From the NCBI GenBank assembly GCA_950295325.1, contig OX485805.1:1178501-1242500 (forward strand): 64,000 bases of DNA, read 5' to 3'. This DNA is from Polytrichum commune (lineage: Eukaryota > Streptophyta > Polytrichopsida > Polytrichales > Polytrichaceae). The position numbers and the translations under genes are program-made. Of the stretch, positions 1 to 64,000 are shown piece after piece (the stretch's first letter is position 1; each line of letters opens with the position of its first letter). The notes beneath the pieces were generated by a model that saw nothing but the letters and a program-made list of their open reading frames with translations, did not search any database and had not been told where the DNA came from.

Positions 1-447
1 ACCCTCTCGGATCCGAGAGGGTCGATTTCTAGTCCATAGCCAAACTATTTGAACATAACAACCAAACTAGTCCACACATTTGGAACTTATCTACACATAC
101 AAAATACACAACATTCAAGTGAAAATCTGGTCCTACCATCCTCAACCACGACCCTCTCGGATCCGAGAGGGTCGAATTCTAGTCCATAGCCAAACTATTT
201 GAACATAACAACCGAACTAGTCCACACATCTCGAACCTATCTACACATACAAAATACACAACCTTCAAGTGAAAATATGGTCCTACCATCCTCAACCAAG
301 ACCCTCTCGGATCCGAGAGGGTCGAATTCTAGTCCATACCCAACTATTTGAACATAACAACCGAACTAGTCCACACACCTTCAACCTATCTACACATACA
401 AAATACACAACCTTCAAGTAAAAATATGGTCCTACCATCCTCAACAA
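1..447. repeat. 150-bp tandem repeat, three copies
   Basis: Three head-to-tail units start at 1, 151 and 301; the third is a base or two shorter. Each unit opens with a perfect 22-bp palindrome centred on GGATCC (CTCTCGGATCCGAGAG at its core), followed by AT-rich sequence. Differences between units are scattered substitutions. The array runs off the left edge of the window, so its true size is unknown. Its right edge lies inside the last exon of the broken gene at 448-1765, so the array has replaced the 3' end of that gene. Confidence 0.9.
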
Positions 448-1765
448 GGTATTGGAGTACTTGTGCCCAAAAAAAAGCTTTGTGAAGCCAGTCATCGAGG
501 ACTTTCTTGTGAAGAGGAAGAGAAGAGGGGAACTTGTTTTTGGTTTTGACCTCGGCGGGGGAATTCCACCACCGAAGCCACCTAGCCTTAAAGAAAGCAT
601 CCACATGTGCAGTTGCCACATTTTGGAGTTTTGCAATAGTCATATGATCATATCCGAGACAAGGAAGGTGGAAAAATGACGGTCAATCTGCAAAATAGAA
701 TAGTGTAATGTAAGAAAATATACATAAAGCACGAGTGGAAAAACACGAAGGTGGAAGCAAATAAAAATTGAAGAGGTGAAGGGAGTACCTCTTGGAAGAA
801 GTCATCACCGTTGTCCTTGTGGGCGACGGAGATGAACTTTTCAAAGCTCCGAGATCGAATACTTTTGATTAATCTATCCTGGGCTTTTGTCATGGCATCT
901 CAAATCCCAGGAGCAGATCTAAGAGCCTCGGGAGTGGCCTTGCGGTATCTCCGTGCAGCAATATCCACCGAATTGGATATCTCTCTCTAAAACAAACAGA
1001 AAGGATAAATGTGTGTAAGGATAAATGCATAAAACATGAGGAAGGAAACAAAAAAGAGCGAAGAGAAAAATTACCTTGTACAAGAACTTGACGAAGACAT
1101 CCAATGTGAGGGGATACCAAGTAGGATTCTTCTCCATCTTAGACTCGCACATCTTGTAATCGTCAATAGAAATGAGGTCCTTGAAATCCTCAAGCTTTAT
1201 TTTTCCAAATGTACGAATGCGAAGCAATTTGGCAAGGAGGTTGTCCTTAACATGATCGTGCTCCGTGGACCTAAAAAACAAAGTAATGAGAATCAAAGAA
1301 ACAATGAAACATGAAATAAGGGAAAAAAAACATGAACTTACCAATTGATGTCATTCATGGCATTCAAGAAGACTGCGGTGGAATTTCTTGGATCCACGAT
1401 AATACAGTCAACAAAGATATGCCAATCTTTATCCAACGAGTGATGCTTATTAATGTGCCTCCACCAAGTCGTCAAACGATGGTTACCCTTGCACACGTAG
1501 AACATCTTGCCAGAAAGGTGAGCAAGGTCAGAGTCATTTTGGAGCATGGCGTCGAATTCCTCATTGGCCTCTCGCCATAATGAACTCCAAGAGCCGTGGA
1601 TGTCATCGGAGATATGGAGTACCTCATTGAGGTTGTTGTAGGGAGAGACATACAAGGCTCGGTCACCGTCACGGTAACCCATGACGAACTCATTTTCCAA
1701 CCGAGCGACATCAACCTCGTTGATGGGACGAACAAGTGGAAGACATCGCAAGCGGTATTGTTGTG
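448..1765 (-). pseudogene. Broken intron-containing gene fragment, function unknown
   Basis: Four exon-like blocks on the minus strand with good splice sites: about 1765-1342 (donor GTAAGT), 1270-1075 (acceptor after a T-rich tract, donor GTAATT), 986-789, and 687-448. Translated pieces include WWRHINKHHSLDKDWHIF, STEHDHVKDNLLAKLL and HVDAFFKARWLRWWNSP. I do not recognise the family. It is broken: exon 3 has an in-frame TGA just before DAMTKAQDR, and exon 4 needs a frame change. The upstream end is also lost: the first ~25 codons of the open frame beyond 1765 (MYKILGLGLKLLALATK) are antisense retroelement sequence, and the downstream end runs into the satellite. Retained introns argue against a processed copy. 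Confidence 0.55.
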
Positions 1766-2750
1766 CAGACTGAATGTTGGACGATGGCTTTGTGGCCAAG
1801 GCTAGTAGCTTTAAGCCGAGGCCAAGTATTTTGTACATTGAGGCTCAAAAGTATGCGAGAAATATCTCATGGGTTGACAAAGAGGCTACCACTCCTTCTT
1901 GAGCCCAAAACTTTCAAAGGGGTTGGGGCTTGCCGATTGATAGAGCGGGCAAGCCCATCAAGGTGTGATTTGCAAAGGGCGAACCGCATGAAGCAAAGGA
2001 GGTGGCGATGTATGTAACCTTTTAATGTGGGACATTGGATTTTTGTCAAGATTTCACTCTATGTGAAATAATTCAGGTGCATGTCATTGTAAAGGTCACC
2101 TTCTTTGAAACTCACATGATAGATATGAGGCGCAAGCCGGTGAGCTTGCGGTGTGTTTGTGATGCCCCATGATGGCAAAGAATTTAATTTCAAGTTGACA
2201 AAGACTCATATGATAGGAGGAACCAAGTCAAATTTGGTCTTAATGGACCAAATGAATAAAGGAAAACAAAAAATAAAAAAATGATAATGGTCGTGGGCCA
2301 ATTGGAGCAACTCCAAGGAACTCATGGGGAGGCTAGGAAAGATGGGCCTCCTCCAAACCACATTGGTGGGATGTTGGTGAGATACAAGGATGTATTCACC
2401 AATGTGTTGCCCAAAAAGTTACTGCCAAAGAGTGAAAAACAACTTTGGTCAATGATAGACTGAATTCTTGAGGTATGTGGTGACAAAGGAAGTTGGTGGA
2501 CGAACATGAAGAAGGTCAAGGCAATCCAAAAGGAGAATTGGCCCTTGACTAAAAAAGGGCTTAGGTCATTTGTTGGCCTAGCCAACTACTACCACCACTT
2601 CATTCAAGGATTTTTTTTTAAGGTTGCTAGGACCTTACTCAATTTATTCATGAAATGGCTATCCCAAGAGTGGGATGACCCTTGTTACCAAGCCTTTGGG
2701 AAACTCAAGAGCAAGTTCTCTTCACAAGATGTGGTCAAGTTCCCGGGTTT
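1766..2750 (+). pseudogene. Element A protease region and RT remnant
   Basis: Plus-strand pieces match B at about 12930-13870. They contain the protease-like block (KLTKTHMIGGTKSNLVLMDQ in A) and the C-terminal edge of RT with the Ty3/gypsy-typical LANYYHHF motif near 2578-2600. Between the pre-RT segment ending near 2445 (KDVFTNVLPKKLLPK) and the post-palm segment (codons for an EVCGDKGSWW-like stretch, about 2470) there is no room for the ~150-residue RT palm, and no YxDD box is seen. Frames are interrupted by stops. B has the same gap. Confidence 0.75.
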
Positions 2751-5700
2751 TGTGAGCCCCAATCACCCCCACCCTTCAATTGTGTCCTAGTCCGGGTGAG
2801 GGATCATGTGCCACATTCAACCATATCATTCAAGTGTGCAAGCATAATCAAAGAGGTGCAAGAAGTGGTGTGTATAACACCTTTTTGTTTTTATTACCCC
2901 TTCAAGTATTCACAAACACTTGAGTTGTTTACAATGTCCTACGGCCCATTCCTAGCTAGCTCTCAACCCCACCTAATTCTACTTCTCCACCACTATTCAT
3001 TGATTAAGGTTAACCTCCCCCTTGCTGGTGAGTGAGGTTCGGCACTTGATCCTGCTCCAGTCTCCTCCCATCCACAGTGTACCAACTCGTTGTTCAATCC
3101 AAACGTTATCTTGGCACGGGGGGATCACAACCTCTTACATTTTGTAACCACGTGCGATAATGGGGGGGTATTTATGCACCTTTCGGTATTTTTCCCCTCC
3201 CTATTTGTAGATATAAAGTTTCTTTGACATATTTTTAAGCACCCTATGTTTATTTGTAATTTTTTGGAGAGACCAATTTTTAGCATCATATTTTTTTTAT
3301 AAATTGTACAGATACCAAATAATGAACATAATACTATAACATTGCAAAATCAACTATGTGAGCAACAAACGTTCCATACCATCCATCTTGTCATTTAATC
3401 GGTTTCAATTAGTTATACCAATGCTAAAGCATTCAAAGTACCATTCAAAACACAATCAATAACACTTGGAGTTTAGTTAAAAGATTACCAATGAACATGG
3501 AGATGACAAAATATACAAACTAACATAGACAAGTTGTAAACACGGATAGAACAAAACAAGAAATATAATCAATTGTCATAAGACATGAAAATTTTGCATA
3601 ATTATCTACTCCAAAACAAAAGATTGCATTCAATTGAAAAAACTAAATACACAAATTGAAAACATTTACTTTAATTGTGTTTACAAACACATTCAACCTT
3701 GTCTCAAATATTTACAATGTGAAGGGTTAGGATATAACTATGCACCCTGCAATACATGTCAAGGTACATATCAATATCCTCTCTTATGTCATGATAAGAC
3801 AAATTTTTTGGAGAGGTTTAACACCAATGATGACAACGAACTAAAACTAATTGTTGGCATGAGGCGGACATACCTCACGAGAGCGGAGCAAGCCAAATTT
3901 TTGGCGCTTGTGAAACACCATGTGTGAATGCTGTGAATGCTATGGAGCAAAGAAGAAAGCTCCAAAAAATGTGTCTTACCTACTGCCTTTGTGCCACACT
4001 TCACCAATGCAAGACCTCCTACCCAAACGCTTCACCGCCTTCACACCACTATGTTTGTCCAAACCCTAAGCAAACCCAAGGGCCGTTGAGAAGTCACAAC
4101 ATTCCTTCCCCCAAAAATATCCACAACGTTTCCCTCCAAACTAACGCGTTTCATTCAAATTTGGACAGAATTACACAATTCTTCATCCAAGTAGTCTAAC
4201 CCATAATTATTCTAATGATTCTACTACACACATTTGGGGGGAACCAATATCTATGATCCTATTTTTTTTCTACTGATTACTAAAATGGAGGAATTATTCA
4301 CCGCCTTATTTTACATATAAACATGTAGGGGACATATTTCCAAAGCTATGATAGATCTAATAAATGTATAAATTTTACCCTCAACGAATTAAATTGACCC
4401 TATTTTTTTATCTCACGTGGTTTCTAAAATTCCGATAGTCACCTCCCCGTGATCTTGGGCATCTGCCTACTACCCCACTTCACTCTCACTGCAATTCCCC
4501 AAGTGCAGGTTGGACCCAGGCTCCTGCACTTCCGAAACTCCCTTAATCTCTATGGAAAGTGATGAGGTGCAATCTTGGTGCTTCTTCGATTGAGGATGGC
4601 ACTTCTCATCAGTCACATTGCCCCTGCTCGTACCCCCGAGTGTCACCTTCCCTTGAGACCCTTCCACCACCACACTACCACCAATCCAGCACTCACTGGC
4701 CGCACCCCTACCTCCTTATTGTGTTTTTTCCTCCCCTCTGGTCGCGCCCAACCACTTGCAAGGCTGCACCATTGCCAGACTACCACTACCATAACATCAC
4801 TCCAATCCAGAACAATCTGCCATCGAATTCACAAGCATTACCTCGCTCCATTCACCCGTGTCCTTCAGGGCAACCGGGGTTGAGCGGCAATTACCTTTAC
4901 CGCACATGACCCACTTCAGGTGCCAAGGGGAGCTACGAACGAAGGGAAACGTGCTAGCAGTTGTTGACTCAATGGATCGGTGTACCAAGCAGCCCTTGAG
5001 TGACGCCGATGCTCACTCACCAGAAGTGGAATCGCTCACCTCTTCGCAAGAATGCACACTATTACAATCCTTCCCAGTTTCCTCTATAGTCTCATTCGTT
5101 TCTTTTCTTTTCTTTGATTCAATTCAATCACGCCAGCTACCTAATGAATTGCTTACCACTTACCTCCCCCCGTCGACAACGGCACCCGTCCCCTAGCGTG
5201 TTGTGCCCTTGCCCTTCCAAATCCGCATCTGGCCCCTGCGTGTCCGCGCAAGCAGTTGGCGATGAACGGTGGTTTCTTCCGACTGCAGCCGGAAGTAGCA
5301 ATGGCGTGAAGGTGCTCATCAAAGTGTGACCAGGACTCAGAGAACTGTAGAATTACCCAGCAACCAACCTCACGCAGATGGATGGCAAGTGCACTCCACG
5401 GATGGGGGACTAGCGATGAAGGAGCAGGTGAATGCGAGGCCTCTGATACGGCTGCGAATCGCCACTAGCACGATTCGGTGAATGAACAGCAGAGATAGAG
5501 GTTGGAACCAGCGAAGGAGGATCCCTATGCCCTTCGTCCGTAACCTCTTCCCGCTGCCCCAATCACTTCCATTTCCGTAGTTTTTCTCCTTCCTCATCCC
5601 GGTTCAGGGCATTTCGCCATTCCCGAATCTGTCTAGCATGTTGCCGTCTCGAATCCATCTCGCATTTTGCCGGGCCAGTGAATCTCAAGATTTGGACCAT

Positions 5701-6284
5701 AACAGAAAGGACCTCATACCACCTAACTCCCCTAGCTTCCCCACCCTTTGTTAGTCTTCCTTGCCGGAGCATCCACGCTCTTTGGACCTTACTCCGTCAT
5801 CCTTGACAGCAGCTAGGCCCTCATTGCACCCTCCTTCTAAGTTGCGGCAGGGCTTCCGCACACCTGTCTCTCCCCCTCCCTCTACCATATTTCCTTGCAT
5901 AATGAGCCATCTACCTCCTACCTCCCAAGACCCCTCCAACCTCTCATTTTTTCCCGGGTTGCCCGGCATCTTTCGGGTCGCCCGAGAGAAAAAACGGGTT
6001 GAGACCTTTTTCCTTGGCCTTTTCCCTTTTAGGCTCCACTTTCCCACTCCTTCAATTGACTTTTTCTCCCCCTAGACTCACCCTTAACCACTTATCTTTA
6101 CTCCCCCTTAATCCTCTAAGGTTTATTGCCCTTCCTAACTCTTATTCATTCTTTAACTTAATCCAATCAAGACTTTTGACTCCTCGCGTTTCTTATCTTT
6201 TTGGCAATTCAAGCAAGCACAAGATTGAGGTGTTAGCCATTTTTTGTAATTAAGGAACCATGTGAGCACCATTTTGGGCTCACA
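2751..6284. mobile_element. 3.5-kb TG...CA insertion in element A, 5-bp target duplication
   Basis: The left end is TGTGAGCCC (2751-2759) and the right end GGGCTCACA (6276-6284), a perfect 9-bp inverted repeat with TG...CA termini. GGTTT flanks it on both sides (2746-2750 and 6285-6289), and copy B shows the uninterrupted site near 13880, so the boundaries are well supported. TG...CA ends with a 5-bp duplication fit LTR-retrotransposon integration: a large solo LTR or a non-autonomous element. Inside, 2900-4400 is AT-rich and 4440-5950 is much more GC-rich. Several frames of 60-115 codons exist (for example 3634-3927, plus strand), but none has a recognisable domain and I call no gene. Confidence 0.8.
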
Positions 6285-6960
6285 GGTTTTCACAAGCATT
6301 TTGAGGTGCACATGAAGGCAAAGGACTTTACCATTGGCGGATGTTGATCCAAGATGGATGACCATTGCATATGAGAGCATTAAGCTCAATGGTTATCCAA
6401 TCTTGTTCGGCTTGTGCAAGAAATGGCTATCCCGAGAGTGGGATGAGCCTTGCCATCAAGTCTTTGGGGAGCTTAAGACCAAGTTCTCTTCGCCGCCCGT
6501 GCTCAAGTTCGCAGAGTTTGACAAACCTTTTGAGGTCCATATGGGGGTGAGTGACTTTGCCAATGGCGGATTGTTGATGTAAGATGGATGGCCATTGCAT
6601 ATGGGGGCATGAAGCTCGATGGTTGTCAAAGAAGACAACCAACTCATGACAAAGAACTTCTTTGCTGTAGTGCATTGCTTGAAGATGTGGCGACACTAGT
6701 TGGGGTCGCACAAAACAAAGGTCTACACGGATAATGTGTCCTAAAAGTATTTTGACATACAAGCGCAAGTAAGCGCCAAGTCATTGCAGTGGCATGATAG
6801 TTTGGCGCTTATGAAGGTGGATTTGATCCACAAACCGAACCGTGGAAATGTGGTGCCGGATGCGCTAAGTAGACCGGAAGAGTTCCAAGCAATGAGAACC
6901 ATCCAAACCTTGTGGCTAATGTGTGCCAGCGAAGGAAACTTGTGATGCAAGATACGGGAG
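6285..6960 (+). pseudogene. Element A RNase H region
   Basis: Decayed RNase H domain of element A. Recognisable parts: ELKTKFSSPPVLKF and DKPFEVHMGVSDF (the start of the RT-linked RNase H domain), the VYTDN-type stretch near 6720-6735, and the end of the domain with IHKPNRGNVVPDALSRPEE (about 6820-6880), matching the family pattern 'KPG.AN.V.DALSR'. A block of about 210 bp is duplicated in tandem (two rounds of 'FTIGG...', near 6330 and 6560). Stops and frame changes are frequent. Confidence 0.75.
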
Positions 6961-6999
6961 GGGTAAATTAACTACCCCAAAGCACAAAAGTTTTTAGGT

Positions 7000-8323
7000 G
7001 AGCTTCGCAAGAGCAAGGTGCTCAAAGAGGTTAAGTTGGTGGACAGATTGGTCAAGTGTAAGCAAAGTTGGGTGTATGTGCCACAAGGCAAGTTGAGGCT
7101 ATCGGTTTTGAAGGAGGAATATGATATAGTCCTATTGCCAGCCATAGAAGAGAAAGAAAAAGCCGCCATAGAATGGTGTCATGGAGGTATCATTGGCGGT
7201 GCATAAAGAAGGATATAGCCCACTTTGTGAGGCTTGGATGAAGTGCCAAGTGAACCGAGCCTCTTACCAAAAGCAAGGCGGTTTCTTGCAATGCAACCGT
7301 TGCCTATCCCGCCGGGGCCATGACATAGTATATGTATGGACTTAATCACAAGTTTGCCGAAGTTACATGGGTATGATGCCATCTTGTTGATGGTAGAGCG
7401 GTTTGCCAAGTTGGCACACATGGTGCCGATTGTGGGAACCGCCACCGCGTTGGAGACCGCATAGCCTTTTCTCAAAAGATGGTTGAGGCACCACGGGTTG
7501 CCAAGAGTGATTGTGTGGGATCAAGATCCAAAGTTCACAAGTGCATTTTCAATGCATTTATCTAAGGACATTGGAATGAAACTAAGGTTTAGCACGGCCT
7601 TGCATTCCCAAATGAATGGGAAAACGGAGCGTGTGAATGGAGTCTTGAAGCAATACTTGAGGAACTTGGTGGAGGCGGACCAAGGAGATTGGGCGGACTA
7701 TGTGGGTCGAGCAGAGTGTAATTGCAATGTAGCCACGCACTTGGCTACCAAGGGGTGGTCTTTTGTGGTGGCTTATGGAGTGGATGCCGTCCAACCTATT
7801 AACATAGCTCTCGAGGGGGCACATTCAACACTAGAGTTCAACCAAGATGGTGAGGACTTGGCCAAGGATGGTAAACAAGTCTTGGACATGACCAAGTTGT
7901 TGGTGGAGAAAGCCTGAAGGTGCTATGGAGTGTAAGTCAATGCCGGAAGACGCGAAGTGGAGAATGAGGTGGGCAAAAAGGTGTTGTTGAATGTGAACAA
8001 CTTCACTTAGCTAGAAGGCCTCACTCCAAAGTTCATGTCCAAAATTGGAGCTCCGTTTTCCATTGTGGAACAAGTGTTCAAGGACATCTATGAGTTGGAA
8101 TTACCGTCCGAGATCAAAGTGCATCCGTCATTTCATGTCTCATTCCTAATGCCATTTAAGGACAACACCTTGTGGCCCGATCACAAGCAAGTGATTAGGC
8201 CACCTCCCGACCTTGTGGACGTCATTTGGAACATGAGGTAGGAGGGCATCCTCAAGTGTAGGAAGCCCAAGTGAAAAGGAAAGAAAATGCACAAAGGAGT
8301 ACTTGGTGAAATGGTGAGGATAT
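7000..8323 (+). pseudogene. Element A integrase and first half of chromodomain
   Basis: The integrase core can be followed from about 7330. A catalytic-core D lies in the stretch around 7340, the second D in IVWDQDPKFTSAF (about 7510-7550) and the E in GKTERVNGVLKQYL (about 7617-7660). Downstream are the GPF/Y-like and linker region (LELPSEIKVHPSFHVSFLMP, 8095-8155) and the start of a chromodomain, whose EYLVKW motif lies near 8298-8315 followed by a TGA. In-frame stops include a TAG after LETA (7459-7461), TGA after VEKA (7915-7917), TAG after NNFT and TAG after NMR. Several are shared with B. The chromodomain is cut by the solo LTR at 8324. Confidence 0.85.
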
Positions 8324-10457
8324 TGTGATGGCAATTTTTAAAAATTTCTTAGCTAAAATAAAACTTTAGTGTAAATAGTGTTTTTTTTGAGCTTCAGAAA
8401 TGCAAATGGACGTGTATGAAAAGGACTATAGGCTGAGATTTCGGAAAATAACTGTCAAAGACTATGGCCTGATTTTAGGAGGTACCAGAGGCAGATACAA
8501 GCCATTGTCTGGTAGAGAAGGAGGGCCATTATTAAGCATGACTTTGAAGAGAAGCAGAGAAAAATGCCTGAGAGAGGGTAGAGGCAGATTTTTTTACCAG
8601 GTATTGTAGAGATCTGTAAGAGGGAATTACAGATTCCCGAGGAGTGATTCCTCAGAGGCTGTCATGCTATAGTCTGATTATGTATTGAACTGTTTTGTCC
8701 AATCCAGGGTGTGTAACTGGATTGTGATAGTTAATTGTTTAGGCCATGGACTTTGCAGACTGATTTTAATGCTTGGCCAATATTGAAATATAATATTTTC
8801 GAACTTTACTAAACTCTAAATCTGTCGTGATCAAATTATCAACTTGCAGACCATAATCTAATGGAATTTTGGGTACCAGGGATAAGTGTAAAGGATTGCA
8901 ACTCCATTCAATGGTCTGTATGTATGGTTATGATTACATGTGTGTATGAATTACTGAATCATGGAAGTTAGGGGAATGTTATTGAGTGATTCTCTTAGTG
9001 CATATGATTTCTTTATGGTTGATTGGTAGATGCCCAATGAGTAAGATTGTTTTATAAGTAGGAATGAGGGCAATTGTCTGATTGAGAAGTAAGTACTGTT
9101 TTGAGTGCAATATTACAGATGGCAACCGAGGATTATAATCTGACATGATTGTTATTGACCAAGCAGAGATCGTTGATTGTTTGATATATATATATATCTC
9201 TGATTATCTTATTGCAGGAGTGATTCCTGGAGAGAGTGCAGGAATTTGGTTGAAATTAAGTATCTTGTTTTCACAGATTAAATTGCCTGTGGTTGCGATT
9301 GATAATCTCATAAATACTTAAGTAGGCCATAATCTGTGTTTTCTTCTATTACCTCATGATGGAATTAACCTGCGTGAGGCAATTGTCATGAGTAATGTAC
9401 TGGTTCACCGTTGTGTTAACATTTTGAGTTCACGCGGCGATTGTCTGTGAAAAGGTTGGTCTCAAATTTCTTTGTGATTTGGCTGCAGTATTGCAGAAGG
9501 GCCTAGACCATAGACTTGGGAGAATACGGGGGAAACCTGTACCGGTCCAACATGTGGACGAAAGCCGAAAGGTTGCTAGCCAGGCTATAGACTTCGAAGG
9601 GTAAACTCAACTGGTTTGTGAAGTTGAAAGGCCTGGACTGTTGGCGTCCTAATTAACTGGTACGATAGATATATTTGAGAAATAAAAGGAATTCAACATG
9701 ACTTAAAGTTGATCTGGATTTCTAATTGGGTAAGTGAATGAACGCAATAATAATCTTGCAACTGATTAAGGAAGAAAACACTTTAAATGATATGGGTTGA
9801 AATAATAACCTGATTAAATTGAATGATCAATCATCGATAAGATAAAATGAAGACCTATACCATATGACATATTGACGTGTACGTATATATGTAATTTGGC
9901 TTATTGACACACTCCGAGGTCGTTATGGTTACTTTGGGTTACGCATCGGTGAGGACTATTGTCGGACAACGTCATTTAAATGTCACAATTAATTAAAGAA
10001 CCTCAGCAATCCTAAAAGGATGACAGTACCGCCTATTTCAAGTTTCACTAAAAAAGATTAATTAAATACCATATTATTGACGATATCAAAGGGCCCTCGA
10101 CTTTGATAAGCAAGACTAAAATGGGTTACTTTTGCAAATGACTATTGACAATGGCGAGCCCTATGATTGTGCACCGCACTTGGTCCAATTAAAATGAACT
10201 CACTGCCAGACTATTGACCAGGAAATTAGAGTGAGGTGTGAGACTATCACATTTGCATGTACTGACTTGGAGAGGCTTTTAAAGTTTTTATCCCTTACCC
10301 GTAAATCCATTGTCAGCCATAATCCAAAATGAAGTGAAATAACTTCGTGTTTTCCCTAATAATCCTTATCTAAGACACCTAGATGAAATAGAAATCACCT
10401 TTTAAGTCTTCCCTAATTGTTTCCCTGGTTTTGTTCCTAGTCAAAAAACTAACTACA
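8324..10457. mobile_element. 2.1-kb solo LTR inserted in element A's chromodomain
   Basis: Sequence between the two halves of a chromodomain that is uninterrupted in B (near 16115). It starts TGTGATGG, ends ACTACA, and is flanked by GATAT (8319-8323) and GATAC (10458-10462), a 5-bp target duplication with one mismatch. No ORF of note lies inside. A second element with the same ends and similar length is at 55731-57805, which supports a family of solo LTRs about 2.1 kb long. Internal partner sequences are absent. Confidence 0.8.
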
Positions 10458-10901
10458 GATACCATAAGAAAGAAGCCGCTTGGGTAGCGGCAAGAGACAT
10501 GATGAACGCCAAGGAATTGGTAAAGCACTTTGAAGAAACTAAGGCTAGACATTCCAATAAAATGAAGCGTAGGCATTGATGAGGACATCAATCTCCTTTA
10601 GTGGGGGAGAGACGCTAGTAGCACACTTAGCTTCGAGGCTAATTACTCCACAACATGAACTTGTTCTTTGGCTTGAGGGAATAAAGTCCAAACTTTAGTG
10701 ATGCAAAGAGAAAAGTATGAGATGAGGTCCTAGTCTTGTACTTGTGCTTGGTAAGTGGAAGAGGAGGGATAGACACTCCACAGGGAATATCAAGACGTTT
10801 GCCAATGTGACGTTCCATTTCAGTACCAAATATAGCAGATGGTTCTATAGGAGCAATGCCAAACGAGGTTGGGTAAGCCGAGTAATTAGGGGCCATGGCT
10901 T
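10458..10901 (+). pseudogene. Element A chromodomain end and 3' untranslated region
   Basis: 10463-10577 continues the chromodomain interrupted at 8324 (ARDMMNAKELVKHFEETK, then a stop), matching B at 16125-16237. The rest, to 10901, is 3' region that aligns with B from 16240 to about 16495, where A is cut by a solo LTR. It reads the same as B apart from scattered substitutions and an insertion near 10775-10855. Confidence 0.75.
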
Positions 10902-10990
10902 TGTCGCGCACCTCTCCATGAGGAGTGCCCGAAACACCATGGGCACAAGGGGAACCCCGGAGTGACACCCGGGACTTGTGGCGCCGTTGG

Positions 10991-11963
10991 TGTCGCGCAC
11001 CTCTCCATGAGGAGTGCCCGAAACACCATGGGCACAAGGGGGACCCCGGAGTGACACCCGGGACTTGTGGCGCCGTTGGTGAGAGGGCCCAAGTGATCCT
11101 AGTGTGGGTGAGGGCCCCGGGCGTTGGGAACGCCTCCCACCCACGAAGATTAGGAGGCACAAGGGTAAGGCCATGAGTTATGCGTAGCTCATGGCGTGGT
11201 GATTCTAGAATGCTCAAGAACACCTCAATCGGAGGTGTGAGCTAGGAGTTATGGCCATTTGAGTGGGGCGCTGTCCCGGGACAGCGCCCTGGTACAGCAG
11301 TGCCTGGGAGTGATTCCCGGGACTGCCAGGGTTCAAACAGGCATAACTTCCTCACCACTTGCCCGAATGGGGAAAGTGAGGAGTCCATCGGCATCTACGT
11401 GAAGCGTAGATGAGGATGGAGTGTTTGGTTGTTATGATCAGACATCATACAAGGAAGTTATGATGGTCTGAAGCTGCTGGGGGGTCCTATGCCCAGCAGC
11501 TAAAGGAAAATGTCCACTTGGCCCCAACTCTTGGTAGAGAGACAAGAGGTTGGTTGACGGTGGGGTAGGGGCCCCGCGTGAAGTCCTAGAGGCTTATATG
11601 GGTGAGGTGGTGTGGCCTCACCCACCCGAGGCCGAACGGCAAGGCCTCCATGGGCAATGGCCCATTGTGAGGCTATAGTTGCCTAGTATGGTTCGGGTTG
11701 TTGTAGTGTTGCTCCGGCAACGCGATGATCAACATAAGATTGGACTTCCATGGATGGAAGTCCACATCTAGGAATGGGTTACCGATTAAGGGGTGAGTCC
11801 CGAAAGTAAAGTAGGAGGGTTGGTTCCCTCCTATGAACTATAAGGTCCGGGGTAGGAGGAGCTAATCATTAGCATGGCGGAATGCGAATGGTTAGCGCTC
11901 GTAACCTTTGCTAGAATTGAAAATTGGCAAGATTGTCAAGGGGGGCTAGCAAGGGTTGCGACA
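10991..11963 (+). repeat. Element B 5' LTR
   Basis: 973 bp bounded by TGTCGC and GCGACA, a 6-bp inverted terminal repeat. GC-rich near its start. It is the same length as the LTRs at 17061-18033, 19485-20457 and 49242-50214. Short ORFs on both strands across it (for example around 10925-11176) recur in every LTR copy and are not genes. Confidence 0.95.
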
Positions 11964-11965
11964 CT

Positions 11966-11977
11966 TGGTATCAGAGC
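11966..11977 (+). promoter_or_regulatory. Primer binding site, initiator tRNA-Met type
   Basis: TGGTATCAGAGC lies two bases after the 5' LTR end. It is the standard plant LTR-retrotransposon primer site, complementary to the 3' end of initiator tRNA-Met, and marks 10991-11963 as a 5' LTR. Confidence 0.93.
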
Positions 11978-12630
11978 AGGGTTCCAAGTTTTGAGCTCGC
12001 ACTTTGAGGGAAACATGGCTATCAAAAATGCGGGTTATGATGGTGAGCCCGGGGTTTCCAAAAGGTTGTGAGGCTCAAATTGGAACAAGGATCATGTGCA
12101 AGTGGAATTTGACCATACCATTGGTTCTAATGACAATGGTGGGCATGAGGGTGGATTTGGTAAGGAAAATGGAGGAGTGCTTTGAAAAGGGCTCCCGCAA
12201 ACCTCAAAAAACATTTGGGGCCTAGAATACCGAAAGCACCCAAAACCTTGGAGGGCATTAATGTTGGATTGAAATTCCAATTCGAAATGCTTGGAAGGTA
12301 TTGATGTTGGAATGAATTTGGTGCTAATGAGGCACCCGGGGCTTCTTAAGGCCTATGTGCGCTATTCAAACGCACAAATGAAGGATACACCTAAAACGGA
12401 CGAGCTTTCTAAGAAATGCATCCTTTTAGGTGGGGTTTTAAAAGCGGGTGGTGGATGCCTTGTTTAAGTCCCCAACGCTTCTTGAGGACATGGTGGGGAC
12501 CATCAAATTTGCAAGAGCATTGAAGCCGATGGTCCCAAAGAGAAATTCGGCTGCGCATCACCACAAGTGGCTTTAGCCAAGGTAGGTCCCAAAGAAATGA
12601 GTGCAAATTGTTTGGTCCATTTTACTTAGG
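11978..12630 (+). pseudogene. Element B gag-like region, decayed
   Basis: Position between primer site and protease is that of gag. The plus-strand frame opens near 11990 (SHFEGNMAIKNAGYDGEPG) and hits stops within 30-40 codons in every frame. I cannot identify a capsid or zinc-knuckle motif. The call rests on element order only. Confidence 0.45.
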
Positions 12631-12950
12631 CAAAACATGTTGGAGCCGCGGACGGAATGTTGAAAGGTGGCTTTATGCTTCAAAAGCAAATCATACTTGT
12701 GCCGCGGACGGAATGTTGGGAGGTGGGTTTGTCCTACCAAGGCAATTCATGTTCGTGCCGCGGACGGAGTGTGGGAAGGTGGCTTTGTGCTACCAAGGCA
12801 AAACATGTTTGTTTTGCGGACAAACTATTAGAAATTGGTTTTGTGGCACCAAACCAATTTGTCCCGCGGACGAAATGTTTAAAGTTGGCTTTGCGGACCA
12901 AGCCAAGCCAAGTTGCCGAGGACCGAATGTAAGACGATGGCATTGTGGCC
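12630..12950 (+). repeat. About six 53-56-bp tandem repeats in gag region
   Basis: Units carry the core CCGCGGACGGAATGTTG followed by a GGTGGCTTTGT-like stretch, recurring near 12647, 12702, 12759, 12813, 12867 and 12920, with decay toward the right end. The period is not a stable multiple of three, so the frame drifts across units. Element A retains only the last, most degenerate copy (about 1766-1800). Confidence 0.8.
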
Positions 12951-13059
12951 TAGGCTAGTAGCCTTTAGCCAAGGCCAAGTCTTTTGTACCTTGAGGCTCA
13001 AATGAATGGGAGAATTGTCTCATGGGTTGACAAAGAGGCAAGCCATTCCTTCTTGAGCC

Positions 13060-13470
13060 CAAAACTCACAAGGGAGTTGGGGCTTGCCGATTGATAAAGC
13101 GGGCAAGCCCACCAAGGTGCGGTTTGGAAAGGGCAAACCGCATGAGACAAAGGAGGCCGCGATGCATGTAACCTTTCAATGTGGGACATTGGATTTTTGT
13201 CAAAATTTCACACCAAGTGAAATAGATGAAATGCATGTCATTGTGAAGGCCGCCTTCTTTGAAACTCACATGAAAGATGTGAGGTGCAAGCCGGTTTGCT
13301 TGCGGTCCATTATGATGTGTCATAATGGCAATGAGTTGATGTTCAAATTGACAAGGACTCCTATGGTAGGAGGACCCAAGTTGAATTTGGTCTTAATGGA
13401 CCAACTGAAAAATAGAAAACATAATGGTCGTGGTTCCATTGGAGCAACTTCAAGGAATGTATGGAGAGGC
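13060..13470 (+). pseudogene. Element B aspartic-protease-like region
   Basis: The longest fairly clean frame of the element, 13084-13470. Blocks: DKAGKPTKVRFGKGKPHE, TFQCGTLDFCQNFTPSEIDE and LTRTPMVGGPKLNLVLMDQL. The CGTLDFC.NF...DE pattern resembles the retropepsin-like domain of plant Ty3/gypsy polyproteins, but I do not see an intact D(T/S)G active site. Frame ends at a TAG near 13469. Confidence 0.55.
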
Positions 13471-13479
13471 TAGGAAAGA

Positions 13480-13790
13480 TGGACCTCCTCCAAATCACAT
13501 TGGTGGGATGTTGGTGAGATACAAGGATGTATTCACCAATGTGTTGCTCAAAAAGTTACCGCCAAGGAGTGAAAAATAACTTTGCTCAACGAGAGATTGA
13601 GTTCTTGAGGTATGTGGTGACAAAGGAAGTTGGTGGACGAACATGAAGAATGTCAAGGCAATCCAAGAAGAGAATTGGCCCTTGACTCAAGAAAAAGGCT
13701 TAGGTCATTTGTTGGCCTAACCAACTACTACCACCACTTCATTCATGGTTTTTCTAAGGTTGCTAGAACCTTAGTCAACATGTTGGGAAA
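13480..13790 (+). pseudogene. Element B reverse transcriptase remnant, palm missing
   Basis: Pre-RT segment (VRYKDVFTNVLLKKLPPRSEK) is followed within about 20 codons by the end of RT (FLRYVVTKEVGG), then the connection motif FVGLTNYYHHFIHGFSKVA. In intact family members roughly 150 residues including the YxDD box separate these. The same deletion is in element A at about 2445-2480, so it came before both copies. Confidence 0.75.
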
Positions 13791-14770
13791 AATGGCTATC
13801 CCAAGAGTGGGATGAGCCTTGTCACCAAGCCTTTGGGAAGCTCAAGAAAAAGTTCTCTTCACAAGATGTGGTTAAGTTTCGGGTTTTCATGAGCATGTTG
13901 AGGTGCACATGAAGGCAAAGGACTTTACCATTGGCGGATGTTGATCCAAGATGGAGGACCATTGCTTATGGGAGCATTAAGCTCCATGGTTGTAGAAGCT
14001 TGTCCAACTTGTGCAAGAAATGGCTATCCCAAGAGTAGGATGAGCCTTGCCACCAAGTCTTTGAGGAGCTTAAGACCAAGTTCCTCTTTACCACCCGTGT
14101 TCAAGTTCGCGGAGCTTGAAAAACCTTTTGAGGTGCATACGGGGGGCGAGGACTTTACCATTGGCGGATGTTGATGCAAGATGGATGGCCATTGCATACG
14201 AGAGCATGAAGCTCGATGGTTCAACTTGTGCAAGAAATGGCTATCCCAAGAGTGGGATGATGTTTGTCACGAGTCTTTGGGGAGCTTAAGACCAAGTTCT
14301 CTTCACCGCCCGTGCTCAAGTTTACCGAGCTTGACAAACCTTTTGAGGTGCATATGGGGGTGAATGATTTTGCCAATGGTGGATTATGTGTAAGATGGAT
14401 GGCCATTGCATATGGGAGCATGAAGCTCGATGGTTGTCAAAGAAGACAACCAACTCATGACAAAGAATTTCTTTGCCGTAGTGCATTGCTTGAAGATGTG
14501 GCGACACTATTTGGGGTTGCACAAAGCAAAGGTCTACATGGACAATGTGTCCTAAAAGAATTTTGACATTGAAGCGCAAGTGAGCGCCAAGTCATTGCGG
14601 TGACATGATAGTTTGGCGCTTATGAAGGTGGATTTGATCCACAAACCGGACCGTGGAAATGTGGTGCCGGATGCGCTAAGTAGACTGGAAAAATTCCAAG
14701 CAATGAGAACCATCCAAACCTTGTGGCTAATGTGTGCCGGCGAAGGAAACTTGTGATGCAAGATACAGGA
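13790..14770 (+). pseudogene. Element B RNase H region with internal tandem duplication
   Basis: A block starting at the AATGGCTATCCC motif occurs at 13791, 14019 and 14236 (spacings 228 and 217 bp). Each includes the start of RNase H (LKTKFSS.PVFKFAELEKPFEVH). After the third copy the domain continues once: PTHDKEFL, a KVYMDN-like stretch near 14530, and KPDRGNVVPDALSR near 14645-14685. The triplicated N-terminus would disrupt folding. Stops are present. Confidence 0.75.
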
Positions 14771-14799
14771 GGGGTAAATTAACTACCCCAAAGCACAAA

Positions 14800-15830
14800 A
14801 GCTTTTAGGTGAGCTTCGCAAGAGCAAGGTGCTCAAAGAGGTTAAGTTGGTGGACGGATTGTTCAAGTGCAAGCAAAGTTGGGTGTATGTGCCACAAGGC
14901 AAGTAGAGGCTATCGGTTTTGAAGGAGGAATTTGATAGTCCTATTGCCGGCCTTAGAGGAGAAAGAAAAAATCGCCATAGAATGGTATCATGGAGGTACC
15001 ATTGGCGGTGCATAAAGGAAGATATAGCCCACTTTGTGAAGGCTTGAATCAAAGTGCAAAGTGAACCGAGCCTCTTATCAAAAGCAAGGCGGTTTCTTGC
15101 AACCGTTGCCTATCCCGTGGGCGCCATGGCATAGTATGTGCATGGACTTGATCACAAGTTTGCCGGAGTCACATGCGTATGATGCCATCTTGTTGATGGT
15201 AGAGTGGTTTGCCAAGTTGGCACACATGGTGCCGATTGTGGGAACCGCCACCGCGTTGGAGACCGCATAGCCTTTTCTCAAAGGATGGTTGAGGCACCAC
15301 GGGTTGCCAAGAGTGATTGTGTGGGATAAAGATTCAAAGTTCACAAGTGCATTTTCAATGCATTTCTCTAAGGAGGTCGGAATGAAACTAAGGTTTAGCA
15401 CGGCCTTGCATTCCCAAATGGATGGGAGAACGGAGCGTGCGAATGGAGTCTTGAAGCAATACTTGAGGAACTTAGTGGGGGCGGACCAAGGAGATTGGGC
15501 GGACTATGTGGGTTGAGCGGAGTGTAATTGCAATGTAGCCACGCACTTGGCTACCAAGGGGTGGTCTTTCGTGGTGGCTTATGGAGTGGATGCGCTCCAA
15601 CCTATTAACCTAGCTCTCGAGGGGGCACATTCAACACTAGAGTTCAACCAAGATGGTGAGGACTTGGCCAAGGATGGTAAACAAATCTTGGAGATGACCA
15701 AGTTGTTGGTGGAGAAAGCCCGAAGGTGCTACGGAGTGCTAGTAAATGCCGGAAGACGCGAAGTGGAGAATGAGGTGGGCCAAAAGGTGTTGTTGAATGT
15801 GAACAACTTCACTTAGCCGGAAGGCCTCGC
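14800..15830 (+). pseudogene. Element B integrase
   Basis: A degenerate HHCC-type zinc region lies before 15060. The integrase core then reads MDLITSLPESHAYDAILLMV (first D), IVWDKDSKFTSAF (second D) and DGRTERANGVLKQYL (E), so all three catalytic residues are still encoded. In-frame stops: TAG after LETA (15267-15269, shared with A at 7459-7461), TGA after DYVG near 15514, and TAG after NNFT (shared with A). The rest reads cleanly to about 15816. Confidence 0.88.
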
Positions 15831-15839
15831 TCCAAAAGT

Positions 15840-16237
15840 TCATGTCCAAAATTGGAGCTTCGTTTTCCATTGTGGAATAAATGTTCAAGGACATGTATAA
15901 GTTGGAATTACCTCCGGAGATCAAAGTGCATCCGACATTTCATGTCTCATTACGAAAATCATATAAGGACGACACCTTGTGGCCGATCACAAGCAAGTGA
16001 TTAGGCCACATCCCGACCTTGTGGAGGTCATTTGGAACATGAGGTAGGAGGGCATCCTCAAGTGTAGGAAGCCCAAGTGAAAATGAAAGAAAATGTACAA
16101 AGGAGTACTTGGTGAAATGGTGAGGATACCATGAGAAAGAAACCGCTTGGGTGGCGGCAAGAGACATGGTCAACACCAATGAATTGGTGAAGCACTTTGA
16201 AGAAACTAAGGCTAAGGATTCCAATAAAATGAAGCGT
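15840..16237 (+). pseudogene. Element B linker and chromodomain
   Basis: Linker block (LELPPEIKVHPTFHVSL) leads to a chromodomain: an EGILKCRKPK stretch, EYLVKW, TGA, GY, then AWVAARDMVNTNELVKHFEE and a terminal stop at 16235-16237. EYLVKW.GY is the hallmark of chromovirus integrase C-termini; such domains read histone marks to direct insertion to heterochromatin (family knowledge). Three stops (after NMR, after RKPK and after LVKW) are at the same codons in A. Confidence 0.85.
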
Positions 16238-17060
16238 AGGCATTGATGAGGACATCAATCTCCTTTAGTGGGGGAGAGACACTAGTAGCACACTTAGCCT
16301 CGAGGTTAATTACTCCACAACATGAACTTGTTCTTTGGCTTGAGGGAATAAAGTCCAAACTTTAGTGGTGCAAAGAGAAAAGTATGAGATGAGGTCCTAG
16401 TCTTGTACTTGTGCTTGGTTAATGGAAGAGGGGGAATAGATATGCCAAACTAAGTTGGGTAAGCCGAGTAATTGGGGGCCATGGCTTGGAGGGGCCTTGG
16501 ATAAAACCAAGAAATTTCTTAGCCGTGGGCTTGTCCGGGCGGGGACAAGGTGATGGCGCGTGCTCATAAAAGTGCTACCCGCGAGCTAACGAGAGTTGGC
16601 GCATGGGAGTCATGAACCCATGTCTCAAAAGAGCAAAGTGGGAACCGAGTCGGGCGGGACTTGGCATCACCCCCGTGCAATCGAGGCGTGGCTTAACAAT
16701 GGAAAGCCATCTCGGAGTTGCAACAGAGACAACTTAGTGGAAGCGTTGAGGTCTCGCCTAGATGTGTCACGTTAGGCTAGTAGAGCCTAACGGGGGAGGC
16801 CCCAAAGTAGGGGCAACCCAAGTGAGTCCCAAAGTAGGTGGGTCAAATATAGGTTAGGTCCTTGGATGAGAGATCCAAGGTCGCTAACGGACCACCTAGG
16901 AACGACACCTTTGGGACTATGCCAAATTTGAAGATGCATTGTGGGGGTCGCGCCCTAAGGTAAACACAATGCCGCACCATAGAGGATGGCAACTTGAGAA
17001 TTGGTGTGCCGACTATGAGTATAGTCGATGAGGGCATCGACTCCGTTTGGTGGGGGTGAG
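16238..17060 (+). other. Element B 3' untranslated region and polypurine tract
   Basis: No coding signal. The end, GGTGGGGGTGAG (17049-17060), abuts the 3' LTR and is the likely polypurine tract for plus-strand priming. The same tract precedes the LTRs at 19485 and 49242. Confidence 0.7.
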
Positions 17061-18033
17061 TGTCGCGCACCTCTCCATGAGGAGTGCCCGAAACACCATG
17101 GGCACAAGGGGGACCCCGGAGTGACACCCGGGACTTGTGGCGCCGTTGGTGAGAGGGCCCAAGTGATCCTAGTGTGGGTGAGGGCCCCGGGCGTTGGGAA
17201 CGCCTCCCACCCACGAAGATTAGGAGGCACAAGGGTAAGGCCATGAGTTATGCGTAGCTCATGGCGTGGTGATTCTAGAATGCTCAAGAACACCTCAATC
17301 GGAGGTGTGAGCTAGGAGTTATGGCCATTTGAGTGGGGCGCTGTCCCGGGACAGCGCCCTGGTACAGCAGTGCCTGGGAGTGATTCCCGGGACTGCCAGG
17401 GTTCAAACAGGCATAACTTCCTCACCACTTGCCCGAATGGGGAAAGTGAGGAGTCCATCGGCATCTACGTGAAGCGTAGATGAGGATGGAGTGTTTGGTT
17501 GTTATGATCAGACATCATAGAAGGAAGTTATGATGGTCTGAAGCTGCTGGGGGGTCCTATGCCCAGCAGCTAAAGGAAAATGTCCACTTGGCCCCAACTC
17601 TTGGTAGAGAGACAAGAGGTTGGTTGACGGTGGGGTAGGGGCCCCGCGTGAAGTCCTAGAGGCTTATATGGGTGAGGTGGTGTGGCCTCACCCACCCGAG
17701 GCCGAACGGCAAGGCCTCCATGGGCAATGGCCCATTGTGAGGCTATAGTTGCCTAGTATGGTTCGGGTTGTTGTAGTGTTGCTCCGGCAACGCGATGATC
17801 AACATAAGATTGGACTTCCATGGATGGAAGTCCACATCTAGGAATGGGTTACCGATTAAGGGGTGAGTCCCGAAAGTAAAGTAGGAGGGTTGGTTCCCTC
17901 CTATGAACTATAAGGTCCGGGGTAGGAGGAGCTAATCATTAGCATGGCGGAATGCGAATGGTTAGCGCTCGTAACCTTTGCTAGAATTGAAAATTGGCAA
18001 GATTGTCAAGGGGGGCTAGCAAGGGTTGCGACA
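17061..18033 (+). repeat. Element B 3' LTR
   Basis: 973 bp, TGTCGC...GCGACA; one difference seen from the 5' LTR. Followed by the target duplication GTTGG, then the second part of the host solo LTR. Confidence 0.95.
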
Positions 18034-18906
18034 GTTGGTGAGAGGGCCCAAGTGGTCCTAGTGTGGGTGAGGACCCCAGGCGTTGGGAACGCCTCCCACC
18101 CATAAAGACTAAGAGGCACAAGGGTAAGGCCATGAGCAATGTGTAGCTCATGGCCTGGTGATTCTAGAATGCTCAAGAATACCTCAATCGGAGGTGTGAG
18201 CTAGGAGTTATGGCCATTTGAGTGGGGCGTTGTCCCAGGACAGCGCCTGGGTGTGATTCCCGGGACTGCCAAGGTTCAAACAAGCATAACTTCCTCAGTA
18301 CTTGCCTGAACGGGGCAAGTGAGGAATCCATCGGCATCTACGTGAAGCGTAGATGACGATGGAGTAGTTGCTTGTTAGCATCTGACATCATACAAGGAAG
18401 TAATGATGGTATGAAGCTGTTAGGGGCTTTTAGGCCCAACGGCTAAGGGAAAATGTCTACTTGGCCCCAACTCTTAATAGAGAGACAAGAGGTTTCTTGA
18501 CGGTGGGGTAGGGGCCCTGCGTAGAGTCTTAGAGGCTTATATGAGTGAGGTGGTGTGGCCTCACCCACCCGAGGCCGAACGGCACGGCCTCCATGGGCTT
18601 TCGCCCATTGTGAGGCCATAGTTGTCTAGTATGGTTCGGGTTGTTGTAGTGTTGCTCCGGCAATGCGATGATGAACATCGGATTGGACTTCCATGGATGG
18701 AAGTCCACATCGAGAAAATGAGTTACCGATTAAGGGGTGAGTCTCGAAAGCGAAGTAAGAGGGTTGGTTCCGTCCTACGAACTATAAGGTCTAGGGTAGG
18801 AGGAGCTAACCATTAGCATGGCGGAATGCGAAGGGTTAGCGCTCGTAACCTTTGCTAGACACAAAATTTGGAAAGATTGTTAAGGGAGCTAGCAAGGGTT
18901 GCGACA

Positions 18907-19484
18907 AGCTTGGAGGGGCTTTGGATAAAACCAAGAAACTTCTTAGTTGTGGGCTTGTCTGGGCGGGGGCAAGGTGATGGCGCGTGCTCATAAAAGTGCT
19001 ACCCGCGAGCTAACGAAAGTTGGCGCATGGGAGTCATGAACCCATGTCTCGAAAGAACAAAGTGGGAACCGAGTCGGGCGGGACTTGGCATCACCCCCGT
19101 GCGATTGAGGCGTGGCTTAACAATGAAAAACCATCTCAGAGTTGCAACCGAGACAACTAAGTGGAGGCGTTGAGGTCTCGCCTAGATGTATCATGTTAGG
19201 CTAGTGGAGCCTAACGGGGGAGGCCCCAAAGGAGGGGCAACCCAAGTGAGTCCCAAAGTAGGTGGATCTAGTGTAGGTGAGGTCCTTGGAGGAGAGATCC
19301 AAGGTTGCTAACGGTCCACCTAGGAACGACACCTTTGGGACTATGCCAAATTTGAAGATGCATTGTGGGGGTCGCGCCTGAAGGTAAACACAATGCCGCA
19401 CCATAGAGGATGGTACCTTGAGAATTGGTGTGCCAACTATGAGTATAGTCAATGAGGGCATCGACTCCGTTTGGTGGGGGTGAG
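18907..19484 (+). other. Element A 3' untranslated region, distal part
   Basis: Aligns with B 16491-17060 with scattered substitutions and resumes A exactly where it stopped at 10901, allowing for the target duplication. Ends with the same G-rich tract before the LTR. No gene. Confidence 0.8.
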
Positions 19485-20457
19485 TGTCGCGCACCTCTCT
19501 ATGAGGAGTGCCTGAAACATCATGGGCACAAGGGGGACCCCGGAGTGACACCCGGGACTTGTGGCGCCGTTGGTGAGAGGGCCCAAGTGATCCTAGTGTG
19601 TGTGAGGGCCCTAGGTGTTGGGAACGCCTCTCACCCACGGAGACTAGGAGGCATGAGGGTAAGGCCATAAGCTATGCTTAGCTCATGGCGTGGTGATTCT
19701 GAAATGCTCAAGATCACCTCAATCAGAGGTGTGAGCTAGGAGTTATGAGAATTTGAGTGGGGCGCTGTCCCGAGACAGCGCCCTGGTACAGCAGTGCCTG
19801 GGTGTGATTCCCGGGACTGCCAAGGTTCAAACAGGCATAACTTCGTCAGTAGTTGCCCAAATGGGGCAAGTGAGGAGTCCATCGGCATCTACGTAAAGTG
19901 TAGATGAAGATGGAGTGGTTAGTTGTTAGTATCAAACATCATACAAGGAAGTTATGATGGTCTGAAGCTGTTGGGGGCTTCTAGGCCCAGCGGCTAAGGG
20001 AAAATGTCTACTTGGCCCCAACTCTTGGTGGAGAGACAAGAGGTTTCTTGACGGTTTGGTAGGGGCCCCGCATAGAGTCCTAGAGGCTCATATGGGTGAG
20101 GTGGTGTGGCCTCACCCACCCGAGGCGGATCGGCACGGCCTCCATGAGCTTTGGCCCATTGTGAGGCCATAGTTGCCTAGTGTGCTTCGGGTTGTTGTAG
20201 TGTTGCTCCGGCAATGCGATGATCAACATAGGATTGGACTTCCATGGATGGAAGTCCACATGTAGAAATGGGTTACAGATTAAGGGGTGAGTCCCGAATG
20301 CAAAGTAGGAGGGTTGGTTCCCTCCTATAAATTATAAGGTCCGGGGTGAGAGGAACTAACCATTAGCATGGCGGAATGCGAAGGGTTTGCGCTCGTAACC
20401 TTTGCTAGGAATGAAAATTGGCAAGATGGTCAAGGGGGGCTAGCAAGGGTTGCGACA
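19485..20457 (+). repeat. Element A 3' LTR
   Basis: 973 bp with TGTCGC and GCGACA ends, several percent diverged from B's LTRs by eye. The partner 5' LTR is not in the window. Confidence 0.9.
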
Positions 20458-20512
20458 ACATGAGACATTTTGCTCATTAATTTGGGCCATGATATACAAA
20501 AGACTTGGATCC

Positions 20513-21505
20513 GTGCAATAATGCAGACAACGGGCACTTGGAAGTTGGCAGTTTAGATAATTATTACTTTAGACATCACTCGGGAAGGGGAGCGCACGCC
20601 ACCACATGCGGTGTCTGGAAGGTGATTCCCAACCCACGAGCGAGGATTTTAACTTCCCGACACAGCTACACTGCTAAATATGATGTTTACTATCATATGG
20701 TATTCAATATGTCACCGTGGTAACTTTTGGGATGACTCTTCTTATGAATAAGTGAACAACTACTGTCATGGATGATGGATGAGTTCATCCATTGGCCATA
20801 ACTCTACTGTCTCTTGTGAGCAACTTGTGATGAAATACTGTCATGGATGATTGCAATTTGGATGAAAGATCACTTAGTAAGTGACAATAATTGCAACACT
20901 GTAAATCTTTAATCCCCAAACAGTTTACAAGGAACGACAATTAAAGTTGGGTTAACATCTAGTGCCGTGACACTATACTGCAGTTTACAATTAGTATTTA
21001 GCAAGACAGTCAGTGTTGAGCCAGACAAATAGAATTGGTGATACTAATATCGTATTTAGTGTGGTGGTCGGAGGATGGCAGATGCAACTAGGCCTGCAGA
21101 CAATTGTTCCCCCACTTGGTGCCTAGGGACACGATCAGTAAACTCCAATTTTTAAGAGCTTGTGGTAGCCCTCCTTGCATGGCAACCACAATTGCGGCAT
21201 TGACATGATCAAGTATGTATAAGTTATTCAACCACATAGTCAACAACATTATTCAGCCATGTGGGTCGGTTTCACGACTCTAGACTATGTCAATTATATT
21301 CCATGGAACCCCCTTCCAAAAAAAATGGGAATATTTATTTATTATGCGCGCATTGAGTATAGAGTCTCTCTTTGAATGTCTCATTGTTATTACACTTCCT
21401 ATTTAAAGCCAATTTTTTCCCTTATTTGTGGCCATCCATAACTTAGTTCCTATCACTTTGTCTTGACATTAATAAAGTAAAAAATTGACTTGATTGAAAG
21501 TTGAT
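20513..21505 (+). repeat. Left arm of a 993-bp inverted repeat
   Basis: The reverse complement recurs at 27413-28405 with no net length difference; the stretches I compared are identical except for two bases near the outer edge. The arm contains a short frame ending YDVYYHMVFNMSPW, a small TIR element at 20669-21061, and AATAAA at 21471-21476, 29 bp before the end of the arm. No recognisable protein domain. Confidence 0.93.
20669..21061. mobile_element. MITE-like TIR element, copy 1
   Basis: Ends are degenerate inverted repeats of the CACTAAATATGATATTTAGT type, with TA to the left and TG to the right. Homologous to the clearer copy at 60298-60672 and, in reverse, to 27857-28249. No coding capacity. 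Confidence 0.6.
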
Positions 21506-21784
21506 GCATTGGCCAATGGTTATCAAGACAATTGCACTACTAGGAAGGGGGGTCGTTTCCACATCACAAGGACAGTAAAATCAACATTTTTTTGCAACCA
21601 AGACACATGTCATGAAGGTTGCAACATACTGTCATCCTGGACCAGTCTTATTATGTAACACAAACAGGATGTCAAAATCATGTCGTGATTTTAGCGAGTA
21701 TTTTTTTACTGCAGCAGTTAATTATGATTATGGGTAAAGTTCAGTGGTAATTTACGTTAATTTAATATTTTTATATATATCTCA

Positions 21785-21990
21785 TTAAAAGTCATATATG
21801 GTTGGTAGGTCCACACCTTCTAAACCCTCCCAAATGGGTATAACCTTCAACATACGACTCAACTACAAGGATAGGCTACCTACCACACACCTATGTAGCA
21901 AGGCCAAGGGTGGCGGCCAAGGGATTCGAACCTTGCACCTTGTGACACCCACACATGTGCCTTAGCCACTAAGTCATCACATCACACGTG
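21785..21990 (-). repeat. SINE-like, tRNA-derived fragment
   Basis: On the minus strand a pol III-like A box (TTAGTGGCTAAGG) is followed by a B box (GGTTCGAATCC). A homologous piece is at 29050-29250 in C2, so it was probably part of their common ancestor. It does not fold as a complete tRNA by eye. Confidence 0.5.
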
Positions 21991-22024
21991 ATATATATGG
22001 AGTGTTTCCAATCTTTTTAGACTA

Positions 22025-22500
22025 AGGCCACTATTTTCTCTCTACTACCTATTATTTACTGTATATAATTTATTGCCTTCCTATTACTATTTACTGTCTG
22101 ATATTTATTGTCTAATATTTACTGTCTAATATTTACTGTCTAATATTTAATATTTAATATTTACTATCTACTTTTTATTGTTTATTTCCCACTATTTATT
22201 TTTTCTGCCCATTATTTACTATTCATTGTCTATTATTTACCTATACTGTCTAGTATTTACTGTTTATAGATTAATATTTAATATTACCGGTCTGCTATTA
22301 TTATTTAATTTTATAGTATTTCATTTACTATTTACCATCTATTATTATTTAATATCATTATCTATTTATAATATTTAATGTTTAAAGTACCTTATTTACT
22401 ATTTATGGTCTGTTATTGTTAATTTAATTTTTATTATATATTATTTACTATTTCTTATGAAATATATAAAGTTTATTATTTATGATGTATTATTATAATG
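22025..22500. repeat. AT-rich minisatellite (TATTTACTGTC-like)
   Basis: Irregular repeats of about 10-11 bp built on TATTTACTGTCTA with many variants. The equivalent, shorter stretch in C2 is at about 29300-29460. Confidence 0.75.
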
Positions 22501-22603
22501 CTTTAATGTTGGATGAATGAAAGATACACTTGTATGCGGTAATTGCCTTTCTTCTACCTTAATAATTAATGAAGAAGGTGACTCACGTCTAGGTCTAGAT
22601 CTA

Positions 22604-24628
22604 CAGTCTAACCTTGATAATGTCACCCTTGTTAATGGGACACCTTGATATTGTCACCTAAAAGTTTGAAACCGATTTTCTTAGTGTAAAACTCCCTCGT
22701 TATTATCCCTATCACCCTTGTTAATGTCACTATTTTTTTCCAAAATCCGTAGTGTAAATGTGATAATATCAAATATGGATGGATTGTATGTGATGGTTGG
22801 ATGGACATATTGTAGTAGCCAAAAGGGTCATGAGCCACCCTTGTGATAAATGCAATGTTATTCAAAGGGTCATGAGCCGCCTCTGTGCACCAACCCTGAA
22901 CGGTGCTGTCTATACACGGCACTCAAAGGTGTTGTCTTTGACGGCGCTGCCAAGACTTCTTGGCCTCTATGCACCCCACCTTCCGTCACATGTGTTCACC
23001 TATGTGTCTTTGAGGGTTTCAGCTTGTGTGACGTAATTTAGGATGTTAAGTTCTACGGTTTAGCTGAGCTGGTACAGAGTAGTGTCGACTTAAGCTAAAT
23101 TAGTTCAATTGGTTTGCAATGTAGAAATCTCAAGATATGTGGCACGGTCTTCACTGTTTCTATAGTCAATAGTCGCATAGGAGAATCTAGTAAGATCCTG
23201 AAGACATCTTCAATTTTGATGAGACAGGTTTGTATTATAAAGCCTCTCCTTGCAAGACTTTGAATATTGGGAAGGCAAAAGGAAATAAAAAGAAGAAGGA
23301 CCGTGTGACATTGGGGCTTTGCACTAATATCTCAGGGAAGGAGCGATTGAAGCTTGTTTTCATTCACAAATCAACACGTCCCAGATGCTTTCCTCGGAAG
23401 TTTGATCCAAATAGTATAGTACACTATTATTCTAACAATTCAGCCTGGATGAATGGTGATGCTTTTACACATTGGGTGAAGAGTGAGAACCGAAGAATGG
23501 CATTGCAAGATAGAAAAATTTGCATTATTATGGATAATGCAGGAAGCCATGATATTCATGGTGAGGTCAAAAAAGTTATAGATGGATTCAATGCTTTTGT
23601 ACTCTCCCATATCACTATATTGTTTCTTCCACCAAATGTGACTTCAGTTGTTCAGCCTTTGGATCAAGGAGTGATTGCAGCATTCAAAATGTGCTATAAA
23701 CGCAAGCTTGTTGCCTGGACTTTGCAACAAATTGATAACTCAAATGAAGATTTGGGGAAACTGAATGTTGATCTATTTCAAGCAATGCTATGGTGTGTGG
23801 CGGCATGGCATGAATTAGATGATCAAACCATTAGAAATTGTTGGAGAAAGTCTGCCATATTGCCTGCAGCGTGGAATGCAGATATCAACAATTCTGATGA
23901 ACGTATGAAGTCCAAAATGGAGGAAGCAGCTTTGGAATTGGGCAATCTCATCGCCGCATTGAATTTGGGTTTGGATGTTGAAGGCAAGCCTATAGAAAAG
24001 CTTAGTCCTTTAGAGTACATAAACATGGAAGGTGAAGATGATTTTGAGGTGGAATATTCTACTGAGGAGCTTGTGCAATTAGTGCAAGATGGTGAACATG
24101 TACTTGATTCCATGGAAGAAGACCCATTGATTGTTAATAGCAATGATGATGAGTCTAAAGTAGTGAAGCTAAGCGATGCACAAAAATATGCTAAAGATGT
24201 TTTGAATTTTATGGCTAGCCAAGGTTCTCAGATTTTCAACACTCATGAGTTGTTAGGAATGAAAAACATCCATGACAAACTCATTAGAATTGGTGTTGGA
24301 CATTTAACATCACTAAAACAATGTGACATTAGAAGCTTCTTTGTCTCTAGTGAGAGGTCTTTACCTGATCTCAATGACACATTGTGATGTGCTCATGTTG
24401 TTATTCACAATTTTGAATTATATTTTACATTCAAAAACATTGAAGTCTTGTGTTTGTTTTTTTTTTTTTTTTTACATTGTAATTTCATTTTGATTTTCTA
24501 CCTTTTTTTTTTGATAATATCACATTATGCACAAATCTTCAAAATGTGACATTATCAAATATGTCACACCTTGTTTATATCACACTTTATGGTGAAACGG
24601 ATGGTGTGATATTATCAAGGTTAGACTG
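22604..24628 (+). mobile_element. Pogo/Tc1-mariner-type transposon inside C1
   Basis: 2,025 bp. Terminal inverted repeats begin CAGTCTAACCTTGATAAT and extend about 25 bp; TA flanks both ends (22602-22603 and 24629-24630). The related element C2 shows an uninterrupted site (GATCTAGACCTAGAAG near 29650), which confirms the insertion. It carries one gene, a DDE transposase without its DNA-binding domain. Confidence 0.9.
23194..24387 (+). CDS. Pogo-like DDE transposase, N-terminally truncated
   Basis: The frame is open from 23194 (after TAA) to TGA at 24385-24387, about 397 codons; the first ATG in frame is downstream of the first catalytic residue, so the true start is uncertain. The DDE_1 domain of pogo/Tigger/CENP-B-like transposases is clear: FNFDETG (first Asp, codon 23218), IIMDNAGSHD (second Asp, 23533) and LPPNVTSVVQPLDQGVI (third Asp, 23662). 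The catalytic triad is complete. The C-terminal ~180 residues are acidic, then helical. The usual N-terminal helix-turn-helix domain is not encoded in 22630-23190, where I see only short frames. The enzyme likely cannot bind its ends alone, unless an upstream exon was missed. Confidence 0.82.
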   Translation, partial: DPEDIFNFDETGLYYKASPCKTLNIGKAKGNKKKKDRVTLGLCTNISGKERLKLVFIHKSTRPRCFPRKFDPNSIVHYYSNNSAWMNGDAFTHWVKSENRRMALQDRKICIIMDNAGSHDIHGEVKKVIDGFNAFVLSHITILFLPPNVTSVVQPLDQGVIAAFKMCYKRKLVAWTLQQIDNSNEDLGKLNVDLFQAMLWCVAAWHELDDQTIRNCWRKSAILPAAWNADINNSDERMKSKMEEAALELGNLIAALNLGLDVEGKPIEKLSPLEYINMEGEDDFEVEYSTEELVQLVQDGEHVLDSMEEDPLIVNSNDDESKVVKLSDAQKYAKDVLNFMASQGSQIFNTHELLGMKNIHDKLIRIGVGHLTSLKQCDIRSFFVSSERSLPDLNDTL

Positions 24629-24828
24629 TACCTAGAAGATCTTTAAAACTAAATAAAGATAGAACATTCCTTCACGGACCTTTTGCATGACATGAAAGTG
24701 ACATAACTCCCACACATGCAAGAAATATATCACGGAGCTCAAAACTCAAGCGCGGAGCTCAAAACTCCAACACGAAAGTTTTTCATGTCATGGGCCACAT
24801 GTCAAAGTGACCCTCCTTCCTTGTAGTG

Positions 24829-25557
24829 TTGTGACACTCAAAGACTATTATTCTATAATCTCATGACAAGATGAGAACTTACAACCCACATATAAATAGA
24901 CAATATTGAATGAGAATCATTGAGAGGAAACCTATAGAGAAGAGAATAAGACTAGTTGTTGTGGAAACCAAAGTATTTTGCACCCACATTCATCTATCCC
25001 TACACCTTCATCGTATCCTAGTGTTTGTAGGTCATACCATGTACTAAGTGAAGTAGGAAGGGAAACCATTAGACATTTTTATGCTAGTTTAAGAAGTCTT
25101 GCGTTAAGATTAAGGAATCTTGAACATTGTGTACAAGAAATCCCTTAATTAGAAATAAACAGTTTCACGTGCTAGTGTGGTCATCTTAGTCAGAAAGAAA
25201 CTAAATTTGATCTTCGACTTAGAAGATTATACGACTTAAGTGCAAGGAAGTGTAAGTACTATTGTAGGCCACGTGATTATATCTCTTCTTGTTCACGACA
25301 ACAAGAAATAAAAAAGAATCAAATTATACAAACAGAGTCGCCATATTTATCCCATACCATAGATGTGATGCAATGTCCATATTGCATTAGTTAGATCGGC
25401 AATTGAGATTGGAGAGTGTCAAAACAATTTTGAGTGAATAAGTTATAGAGTAGTTGAGCCACTTCATAGCATGACTTGGTGTTGGCAAGCCACAGACTCA
25501 TCCAAATGTAAGTTATATTGAGGAGGATATTTCTTCTCAACCTTATATATATTTTTT
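24829..25557. other. No gene seen; possible LTR-like or promoter sequence
   Basis: AT-rich. A TATA-like box (ACATATAAATAGAC, near 24890) stands ahead of short broken frames. Nothing codes convincingly. It precedes the decayed frame at 25558. Confidence 0.4.
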
Positions 25558-26123
25558 AGGTCAGGCTATAGAGGAATGGACTGTATATTACTCTGACAAA
25601 GTAAATATTCTAAGAGAGATCCATGATTTCATTTTAGCCCTACCCTTAGATATACACAAAAATATTACCAATAAAATCTAGAATGTAGGAGAGGAATATA
25701 ACAAAATAATTGTAAGAAATAATTATCATGTTATACCCCTATCTCTCAAATTCCTATTTGCAATCTATGGAATATTGAAGAATACTACTTCCTTAGTAGT
25801 GCCATGAGACGCAGGAGCGTGAAAAGGAGGCAAGATAGCTAGAGTTGAATATAGAATTGTTTTTGGAGAACTGGATCTCATGGCAAGACCATTGATACTT
25901 GATTTCGTTGACCAAAAACCTTTATATTTTAATAGCATAGACTTTAGAATAATATGTTTATAGAGACTAAGAGTTAAAATAGAGCTGGTCAAACTAGAAC
26001 ATGCTCATGAAAAATCTCATTCTCAATTTGCATTTGTAAAGAATACAACTAGTGATAAAGCCAAAGAAGATATAGCCACATTGAGAAAATATTAAAAAAT
26101 ATTGTGTGAAAAGAGAAGAAGTT
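25558..26123 (+). pseudogene. Decayed ~190-codon frame, family not recognised
   Basis: One frame reads through with six in-frame stops and no frameshift: ...AIEEWTVYYSDKVNILREIH, stop, NVGEEYNKIIVRNNYHVIPL, stops, GGKIARVEYRIVFGELDLM..., LYFNSIDFRIICL, stop, and a last block with TTSDKAKEDIATLRKY, stop. The steady amino-acid pattern between stops marks a former protein-coding sequence. The position next to LTR relics suggests a retroelement gag or accessory ORF, but no motif shows it. It breaks off where an inverted LTR fragment begins. Confidence 0.5.
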
Positions 26124-26124
26124 G

Positions 26125-26605
26125 GACATTCTAGAATTTCGATGCCATAAGCTACTCGTGGCTCGTGGCCTTACCCGTGTGACTCCTAGTCTCCATGGGT
26201 GGGAGGCATTCTCAACGCCATGGGCCCTCACCCACACTAGAATCACTTGGGCCCTCTCACCTATGGCGCCACAAGTCTTGGGTGTCATTCCGGGGTCCCC
26301 CTTATGTCCATGATGTTGCGGACACTCATGGAGAGGTGCGCGACAGTTTAGGTCCTTCAATGACATGTCCGGGGTCACTAACGGACCACCTAGGAACGAC
26401 ACCTTTGGGACTTTGCCCAATTTGAAGATGCATTATGGGGACAACACCCCAAAGGAAACCCCCTCGTGATCACTCTGTGGGGTTGTTGTAGTGTTGCTCC
26501 GGCTACACGATGATCAACTAAAGGTGTGACTTCCATGGATGGAAGTCACATCTTACCATTGGTTACCGATTAAGTGGTGAGTCCTGAATGCAAAATAAAC
26601 ATGCT
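26125..26605. mobile_element. Scrambled relic of the A/B LTR family
   Basis: Three pieces lie side by side. 26125-26346 is the first ~220 bp of the LTR in reverse orientation, ending GGTGCGCGACA. 26347-26460 is 3'-untranslated sequence in forward orientation (compare B 16855-16980). 26475-26605 is the distal LTR in forward orientation (compare B 17765-17885). All are strongly diverged. The order cannot come from simple decay and needs inversions or template switches. Confidence 0.75.
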
Positions 26606-26639
26606 GAAATAATAAAGTATATGTTTCTGGTACTTTTTA

Positions 26640-27225
26640 TTTTCTTGATATTGACATAGAAGATCGATTCTGCCCCCAAAGGCCAAAGGAGAAAATGTGC
26701 CCAAATATATGCATGATTTTTTCCTTGTCCAGGCATCTTCCTCTAGACGAGGTTCTTCCGGATGGGAGATGATTCTACCTTTCTCTGCTATAGTCAAGAC
26801 ACAAGGAGTGTATTTTTTCATAACTTTGGACTTCGTTTTCTTTTGCCTTATCTTTTTTTAGGTGACAATGCCCTCTTGGTTATTGTCTTGTTTTTTCCAT
26901 CCACAGTCTCAGTAGCATTCCTCACCAATGTGTCTTGGTTTTCAGGCATTATGTATGGGATGACCTCACCAGTCTTCTTCTTCTTTGTCTTCATCATCTC
27001 ACTTGTTGAAGTACGAACTTCCTTGACAAAATTTTGGGAGCTTTTTGTTTTGCCTAGGATATCTTCGACATAATAATCCCCCCCCCCTTCATCTACCTTT
27101 GCTTGGAGAATAGTCTAGACTTGTTTTTTTTTTCCTACTTCCTTGATGCCTCCCGATCATCTGCCTCTCTAGCATTGGGGTCTTCCAAGGTCTCCAACAT
27201 AAAGTTAATAGCCTCTTAAGATATT
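26640..27225 (-). pseudogene. Decayed lysine-rich coding relic
   Basis: The minus strand holds two frames that look like one broken protein: 27220-26850 (NFMLETLEDPNAREADDREA..., EDILGKTKSSQNFVKEVRTS, TGEVIPYIMPENQDTLVRNA) and 26845-26640 (YTPCVLTIAEKGRIISHPEE). A stop, a poly-C tract of about ten bases near 27078 and a frame change separate the parts. No domain recognised. Probably a retroelement or captured gene fragment. Confidence 0.35.
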
Positions 27226-27240
27226 CCAATCGCCATAATT

Positions 27241-27262
27241 GTCGCAACCCTTGCTAGCGCCT
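27241..27262 (-). repeat. Terminal fragment of the A/B LTR
   Basis: TGTCGCAACCCTTGCTAGC is the reverse complement of the last 19 bp of the 973-bp LTR. No more of the LTR follows; 27263-27403 holds nothing recognisable. Confidence 0.6.
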
Positions 27263-27412
27263 CTTAATTCATTTTTACAGCTTCGCAACTCTAGCAAGTG
27301 TCATGAGCGCTAACCTACACATCCCACACACATGCATGGTAAGCTCCATATGTAAGCTCCCCATGCCATCTTATGATTGCTTCATAGCAAGCTTCATATT
27401 GCATTTTTTTTT

Positions 27413-28405
27413 ATCAACTTTCAATCAAGTCAATTTTTTACTTTATTAATGTCAAGACAAAGTGATAGGAACTAAGTTATGGATGGCCACAAATAAGGGA
27501 AAAAATTGGCTTTAAATAGGAAGTGTAATAACAATGAGACATTCAAAGAGAGACTCTATACTCAATGCGCGCATAATAAATAAATATTCCCATTTTTTTT
27601 GGAAGGGGGTTCCATGGAATATAATTGACATAGTCTAGAGTCGTGAAACCGACCCACATGGCTGAATAATGTTGTTGACTATGTGGTTGAATAACTTATA
27701 CATACTTGATCATGTCAATGCCGCAATTGTGGTTGCCATGCAAGGAGGGCTACCACAAGCTCTTAAAAATTGGAGTTTACTGATCGTGTCCCTAGGCACC
27801 AAGTGGGGGAACAATTGTCTGCAGGCCTAGTTGCATCTGCCATCCTCCGACCACCACACTAAATACGATATTAGTATCACCAATTCTATTTGTCTGGCTC
27901 AACACTGACTGTCTTGCTAAATACTAATTGTAAACTGCAGTATAGTGTCACGGCACTAGATGTTAACCCAACTTTAATTGTCGTTCCTTGTAAACTGTTT
28001 GGGGATTAAAGATTTACAGTGTTGCAATTATTGTCACTTACTAAGTGATCTTTCATCCAAATTGCAATCATCCATGACAGTATTTCATCACAAGTTGCTC
28101 ACAAGAGACAGTAGAGTTATGGCCAATGGATGAACTCATCCATCATCCATGACAGTAGTTGTTCACTTATTCATAAGAAGAGTCATCCCAAAAGTTACCA
28201 CGGTGACATATTGAATACCATATGATAGTAAACATCATATTTAGCAGTGTAGCTGTGTCGGGAAGTTAAAATCCTCGCTCGTGGGTTGGGAATCACCTTC
28301 CAGACACCGCATGTGGTGGCGTGCGCTCCCCTTCCCGAGTGATGTCTAAAGTAATAATTATCTAAACTGCCAACTTCCAAGTGCCTGCTGTCTGCATTAT
28401 TGCAC
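27413..28405 (-). repeat. Right arm of the 993-bp inverted repeat
   Basis: Reverse complement of 20513-21505, same length. In its own orientation it ends, 29 bp after AATAAA, in a run of nine A (27404-27412 on the plus strand as T). The left copy has no A run there. The tail suggests copying from a polyadenylated transcript. Includes the TIR element copy at 27857-28249. Confidence 0.93.
27857..28249. mobile_element. MITE-like TIR element, copy 2 (in the right arm)
   Basis: Mirror image of 20669-21061, carried along as part of the inverted arm rather than independently inserted. Confidence 0.55.
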
Positions 28406-29049
28406 AGAGCCATCTTGAGCACTTACGATGGAAGCTTCGCAGAGAATGCAAATTAGATTTTGCCTTGTTTCCTGGATCTATCTTTGTGTTCGTGGGCGGA
28501 GGGTTCCATTCGCGAGACAAGCTTGCTGGTCTGTTTGTGCGAAATAGTAGACGGGATCTGTGCAATTTATACAGTTTTGTTGCAGAGGCACAGAGCGTTC
28601 TCAGAAACTTGACATTCACAAGGAGCTTCTCAAATTTGCCCTCTTGGGAAAAGGGGAAACATGGCCTAATACCACTAGTGGAAAGCCCGGGCATTTCCCA
28701 CACTGCTTGCACAGTGTGAGGACACCTCCGGGCAGCCCCTACACGTGTCAGGGTTGCAAGGTCGTGTTGCAGCCTGTGTGTACGAACAGTCATCCTGGAC
28801 CAGTCCTATTTTTTATGCCGCGGAAGGTGCAAAACCATGTGTGCTGTGTTCTGGCTGTTTGGTGTAAAAACTTCTGGGTCCGCAGCATATATAGAAGAGT
28901 ATATATAGAAATTTTTACACCAAGCATATATAGAAGAGTATATAGTGCGCATTAAATGTAATCATTAATTAATTATCCCTAAATATACGTGCCGCACTTT
29001 TTGTGTGTCAGGGTTTTATGGGCCACAATTAATTAGTACATATCTCATT

Positions 29050-29250
29050 AAAAATGATTTGTATTTAGGTGAGTACCTACTCCCGGTGGAGGCCTACCGG
29101 CCCACCTACAAACCTACCACCTAACTCTAGTGGGTGACTACCCATCCTCAAAAGCCAAGGATAGGACGGAAGGCCAAGGGATTCAAACCATGTACCTCAT
29201 GGTCCCCACTTGGAGGCCTAAGCCACCAAGCCATTCAACATCTTATGATA
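29050..29250 (-). repeat. SINE-like fragment in C2
   Basis: Minus strand: A-box-like GGCTTGGTGGCTTAGG and B-box-like GGTTTGAATCC. Homologous to 21785-21990. Confidence 0.5.
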
Positions 29251-29299
29251 CATTAGGAATGCTTCAAGCCTTTGTATATGGGGGCCTCTATTCGCTCTA

Positions 29300-29460
29300 T
29301 ACTTCTATAATTTATTGTCCATTAGTTACTGTCTATTATTTACTGTCTATTATTTACTGTATTTTATTTATTGTTTATTGTCTACTATTTATTATTTACT
29401 GTCTATTATTTACTGATTTTATTTACTGTTTCTATTTATTGTTCACTTTTGTAGATCTTC
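29300..29460. repeat. TATTTACTGTC-like minisatellite in C2
   Basis: Repeats of about 11 bp, equivalent to 22025-22500 in C1. Confidence 0.7.
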
Positions 29461-29750
29461 TAGCTAGATCTAGATCTAGAAGGAAGTCACCTACCTAATT
29501 AAAGATAGAACATTCTTTCACGGACTTCCTTGCCATTGAGTATTTACTATTTTAGTGCATTTATGTTGGATGAATGCATGTAATGTCTCTCTTCTACCTT
29601 AATTAGTAGTTAATTAGGTAGGTGACTCGCTTCTAGCTAGATCTAGACCTAGAAGGAAGTCACCTACCTAATTAAAGATAAAACATTCTTTCACGGACTT
29701 CTTGCATGACATTAAAGTGACACAACTCTTACGTACACACATATGTGTAA

Positions 29751-29864
29751 GAGTTTTAAGCTTTTGCTCGATTTTTGAGCTCCGCAACACAATTCTTACA
29801 TGTAATTACATGCATGTAAGAATTGTGTTGCGGAGCTCAAAAATCGAGCAAAAGCTTAAAACTC
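29751..29864. repeat. Perfect 52-bp inverted repeat with 10-base loop
   Basis: 29751-29802 and 29813-29864 are exact reverse complements, starting GAGTTTTAAGCTTTTGCTCG on the left. It lies about 60 bp inside the right end of C2. C1 has only a broken, partly duplicated version (near 24725-24775). A transcript across it would form a long perfect hairpin. Confidence 0.93.
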
Positions 29865-29927
29865 CCACACAAAAGCTTTTTGTGTCAAAACTTCGTGTCG
29901 AAGAGACCCCCTTTCCTAGTAGTGTAC

Positions 29928-32900
29928 CCATGGTTTACATCAAGGGGAAAGGGAGTTGTTTGTTTCCCCTTTGAACATTCCCTATGTCACTTGGGAAAGC
30001 GGTCTCATCTCCCTCTTTGGATTTTTTAACGTGGGAAAGTTTCTATGATTCCCAACATTGTACTCTTAAATGAATTAACTTTTTTTCTTCTTCTAAGAAC
30101 ATGTGCTCCACATATTCAATATACACCCCAAGGGTGGACTCTTCATACCACACATGAACTAATATGTAGCATAATTAAGGGGGAGGAACTGTTTTTCTCT
30201 AGTGTGTACATTTAAATAGACTATCAACTCCTTTTTTTTCGAAGTAAAGGCAAATGTACAAAAAGGTCCGTTAAGGTCTGTAAATAAAAAAGTTGAGAAT
30301 AGATGTGTTGGTTTCATCCAATTTACCGTAATAACCAAATGACGTATGTTTTAGGGTCAAACTTTTATGAGTAATATTCTATAGTTGAGAAAATGTCCAA
30401 TGACAATCCTCATTGGAAAGTGGAAGTGGATCGTTTATGTAACAAAGGCCTATTGATTTCATGATATCATTTTTTTGCTTGTAGTGGAGGCATTTATCAT
30501 AATAATTTGCAAAGCTAAGTATAAATACATGAATCCATTCTCTAGGATATTGTTGGTAGAGGTACATTTATTTTTCTCTATGTACAATTTTTTTCTCTCT
30601 ATAGACTTCTCATATATAGGAGGTTAATTTCATGATGACCCATGTACACCATTTTCCAACTAAGAGCACCCCCCGGGCTAGCAAGTTTCTATATGAGTTG
30701 GGACTCCACATGGGGCTTGCTCCAACCAGACATGTCAACCATGTCAATCTAAACACTATAGAATATTGGTTTACATTTTATAATGTTTCCCCCACGTGAA
30801 TTTAGTCAGCTACCGGTGGTCAATGATATTGTGTGATCAATACTCGGGCTGAGTATACCCAAATTGTAGGAGAAACCCAAAATATAAACCCACAAATTTC
30901 AAACCCCACAAAAGATTGATCCATAACTGCATAATGTTTTGACAGATTTTCCACCATTCTAATGATATTTAATGATACGAGGAAACTTGGGGCACTTGTC
31001 CCCATTCCATGTAGCCCTTGAAATGGTTACATATTACTAGTGTGGCTAAAGCTTGGCATATTCGGTGCCCTAAAATATGTCCAAGTAATACTACCTACTG
31101 TAAGAAGTGAAGAGAGGAGGCCGTGCCAGTGGTTGGGGATGTGAATTAGGACGTGGTTTGGGACCTAACTAAGGATGCTGAGTCATCATTGCCACTGTCC
31201 ATAGATAAGCACCTGGCCAGCATGCGAGACTCCTGGGCTGCTCTGTTATTTTTTCTTCTTCTTCGTCTTCTTTCCTTGCACTCTTCTCCTGGACCACCTC
31301 CTGCTTCCTCCGTTCACAGATAGACAGGCACACAAATCCCTGCTCCGCTCCCCTCTCGCAATCCTAACAACGCTCCCCTCTCATCTGCGATTCCAATGAC
31401 CCTCACGGTGCCCGAAATGGTCCACTGTGCACGATTTGGTGACGCTTTTAAGTGGTGGCTGCCTTGTCAGGCCTTTTTTCCCATGCCCCAGGTCGCTCTC
31501 TTGGCTCTCTCGTTGGAGAATTTGCATTCTGATGATTTCTGAGAGTGAGTGAAGTGTCTTTGTCTTTGTCATTGCCTGTGCTTGAAAAGACTGCTAGAGA
31601 GTAACTTCTACTTGAGAGCTTGTCTCTTCTTTTGCTGCTCCTGCGGCGGGGTGTTTGATGTGCCCTGTTTGCACTCGGTTTTAATATACTTCTCATGCTT
31701 TGTTTGTAATGGAGTTCCTGCGAGGCAGTCAGATGGAATTTTGGCTTAGAGTAAGTATTTTGTGAGTGGCGAGCGTCGTTATGTATTATGCTGCTTGAGC
31801 TTTGATCCACTTCCCGCACCACGGCAGTGAGGACGAATACCTGCTACAACTATTTTTCTGTAGGAACTAAGGATTTGGCGGAGTGCCTACTATGTGAGGC
31901 TTGGCCCAGACTTGCGCCTTCGTCCGTTGGCTGCTTCAAAGTGAGCTCCTCCCTGCCATCTCCGACTGATCAAACATGGACCGAATGCATTGCACTTTGA
32001 GTTTCATCTCAGGCTTCAACTCTTGGCTTGGCGGAGGCAGACAATTACGAGTTTTGCTCAAGAGCGAGAGGATCTAGATGTGGAGGATTTCGAGACATAG
32101 GGAGTGTGAGAAGTGCAAGTCTATCGAGAGTTTTTTGTTGCATCAAGTTACACATCCGCTTACGGTAATCCAATGCCAAACATCCCCAATTTCGTAAGCC
32201 TCATGATTCATGTAAGCTCCTACTTCCTTTCTCATTATTTTGGCATTTTGTACAAGGTTGAATCTTGTATTACAACATAGGTGGAAGTTGAGAAGGACTA
32301 TATGTATTGTGTCACTGTCCTTTATTCGATTGAGATCCTTTGGATTGTCGTTATTTTTGGAGTGACAAGGGTTTCATTGATGCTCTCATCCTTTATCTTC
32401 ACACATAGTTTGGTTTTTTCCTATCCCACTATGTTTAAAAGATGTGTCCTCCTTTTTCCAGCGGCATGCTATTCTACAAAAGAGAAACTTTCTTTCCGTC
32501 CTTTGGTGTGGTTTCTAGCCAAAAGTTTGCAATCAGTATCTCTGGTTTCAGACTGTATCTAAGAATTTAAACGTTGAGATTTTCTTGTATTTTGATTTCG
32601 AGAGATTTTTCTAGATATGATGCTTAAAGGGGACACAATTGCATGCTTTTATGCTGAATGTCGAGGGAGCGCAAGTAGGTGTCGTAGTACCATGTTAGTT
32701 GCTTCCTTTGCTAGCTTTGGGCACCCAAGCTTGGAGTTTTGTGCATTTTCTCTATTGTCATAATTTGCAAAAGGTTGAGCATTATGAATTGTAATATGTG
32801 GAGTTTATTATTGTTTTGCAAGGTTATGCGGTTCTACAATATTGAATAATGTAGTCAAGTCAATGCCAACTAGTTCAATCTCACATGCATCATGAAGAAT

Positions 32901-35900
32901 CTTTAAATGGTTAAAATTTTAGCTTTTGGATATCGATCTAAATGGTGCCTCTTATTGTTGAGTGGGCAATGATACACATGGGAAATTCATATATGTTCTT
33001 CATTATGAAACTTGAAGGAATTCATAATCATCAGCTTAAGAGAGTGTAGAACATCAAGATCATGGAAGTCTTTATGAATGTTGCATAAATGCAACTATTG
33101 GTCGATCTACAACAACATAAGTTATAGTTTTTCTTGTAGAATTCAACACTGGTCTAAGACGTAGACTAGAAAATAAATTGTTTTGTCTACAATTGGAAAG
33201 ACGTAGTTTGATATGTTGATTTACCAACTAAATGGTTCTGAGGATGAATATCGTTGTCATGAATGAAGTTCACTAATTTAACAAAACTTTTGGTCAGTGT
33301 CTACATCGTGTGATGTTTGCAAATTTTGAACAATGCCCAATTTGTATCCGTTCAAAGCAACCAATCATAATCCAGACCGTGCACAATTTTTGAGATTGAA
33401 ATTTGCAAGTTCTAAATGGAGGGTGACTAGTTTATGAAGTATGGGATTGGCAGTAATGGTCACTTGAATCTCTAATCATGATACAATCCGGTAGTGTTTA
33501 GTGAAGTAGGTGTTAGGTTCTCCACAAGCATGAGACACTCATGCAAAATTTGAACTTCAATTCTTTCCGACCACACACCAGTGTTGCTAGAAAAATGACC
33601 AAATTAGAAAATCTAGAAAAACAACTCCATCTCATAGACAAGTGGATCTCCTATACAAAATATGACACAACTCGTGTCGAAATCCTGAGGTGGTGTCTTT
33701 CAAGTGTCCAACCTCTATAGAAGTTCACGAGTCACCTTGAAGAATGAGCATTTTGACACCAAAGTGCTTACCTTGCTTATCACCTATGTTATTAGAGTAA
33801 TATTAACCCTAGAACGCAAGGACTCTTAACTATTTTAATTTGAAAGTCAATGTTACTTGGATGTATTTTCTACAGATGAGTAGATAGGGTGGAATTTGTG
33901 TACTTGATTTCACAGAGCTGCCTAGCGAGACCGAAGTATAACAATCCCGTCTTGCATTTTGCTAGACCAAGCACCTTTAATTGATGTCTTTGAGAAATCT
34001 ACAACATGAAATTCCAACAAATTTTGAATGAGAGACAACATTCTCCTGAGTAGCTTATGACATTTGGGAGTGAGTATATTCAAAAACAACAATTTGCATT
34101 GTTGAGGGTAAAAGAACATCATGATACTCTACTATGAAGATTTGGAAAATGACATGTTTATGAAAATGTTGTGGTTTTTACACTTGCATTGAACACCTCT
34201 CAATCAAGTTGGTGAGGTTCTGGACAATTAGCCTTATTTTCAAGTTTGGAGGAACATGGGGTTGTAGTGACTTCCTAGAGTATGATAAGAAGTTGAATAA
34301 AGGGTTCACTAATGATGAATAGAGAAAATAAAATATGAGATTATGAAAATTTTGCAAATTCTTTGACTTTTATTACAACATGTCAAATATACCAGTGGCC
34401 ATGTGTGCTCATTGCAATCTTTTTGTTGGTTGTGTGTTTAGGCTCACATTGAGCTAAACTGACGTGGGGCCAAGACTAATTTTTGTTGAGGAGAATATTC
34501 AAAAGTACTTCAAGGTGAGCTTACGACCACTTTTATATCGAATGTTCAAGTAGTTTGCATGTGTGTTTTGTCATATGAGAGTATGTGAGTTGAGTTATCT
34601 ATTATATTACTAGAACAAAGTCACAGTGAGATTTATATTTGGTCAGCGACAAAATGTCGCAAAGTATGGTCATGTGTTTAGCCTTGTAGTGTGGATGACG
34701 GGCGTCATCCATGCATCAAGTTTTGTGATCCACAAATTGCATATGCCTTACTTTACTCTCCAGTAATCATTTCTTACCTCCTGGATGTGAGGATGTTGGG
34801 GCTAAACTCAAAAACATTCATTTTATGCTAACTATAATCCTTTTCTCATTTCTAAAAGCTATGTCCAATAAATATAATAGGGTACCTCATATTATTTAGA
34901 GGCATTAGAAAGTTATGGATACAACAAAAAAATAAGTTCTAAAGTTCTAAAGTAACATAGGGTTATGATTACAAGGGGGAAGCCCTATAAATATGTTACG
35001 TGGATATAGGATGTTTGGTGATTGGGATGCATTAGTATTGGTTGATGAATTGTATTAGGCTCATTTAGTAATCCTTATGGATAATTTGTATACCCTCCCT
35101 ACTTTGCATGTTTTTTGGCTACTCTGTGGTGAAAACCAATCAATTTCAATGACATACCGTCCAGGACCTTGTCCTTAAATTGAATGTTTGTAATTATGTT
35201 CTTTGAAGTCCTAAGACACGGATTTTTTTTTCCATTCCTATTTTACTCGACATATTATTGTACAAAAAAATACAACCAAATGCAACCAAATTCATTATGC
35301 GAAGCCGCATGTGTAGCAACTTGTCTACTTGTAGCTTCGATGGAACTCTATACTGCATCATTTGCAATAAGTATCAATAATGCAATCAATACTGAAATCA
35401 ACATACATGGCTTATTGTTCAAATTGTTTTGGGTGATCTTTGCATTTTATGCTTGCATAATACTTGATTCATGTAACTATCACCATAGTAGATGAGAGTA
35501 GGGTATAAGTTTCTTGTTCTAACACCATGTTTTATTGATTGTATGCGGATGTTGCCTATGGCACTCAAAACTTTCCTATGTTAGTCATTGTTAATGATTG
35601 GTGATGCACACAATGAGTTTTTGAATTGCATGGGAACTCCCACAAAATATTTCCCCAACCAATATAATTGAGCCCACACAAAAACATGCGGCCATGTTAT
35701 TTATGTTGGGAGAATAGAAGGAGTGGATATTCATTTATGAGCACAATTAGATGAAGGGAACAAATGAAGTTTTTTTTTTTGGTTGGTTTGGTGTGTGTGT
35801 GTGTGTGTGTGTGTGTTTTGGTCCACTGTCCATCTCTGTTTTAGGGCTTAGCCTAGATCAAGAATTCTCAATTAGGATGAATTTTACAATTGATTTGCAG

Positions 35901-36022
35901 AGGTGTTTAAAATAATTTGTTCATAGTAAGTGAAATTGGGAGTATGGGTTTTGTGTATGTTAACACAAGTCATAGAATCAAATGCTGATAAAATTGATGT
36001 AAAATGTAGGTTTTAATCCGTC
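29928..36022. other. About 6 kb without a supported gene
   Basis: AT-rich for most of its length. A more GC- and CT-rich island at about 31100-31900 (TTCTTCTTCTTCGTCTTC near 31252) looks like a promoter or 5'-leader, but no coding frame with recognisable similarity follows. The longest frames (31448-31822 minus; 35184-35495 plus, with hydrophobic stretches) have no domain and no supporting context. The last bases before 36023 (ATGTAG, then GTTTTAATCCGTC) could be a 5'-UTR splice acceptor and leader for the next gene. Confidence 0.5.
35791..35816. repeat. (GT)13 microsatellite
   Basis: Thirteen uninterrupted GT units in the upstream region of the kinase-NB-ARC-LRR gene. Confidence 0.97.
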
Positions 36023-39000
36023 ATGGCCATCGAGCTTGGGCAATTATTGGCGAAGCAACTTTCAATGCTATGGCGGTTCATCATCACTTGCTTCGTATAC
36101 TTCTTGACACTTGTTCACAAAGAGAAACCGCATCGATGTGAGTTTTCAGAATTTTTGGTATGGAAAGAGGAAGAAATGATCAAAATGCAAACTATTCTCC
36201 GACGAGATGATGTGTTGAATAAGCGGCAATGCACAAATCTTGTCACCAAGCTTTCTACGACCGTGCATAGTATTATTGAGATGATCACATCCATCGAGCA
36301 ATCCTTCGAAGTAAGGATTGTGGTGATGGAGTTGCATCGTATCATACAAAAAGGGGGAGCATTAGTGAATGAATGTGGGAGTGGAGATTGGTGTCGTGCA
36401 GCTCTTTTCCAATTAAACAACAAAGAGGCCTTTCGGGAAGTCGTGTTTGATTTGAAGTGTTGTTGGGAGGCACTGCATGAGATATACTTGACAAACCACC
36501 CGAATCCAAAAAACTACACAGTGTGCAAGGATTTGAATGTGGCTACCTTGAAGGAAGTTGAAGGCGATGAACAAGACTTGCAAAAGAAACTTGAAAGTGC
36601 GCTTGAGGACTCCAAAGAACACATATTAGCAAAGCATTTGTTGAAGAGATTGAATTGTGATTTGCAACAAATGAGAGGTGGAGAATTGGATGCTTTGAAA
36701 ATACCTAAAGACTTTCCAAAACCTACGCTTGTGAAACTAGTGGGCTATGGTGCGTTTGGATCAGTGTACAAATCAGAATGGTTGGGATTACCAAGTGCAA
36801 CAAAAACGTTGGTGGTTCCAGAGGATTGTTCCGGTTTTCGCAAAGAAGTGGGGATATTGGCAGGCTTGAGCCACCCGAACCTCATCAAATATTTTTGTTG
36901 TGGAATAGACGAAGAACGTAATGAGTTACATTTGGTGATGGAGTTGATGGACATGAATTTGACAAAAATGTTGAAGAAGCTCAACAAGACACTCTTACCA
37001 TACGTTGTTGCAATTGATGTTATGCTTCAAATTGGAAGCGGCATGTGGTATCTTCATGACATGCATGTCGCCCATCTCAATTTAAAGCCAGACAGTGTGC
37101 TTTTAAGCTCCATGACCATTGACGGAGCAAAGGATACAAGTCGTTACCATTGTAATGTCAAATTGATCAATTTTGACACTTCCAAAATGGAAGTTCAAAG
37201 CAAACCGCAAATACAAAAGCATGAATATATTGTTGGTACACCAAGGTATATGGCACCTGAGGTAAGGGAGAGAAACTTGGCTTGTATGGCATGTCCTTTC
37301 CAAGCGGATGTATGGTCTTTTGCCATGACATGTTCAGAGATCCTTTCGGGGAAGGTACCATTTCATCACATAAATGATATGAGAGAAATTCATAAAAAAA
37401 TAAAGACGGGTGAAAGGCCGGAGCTACCTATCAATTGTGGGGAGCTTACCAAATTGATTCAGGAATGTTGGAGGGAGGACCCCTTACAAAGGCCAACATT
37501 CTCCGATATTTGCAAAAGACTCATAGGCTTGAAGAAGATGTTCATGAAGGGAACATATTTGAGTAATATGGTTCCGCAATACGATGGACTTAGGATTCTT
37601 CTTCCAAAGATGTCAACAACACTAAAAGTTTGCAAAGAAAAACCAAATCATGGTAGTGTGAAGGTAAATGCCACTTCCATTACAACGCGCTCACTAGATG
37701 ATTTATTCTCAATTTATTAATTGCTTTGATTTATTATTTTGGATGGTTGAAATTGAGGATGTCTTTTTGGTGGTAAGGTACATTAGTGTTTATTGACATA
37801 TTTATGTGTTGTACATATAGGTGTTTGATGGAACATTATTAAATGATCCAATGGTGGTTAGTCTCGAGAACAACCTTGCAAGAGTGAAACATCACCTCAA
37901 AGAAGTGAATACCTTGGGTATTGTCGGTATGGGTGGAATAGGGAAGACCACATTGGCGAAGGCTGTATTTGATGATGTGAAGTCCACATACGATGCATCA
38001 TGCTTTGTGGGGCAATTGAAAAGAAGGAATTTGCTTGATATTCTTCGTGAAATTTTTTCAAAATTTGGCGTAGACAAAGAAGTCAAGGATTTGGTGCATG
38101 CGCACAAGTTGATGGAAGAATTGTTGGACAAAAAGAAAGTCCTTTTGATCTTAGATGATGTTAAGGATGAAGCTCAAGTGGACGACATTATACCAACGGT
38201 CATTTTAGATCGGAGCAAGGGTACCACACTCATTATAACAACTCGTGATTGGGGTGCTATTAGAAATTGTGTGAGGGCGAGTGGTACAAGATTTGATGTG
38301 AGCAAGTTAGATGATGATGCAGCAAAAACTCTCTTCAACATTCATTCTTCTTGGGAAGCATCTCATTTATCACCACAATTTAATGATATACGGGACATAA
38401 TTGTGGAAGCTTGCAAGGGCTTGCCTTTGAGTTTGAAAGTCGTGGGGGCATGCTTACGTGGAAAAGGAAAGTTGCGAAGTTGGGAACGTGCATTGCAAAG
38501 GATGAAAAGGGGAAGGAATTTGGACGGAGAGGATGATGAGATATGGAATACCTTGAGAGTAAGCTTCGATGATGGTTTGACTCAAGAAGAAAAAAATATG
38601 TTCTTGGACATAGCTTGCTTCTTTGGTGGAGATGTGCATCCTAGTGGCATGTCGAAAAATAGAGCCCTACGCATGTGGGCCGATAACAACATCCCTCCAA
38701 TTTCTGCATTAGAGAATTTGGTCCATCGGGCATTGGTGACCGTAGAAATTGATGGTGACGGTGATGAAATTTTGCAAATGCACGACCACTTGTGTGCCAT
38801 GGGACAAATGATTGCTGAGAAAGAATATGCGGGTACTCGAATTTGGAACACAAACGGACTTACAAGCTGCTTGGTATTCTACTAACATTGGCTATATTAA
38901 GACATTGTTTTATGTATTCTAATTGTAAATGATTTCTTTAAACATTTTACTTGATGGAAAATCTTCAATTTAGAATGACATTTTGGGTGGATATTGGGTA

Positions 39001-42000
39001 AATTTTTAGGATGCTATAGATGCTTAGCACAAATTTATGTCATGTACTAGTAGTTGGAAAAATCTACACAAGTATAATATGCTAATACTTTCACATACTC
39101 TCAAAAACAGGATGTGGGTAAACTTCAAGGTTGTTTTTACTTTGGCAATGGCATAAGCGACAACCTATTTCAAGTTCGAGAAATCCAAGATGGTGGTCTT
39201 AGCTATCTTCGCCTATTGAGATTTCATGCCAAAGACATGAAGATCTCAAATATCATCAACAACATAGACTGCATTTGTTCACTTGCTACACGCTCTTCCA
39301 ACTTGAAATGCTTCATGATAGACTTAATACCATTAACTTGGGATGAGATGAGATCACGGATTTGGGATGACATGAGTTTGAAGACTTGTGGAGAACTATT
39401 AACAAATGCACATCTTTGGAAATCTTTTGTAAAATTACAAGTATTACAATTGCGAGGATGTTCATTCCTAAATCAATTACCCAAAGAAATGTTTTCAATC
39501 ACCACTTTAATGGAAGTAGATTTAGAAGGTTGTTCAAATTTGACAACAATACCGGACGGATTGGGGAACTTGAGTTCTTTGACAACCCTTGCTTTGAGTT
39601 GGTGTACAAGCTTGACAACGATACCGGAGGGATTGGGGAACTTGAGTTCTTTGATAACCCTTGATTTGACAGAGTGTGCGAGCTTGACAATGATACCGGA
39701 GGGATTGGGGAACCTAAGTTCTTTGACAACCCTTCTTTTGACAGGGTGTACGAGCTTGACAACGATACCGGAGGGATTGGGGAACTTGAGTTCTTTGATA
39801 ACCCTTGATTTGACAGAGTGTGCGAGCTTGACAATGATACCGGAGGGATTGGGGAACCTGAGTTCTTTGACAACCCTTGATTTGAGTTGTTGTACGAGAT
39901 TGGCAACGATACATGAGGGATTGGGGAACTTGAGTTCTTTGATAACCCTTGATTTGACAGAGTGTGGGAGCTTGACAACGATACCAGAGGGATTGGGGAA
40001 CTTGAGTTCTTTGATAACCCTTGATTTGACAGAGTGTGCAAGCTTGACAATGATACCGGAGGGATTGGGGAACCTGAGTTCTTTGACAACCCTTCTTTTG
40101 ACAGGGTGTACGAGCTTGACAACGATACCGGAGGGATTGGGGAACTTGAGTTCTTTGACAACCCTTCTTTTGAGAGGGTGTACGAGCTTGACAACGATAC
40201 CGGAAGGATTGGGGAACTTGAGTTCTTTGATAACCCTTGATTTGACAGAGTGTGCGAGCTTGACAATGATACCGGAGGGATTGGGGAACCTAAGTTCTTT
40301 GACAACCCTTCTTTTGACAGGGTGTACGAGCTTGACAACGATACCGGAGGGATTGGGGAACTTGAGTTCTTTGATAACCCTTGATTTGACAGAGTGTGCG
40401 AGCTTGACAATGATACCGGAGGGATTGGGGAACCTGAGTTCTTTGACAACCCTTCTTTTGACAAGGTGTACGAGCTTGACAACGATACCGGAGGGATTGG
40501 GGAACTTGAGTTCTTTGACAACCCTTCTTTTGACAAGGTGTACGAGCTTGACAACGATACCGGAAGGATTGGGGAACTTGAATTCTTTGATAACCCTTGA
40601 TTTGACAGAGTGTGGGAGCTTGACAATGATACCGGAGGGATTGGGGAACCTGAGTTCTTTGACAACCCTTCTTTTGAGAGGGTGTACGAGCTTGACAACG
40701 ATACCGGAGGGATTGGGGAACTTGAGTTCTTTGATAACCCTTGATTTGACAGAGTGTGGGAGCTTGACAACGATACCAGAGGGATTGGGGAACTTGAGTT
40801 CTTTGATAACCCTTGATTTGACAAAGTGTGCGAGCTTGACAATGATACCGGAGGGATTGGGGAACCTAAGTTCTTTGACAACCCTTCTTTTGACAGGGTG
40901 TACGAGCTTGACAACGATACCGGAGGGATTGGGGAACTTGAGTTCTTTGACAACCCTTCTTTTGACAAGGTCTACGAGCTTGACAACGATACCGGAAGGA
41001 TTGGGGAACTTGAGTTCTTTGATAACCCTTGATTTGACAGAGTGTGGGAGCTTGACAACGATACCAGAGGGATTGGGGAACTTGAGTTCTTTGATAACCC
41101 TTGATTTGACAGAGTGTGAGAGCTTGACAACGATACCAGAGGGATTGGGGAACTTGAGTTCTTTGATAACCCTTGATTTGACAGAGTGTGCGAGCTTGAC
41201 AACAATGTGGAAAAGTTTGGCAATAGATGATATAAATGCATTTGAGGAACATTATATGGATGTATCATCAAATGATCCAAGTTCGAGTGTCAATTTGTCC
41301 CCTTCACATCAACAAGTGAACATTGAAGAGTTGCCAATAGTTGGGAGAAAAATGTTTGAATTCCACTATACTCTGAACTTTTTAATTTTGATTGGAGGGA
41401 GACTTCTTGGTCATTCTATGGCAACCATTTTATTTGCCCTCGTTATAAAAGAAGTTTTGAAAATCACAATTAAAGTGACTTTATTTTCCGCCATCACCTC
41501 ATCCATGATGGAGATTACAACTTTTGGTCTCTTGAATTTGATCCCATATTGGATTCATAGGAGACATCATAAAGATTTATGTATCGGTAAATGTGGTGGT
41601 TATTTATTTTGTGAGAGAGTTGGGTTATGCATGTCTATGATTTACGTGCAAGTTTGTTCATTATGGGTGTGGTCGCTGGTGTGTCTATGCCATCAACTAC
41701 CCAATCCACACTTATGGAGCATACTTTCCCTCAGTTTTATATGGTTTTTGGTGGTGCTGCTTGAGTTCAACAAAATTGAATGGAAATGTAGACTTTGGTC
41801 TATGTTGAAACTTGTGCTCCAAGGGAAGGCATACATAATAGCTGATTACACAAGAGAAGTAGTTCCAGACTTGGCTCCTTGTAATCCATTCGCAGATGTT
41901 GTGAATTCCCAGGATGTTGATAAGTTCATCACTCCGCAAGGACAAGGCTTGGACAATTTATGGTTTCCGATGCATTGTGAGGAGCAGGTGTGGAAAGAAG

Positions 42001-43307
42001 ATATACACAAACATATCGAGAAATATGGTCATTTGAAACATCGAGTTTTGTATCCAATCAAGACCAATCAACGACGTATTTTCTTAATCGGTTCTGGGTG
42101 GGTGGAAGTGGAAGTGCTTGAAGATGACAATTTCAGGTTCCAAAGCTCAGTTAGAGGCCGCATAGTGCAATACTTCTATGCTACCTTATCTCCTCAGCAA
42201 TGTTCAACACTCTTGGCTCTACTTGCCATGTGGGAAGACTCACCAAACTTGGGTGTTTTGGAAAACTTTGTTCAAAGAAGTGATGGCATTTATTGTCACT
42301 GTATGGATCTCCAATCCATGGTTGAGTCTTTGTTCGAATGCACCGATTTTATGGTCGTCATGCTTCAAAACCCAATCAAATTCCACATCGGTGCGAAATG
42401 TACAAGGGAACAGAGTCCTACCTACCTCATCGCGTTTATTGCACAGATCCTCACAGGTGTAGGCACTTATTTTCAATTGAAGGATAGCTACAACAATGTG
42501 GCAATTGTGCTCACTAGCTTGGGTATTTTGGTTGGAATGGGGGCAATTACGAGCCCAAGCATATTGTTGTTGGAGAAAATTTTGGTTTATAATGTGTTAT
42601 GGTGTTTTCGATTGGGGTCGCAACGATTGTTGCGCCTTTACCTACAATTGAAGATATGGAATTGTTTCTTGGCATTCTGTGATGAGTTCAAACCAGTGCT
42701 CCACCGGGCGAATGCAGAATCTGAGCTTATAACATTATTCAATTGTAGCCATGGATCACCGACTTGTGATTTTGATAGACCAGATTGGTCAGAGGTTGAG
42801 GCAGATCAAACTCCATATGTGGCAAACGCAAGTGCAAAAACAAATGTATTGACGAGCAAATCTGGCGAGATTCTTGAATATCGACACCCCTCTGATTATA
42901 GAGCCTCTGATTTTAGAGCCTTTGAGCTCAAATGTCGAAGGACAGTGTATGCTGAAAGCACGTACGACGGTGATGTGCTCGAGACACAACTCTGGCTTGA
43001 CGGTGAAGATTTCAAGGAATACAGATGGAGTGAGGATAGCTACTTTCTGTTCGTCTATTTGATGATCAAATGGAGCCGAAGAGAGTTTGGCGTGATTCGT
43101 AGCTCGCGACACTTGATGTACAGACGATACTATCATGTGTTCAATGTGCACGAGTTGGCGAGACACATAGCAAAACACAGATTAACAAAATATAAAAAGT
43201 TGTTGGACGAGTCTGTTGACGTGATGACAAGGAGGACAATTCCCAGGGAGAATGCAAAACTTGATCCTGCAAACAAAGGAGAGATGGTTGCTGGATATCA
43301 TGTGTGA
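36023..43307 (+). CDS. Kinase-like / NB-ARC / LRR receptor with multi-pass C-terminal region
   Basis: Exons 36023-37663, 37821-38873 and 39111-43307, both introns GT-AG and phase 0, give about 2,296 residues. Residues 15-31 are strongly hydrophobic; 40-220 look helical. Kinase-like domain ~235-505: loop GYGAFGSV (241-248), K261, E275, HLNLKP in place of HRDLKP (D to N at 353), NFD in place of DFG (383-385), GTPRYMAPE (405-413). The two lost aspartates predict a pseudokinase. NB-ARC: P-loop GMGGIGKTT (583-591), LLILDDV (655-661), TTLIITTRD (682-690), GLPLSLKVVG (747-756), MHD (867-869). LRRs ~1049-1600. Residues ~1653-1785 and ~2002-2058 hold about six predicted membrane helices; the rest of the tail is unknown. 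Kinase-NB-ARC-LRR genes are known in mosses and taken to be immune receptors; the membrane tail is not part of that class as I know it. Splicing is inferred from sequence only. Confidence 0.88.
37664..37820 (+). other. Intron 1 of the receptor gene
   Basis: 157 bp, AAG/GTAAATG donor and TACATATAG acceptor; joins ...HGSVK to VFDGTLLND in phase 0. A diverged copy of this intron lies at 43823-43965 in front of the partial duplicate, which supports the exon 2 start. Confidence 0.85.
38874..39110 (+). other. Intron 2 of the receptor gene
   Basis: 237 bp, TTG/GTATTC donor and CAAAAACAG acceptor; joins ...GLTSCL to DVGKLQGCFYFG in phase 0. Without it, the frame stops at 38885. Confidence 0.8.
39561..41216 (+). 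repeat. Coding array of 23 near-identical 72-bp LRR units
   Basis: Each unit encodes 24 residues, LGNLSSLxTLxLxxCxSLTxIPEG. Two main types alternate irregularly: one with ITLDLTECASLTMIPEG and one with TTLLLTGCTSLTTIPEG. Blocks of two to four units recur, so expansion was by blocks. Units differ by only a few bases, so the array is young or kept uniform. A 72-bp period keeps all six frames in phase, which explains the long spurious antisense frame (39499-40968). Preceded by more diverged LRRs (LQVLQLRGCSFLNQLPKEM, about 39440-39490). Confidence 0.97.
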
Positions 43308-43822
43308 CAATTTCAGCAGTCACATGCATGAGTCCATGCTAGGAAGTACACCCAACACATGCATTCATTTTGCATTAGAATCTAAGTGCTATGTTGATTA
43401 GAGCGATCTTCATGACTTGTCATATAACATTATTTTTTGAATTTTGAAGAATCTAAGGTAGCTCAAACTGAAAGGTCTCAAGTGACCTTAAGAATTATAG
43501 ATGATTAGATGGACAACCAAAAGAATGTTGTTTTAGTATCTTGACCCAAAGCACCAAGATATTCCAAGTGTAATTTACACATCAATAAAGAGGCTCGGGG
43601 GTGAGAGGAAATCATCAGCTATGTGACTTCCTTCTCTATGGTTGGGTGGAGAGCCTTTCTCAAACTTCTCTTACTATCTCGATTGCTAACATAACACTAT
43701 ATTAGGTAATTTTGGATTTTTCATCCTCTCAAATTAATATATGCATGACAACAACATGAAGTTGCCTAGACATAGGCTATTGTATACCAATAAGAAATAT
43801 ATATCCATTACATCCATTACAA
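43308..43822. other. Spacer between receptor gene and its partial duplicate
   Basis: No coding signal; would contain the receptor gene's 3' UTR and polyadenylation site. Confidence 0.6.
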
Positions 43823-44888
43823 TGCGCTCACTAGTTGATTTATTCTCAATTTATTAATTGCTTTGATTTATTATTTTGGATGGATTTTTTTATTTGAGGA
43901 TGTCTTTTTGGTGGTAAGGTACATATATTAGTGTTTATTGACATATTTATGTGTTGTACATATAGGTGTTTGATGGAACATTATTAAATGATCCAATGGT
44001 GGTTAGTCTCGAGAACAACCTTGCAAGAGTGAAACATCACCTCAAAGAAGTGAATACCTTGGGTATTGTCGGTATGGGTGGAATAGGGAAGACCACACTG
44101 GCGAAGGCCATATTTGATGATGTGAAGTCCACATACCGTAGGTTACTAGCAGCTTGGGCAGAAAATAATTATTTACAAGAGCGCCTAAATTTTTTGGAAA
44201 TTCTTGACTCTGTTTGCCCAAAAAAAATAAAATAATATTATGGTTCTGCCCAAAATTACATGAATTCAAGTGGCATGTGAGGAAATCCAGCAAAATGGTA
44301 CCAAATATGTTCTACATTGACTTTAACGCATCCGTTCTCCACAAATTCAGCTGACACCCATGCTTGCTGCAAAGCCCACAAGGGTCTCGTGGGCTCAATC
44401 CGTTGAATCCTAGCTGGGTTTGTGAATGGGTCAGAGAGGGCTCGGAGCGGGAGTTAGTGAACGCGCTTGACTCGCCCACATGAACTACGTCGTTGTCTTC
44501 TCTGTCTCTCCCGTCGTCTCAATCTCTACGTCGTCTTTGTCTCCCCCGCGTCTCTGTTTCTCATGCGTTTCTGATTCCCTCCGCCTCCTGCTGCTGCTTG
44601 TTATCGTCGACTCTCGTGACAGGTTCAGTGCCTGGAAAAACCTCACCGTCAGCTCCGGGAAGAGAATTTCCAACCCGTAGCTCCTGTGGTCTTGTCCCCT
44701 CGCTCTCTCCGCTTCTTTGTCGAGGAAAACGTCAATGTCATCGGGTCTGGTTCTTGCCCTCTGAAAACTGTCTGCGCTTCCTCGCACTCTTTTCTCGCCG
44801 TCTCCGCTAGCGCGTGTAAAAACCCGCGAGCCCGGCTCTCGACTTCCGTGTTGCTGCTGGTCAAGCCCCCAATGCACGAGACCCAGAG

Positions 44889-45030
44889 AAGTCCCGGCGC
44901 TGCGGAGGCGCAGGCTGCGATCAGGTGATCCGACCGAGTCCCGGCGCTGCGGAGGCGCAGGCGGCGATCAGGTGATCCGGCCAAGTCTCGCCGCTGCGGA
45001 GGCGCAGGCTGCGATCAGGTGATCCGACCC
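44889..45030. repeat. 47-bp GC-rich tandem repeat, three copies
   Basis: Units of the type AGTCCCGGCGCTGCGGAGG...GATCAGGTGATCCG start near 44889, 44937 and 44984. They lie just upstream of the rRNA fragment. Confidence 0.85.
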
Positions 45031-45067
45031 TACCTTGGCCAGGAGTTAGGAAGCGTGTGGGAAATAG

Positions 45068-45325
45068 TCGAACGCATCAGACCTCACATCAGGAAAGCCT
45101 ACCCGCTGAGTTTAAGCATATCACTAAGCGGAGGAGAAGAAACTAACCAGGATTTCCCTAGTCACGGCGAGCGAACCGGAAAGAGCCCAGCTTGCCCCTC
45201 GAATTGTAGTCTGGAGAAGCATCCTCTGCAACGGACCGGACCCAAGTTCCCTGGAACGGGACGTCGGAGAGGGTGAGGACCCCGTCGAGTTCGGACCCTG
45301 TTGCTCCACGAGGCGCTGTCTGGAT
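45068..45325 (+). pseudogene. Fragment of 26S (large-subunit) rRNA
   Basis: Contains the conserved start of eukaryotic large-subunit rRNA: CTACCCGCTGAGTTTAAGCA, then AAGCGGAGGA, GAAACTAACCAGGATT, GGCGAGCGAACCGG, AAGAGCCCAGCTTG, CGAATTGTAGTCTGGAGAAG and CACGAGGCGCTGTC, in order. About 20-30 bases of the usual sequence are missing after AGCCCAGCTTG, and substitutions are scattered (for example ATATCACTAAGCGG for ATATCAATAAGCGG). It covers roughly the first 250 bases only, so it is a dead captured piece and not an rRNA gene. Confidence 0.93.
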
Positions 45326-45640
45326 ATCCAGTGACGAAGGAAGCATGCGGTTAACAAAATTCAGTTCACATCCAGTGGTAGTAGTTTGTAGAACCCGGTT
45401 ATTAGGGTTTAGATCTCTTCAAAATTGTACTCCTCTAAAGTAACACACTTATCATGCTCACCGGATTAACAATGAGCACATCAGTTTCTCAAGCCTGCAA
45501 GTCAGCGAGTCCAGGGGAGGGAGATCTCCATACTCCAGCCTTGACTCGGCTTTGCGAATACATGGCTTTGGGCGTCATCCACTGAACTTCACGGCGTTTG
45601 TGGATTTCCTCTTGCGTGCCATGCTCTTTAGAGTAGAAAC

Positions 45641-47404
45641 TTATGTCTTTCTATTGGATGTTGCAATCTCTGTGGCTTTTGTCAGTGCATCTTCCATCAC
45701 AGTTTCAATGGTCTGATCTGTATCAACGTCCTCTTCCTTTTCAACACAGTCTGGTTCTGTTTCTTCTATTTTCACCTCAAACAGAGTTGTCTTCATGTTC
45801 ACATCCATGGCCATGCTCTGAAATTTTGGTTGAAAAACTTGTTGAAGACCACAATGACTCCACCCAACCTGGATCATGTCAGGTCGTTGAATATGTTGCC
45901 ATGCTTTGAGTAGCCAAGCACATAGTTGAGGCTTCAAAATTGTCATCTTAGTATCCACCTTAATATGTTTTGCTGCTGTAAACTGTAGTTGCTTCATAAT
46001 ATCATCAGAGGTGAATGAGTCGAATTCTTGCCTGAACCCATGTTTGAATGGCTTCTGAAGAATAACATCAGCTGGTTGGAAGACACTAGTACAATTTGCT
46101 GGCACAAAAATGATAAGGATTTCTTGGTGATTCTCTTTCATCCAAGATATGAACTCCTTTGACTTGTGCACACTCCAACAATCTATCAATCATATCAATT
46201 TTGTGTCCTTGTCCAGCTTCAAATGCCCAATTTGTTTTTCTCTGTATGGTTGTAGTATCTTCTCCACAAATGCTTTGCATGTTTCCACATTTGACCAATG
46301 ATTCTCAGAGTATGTGAGATGCCATCCAGCTTCCTCACATGCGATTCGCCTAGCATTTAGTGGAGGTAAGCATTTTGTAGTTGTTCCTGTAAAAACAACT
46401 TGGAATGGTAAAACATTTCCAGCTGCTGTTGATGATACAGAGACTGTAATCTGCCTTTTGTCATCTGCCCCATGAATTAGAATATGTTTTGATCCTCTTT
46501 TTTCCGATGTGTAAGCTCCTCCTGTTGGAACCAAGTGTATGCCAGTCTGATCTGTGTTGACAAATAACTCCTCAGGAATGGAGTATGCCTTTGTAAGATA
46601 TGCAGCTCTGTAAGCCATTTTCAAACCTTGTTCCTCCTAATCCTTAGGTAGCTTTCTTGCTGTCCCTGTAACCTTCCTGTAACTCCAATCTAAGTTGTCT
46701 CTAACAAATTCACGACACCAATGTAAACTGACCTTGAAAGCTGTTTTCCCATCTTGTTGGAATAACTTAGGTTCTTTTGTGGCAATTAGGGTTCTAATCC
46801 TAGTTCTCACACTAGATGCAAACAATGGCTGACCTGTCTCTCTAAGAGCCAGAAGCATTTCGAGTATCTCCTCTTGTAGGTCATGATATGTTGACAGGAC
46901 ATATTTATGCTGAGAACCTTCAGTGAAAGAAGATTTCTCATCATAAATTTTTTTTTTCACCCCCTCTTTTAATTCTCCAGAGGGGGTGAACCAATTGAAG
47001 AGAGAGCCTCTAGTAAGATCATCATAGACACTTCCAATCTGCCCTGGAAGCTTGTACTTTGCTTGCAAATACCTTAATGCGGAAGTGTAGTTCTTGTGAA
47101 CTGTCATTGCAGCATGAATTGGACCCCAAAGAGAAGGGAGAAACCAATTTGTGTAGTTGCCTCTAACCTGAGCCTTCTTTGTGGTTGATGCCTCTACCTT
47201 CTCCACCTTTGGTGTTAGCAATGTTGCTTGAAGCTCCTTCTTGGGCCTCCCAACTGGCCTCTTGATAACCTCCTTCTCCATTCCCTTCTCCAGCTCCAAT
47301 CTTCTTTCCAACATTGCAAACTCACGTTCCACACTTGCTTGCATCTCTTCTTTGTCAATAGGCCTAAACATACATTGCAAAGTCCTCTGGCCTGCCATTT
47401 TCAC
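45641..47404 (-). pseudogene. DDE transposase with two in-frame stops
   Basis: A single frame from ATG at 47404 to the terminal stop near 45641, about 587 codons, broken only by TAG at 46637-46639 and TGA at 46190-46192. The N-terminal part is charged with an AT-hook-like KRPVGRPKK. DDE motifs: VNTDQTGIHLVPTGG, LIDCWSVHKSKEF and VPANCTSVFQPADV, giving three acidic residues. Both stops stand where Trp would fit (KDxEEQGL and KLIxLIDCW), so each is one G-to-A change from TGG. No frameshift: inactivation is recent. Closest to pogo-like DDE_1 transposases. Confidence 0.87.
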
Positions 47405-48439
47405 TTTATTTTTCTACAATATCTCTTTCACAAATGACATACCGTAACTCACAAAACCTCTTCCCTACATACAAAAACTCATTGATACACGACAAAAGTG
47501 TAGCACACAACAATATCTCTGCTTAAGGTTACCAATGCAAGCGATTAGGGTAAAGTTGAATGTAGAAGTAGCCGTCATCCCTGATGAAAGTAACCCTAAC
47601 GTATGAAACTGGATGAATGCCTAACTTATATTTAATCATAATTTAAAACTGCCCGACTTTGAGATATTATTTTTTGAACTGCCTAACCATTTTTTGCACT
47701 TTAATTAATTATTAGGCAAAAGAATGCCCAAGCTGCTAGTAACCTACGGTACGATGCGTCATGCTTTGTCGGACAGTTGAAAAGTAGGAGTTTGCTTAAT
47801 ATTCTACGTGAAATTCTATTAAAATTTGGCGTGGACAACGAAGCCATGGATTTACTGCATGCGCACAAATTGATGGAAGAATTGTTGAACAAAAAGAAAG
47901 CCCTTTTGATCTTGGACGATGTTAAGGATGAAGCTCAAGTGGACGACATTATACCAACGGTCATTTTAAATCGGAGCAAGGGTACCACACTCATTATAAC
48001 AACTCGTGATTGGGGTGCTATTAGAAATCGTGTGAGGGCCAGTGGTACAAGATTTGATGTGAGCAAGTTAGATGATGATGCAGCAAAAACTCTCTTCAAC
48101 ATTCATTCTTCTTGGGAAGCATCTCATTTATCACCACAATTTAATGATATACGGGACATAATTGTGGAAGCTTGCAAGGGCTTGCCTTTGAGTTTGAAAG
48201 TCGTGGGGGCATACTTACGTGGAAAAGGAAAGTTGCGAAGTTGGGAACGTGCATTGCAAAGGATGAAAAGGGGAAGAAATTTGGACGGGGAGGATGATGA
48301 GATATGGAATACCTTGAGAGTAAGCTTCGATGATGGTTTGACTCAAGAAGAAGTACCCTTTTCACATTCGACGACTTTCTATCCCAAATGCTATATAACA
48401 AATGCAAATCTTGGTTAGGCCTCTCTCCGCCACATTTGA

Positions 48440-48902
48440 CAAAGGTTGCATTCTTGAGTTGAGGTGTGTCTCTCATGCTTCAGCCCCTCTCACCACATTT
48501 TGATGTTTTGTTTGTTTGATCATGTGTGTAATCTAAGGGTGTAATTCTAATAGGCTTGAGGATTCAGCCCTTCACACCAGATTCTCATCTTCTTTTGTGT
48601 TTGACAATGTGTGTAATCTAAAGGTCTATTTCTACTAGGCTTGAGGATTCGGCCCTTCACACCAGATTCTCATCTTCTTTTGTGTTTGAATATGTGTGTA
48701 ATCTAAGGGTGTAATTCTACTAGGCTTGAGGTTTCGGCCCTTTACACCAGATTCTCATCTTCTTTTGTGTTTGACAATGTGTGTAATCTAAGAGTGTAAT
48801 TCTACTAGTCTTGAGGTTTCGGCCCCTCACACCAGATTCTCATCTTCTTTTGTCTTTGAATATGTGTGTAATCTAAGGGTGTAATTCTAATAGGCTTGAG
48901 GA
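48440..48902. repeat. 85-bp satellite, about five units
   Basis: The motif GTGTGTAATCTAA recurs at 48524, 48609, 48694, 48779 and 48864, exactly 85 bp apart. The units also share CACACCAGATTCTCATCTTC. The array follows the end of NB-ARC homology and is cut at about 48903 by the retroelement tail. Confidence 0.93.
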
Positions 48903-50214
48903 TGCAACCGAGACAACTTAGTGGAAGCGTTGAGGTCTCGCCTAGATGTGTCATGTTAGGCTAGTAGAGCCTAACGGGGGAGGCCCCAAAGGAGGGGCAA
49001 CCCAAGTGAGTCCCAAAGTAGGTGGGTCTAGTATAGGTTAGGTCCTTGGAGGAGAGATCCAAGGTCGCTGACGGACCACCTAACGACACCTTTGGGACTA
49101 TGCCAAATTTGAAGATGCATTGTGGGGGTCGCGCCCTAAGGTAAACACAATGCGGCACCATAGAGGATGGCAACTTGAGAATTGGTGTGCCGACTACGAG
49201 TATAGTCGATGAGGGCATCGACTCCGTTTGGTGGGGGTGAGTGTCACGCACCTCTCCATGAGGAGTGCCCGAAACACCATGGGCACAAGGGGGACCCCAG
49301 AGTGACACCCGGGACTTGTGGCGCCGTTGGTGAGAGGGCCCAAGTGATCCTAGTGTGGGCAAGGGCCCCGGGCGTTGGGAACGCCTCCCACCCACGGAGA
49401 CTAGGATGCACAAGGGTAAGGCCATGAGCTATGCGTAGCTCATGGCGTGGTGATTTCAGAATGCTCAAGATCACCTCAAGCGGAGGTGTGAGCTAGGAGT
49501 TATGGCCATTTGAGTGGGGCGCTGTCCCGGGACAGCGCCCTGGTACAGCAGTGCCTGGGAGTGATTCCCGGGACTGCCAAGGTTCAAACAGGCATAACTT
49601 CCCCAAGACGTGCTCGAATGGGGCAAGTGGGGAGTCCATCGGCATCTACGTGAAGCGTAGATGAAGATGGAGTGGTCGGTTGTTATGATCAGACATCATA
49701 CAAGGAAGTTATGATGGTCTGAAGCTGCTAGAGGCTTCTTAGCCCAGCGGCTAAGGGAGAATGTTCACTTGGCCCCAACTCTTGGTGGAGAGACAAGAGG
49801 TTGGTTGACGGTGGGGTAGGGGCCCCGTGTAAAGTCCTAGAGGCTTATATGGGTGAGGTGGTGTGGCCTCACCCACCCGAGGCCGAACGGCACGGCCTCC
49901 ATGGGCATTGGCCCAAGGTGAGGCCATAGTTGCCTAGTATGGTTCGGGTTGTTGTAGTGTTGCTCCGGCAACGCGATGATCAACATGGGATTGGACTTCC
50001 ATGGATGGAAGTCCACATCTAGGAATGGGCTACCGATTAAGGGGTGAGTCCTGAAAGCAAAGTAGGAGGGTTGGTTTCCTCCTATGAGCTATATGGTCCG
50101 GGGTAGGAGGAGCTAACCATTAGCATGGCGGAATGCGAATGGTTAGCGCTCGTAACCTTTGCTAGAATTGAAAATTGGCAAGATTGTCAAGGGGGGCTAG
50201 CAAGGGTTGCGACA
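48903..50214 (+). mobile_element. 5'-truncated family-A/B retroelement tail with 3' LTR
   Basis: 48903-49241 aligns with the 3' region of B from about 16712 and ends in the same purine tract. The LTR is 49242-50214, again 973 bp, starting TGTCAC (one change from TGTCGC) and ending GCGACA. A few percent diverged from B by eye. Everything upstream is missing at the junction with the 85-bp satellite. Confidence 0.9.
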
Positions 50215-53200
50215 TGGCAGGTTCGAGGGGGAGGTCACGGCAAATCTGGTGAACTTCTTGTCGTGCTGTTTCCATATTGTAGACATGGTCTAGTCCACAT
50301 CGAGTGAAGTCCTAGTAACACGACAGACAATATCTAGTGAACTTGTAGTCAAGTTATAGTCAACTTCCACTGTTGTAGTTGTAGTCAAGTTATAGTCAAC
50401 TCCAACTTGTTTACGCGGACATATCATACACTGTAATTGGTTTATGTCTGATTAATGCAATGAAATGCAAAACGGTCTTACTGCAGGCAGTAGAGTTGCA
50501 ACGGGATCCAAGTCGTGAGGAGATTGAGTATGAGATGCAACGACAAAAGGCTCGCAGGAAGCAACCGGTAGGCACTTCAAATGTGTCCCACATATCTGCT
50601 AGCGCAAGCGGAGCGCAGGTGTTGTCTCCATCCCTTGCAATGGAAGTAAAATCAATGAAGCGGGACTTTTATACCCGAATGGATGGGATAGAGGCAAGTG
50701 TGAAGGCAATCATGACAACCCTAAACATACCAGTTGTGGAAGACCGTAATACTTGCAATGTGCAGCGGCCCTCATCATTCGAACAACGGCAGTCAACTCC
50801 GAACACGGATAGCATGGCTCCGGATCAATCCACAGGAGAGAATATGATTACCTCACAAAGATTGGGCGGACTTCACCAGAGTACATCTGAGTGCTTGCTG
50901 AATTCGGTAGCGTTTCTCAGCAGAGTTTAACATGAATATGCTTTGGCCAATTTTTGTATGTGACCACCCTACACCCTAAACCTTGACTACATATTGTTGT
51001 CCATGTTTTGTAGTTCCCAGTCCAGAAATTGGCCTCATCAAAATCCAAAGGAGATTCAAGAGAAGAATGTCCTGAAAATGACAACGCTCCTGTGGTATAC
51101 GCACACACTACAGATGAGCAAAAAGTGACATCTACAACACTCTGAACATAGATCTTGTGACCACAACATATCCAAATACATATAATGTTAGCATTAGAAG
51201 TTGATGATGTTGTTGTTCTCTCGAGTTTGAATTCTGGACTTCATTCTCTTGAATTGGGTTGCTTTGGAATGTTGTCTATTGTTGACTTAATGTTAGTCAG
51301 TTGGATTTTCTGTATAGGGGAAGAAACGGAAGGCAGAAGATGGAAGTCCATCACAACAGGAGGTTCCAGAATTGGACAAAGAAAATGATCAGGAGGTAAG
51401 CTCGGGCTCAAGGGAGAAGGTGGCCCCAGATGTTGCAGTTGACAAAGAGGGTGGGATAAGAACTCTGAAGAAGAGGCCACGGGCCACGGAGTTGCAGAAG
51501 CTACAGATTGGAATCCATGAACCACAAATGCCACGGAAATTATGAACTAAACACTATGTGGAAAAAATATTCGGAGAAGATTGGTAAAACTCAGGTGGAA
51601 ACCTCAGGGAGGGTAGTCATTGGTTGGAGTAGCAATATACGTGCGAACAAATGATAGGGTATTTAAAAAACATGGGGGCAAAAAATTATAATTGGACTTA
51701 AGAATAATATAGGGTATCAAAAATAACACTGGACATCTTTAAAGTACTATAGGGTATGGAATAATAGGTAATTTGGAATTATAAGTAATGTAAGCCATTT
51801 TTATATTAACCCAAAGTAGAAATTTACATAATGATAGCATGTGAAAAAAATAAAAATTTGAAAGTAATACCCCCCTATAAAATAGTGGTTGTTCGCACCT
51901 ATATCCTTACTTTTTAACACACTGCCCCCCCCCCCCCCCCCGAGGTGGAAACAAAGAGGGCTGGTAAAGAGAAGGTTGTGGAGGAGAAGCAACCACCTCC
52001 AAGAGCCAAGACAGGTGATGTGAAGGCACCCAAAGAGAAGGACGGCAAAGGGGATGATGCAGGAAAGCGCCCCCCAAAAAAAGGTGTAGCCAAAACCATA
52101 AAGGTACGACGTATCTATCACTTTCTCAAATTTTACATAGACATTGTTCTTGGAATTGTGACAGACTAGTCAAGTCTTGGAACAGTGTGACTAACTATAG
52201 TCACCATGTGGAAATACTGCACTTCATCATAGACATTTTAGTAGAAGCTATGACTATTAATAATCACTCTTGCGGTTTTTGCTTTGCTCGCTGGTAGTAG
52301 TCAACAAAAGAGAAGTCATGTATTCACAGTCAGAACTATAACTAACCCCTAAAAGTCGTCGATGTTTTTGTAGGAAATAGACACATTGAAGGAGATAGAA
52401 GCAGTGCCACACATTGAAGGAGACAGAAGCAGTGCCACCCTTTGCATCATGAGACATTGTAAAAATCATGGGAATAGGAGTCGACGAGGAGTCGCTCTTA
52501 GTAGGGGACGGGAGGGTCACGAGTCTTCCGGGGGGGACAGTGCATGGAGTAGTTATTTGTGAAGGGACTGTGTCCGTGGAAGTGTTGCGGAGCCACGATG
52601 ATGCATATGTGTTATATCGGAGCATAATGTTAGATGATCCACCAGTCACAAAATTGGCAACGCCGTTGGGCAGTTTATTTTGTGGCCCACAGAATGTTTG
52701 CACCACAGTCCGGAAGCATAGCTCTTGTTATTCTCTAGAAACCTCAGCTTGCTTATAGGAGGACTATACCCAGAAATTTTTATTGTCAATATAACTTGGT
52801 CTTTTTACCCATGTATGGAATCCCACCAGTATTCGTTTCTATGGAATGGTTGAGATGCGCAGCTAAGCTTGTTACCACAAATAGTGTAGCCAAGCATACA
52901 TAAATATGCATCTACTTCTATCACTAGTCATATTAATTTGACTACTTATAATAACAATATTCAAAATAAGGACCATAACTATTTCACATGTAGTGACTAG
53001 AATCAGTCACCAATCTGGAATGTACAACTAAAGTGAATTAGTAGAAGTGACTTTGCGTAGTAATTTTCAATTGAAGTGAATTACTGAAATGATTGTTGGT
53101 GGTAGTGGTGAAGAAGACTATGTTTGATGACTATTGAATGCCAATAATGTGACTAGTTTTAGTCAAAGTAAACCCTAGATTGTCCACCATGAACTACAAC

Positions 53201-53745
53201 AACAAAATGCCTTGGGAATTGAACCCTAAATGTAGTGGAGACCACACATAGATATGAGCTTGACTAACCCGTTACTAATCCTCAACTACTCTTTGACTAA
53301 TCCTAGTCCGACTAATGTGACTAAATATAGTGGAATGTTGTACCAAAGATGACTATTTTTTTATGGATCATACACATTTATTATGACTAGAGTAATTATT
53401 GACATGACTAAGCATTTACTAGGTATAGTCAGTATATCGTGACTATCTTTAGTACAATGGACACTACTTGTTTACTAATGTTAGTCAACAGTGCGTGACT
53501 ATATGTAGTGAAGACGGACGATGTCCCAAGGGCGGTGCCAATCGAGGTCCCAAAAGGGCCTTGGGAACGCGCATAGGGAACGAAATGCCGACAGAATAAA
53601 CCATAGTCAGCTTGTTGCAAGCGACTGGTCCGACCTGACAAGCATTTTACTGACTTTGCGACTACAGTAATCCTAGTCAAGTACCTGGTTTTATACGATT
53701 TTCAGTCAAAAACCCCAGTCAAAAAAGCATGTTTTTGGCATAGTG
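50215..53745 (+). mobile_element. Probable CACTA-type element, left end not found
   Basis: The right end reads ...TTTTTGGCATAGTG at 53732-53745; in reverse it starts CACTATGCCAAAAACATGC. Short TAGTCA/TGACTA motifs are very dense near that end (52840-53740) and present at the left (50335-50400), like the subterminal transposase-binding motifs of En/Spm elements. Exon-like coding pieces on the plus strand are at about 50485-50890, 51015-51154, 51315-51545 and 52380-52758. I could not find the matching left terminus, and the 973-bp LTR at 50214 may have replaced it. 17 consecutive C lie at 51925-51941. Confidence 0.5.
50485..52758 (+). pseudogene. Exon-like coding pieces, possibly a CACTA accessory gene
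   Basis: Piece 1 follows a CTGCAG acceptor and reads AVELQRDPSREEIEYEMQR, then a Ser/Gln-rich tail; the RDPSREEI stretch resembles the region of plant En/Spm-type transposase genes that reads GREPSRAEI. Piece 2 (from 51015) is FPVQKLASSKSKGDSREE. Piece 3 (from 51315) is GKKRKAEDGSPSQQEVPELD with basic runs. Piece 4 (52468-52758) is VGDGRVTSLPGGTVHGVV and then DDAYVLYRSIMLDDPPVTKL, stop. Order and composition fit a transposon-encoded protein with disordered middle, but the exon structure is uncertain and similarity is from memory of the family. Confidence 0.35.
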
Positions 53746-54898
53746 ACACCTCCCTCCCGTTTACCTTTTTGACTACTCAAGCTAACACAACTTCTACTGT
53801 TTTAGTATTTTTTTTATGGTTAAGTTGTCATTTGGGCACAACATTGGGCTCACACTCACCCACAATGAGATGTCCACTAAGGTTTCACTCAACAATGCCA
53901 ACCCACCCAACAAACTACCACCTCCTAACAACAATAAACCACCACCAAAGGCCACCTCCAAGATCGCAATGCGCTCCACGAACAACAAAATCGCCATTGC
54001 CACCCACACAATACAATGCCACAAGGGTAAGCAAAACCACTTGCACCCATCATCTAGCAAACAATTCCATAAAAAAAATCCAAAATTCAAAAACAAACTA
54101 TCTATAAACTTACCTCCAAAAAAACATTGGCACCTCCACATGCGCCTCCACATGATCAAGATCAAGCACCTTCCACACCAGATCCATACTAAAAACCACA
54201 CAAACCACCAAAGCACGCCAACACACCCTAAATCAATAAGCCACACTTTGACACCTAATTACCCAAAACAAACAAACCACCATCAACTCAAATCTGCCAC
54301 AAAACTCAACTAAAATCGGATCCACAACGCCAAAACACTGGAACCCATATAGATCTACACACCACAAACCACCAAAAACCACCAATCTTGCTACATCTCC
54401 ACCCACCACACCGCCCAAGATGGGAAAACACCCCACAAACACTCACCTGCTCCGAGGCTGGAAAAAAGAAACCCACCAAAAAATGCAAAAACTCCAAGCT
54501 CAAACAAAACCAATAATGCCAAAATAGACAACCCCACCACCCACAAGATTACTCTCAAATACCCCAATACCTCACACATTCTCTCATCCAACTCACCATC
54601 ACCCCAGCCTCAATCAAGATGATTTCCATAAGCTACCCCCTCGCCACCAACCAAGCAAACCTCCCGGATCATTCCATACATGCCCCCTACAATCACAACC
54701 ACAACATAATCCCACAAATGGCACTCCCAACTCATAGACTACAACATACAATACACACACATAATACAACCACCAAAATACCCCCCACACACACTTTAAC
54801 CCTACAAGCATCCACACTACCCCACTCTACAAACACCCGCATGCCACCCGCCACATCCACCCACCATAACACCCATAAAATGAAAAAAACAATACCAC

Positions 54899-55652
54899 AT
54901 GCACACATCACTCACCAACCTAACCATAAAAAGGGTACCACATACATATACATCACATACAACCTCACACATAATACATACAATAACCAATACAAAAACC
55001 AAAACAACCCAACCCCCCCAATCATCCCCATCAACACAAATATCCCACATAGGCAATATCTACCACATAACCCACACACACCAAAAAAAACCCAAAACTA
55101 AAACCATACAATACTACACTTGGAACAACTCCGCACTCATCCTCTTACACGGAGACATTGAACTCAATCCAGGACCACTATCAAGCATTCTCAAAAACCT
55201 CCCACCAGATTACACACAAAGACAAAAACAATATTTCATACCACAATATTCCAAACACACTAACACTCAAACCCCAATACACACGCCTAGAGAAACTATT
55301 TGAACCACACCTAGCCCAAACCACCCCTAGCTCCCAAAACCAAGATCTAGCACATCTACAAAAACATTGTGCTCTCCTCTCAAAATATCCCACACACCAC
55401 CAACGATATGCACTTATAATAGCCTACAACCCAATACCACACATATGTAACCAACAAATGGCCAAAAATATGGACCCAAGGTATTTAACCATCCTAAGAA
55501 GACTTCACAAACTACAAATAGAAGCACACCCAGGTTCAATATATAGAGATAACTACCATCACTTTAGCACAACCACAACCACCATAGCTCATGCATATTC
55601 CAACATCAACAATAAAATTCCCAAAGGAATACCCATAACCACAAAAACCTAA
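54899..55652 (+). pseudogene. LINE frame with 2A-like peptide, frameshifted
   Basis: Frame 54899-55303 is rich in Thr, His, Asn and Pro and contains LILLHGDIELNPGP, codons for GDIELNPGP at 55151-55177. This matches D(V/I)ExNPGP, the 2A ribosome-skipping consensus, with the usual leucine-rich stretch upstream. A frameshift between about 55200 and 55290 moves the continuing protein to the next frame (KLFEPHLAQTT..., KHCALLSKYPTHHQRYALII), which ends near 55652. Family knowledge: 2A-like motifs occur near the N-terminus of some non-LTR retrotransposon polyproteins. Confidence 0.6.
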
Positions 55653-55730
55653 ACACAGAACTACCCCACTTCCCACTAAAAATAATACACGAACTAACCA
55701 AATGTACCCAAAAAATAAGAGGATACCACT

Positions 55731-57805
55731 TGTGATGCAGATTTTTGGATGAGAAGAGTGAATTTTGGTATTGACGAACATCTGAAGGAAGAATTTCACT
55801 CAAAACTTTAAAAATAGTAAAGGAATAGGCAATTAGTCAATTAGAAAGGGAAACTAGCTTGTGGGATACGAATCTCTATGCTGACCGTAGTATAGAGATC
55901 TCACAAGGCATGGAATGGACATGTGACAATTAGAGATGCATTTTTGGTATCACAGTTCTTAACAGATGTGACTCTTAGGTAGGGTAGGATAAGAAGGAGG
56001 AGAAAGAAGACATAAGAGAGAGAACATTAATTTTTTACCTTCCTATCGTGAAGAGAGTAGATCTCCAAAACTTGTTTGTCATCTCCTTAGATTCTCGAAA
56101 GTAATTGGGTGTGAAACCCTTAGTTTCCTTGTAAATCATATTTTGAAATATATCAAGTTACATTTCAATCATCTCACTCTTGCCCGGTGTGTTCTTGTGT
56201 GTTGGAATGTCGAGTTCTGTTATCTAATCTGAAATCAATTTGGGAGTGTGACACTCTTGAATGAAAGAATGTGGGATTTGTGTATGTACATCAAAGACAG
56301 TTTGAGTGAAGAATCTCTTGGACAGTATCTTAAGGTTGCAACTACAGAAGAGTAATTTCTTGGTGATTGGAATAATTGGATGTGAAGTCCTTGATAGGGC
56401 AGTAGTCTCGGCTTTACGAAATATATCCAGTTGGACCAATTAGTTTATGATCAATCCAGATTGTGGTGTCGATAAGTAACTTTCTGGATCTAAACTGGAT
56501 TGATTCGTAGTTCTCCAGTTTGAGTATCTTTGGATAGTATTTTAATGTTGTGATTACAAGAGAAGAATTCTGTGGGATTTTGAAGTGTCCGGGTGTGAAG
56601 CCCTGGGGATGTTCTGTGAGCTCCCCATTGATGTAGAATTGTTCATGAACTATTGAAGTGTTTATTTTCTTGTGAACAGATTAATACAAGTTCGTTTCTA
56701 AATTGAAATTATCTGGAATGTGGGAAGGTCCATAGAAGACCATTCTTGGTTGACATGCACTTGGGGAGTGAGAAATTCCACCTTGTGTAAATGTTGAAGT
56801 CATTCACGTGGAATTAATGTAAGAAGATCAACATTGAATGAAATAGCCTGTGTAGAACTTTGGAGTGGACTTGCGAAGGAATGCAGGAAGTTCCTCAAGG
56901 AGCATTGTTAAGACCCTAGATTCCCTAGAGTTCTCAAGGAAAAAATCTTTGAGTTAAGCGTGAGCATTTTTGAAGTAACCTGCTCTGATAAAGAATATGT
57001 CTGATTGTATACTTCTTTGAGAGGGTCATTTGAACTCCACTGATCCAACATACTGTTCGAATTACTCGTTTGTTTTCACGTAGGTAGCGAAGTTGTCGAT
57101 GATTCCACATCAGGGGACTTGAGAAAGTGAATCTCTGATAAAAAAAATCAGTCAGGATAGTCGAGACAAGAGAGATAACGTTGAAAATTCTATAGAGCAC
57201 AGGGAGAATTAAGATTTGGCGACGAAATCCTTTCCTCAATAACAGACGGGTGAATGTGCTGGGAAGATCTGCAATCATCTCATTCCATTTGGTAGAATCA
57301 TGTAAGCAAAGGAACAATGTAATTTCATTGATTCAAATGGGCCCACAAAGTTAACGAAGTAAGCTGGTTACTTGGGACTAGACTGTCTACTGGTGACTTG
57401 GATACTAGACTCGAGTTACTGTTCTGGTCTGATTCGCTTAGGACGCTGCTCGCTTGGTTCCCGGTATGTGGTTCCGTTACTTGTAACTAGACTTTTATCA
57501 AAAATTACTAAGTCCTAATTTTTATAAGTATGGAAAATTTATGGCAGAAATATTTGAGGTAGTTTTCATAGTTTCACCATGTGTTTGAAGAGTATTTCTT
57601 AAATTAATCAATTTGTGGTGAGAGAGCGACAATTAAAGTCAAATGAGAGCACATCCCTTCTGATAATTGAGTGTTAAACATATTCCATTATCACTTTGAA
57701 CTATCAATTGACCTTATCGTGACAAACTAAAGATACATCTGACACTTATTTAGTCTTCCCTGGGTGTTTTTTCAAGTGGACCCCTGGCATAAAATCTTTA
57801 CTACA
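55731..57805. mobile_element. 2.1-kb solo LTR in the LINE
   Basis: Starts TGTGATGC, ends TTTACTACA, flanked by CCACT (55726-55730) and CCACC (57806-57810). Base composition returns to A+C-rich exactly at both edges. Same ends and near the same length (2,075 against 2,134 bp) as 8324-10457, though the interiors are strongly diverged. No gene inside. Confidence 0.75.
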
Positions 57806-57889
57806 CCACCCCACCACATATGCAACAAAAGACTACAACACCCCCCCCCCCAAAACCACACAAGACCAACCAACCCACACACTAATACC

Positions 57890-58680
57890 TTAAAAATAAT
57901 CACATGGAATGCTGGGAGCATTAACACTAGCCTATAGGGTATTCATGAGCTCACAAGAAAATTACACACAAATCCACACATTATACTCATCCAAGAAACC
58001 AAAATCCCAAAAACAAAGTCCACATCATACATAGACCGCCAACTACAAAACTACAAAATCATATACAACAATTCCAACAACATAACACAAAAACGCAATA
58101 AATATATATGCCCTACACAAGCAAGAGGAGGCATCCTAGCCATGATACCCAAAGCAATATACACAAACGAAAACATCACTAAAATCCCTACCCCCAGCTC
58201 AATATCACCATATCTCCAAGCCATACTAATCAACAACAGACCCCTAACACCCATACTCATCTTAAACATGTACATGCCAACACACCTAGAAGATATACAT
58301 CTCATAATAGAAATCCAAGATCAAATCCACACCATCATATCACAACACCCTAACCACCAAACCATAATGGCAAGGGATTTTAACCGAGATATATTGCTCA
58401 AAGGGAGAACAACCAACGGCATATCAATACCGCCCAACTCAAGTGACCAAGAGTGGGCCCACTTCACACAAAATAATGGCCTCAAAGTGATTCAAAACCC
58501 AATGGCCTTCACAAGACAAGGGGGCTACAACTACACATCAACAAGCCATATAGATGGTTTCTACTCCAACGCTCCCAACACTACCAACCTACAAAGCCAC
58601 ACACTAACTAATCTCAACCAAAATTCAGACCACTACCCGGTACAACTACAACTAGCCCCTAACACCATAGTCATCAAAGA
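57890..58680 (+). pseudogene. LINE endonuclease domain
   Basis: Motifs of the AP-endonuclease-like domain in order: ITWNAGSINTSL, stop (about 57943), IILIQETKIPK (catalytic Glu), ARGGILAMIPK, ILILNMYMPTH, IMARDFNRD (usually GDFN; the Gly-Asp is RD here), SHIDGFYSN, and NSDHYPVQLQL (catalytic Asp-His). The frame from 58142 to 58768 is open. Apart from one stop near 57943 most active-site positions are kept. Cleaves target DNA for target-primed reverse transcription in intact elements. Confidence 0.82.
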
Positions 58681-58749
58681 TATACCAAACCCGCAAACAA
58701 CCCGCGAATCAAATACCCCCCTCTCCCCGAACCTGAAACCCTGTCTGTT

Positions 58750-58813
58750 GCCAAGCCCTGTCTGGTAACTTAACTTACAGTGCACACTGAGATCGCCATC
58801 GCCACGCCATCAA
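58750..58813 (+). other. Probable 5'-UTR exon of OST4
   Basis: A GC-richer stretch ending GCCACGCCATCAAG/GTATGAA, a good donor. The next good acceptor in front of a coding start is ATACGCAG at 59761-59768. An intron of about 955 bp in the 5' leader would explain why 58814-59768 has no coding signal. Confidence 0.4.
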
Positions 58814-59768
58814 GGTATGAATTTCTTCCACAGTCCGCTATGCAAGACGAACTGCAAATCTTGATTATTGCGGCTGTATAATTTCTTGTGACTTAACAAT
58901 AAAATTGGTGCGTTTTTGAGTGATTGCCAATTTGTGTTCTGCAAGTGTTTGATTGCACTGAAGTGATTGAGACCGATGTTCTTTTTGTAAATTGAAGTTC
59001 GGTTGGTTTAGAAGTTGGTCTCAGAAGATATTTCTGAGCTATTTTTGGACTCGGGGTTGTGTAATGTGAAGGTCGATTTGTGTTACGGGAAACCCTAATT
59101 GGTGGGTTTGGATGGAATCGTTGTTGTGCTCCTGAAAATGGTTTGGATGTTCTCTTTCCAATCTCTTGGTGTTGGTGGATGGGTTGCATAACTGGTACTA
59201 GAGCTTATGGAGACATTCAGGGATGAATTGTAGGCGGAATTGTTGACATTTGCTTATGACCAGTTTTTGATGCAATGCCAATGCGACAGTTGAGGTTGTG
59301 TCATATTTGTGCGTTGCCGTCAACTTGTTTGCTTCTTACTCTTGTGCTTTGGTCTCCCTTTTGCTGACCATGTGCATTGCTTTTGTTCTATACATGGATT
59401 GCATTTGAGTTAATACAAGTTTTACTTATCAGTGTGGTAAGATGGCTGCCTGTCATTGCACGAGTCTGATCCAGTCTTTTATCTAAAGATCATCCGCTTG
59501 CGACATGGAAACCTATGTAACTGGCATCTGGATAGTGTCAACATCCTGTTTTAGAGCCAGTGCTCTGATAATGTGATATACAAAATTTTAGACGTGTATA
59601 ATGCAAACAAAGAGCTCCATTCAATTTTGTCTCTCAGATTCTTGCTTGGGTATGCACTTTTCATGAGCGTGGAGAATTTCACAAATATGCTTGTATTACA
59701 GTCAAACGGTTGTTTTGCGACTCAGACTGGGGACTAATCAGTCTGTTGGTGTTGTGTGCAATACGCAG

Positions 59769-59885
59769 ATGATCGATGATACCGACCTAGGGTTTTTTGC
59801 TAACTTTTTGGGCGTTTCAATATTCTTGCTACTGGTAGCCTACCACTATGTGGTGGCGGAACCCAAGTATGATGCGCATTATTAA
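59769..59885 (+). CDS. OST4: Oligosaccharyltransferase subunit OST4
   Basis: 38 residues, [19 protein letters not shown] then [22 protein letters not shown]4 is a one-helix membrane subunit of the ER oligosaccharyltransferase, which moves the lipid-linked glycan to Asn of nascent proteins; it stabilises the contact between other subunits. The match to plant OST4 is strong along its whole length: acidic [15 protein letters not shown] start, one hydrophobic helix (residues 12-30) and short A(D/E)PKY tail. Length is typical (35-40). The ATG directly follows a CAG splice acceptor, so the coding part is in one exon. An upstream in-frame extension to 59691 reads through the intron and is not used. 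Confidence 0.93.
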
Positions 59886-60297
59886 CTTCTGCTTGGCTTT
59901 TTGCCAGCATTTGAATTTCAGAATCACATAATATTTTTGAAGAGGTCACGAAAAGGGAATCAAGTCGGACATCTGAGATCGGTGTTCTTTGCTGGACACG
60001 AAGATGGTCTCCAGCTTTGCAAATACAATTGTGTTGGATATAATTTTCATTTACTGAAGGTGGGTTGGATTTTGTGATTCAAAAGTGCCTTGTGATACAT
60101 GAAACTTGGTTGCATTGAGTGACACAACTTTCTGATGAAAAGAGAGCTCTTTTGGTTTGAGATTGATTGTATGACGAATGTGAAGCCATGTGAATACATG
60201 ATTTTAATTTTCAATCCACTTGGAGTGGCACTGAGGTCTCCAATTCATTGGCTGAAGCGTTGATCTGTCATAGATGATTGAATACAGGATCTGCCTA
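59886..60297. other. OST4 3' flank
   Basis: AT-rich, no coding frame. Holds the OST4 3' UTR; the exact polyadenylation site is not clear. Confidence 0.5.
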
Positions 60298-60672
60298 CAC
60301 TAAATGTGATATTTAGTGTCATAAGGTATTTAATGTCACTATGGTAACTTTTTGGATAACACATCTTATGAATCAGTTTATAAATGTTTTCATGGATGAT
60401 AGATGAGTTCATCCATTGGCCAAAACCCTACCTCTGTTGTCAACAACTTGTGATGAATTATTGTTGTGGATGATTGAAATTTGGATGAAAAATTACCTGG
60501 TAAGGGACAGTCTATAATTGCAACATTGTAAATCTATAATCCCAAAAAAATATTACAAGGAATGACAAATAATGTTGGGTCAACATTTAGTGTTGGTGAC
60601 ACTATACCGCAGATTACAATTAGTATTGAGCAAGACAATTAAAATTGGTGACACTAAATATCATATTTAATG
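60298..60672. mobile_element. MITE with TA target duplication, copy 3
   Basis: 375 bp. Terminal inverted repeats of about 24 bp, CACTAAATGTGATATTTAGT on the left, with two mismatches on the right; TA at 60296-60297 and 60673-60674. No coding capacity. Diverged relative of 20669-21061 and 27857-28249. Ends and TA target suggest a Tc1/mariner-related family. Confidence 0.75.
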
Positions 60673-60675
60673 TAG

Positions 60676-62369
60676 TTATTTTGTATCCAAAACAGTTGCA
60701 GTAATTACTCTACTGAAACCTTGTGTCACCATCTTGGTAAATTTTGTATGAAACTTGTGTTTCCATTGCAACCACTGAATTTCCAGCAGTTTCGGATCTC
60801 TCCATCTCCAACCCTACATTGTTCTGATTATTGAATTTCCTCAGAGTTCATTTCCAGATATACAAAGAAGCCCTTCTCTTTCAGATAACGTCCATACACA
60901 ATTGTCTATAAGGTATGGTATGTATGAGGTATGTCTCTGGGATGAGCTGTAGGCATGTCCTTCATAGCCAACAAAGTTTCTCAAGAATACAACTTCCGGA
61001 AGTATAAATATGTTCATGTTGTTGGACTGCTTGATTTATAGCCCTCAAATTTTGCTAATATTATATACATTATACAAAACAAACATATCATTCAACAGTG
61101 ATAGTTTGAAGGATACCGTTAAAATTCCACTCAAGGTTGTCACAGTTTGTTTGGAGGCCTGAGTGGAAAATGACTAAGCACCTGTATGATTCTCATTTTA
61201 GGAGTAATGTGTCAAATTTGGGACCATAAACACTTCTAAAGTATTACAGATTCAATTTTGCTTTAAGTAGGTGCATATGTCACATATGAGTTCAAAGGAT
61301 TGGGACCACAATGTACAGTTGATTGAATTTCATAATTTAGAAGAGGGAAGGGAACACTGAGGTATTTGGCATTACCAATGAGTTGACACTTATCAAGCAC
61401 GTTGGGGCACTTTGTATCCTCAACGGTGGCATCCACTGTGTTATGGCCAAAATGTAGAATTAAGATCTAGAAACTTCAAAATGCTCCGAGATCATTAGGC
61501 TTTCTTGGGATGTGCAACCTCTTCATCGTCTTTCAGTATTAGAGATCCCCTTGTACGACAAGCATTACTAATGACTAATGAAAAATATTTCAAATAAATT
61601 GAAGATTAATTAAAGACCAAAATATACAAACATAGAACGCAATGGAAATTAAAGCATTCACATTGAAGTGTTGTATTCTTGTATAAATAATAGTTGCAAT
61701 GAAAGGAAATTGGTTTTAAAGTCCAAGGAGCCAAAAGGCTTTTAGGAAAGTACATCAAGATGGTGTCAAACATACTAAATCCCTAGAGTAGCTGAGTGCA
61801 AAAGCACCCCGTGAGATAGAAGCTAATATCAACTTGATGGTCCAGTTGGAATAAAGACTTGAGACTACCTAGAAATAAAATAAGATAGACAGCAGGGTTG
61901 GTGTATTCCAGCAGTAACCAAATCAGCACCTATCACATAACCTATAAATAACCTATACATGTGATACTTTCTAGGAGAAACTGTCAATTACAGGTCTAGT
62001 TAAGCATCACATACATTTGTTCCCAAAACAAGATAACTTCCAGTAATATGTCCAAAAAGTCGAGATTATAGTGTGGAGTCTGGACACGTTGGCAGTGATG
62101 CAGTGAAACATTCCAATAAGTTCATCTCTATCAGGACTGCACACAAACCTTAGCACAAATACCTGTGAAGAAAATTGTGTTCAAAGATCACAAAAAGCAA
62201 CAGGAATCTCTTAAAATAAGTCCAATAAAAAATGAAGATCAAGTTATCTGACAAGCCACAAAATCAATGACTAATATCAGGCTATCACAAAGAGCACTTT
62301 CCTCTGCTATTCTTCACAATGACATGGCCAATTCCCTGGAATTACTTTAGTATTCTGGAGCCAGAAGAA
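60676..62369. other. Intergenic region between OST4 and the HAD phosphatase gene
   Basis: No coding signal on either strand. It should contain the 3' UTR of the minus-strand phosphatase gene, adjacent to its stop at 62370. Confidence 0.6.
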
Positions 62370-64000
62370 CTATGCACACGATTGAGGAGCAAATGCAGGC
62401 AGACCCCAGTGAGTGGGATCTAATTCCAACAGAGACATCAACACCTGATCTGCCTCTTGGCACAAGGATTTTTCTAGGTTAGGGTCAGGTACCATAACAA
62501 CGGGCCTGCACACACATCACACCAATACAATATGAGAAGAAAGTGCATTGCACTGAAAAGTGACCTAAGATAGATGTGCCTAATACGGTTGCTTATCTTA
62601 ATCGAACACCTATATTTGAGTGGTATGTGATAGGTATGTCTCTAAAAACGGATACCAAAAGACATGTGTTGAAGAGAGATTGGACTATGCGCTCAAAAAA
62701 TGATAAGCACTCTAAACTCAGTAATCAACATAATTGGGGGGACCTATATGACCCATTTAATGAGCACAAGAATCTTCACTTTCATAAGAAATAAGATTTT
62801 CATATTAGCTCCAGAAATTTTGAGGAAAGTGGCTACAGCCTTGATATGGACTTGCTAACCATCTCATACTGATCGTGTGCTTCATATCGTAGGAATAGTG
62901 CGCTAGTTGGAAATAGTAACCATTTAAGACCCATTAACCTTAGATGCTAACCACATAAGCACATAATGCAGAAGTAATACTTGCCTTGGAAATGTTGTGT
63001 AGTCTGAGTAACATGTCAGGATGTATGAAGCGTTTTGAATAGGAAAAGAAAACTTACATTCCAGCTGCATGTGCAGCTGCTACTCCAGTTGGAGCATCCT
63101 CAAAGACCAATACGTTTGATGATGCCATCTCTGGATCCTGTTACCCCATCCATTGTATAAAGTGCTAAATAATTTGCCATTGAAGTATCTTAGACTAGAG
63201 AAATAAATTTCTTGAACAGAAACTTGAGAAAATCGAATCTTCCTTCAGAGTATCTGTTCATAGCAAAATGTTAGAGCAACAAGTCAGCACCTCGAATCGA
63301 GCAGCAGCAACTAGGAAGATGTCTGGAGATGGCTTCCCATGGGTAACAGCAGCGTCATCCCCAGTAACAATATGATGCATGAGTGCAAACAGTGGACCAT
63401 GGTTGGTAGTCTTCACATCAAAGTGACGGCGATGTGAGCTGCAAAGCAGGAGCCAAATGTTGTTTAGCCCCATAACCCCAAGACTATTGCTTTTGCAAGT
63501 CTTCACTAACCCCAGGCTCACCATATACTGCAAAACAGAAAATTGATCGCAAACCTCCCAACTGATACTTATATCTGCTTTCAATAGCATCACTTGCACT
63601 GCAAACCTCCAGAAAGATGACGCTTTCTTGACTCATCTCAACATGAGCTGGGACAACCTGCAGCAATTAAACTATACATCTTCTAGAAATCAACCTATGT
63701 GAATTTGAGCCCGGAAAAGACATCTAGGCGCTATGCTTGAGAGTGCTGGAAACAGCTTGAGACACAAAGGGTTGCTAGTCTGGATGCCTTGTTTCAAACT
63801 TGCTAACCCTCAGATCACAGGCAGATATACACATGATTGTCTGAGACAAACCTTCTCCCTGCCCTAATGGCACAAATTGATCCTAGACTAGAGAAAAACA
63901 AGTACATGTCCACACATGAGTTCTGTATTTGACTAACCAGGGAAAATTTCTAGTGCAATGTACCTGGTTGCAACTGCCATGGGCACGTTATTAGCATGCA
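62370..64000 (-). CDS. GPP1-like HAD-superfamily phosphatase, 3' exons (partial)
   Basis: Four minus-strand exons, all GT-AG and in consistent phase: 64000-63964 (HANNVPMAVAT, enters from beyond the window), 63438-63291 (SSHRRHFDVKTTNHGPLF, VTGDDAAVTHGKPSPDIFL), 63137-63058 (SNVLVFEDAPTGVAAAHAAG) and 62505-62370 (PVVMVPDPNLEKSLC, ending APQSCA and TAG). About 133 residues are in view. They hold HAD motifs II (VAT-SSH), III (K of HGKPSPD) and IV (FEDAPTG). The nucleophile motif DxDG lies in upstream exons off the window. The pattern matches the plant glycerol-3-phosphatase/GS1 and HDHD1-like pseudouridine-5'-phosphatase group; the exact substrate cannot be set from this part. No sign of damage. 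Confidence 0.9.

Follow-up and report, generated by a model that had tools for sequence, protein, structure and literature searches.

A moss PK-NBS-LRR receptor gene that continues in frame into a tail with predicted membrane helices

Described receptor classes and the gene in the window

Plant NLRs are usually regarded as soluble until activation. The PNL (PK-NBS-LRR) class of mosses has conserved phase-0 introns between the kinase and NBS regions and between the NBS and LRR regions (Xue et al. 2012; PMC3352924), and the word "transmembrane" does not occur in the main text of that article. It is likewise absent from the main text of each of three articles on NLRs with integrated domains, or NLR-IDs (PMC4759884, PMC5067614, and PMC11218826). 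Predicted membrane helices are described for NLR-like proteins of the green alga Chromochloris zofingiensis, one of which has two/four of them at its C-terminus, and the same article (PMC7145615) mentions membrane signatures in NB-TPR proteins of brown algae and in NB-WD40 proteins of red algae.

We analysed a gene of Polytrichum commune lying within a window of 64,000 nucleotides (the whole stretch of DNA that was analysed); all of the features given below are on the + strand. Splicing of its three exons (36023-37663, 37821-38873, and 39111-43307) gives a protein of 2,296 residues with a single terminal stop, in which a kinase-like module, an NB-ARC domain, and an LRR array are followed in the same frame by a tail of about 700 residues. 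Exon 1 (547 aa) encodes an N-terminal helical region and the kinase-like domain, as judged from the spliced model and from the Pfam families Pkinase and PK_Tyr_Ser-Thr (scan of 36023-37720), while exon 2 (351 aa) encodes the NB-ARC and a Roq1-type winged helix. The two introns (37664-37820, 157 nt, and 38874-39110, 237 nt) are both GT-AG and in phase 0. Exon 3 (1398 aa) holds a pre-LRR region, the LRR array, and the tail. The preliminary description had proposed a kinase-NB-ARC-LRR gene with one continuous exon at 39111-43307, and both proposals hold: Pfam finds a kinase, NB-ARC (121.9 bits), WHD_ROQ1, and LRR families (LRR_14, 200.9 bits), and the frame is open to the stop. The NB-ARC motifs GMGGIGKTT, LLILDDV, GLPL, and MHD are intact, and the LRR array (39540-41203) consists of 23.1 copies of a 72-bp unit with 89% matches, in agreement with the Pfam LRR families. 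The frame of the tail runs for 694 codons without a stop, compared with 28 to 50 stops in each of the five other frames, and among the six frames it is nearest in codon usage to the kinase and NB-ARC exons. A broken second copy of an NB-ARC adjoins the gene just downstream, which indicates that the locus is rearranging.

Like the PNL class as described in the main text of PMC3352924, this gene combines a kinase domain, an NB-ARC, and C-terminal LRRs with phase-0 introns at both domain boundaries; unlike that class, it has a predicted multi-pass tail of about 700 residues behind the LRRs. The extra domain at the end of the receptor, with relatives that exist alone (P0004-P0007), resembles the NLR-IDs of PMC4759884, PMC5067614, and PMC11218826, but what has been integrated here is a predicted multi-pass membrane protein for which Pfam has no model. 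To judge from the method description of the survey, Pfam-based NLR-ID surveys would not list this tail, because it has no Pfam model. The gene shares with the algal proteins of PMC7145615 an NB protein with predicted membrane helices, whereas the algal case as presented there concerns an NTPase domain of the Kidins220/ARMS/PifA type in a green alga, and ours an unnamed family without a Pfam model in a moss-type receptor. A published report of such a receptor tail was not found in searches of one open-access library, which is a weak negative.

Layout of the tail and its relatives

The tail begins with a linker (41208-41378) and continues with hydrophobic helices 1 to 4 (41379-41765), which were defined by hydropathy with boundaries set by hand and of which helices 1 and 2 form one merged peak in the window's own profile. 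Soluble domain 1 (41766-42398), with the motifs CNPF and GIYCHC, is conserved in four free-standing relatives. Helices 5 and 6 (42420-42551) give peaks of at least 1.3 in the window and in 7/7 relatives. Soluble domain 2 (42552-43304), with the conserved motifs FLAFCDxFxPVLHRA and YYHVFxxxELARHI, is a strand bundle with a helix in a low-confidence model; the structure models were poor, with mean pLDDT values of 38.8 and 43.0.

At a mean hydropathy of at least 1.3 over the full 2,296-residue model, six peaks were counted, three at residues 1671-1784 and three at 2003-2067, which bears out the earlier proposal of around six hydrophobic helices at about residues 1653-1785 and 2002-2058. The peaks of the window tail taken alone are not beyond chance, the four peaks at 1.5 being reached by 233/1000 shuffles (226/1000 in another run) and those at 1.3 being equalled by 186/1000, and its hydropathy variance is weakly above chance (27/1000). 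In the free-standing relatives the variance of the protein itself was reached by 0 (P0007), 2 (P0005), 3 (P0004), and 5 (P0006) shuffles per 1000, and elsewhere in the family by 24 (P0008), 29 (P0002 tail), and 51 (P0003). The family-average profile has eight peaks of at least 1.0, six or seven of which are possible membrane helices. The possible seventh helix lies at the start of soluble domain 2 (42558-42614), where the hydropathy of the family is 1.54 (tail residues 446-464) and that of P0003 is 2.36; if real, it would reverse the side of the membrane on which soluble domain 2 lies. The loops of the window tail carry no positive-inside signal (K/R 17/117 vs 3/20), and the K/R excess is small in P0004 (23/115 vs 4/26), P0005 (19/109 vs 3/20), and P0007 (19/107 vs 4/28). 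The topology follows from the helix count only, which is six or seven. The resemblance by eye of GIYCHC to YYHVF and of LGV to FGV suggested an internal duplication, with two units that each consist of helices and a strand domain; this was rejected after one half of the tail had been compared with the other by profiles (7 and 8 sequences; probability 0.1%, E 0.65, 34 columns).

Protein searches with the tail found seven distinct relatives (P0002-P0008). P0002, which is known from its LRR and tail part, joins a different LRR array to a tail that is 85% identical, at the same junction as in the window gene. The aligned block of the last LRR repeats is merely 35% alike between the two, while the block holding the linker, common to both from the end of the LRRs onward, is 77% alike and falls inside the range of the tail blocks (75% to 93%). 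The fusion is therefore not a single-locus accident. P0004 to P0007 are free-standing proteins of 634 to 748 aa with 29% to 32% identity to the tail, one of them from Sphagnum fallax; no LRRs are listed for P0003 and P0008, whose contigs, however, are short (2335 and 2457 bases). The preliminary description had set a separately encoded tail family against the fusion; such a family does exist elsewhere in free-standing form, but it is unnamed, and the junction shared with P0002 means that the fusion is still real.

Compared with the four free-standing relatives, 62 to 66 of 196 to 198 aligned residues are identical in soluble domain 1 and 89 to 97 of 231 to 232 in soluble domain 2 (tail residues 441-694), and only 5 to 7 of 46 to 48 in helices 5-6. 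Identity of the window tail with P0002 is 36/39 in helices 1-2, 47/55 in helices 3-4, and 37/48 in helices 5-6, and 181/212 and 220/249 in the two soluble domains, which makes helices 1-2 more alike than the soluble domains in this pair. With P0003 it is 22/27 in helices 3-4, 24/48 in helices 5-6, and 192/243 in soluble domain 2, and with P0008 it is 23/46 in helices 5-6 and 184/248 in soluble domain 2. Helices 5-6 are thus the least conserved part of the tail, also among close relatives, and good conservation of helices 1-4 is confined to close relatives.

The window tail matched no Pfam family at E values up to 1 and no NCBIfam family, and its profile matched no PDB sequence. A scan of five of the seven relatives (P0003-P0007) gave sub-cut-off Pfam matches, which fell on hydrophobic stretches: ATP-synt_C in P0006 (E 0.00035, 21.2 bits for a cut-off of 24) and P0007 (0.62), Presenilin in P0003 (0.34), and Inovirus_capsid in P0007 (0.11), with none in P0004 or P0005. 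No tail relative was confirmed from 316 pattern matches in viral contigs or from 161 in prokaryote genomes.

The N-terminal kinase-like module

The kinase-like domain (36731-37516; Pkinase, 125.8 bits) has HLN in place of HRD and NFD in place of DFG when aligned with solved relatives, so that both catalytic aspartates are asparagine, and a candidate ATP-site lysine is present. The best solved relatives of its exon are 6lba_A (128 bits) and 6ka4_A (121.8 bits), two plant proteins which we take to be the Arabidopsis MLKLs; the next scored 87.7. The "kinase" of the preliminary description is thus kinase-like according to Pfam, but the loss of both catalytic aspartates and the likeness to MLKL had been overlooked, and its sequence makes an MLKL-type pseudokinase more likely than an active kinase. 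Residues 58-153 (36194-36481) form a candidate HeLo-like region, similar to the N-terminal bundle of plant MLKL, with a collinear match to 6lba_A 21-124 that is weak by itself (local score 76, reached by 1/2000 and 0/20000 shuffles in two runs). This region alone had no match among PDB sequences, and the Pfam scan of the N-terminal exon found kinase families only. The 547 N-terminal residues therefore resemble plant MLKL (HeLo + pseudokinase) in their best solved relatives and in the lost catalytic aspartate; unlike MLKL, the module is fused to NB-ARC-LRR and tail rather than free-standing, and its HeLo part is weakly matched. A hydrophobic stretch at residues 13-31 is within chance, being reached by 413/1000 shuffles of residues 1-898.

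Possible roles of the tail

We tentatively favour, mechanism included, an intracellular immune receptor of the moss PK-NBS-LRR (PNL) class in which an entire multi-pass membrane protein, from a small and unnamed family associated with mosses, forms the C-terminal integrated domain. The sensor would probably be fixed in the membrane and not free in the cell. The tail, with about six putative membrane helices and its soluble parts facing the cytosol, would anchor the receptor, and the conserved soluble domains of the tail would serve as bait or as a sensor; binding of a ligand by the LRRs and the tail would open the NB-ARC, the opened receptors would cluster, and their clustered MLKL-like HeLo/pseudokinase modules would cause membrane damage or signalling. 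The preliminary suggestions of a receptor tethered to the membrane at its C-terminus, which stays a prediction, and of a lineage-specific fusion agree with the recurrence of the junction in P0002 and with the free-standing relatives. A necroptosis-like machine in one chain, in which an MLKL-type executioner, an NB-ARC switch, and an LRR sensor are permanently held in the membrane by a six-helix domain, so that activation would cluster pre-anchored receptors and HeLo bundles would insert without a translocation step, is a bolder proposal that probably goes too far.

The output of NLRs through channels is established for the CC-NLR resistosomes, and the tail was also suggested to be the effector part, for example a channel or pore opened by NB-ARC switching. 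Six or seven hydrophobic stretches, the strong identity of helices 1-4 to P0002 and of helices 3-4 to P0003, and the sub-cut-off match of helices 5-6 of P0006 to ATP-synt_C, a membrane-ring subunit, are in keeping with this. We nevertheless consider it improbable, since helices 5-6 are poorly kept and soluble domain 2 is well kept in the four free-standing relatives, the reverse of a conserved pore, and helices 5-6 vary more than soluble domain 2 even in P0002, P0003, and P0008; the window tail also has no match in Pfam (E up to 1), NCBIfam, or the PDB sequences, and the N-terminal module is already a candidate executioner. An anchor or bait is favoured over a channel because of this contrast between helices 5-6 and the soluble domains, although the argument is not decisive, helices 1-4 being well conserved in the closest relatives. 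The good conservation of the soluble domains would also suit an integrated decoy without a membrane role, in which they only imitate the target of an effector, the helices having come along as the whole protein was taken up, and integrated domains of NLRs are reported in mosses (PMC11218826, PMC4759884, and PMC5067614). This is unlikely given that helices 5-6 peak in 7/7 relatives and the first helix group is kept in P0002 and the window, so that the fused forms show no decay of the hydrophobic stretches.

Two genes without an intervening stop, namely a PK-NBS-LRR gene and a tail gene driven from inside the LRR exon, or a splice omitting the tail, would accord with the free-standing members of the family and with the listing of P0003 and P0008 without LRRs, albeit on short contigs, but the conservation of the linker with P0002 and the 694 open codons make this quite improbable. 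The rearranging locus might point to a pseudogene or an assembly product, which we hold to be very improbable for a frame that is open at full length over three exons, has canonical splice sites, keeps its NB-ARC motifs intact, and has a junction that recurs at a second locus.

If the integrated-domain reading is true, such a union of a moss NLR with a membrane protein would be a natural test of pre-anchored signalling, and it would show that Pfam-based integrated-domain surveys miss domains without a model. Through its MLKL-like N-terminus, the gene would connect the kinase-NLRs of mosses with a known executioner and hint at the role of their "kinase". The tail defines a protein family without an assigned function, of which the Sphagnum fallax member is at hand for genetics.

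Gene structure, tail relatives and the LRR-tail junction

In our analysis, positions 36023-43307 of the window read as a single gene of three exons on the + strand. In Pfam, exon 1 (36023-37663) matches a protein kinase domain, exon 2 (37821-38873) an NB-ARC and a Roq1-type winged helix, and exon 3 (39111-43307) LRR families; in exon 3, about 700 further residues, the tail, follow the LRRs in frame. In the spliced model, both introns are GT-AG and of phase 0, and the joined frame encodes 2,296 residues with the terminal stop only. The tail is free of stops in the frame of the gene, as against 28 to 50 in the other five frames, and comparison of the six frames showed that its codon usage is the best fit to the upstream exons. 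The LRR array (39540-41203) consists of 23.1 copies of a 72-bp unit. These units are much alike in DNA, with 89% matches across the 23 copies, which suggests that the array grew by unequal exchange. An antisense open frame of 592 aa (39473-41251) spans the array because of its 72-bp periodicity.

The tail had no Pfam match at E up to 1 and no NCBIfam match, and its profile had no match among PDB sequences. Three protein searches, which gave 6, 1 and 7 listings, yielded at least seven distinct relatives (P0002-P0008); the searches with 6 and 7 listings scored the best 7,997 and 7,998 candidates by shared words, and further relatives may exist. The 1,138-aa protein P0002 carries its own, different LRRs and a tail 85% identical to that of the window. 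Comparison of the two showed that the conserved stretch begins directly behind the last LRR in both, with an identity of 35% in the first block, which holds the LRRs, 77% in the next and 75-93% thereafter. As judged from these alignments, this common junction is the strongest evidence that LRRs and tail form one protein. The free-standing relatives P0004 (from Sphagnum fallax) to P0007 are 634-748 aa long, have no LRRs and are 29-32% identical to the window tail. P0005-P0007 are jgi entries, and P0002, P0003 and P0008 are ena entries. The contigs that carry P0003 and P0008 measure only 2335 and 2457 bases, so that the absence of LRRs there means nothing.

By architecture and introns, the gene matches the PK-NBS-LRR (PNL) class of mosses as presented in an excerpt of PMC3352924. 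Together with the Sphagnum relative, this architecture is the basis for assigning the gene to a moss. The tail makes it an NLR with an integrated domain (NLR-ID) by the usual definition, this domain being unusual and probably membrane-embedded. C-terminal helices have a precedent in algal NB proteins, but in different families (PMC7145615, excerpt).

Predicted membrane helices and soluble domains of the tail

By hydropathy, the window tail alone was only weakly above chance: its four peaks at 1.5 were reached by 233 of 1000 shuffles (226 in an earlier run), its peaks at 1.3 were matched by 186 of 1000 in an earlier run, and its variance was reached by 27 of 1000. The variance signal was better in the four free-standing relatives (0, 2, 3 and 5 of 1000 shuffles for P0007, P0005, P0004 and P0006) and similar or weaker in P0008, the P0002 tail and P0003 (24, 29 and 51 of 1000). 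Averaged over the family, hydropathy shows eight peaks at 1.0 or more, six of which were counted as helices with limits set by hand. A possible seventh helix directly follows helix 6, at tail residues 446-464 (mean of 1.54 over the family), and the last peak (tail residues 607-625, mean 1.01) falls within soluble domain 2. Helices 5-6 show peaks of 1.3 or more in all seven relatives. For the first helix group, P0002, P0005 and P0007 each show four peaks, P0006 shows three and P0004 two; P0003 and P0008 are cut. Loop charges give no decision on topology. Six helices would place both soluble domains on the LRR side and hence in the cytosol; with seven, soluble domain 2 would not be on that side.

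Comparison with the four free-standing relatives showed that 62-66 of 196-198 residues are kept in soluble domain 1 and 89-97 of 231-232 in soluble domain 2, against 7-11 of 38-40 in helices 3-4 and 5-7 of 46-48 in helices 5-6; helices 1-2 are hardly alignable. In the close relatives P0002, P0003 and P0008, helices 5-6 keep 37/48, 24/48 and 23/46 and soluble domain 2 keeps 220/249, 192/243 and 184/248, respectively. P0002 also keeps 36/39 in helices 1-2, 47/55 in helices 3-4 and 181/212 in soluble domain 1, and P0003 keeps 22/27 in helices 3-4. In these alignments the contrast between soluble domains and helices is firm for helices 5-6, and uncertain for helices 1-4, where it rests on distant alignments. 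Conservation favours, on balance, anchoring helices with working soluble domains, and it counts only mildly against a channel. The structure models were poor, and none of the fold matches reached significance. A suspected internal duplication of the tail failed its test.

The kinase-like front end and a proposed mechanism

The kinase-like exon matched best, among PDB sequences, the plant chains 6lba_A (128 bits) and 6ka4_A (121.8 bits), listed as 'Protein kinase family protein' and 'F22L4.1 protein', followed at a clear distance by MAP3K9 (87.7 bits). We take these two chains to be Arabidopsis MLKLs. The presence of HLN for HRD and of NFD for DFG makes catalysis by this domain unlikely. In an excerpt of PMC10951266, the Arabidopsis MLKLs are described as pseudokinases and a wheat MLKL as retaining the catalytic residues; an excerpt of PMC11218826 lists MLKL as an NLR-associated class separate from kinase-NLRs.

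The match to both PDB proteins extends weakly into their N-terminal bundle (RQC, EL-R, G---V--C---DW), called HeLo in MLKL. The local score of this region against 6lba_A was 76, a value attained by 1 of 2000 shuffles and, in a separate run, by 0 of 20000; against the second protein it was 45 (4 of 2000). Stretches of the NB-ARC and the tail, used as controls, gave scores of 24 and 29 with 6lba_A and of 23 and 34 with the second protein. When taken on their own, the N-terminal 232 residues had no PDB match at E up to 10.

In NLRs generally, the NB-ARC is kept closed by the LRRs and is opened by ligand and nucleotide exchange; opened receptors oligomerise and their N-terminal domains act. Here the tail would hold the receptor in a membrane and would add a sensing or bait surface, and the HeLo-like module would execute. 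The modest and variable cell-death response to the kinase of a P. patens kinase-NLR in N. benthamiana (PMC11218826, excerpt) fits a signalling-capable module, without showing the proposed mechanism.

Repeats around the gene

Intron 1 and the NB-ARC recur in an incomplete second copy at 43810-44136 (94.8% identical to 37673-37991) and 47750-48352 (95.4% identical to 37989-38591), which is interrupted by a 3.6-kb insertion. Self-comparison of the window, with matches of 150 bases or more, gave no second copy of the kinase or the tail. The insertion (44137-47749) is a pogo/Tc1-like DNA transposon: its ends are inverted (27 bp with the TA, CCGTAGGTTACTAGCAGCTTGGGCA inside), each edge carries a TA, and the remains of a DDE_1 transposase lie on the - strand at 45641-46189. 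A further DDE_1 transposase frame of 397 aa (23194-24384) is flanked by 1000-bp inverted arms (20506-21505 and 27413-28412) that are 99.6% identical. A unit of about 980 bp occurs in four copies (10990-11963, 17060-18039, 19484-20457 and 49241-50214; 91.6-99.8% identical to the first) and in a shorter fifth (18034-18913; 88.6%). The C- and A-rich stretch 54001-56000 shows strong strand asymmetry (GC skew -0.54, AT skew +0.41), and neither of the two open frames scanned in it had a Pfam match. An Exo_endo_phos_2 frame (57938-58765) follows, so that this stretch may form the front part of a LINE-like element.
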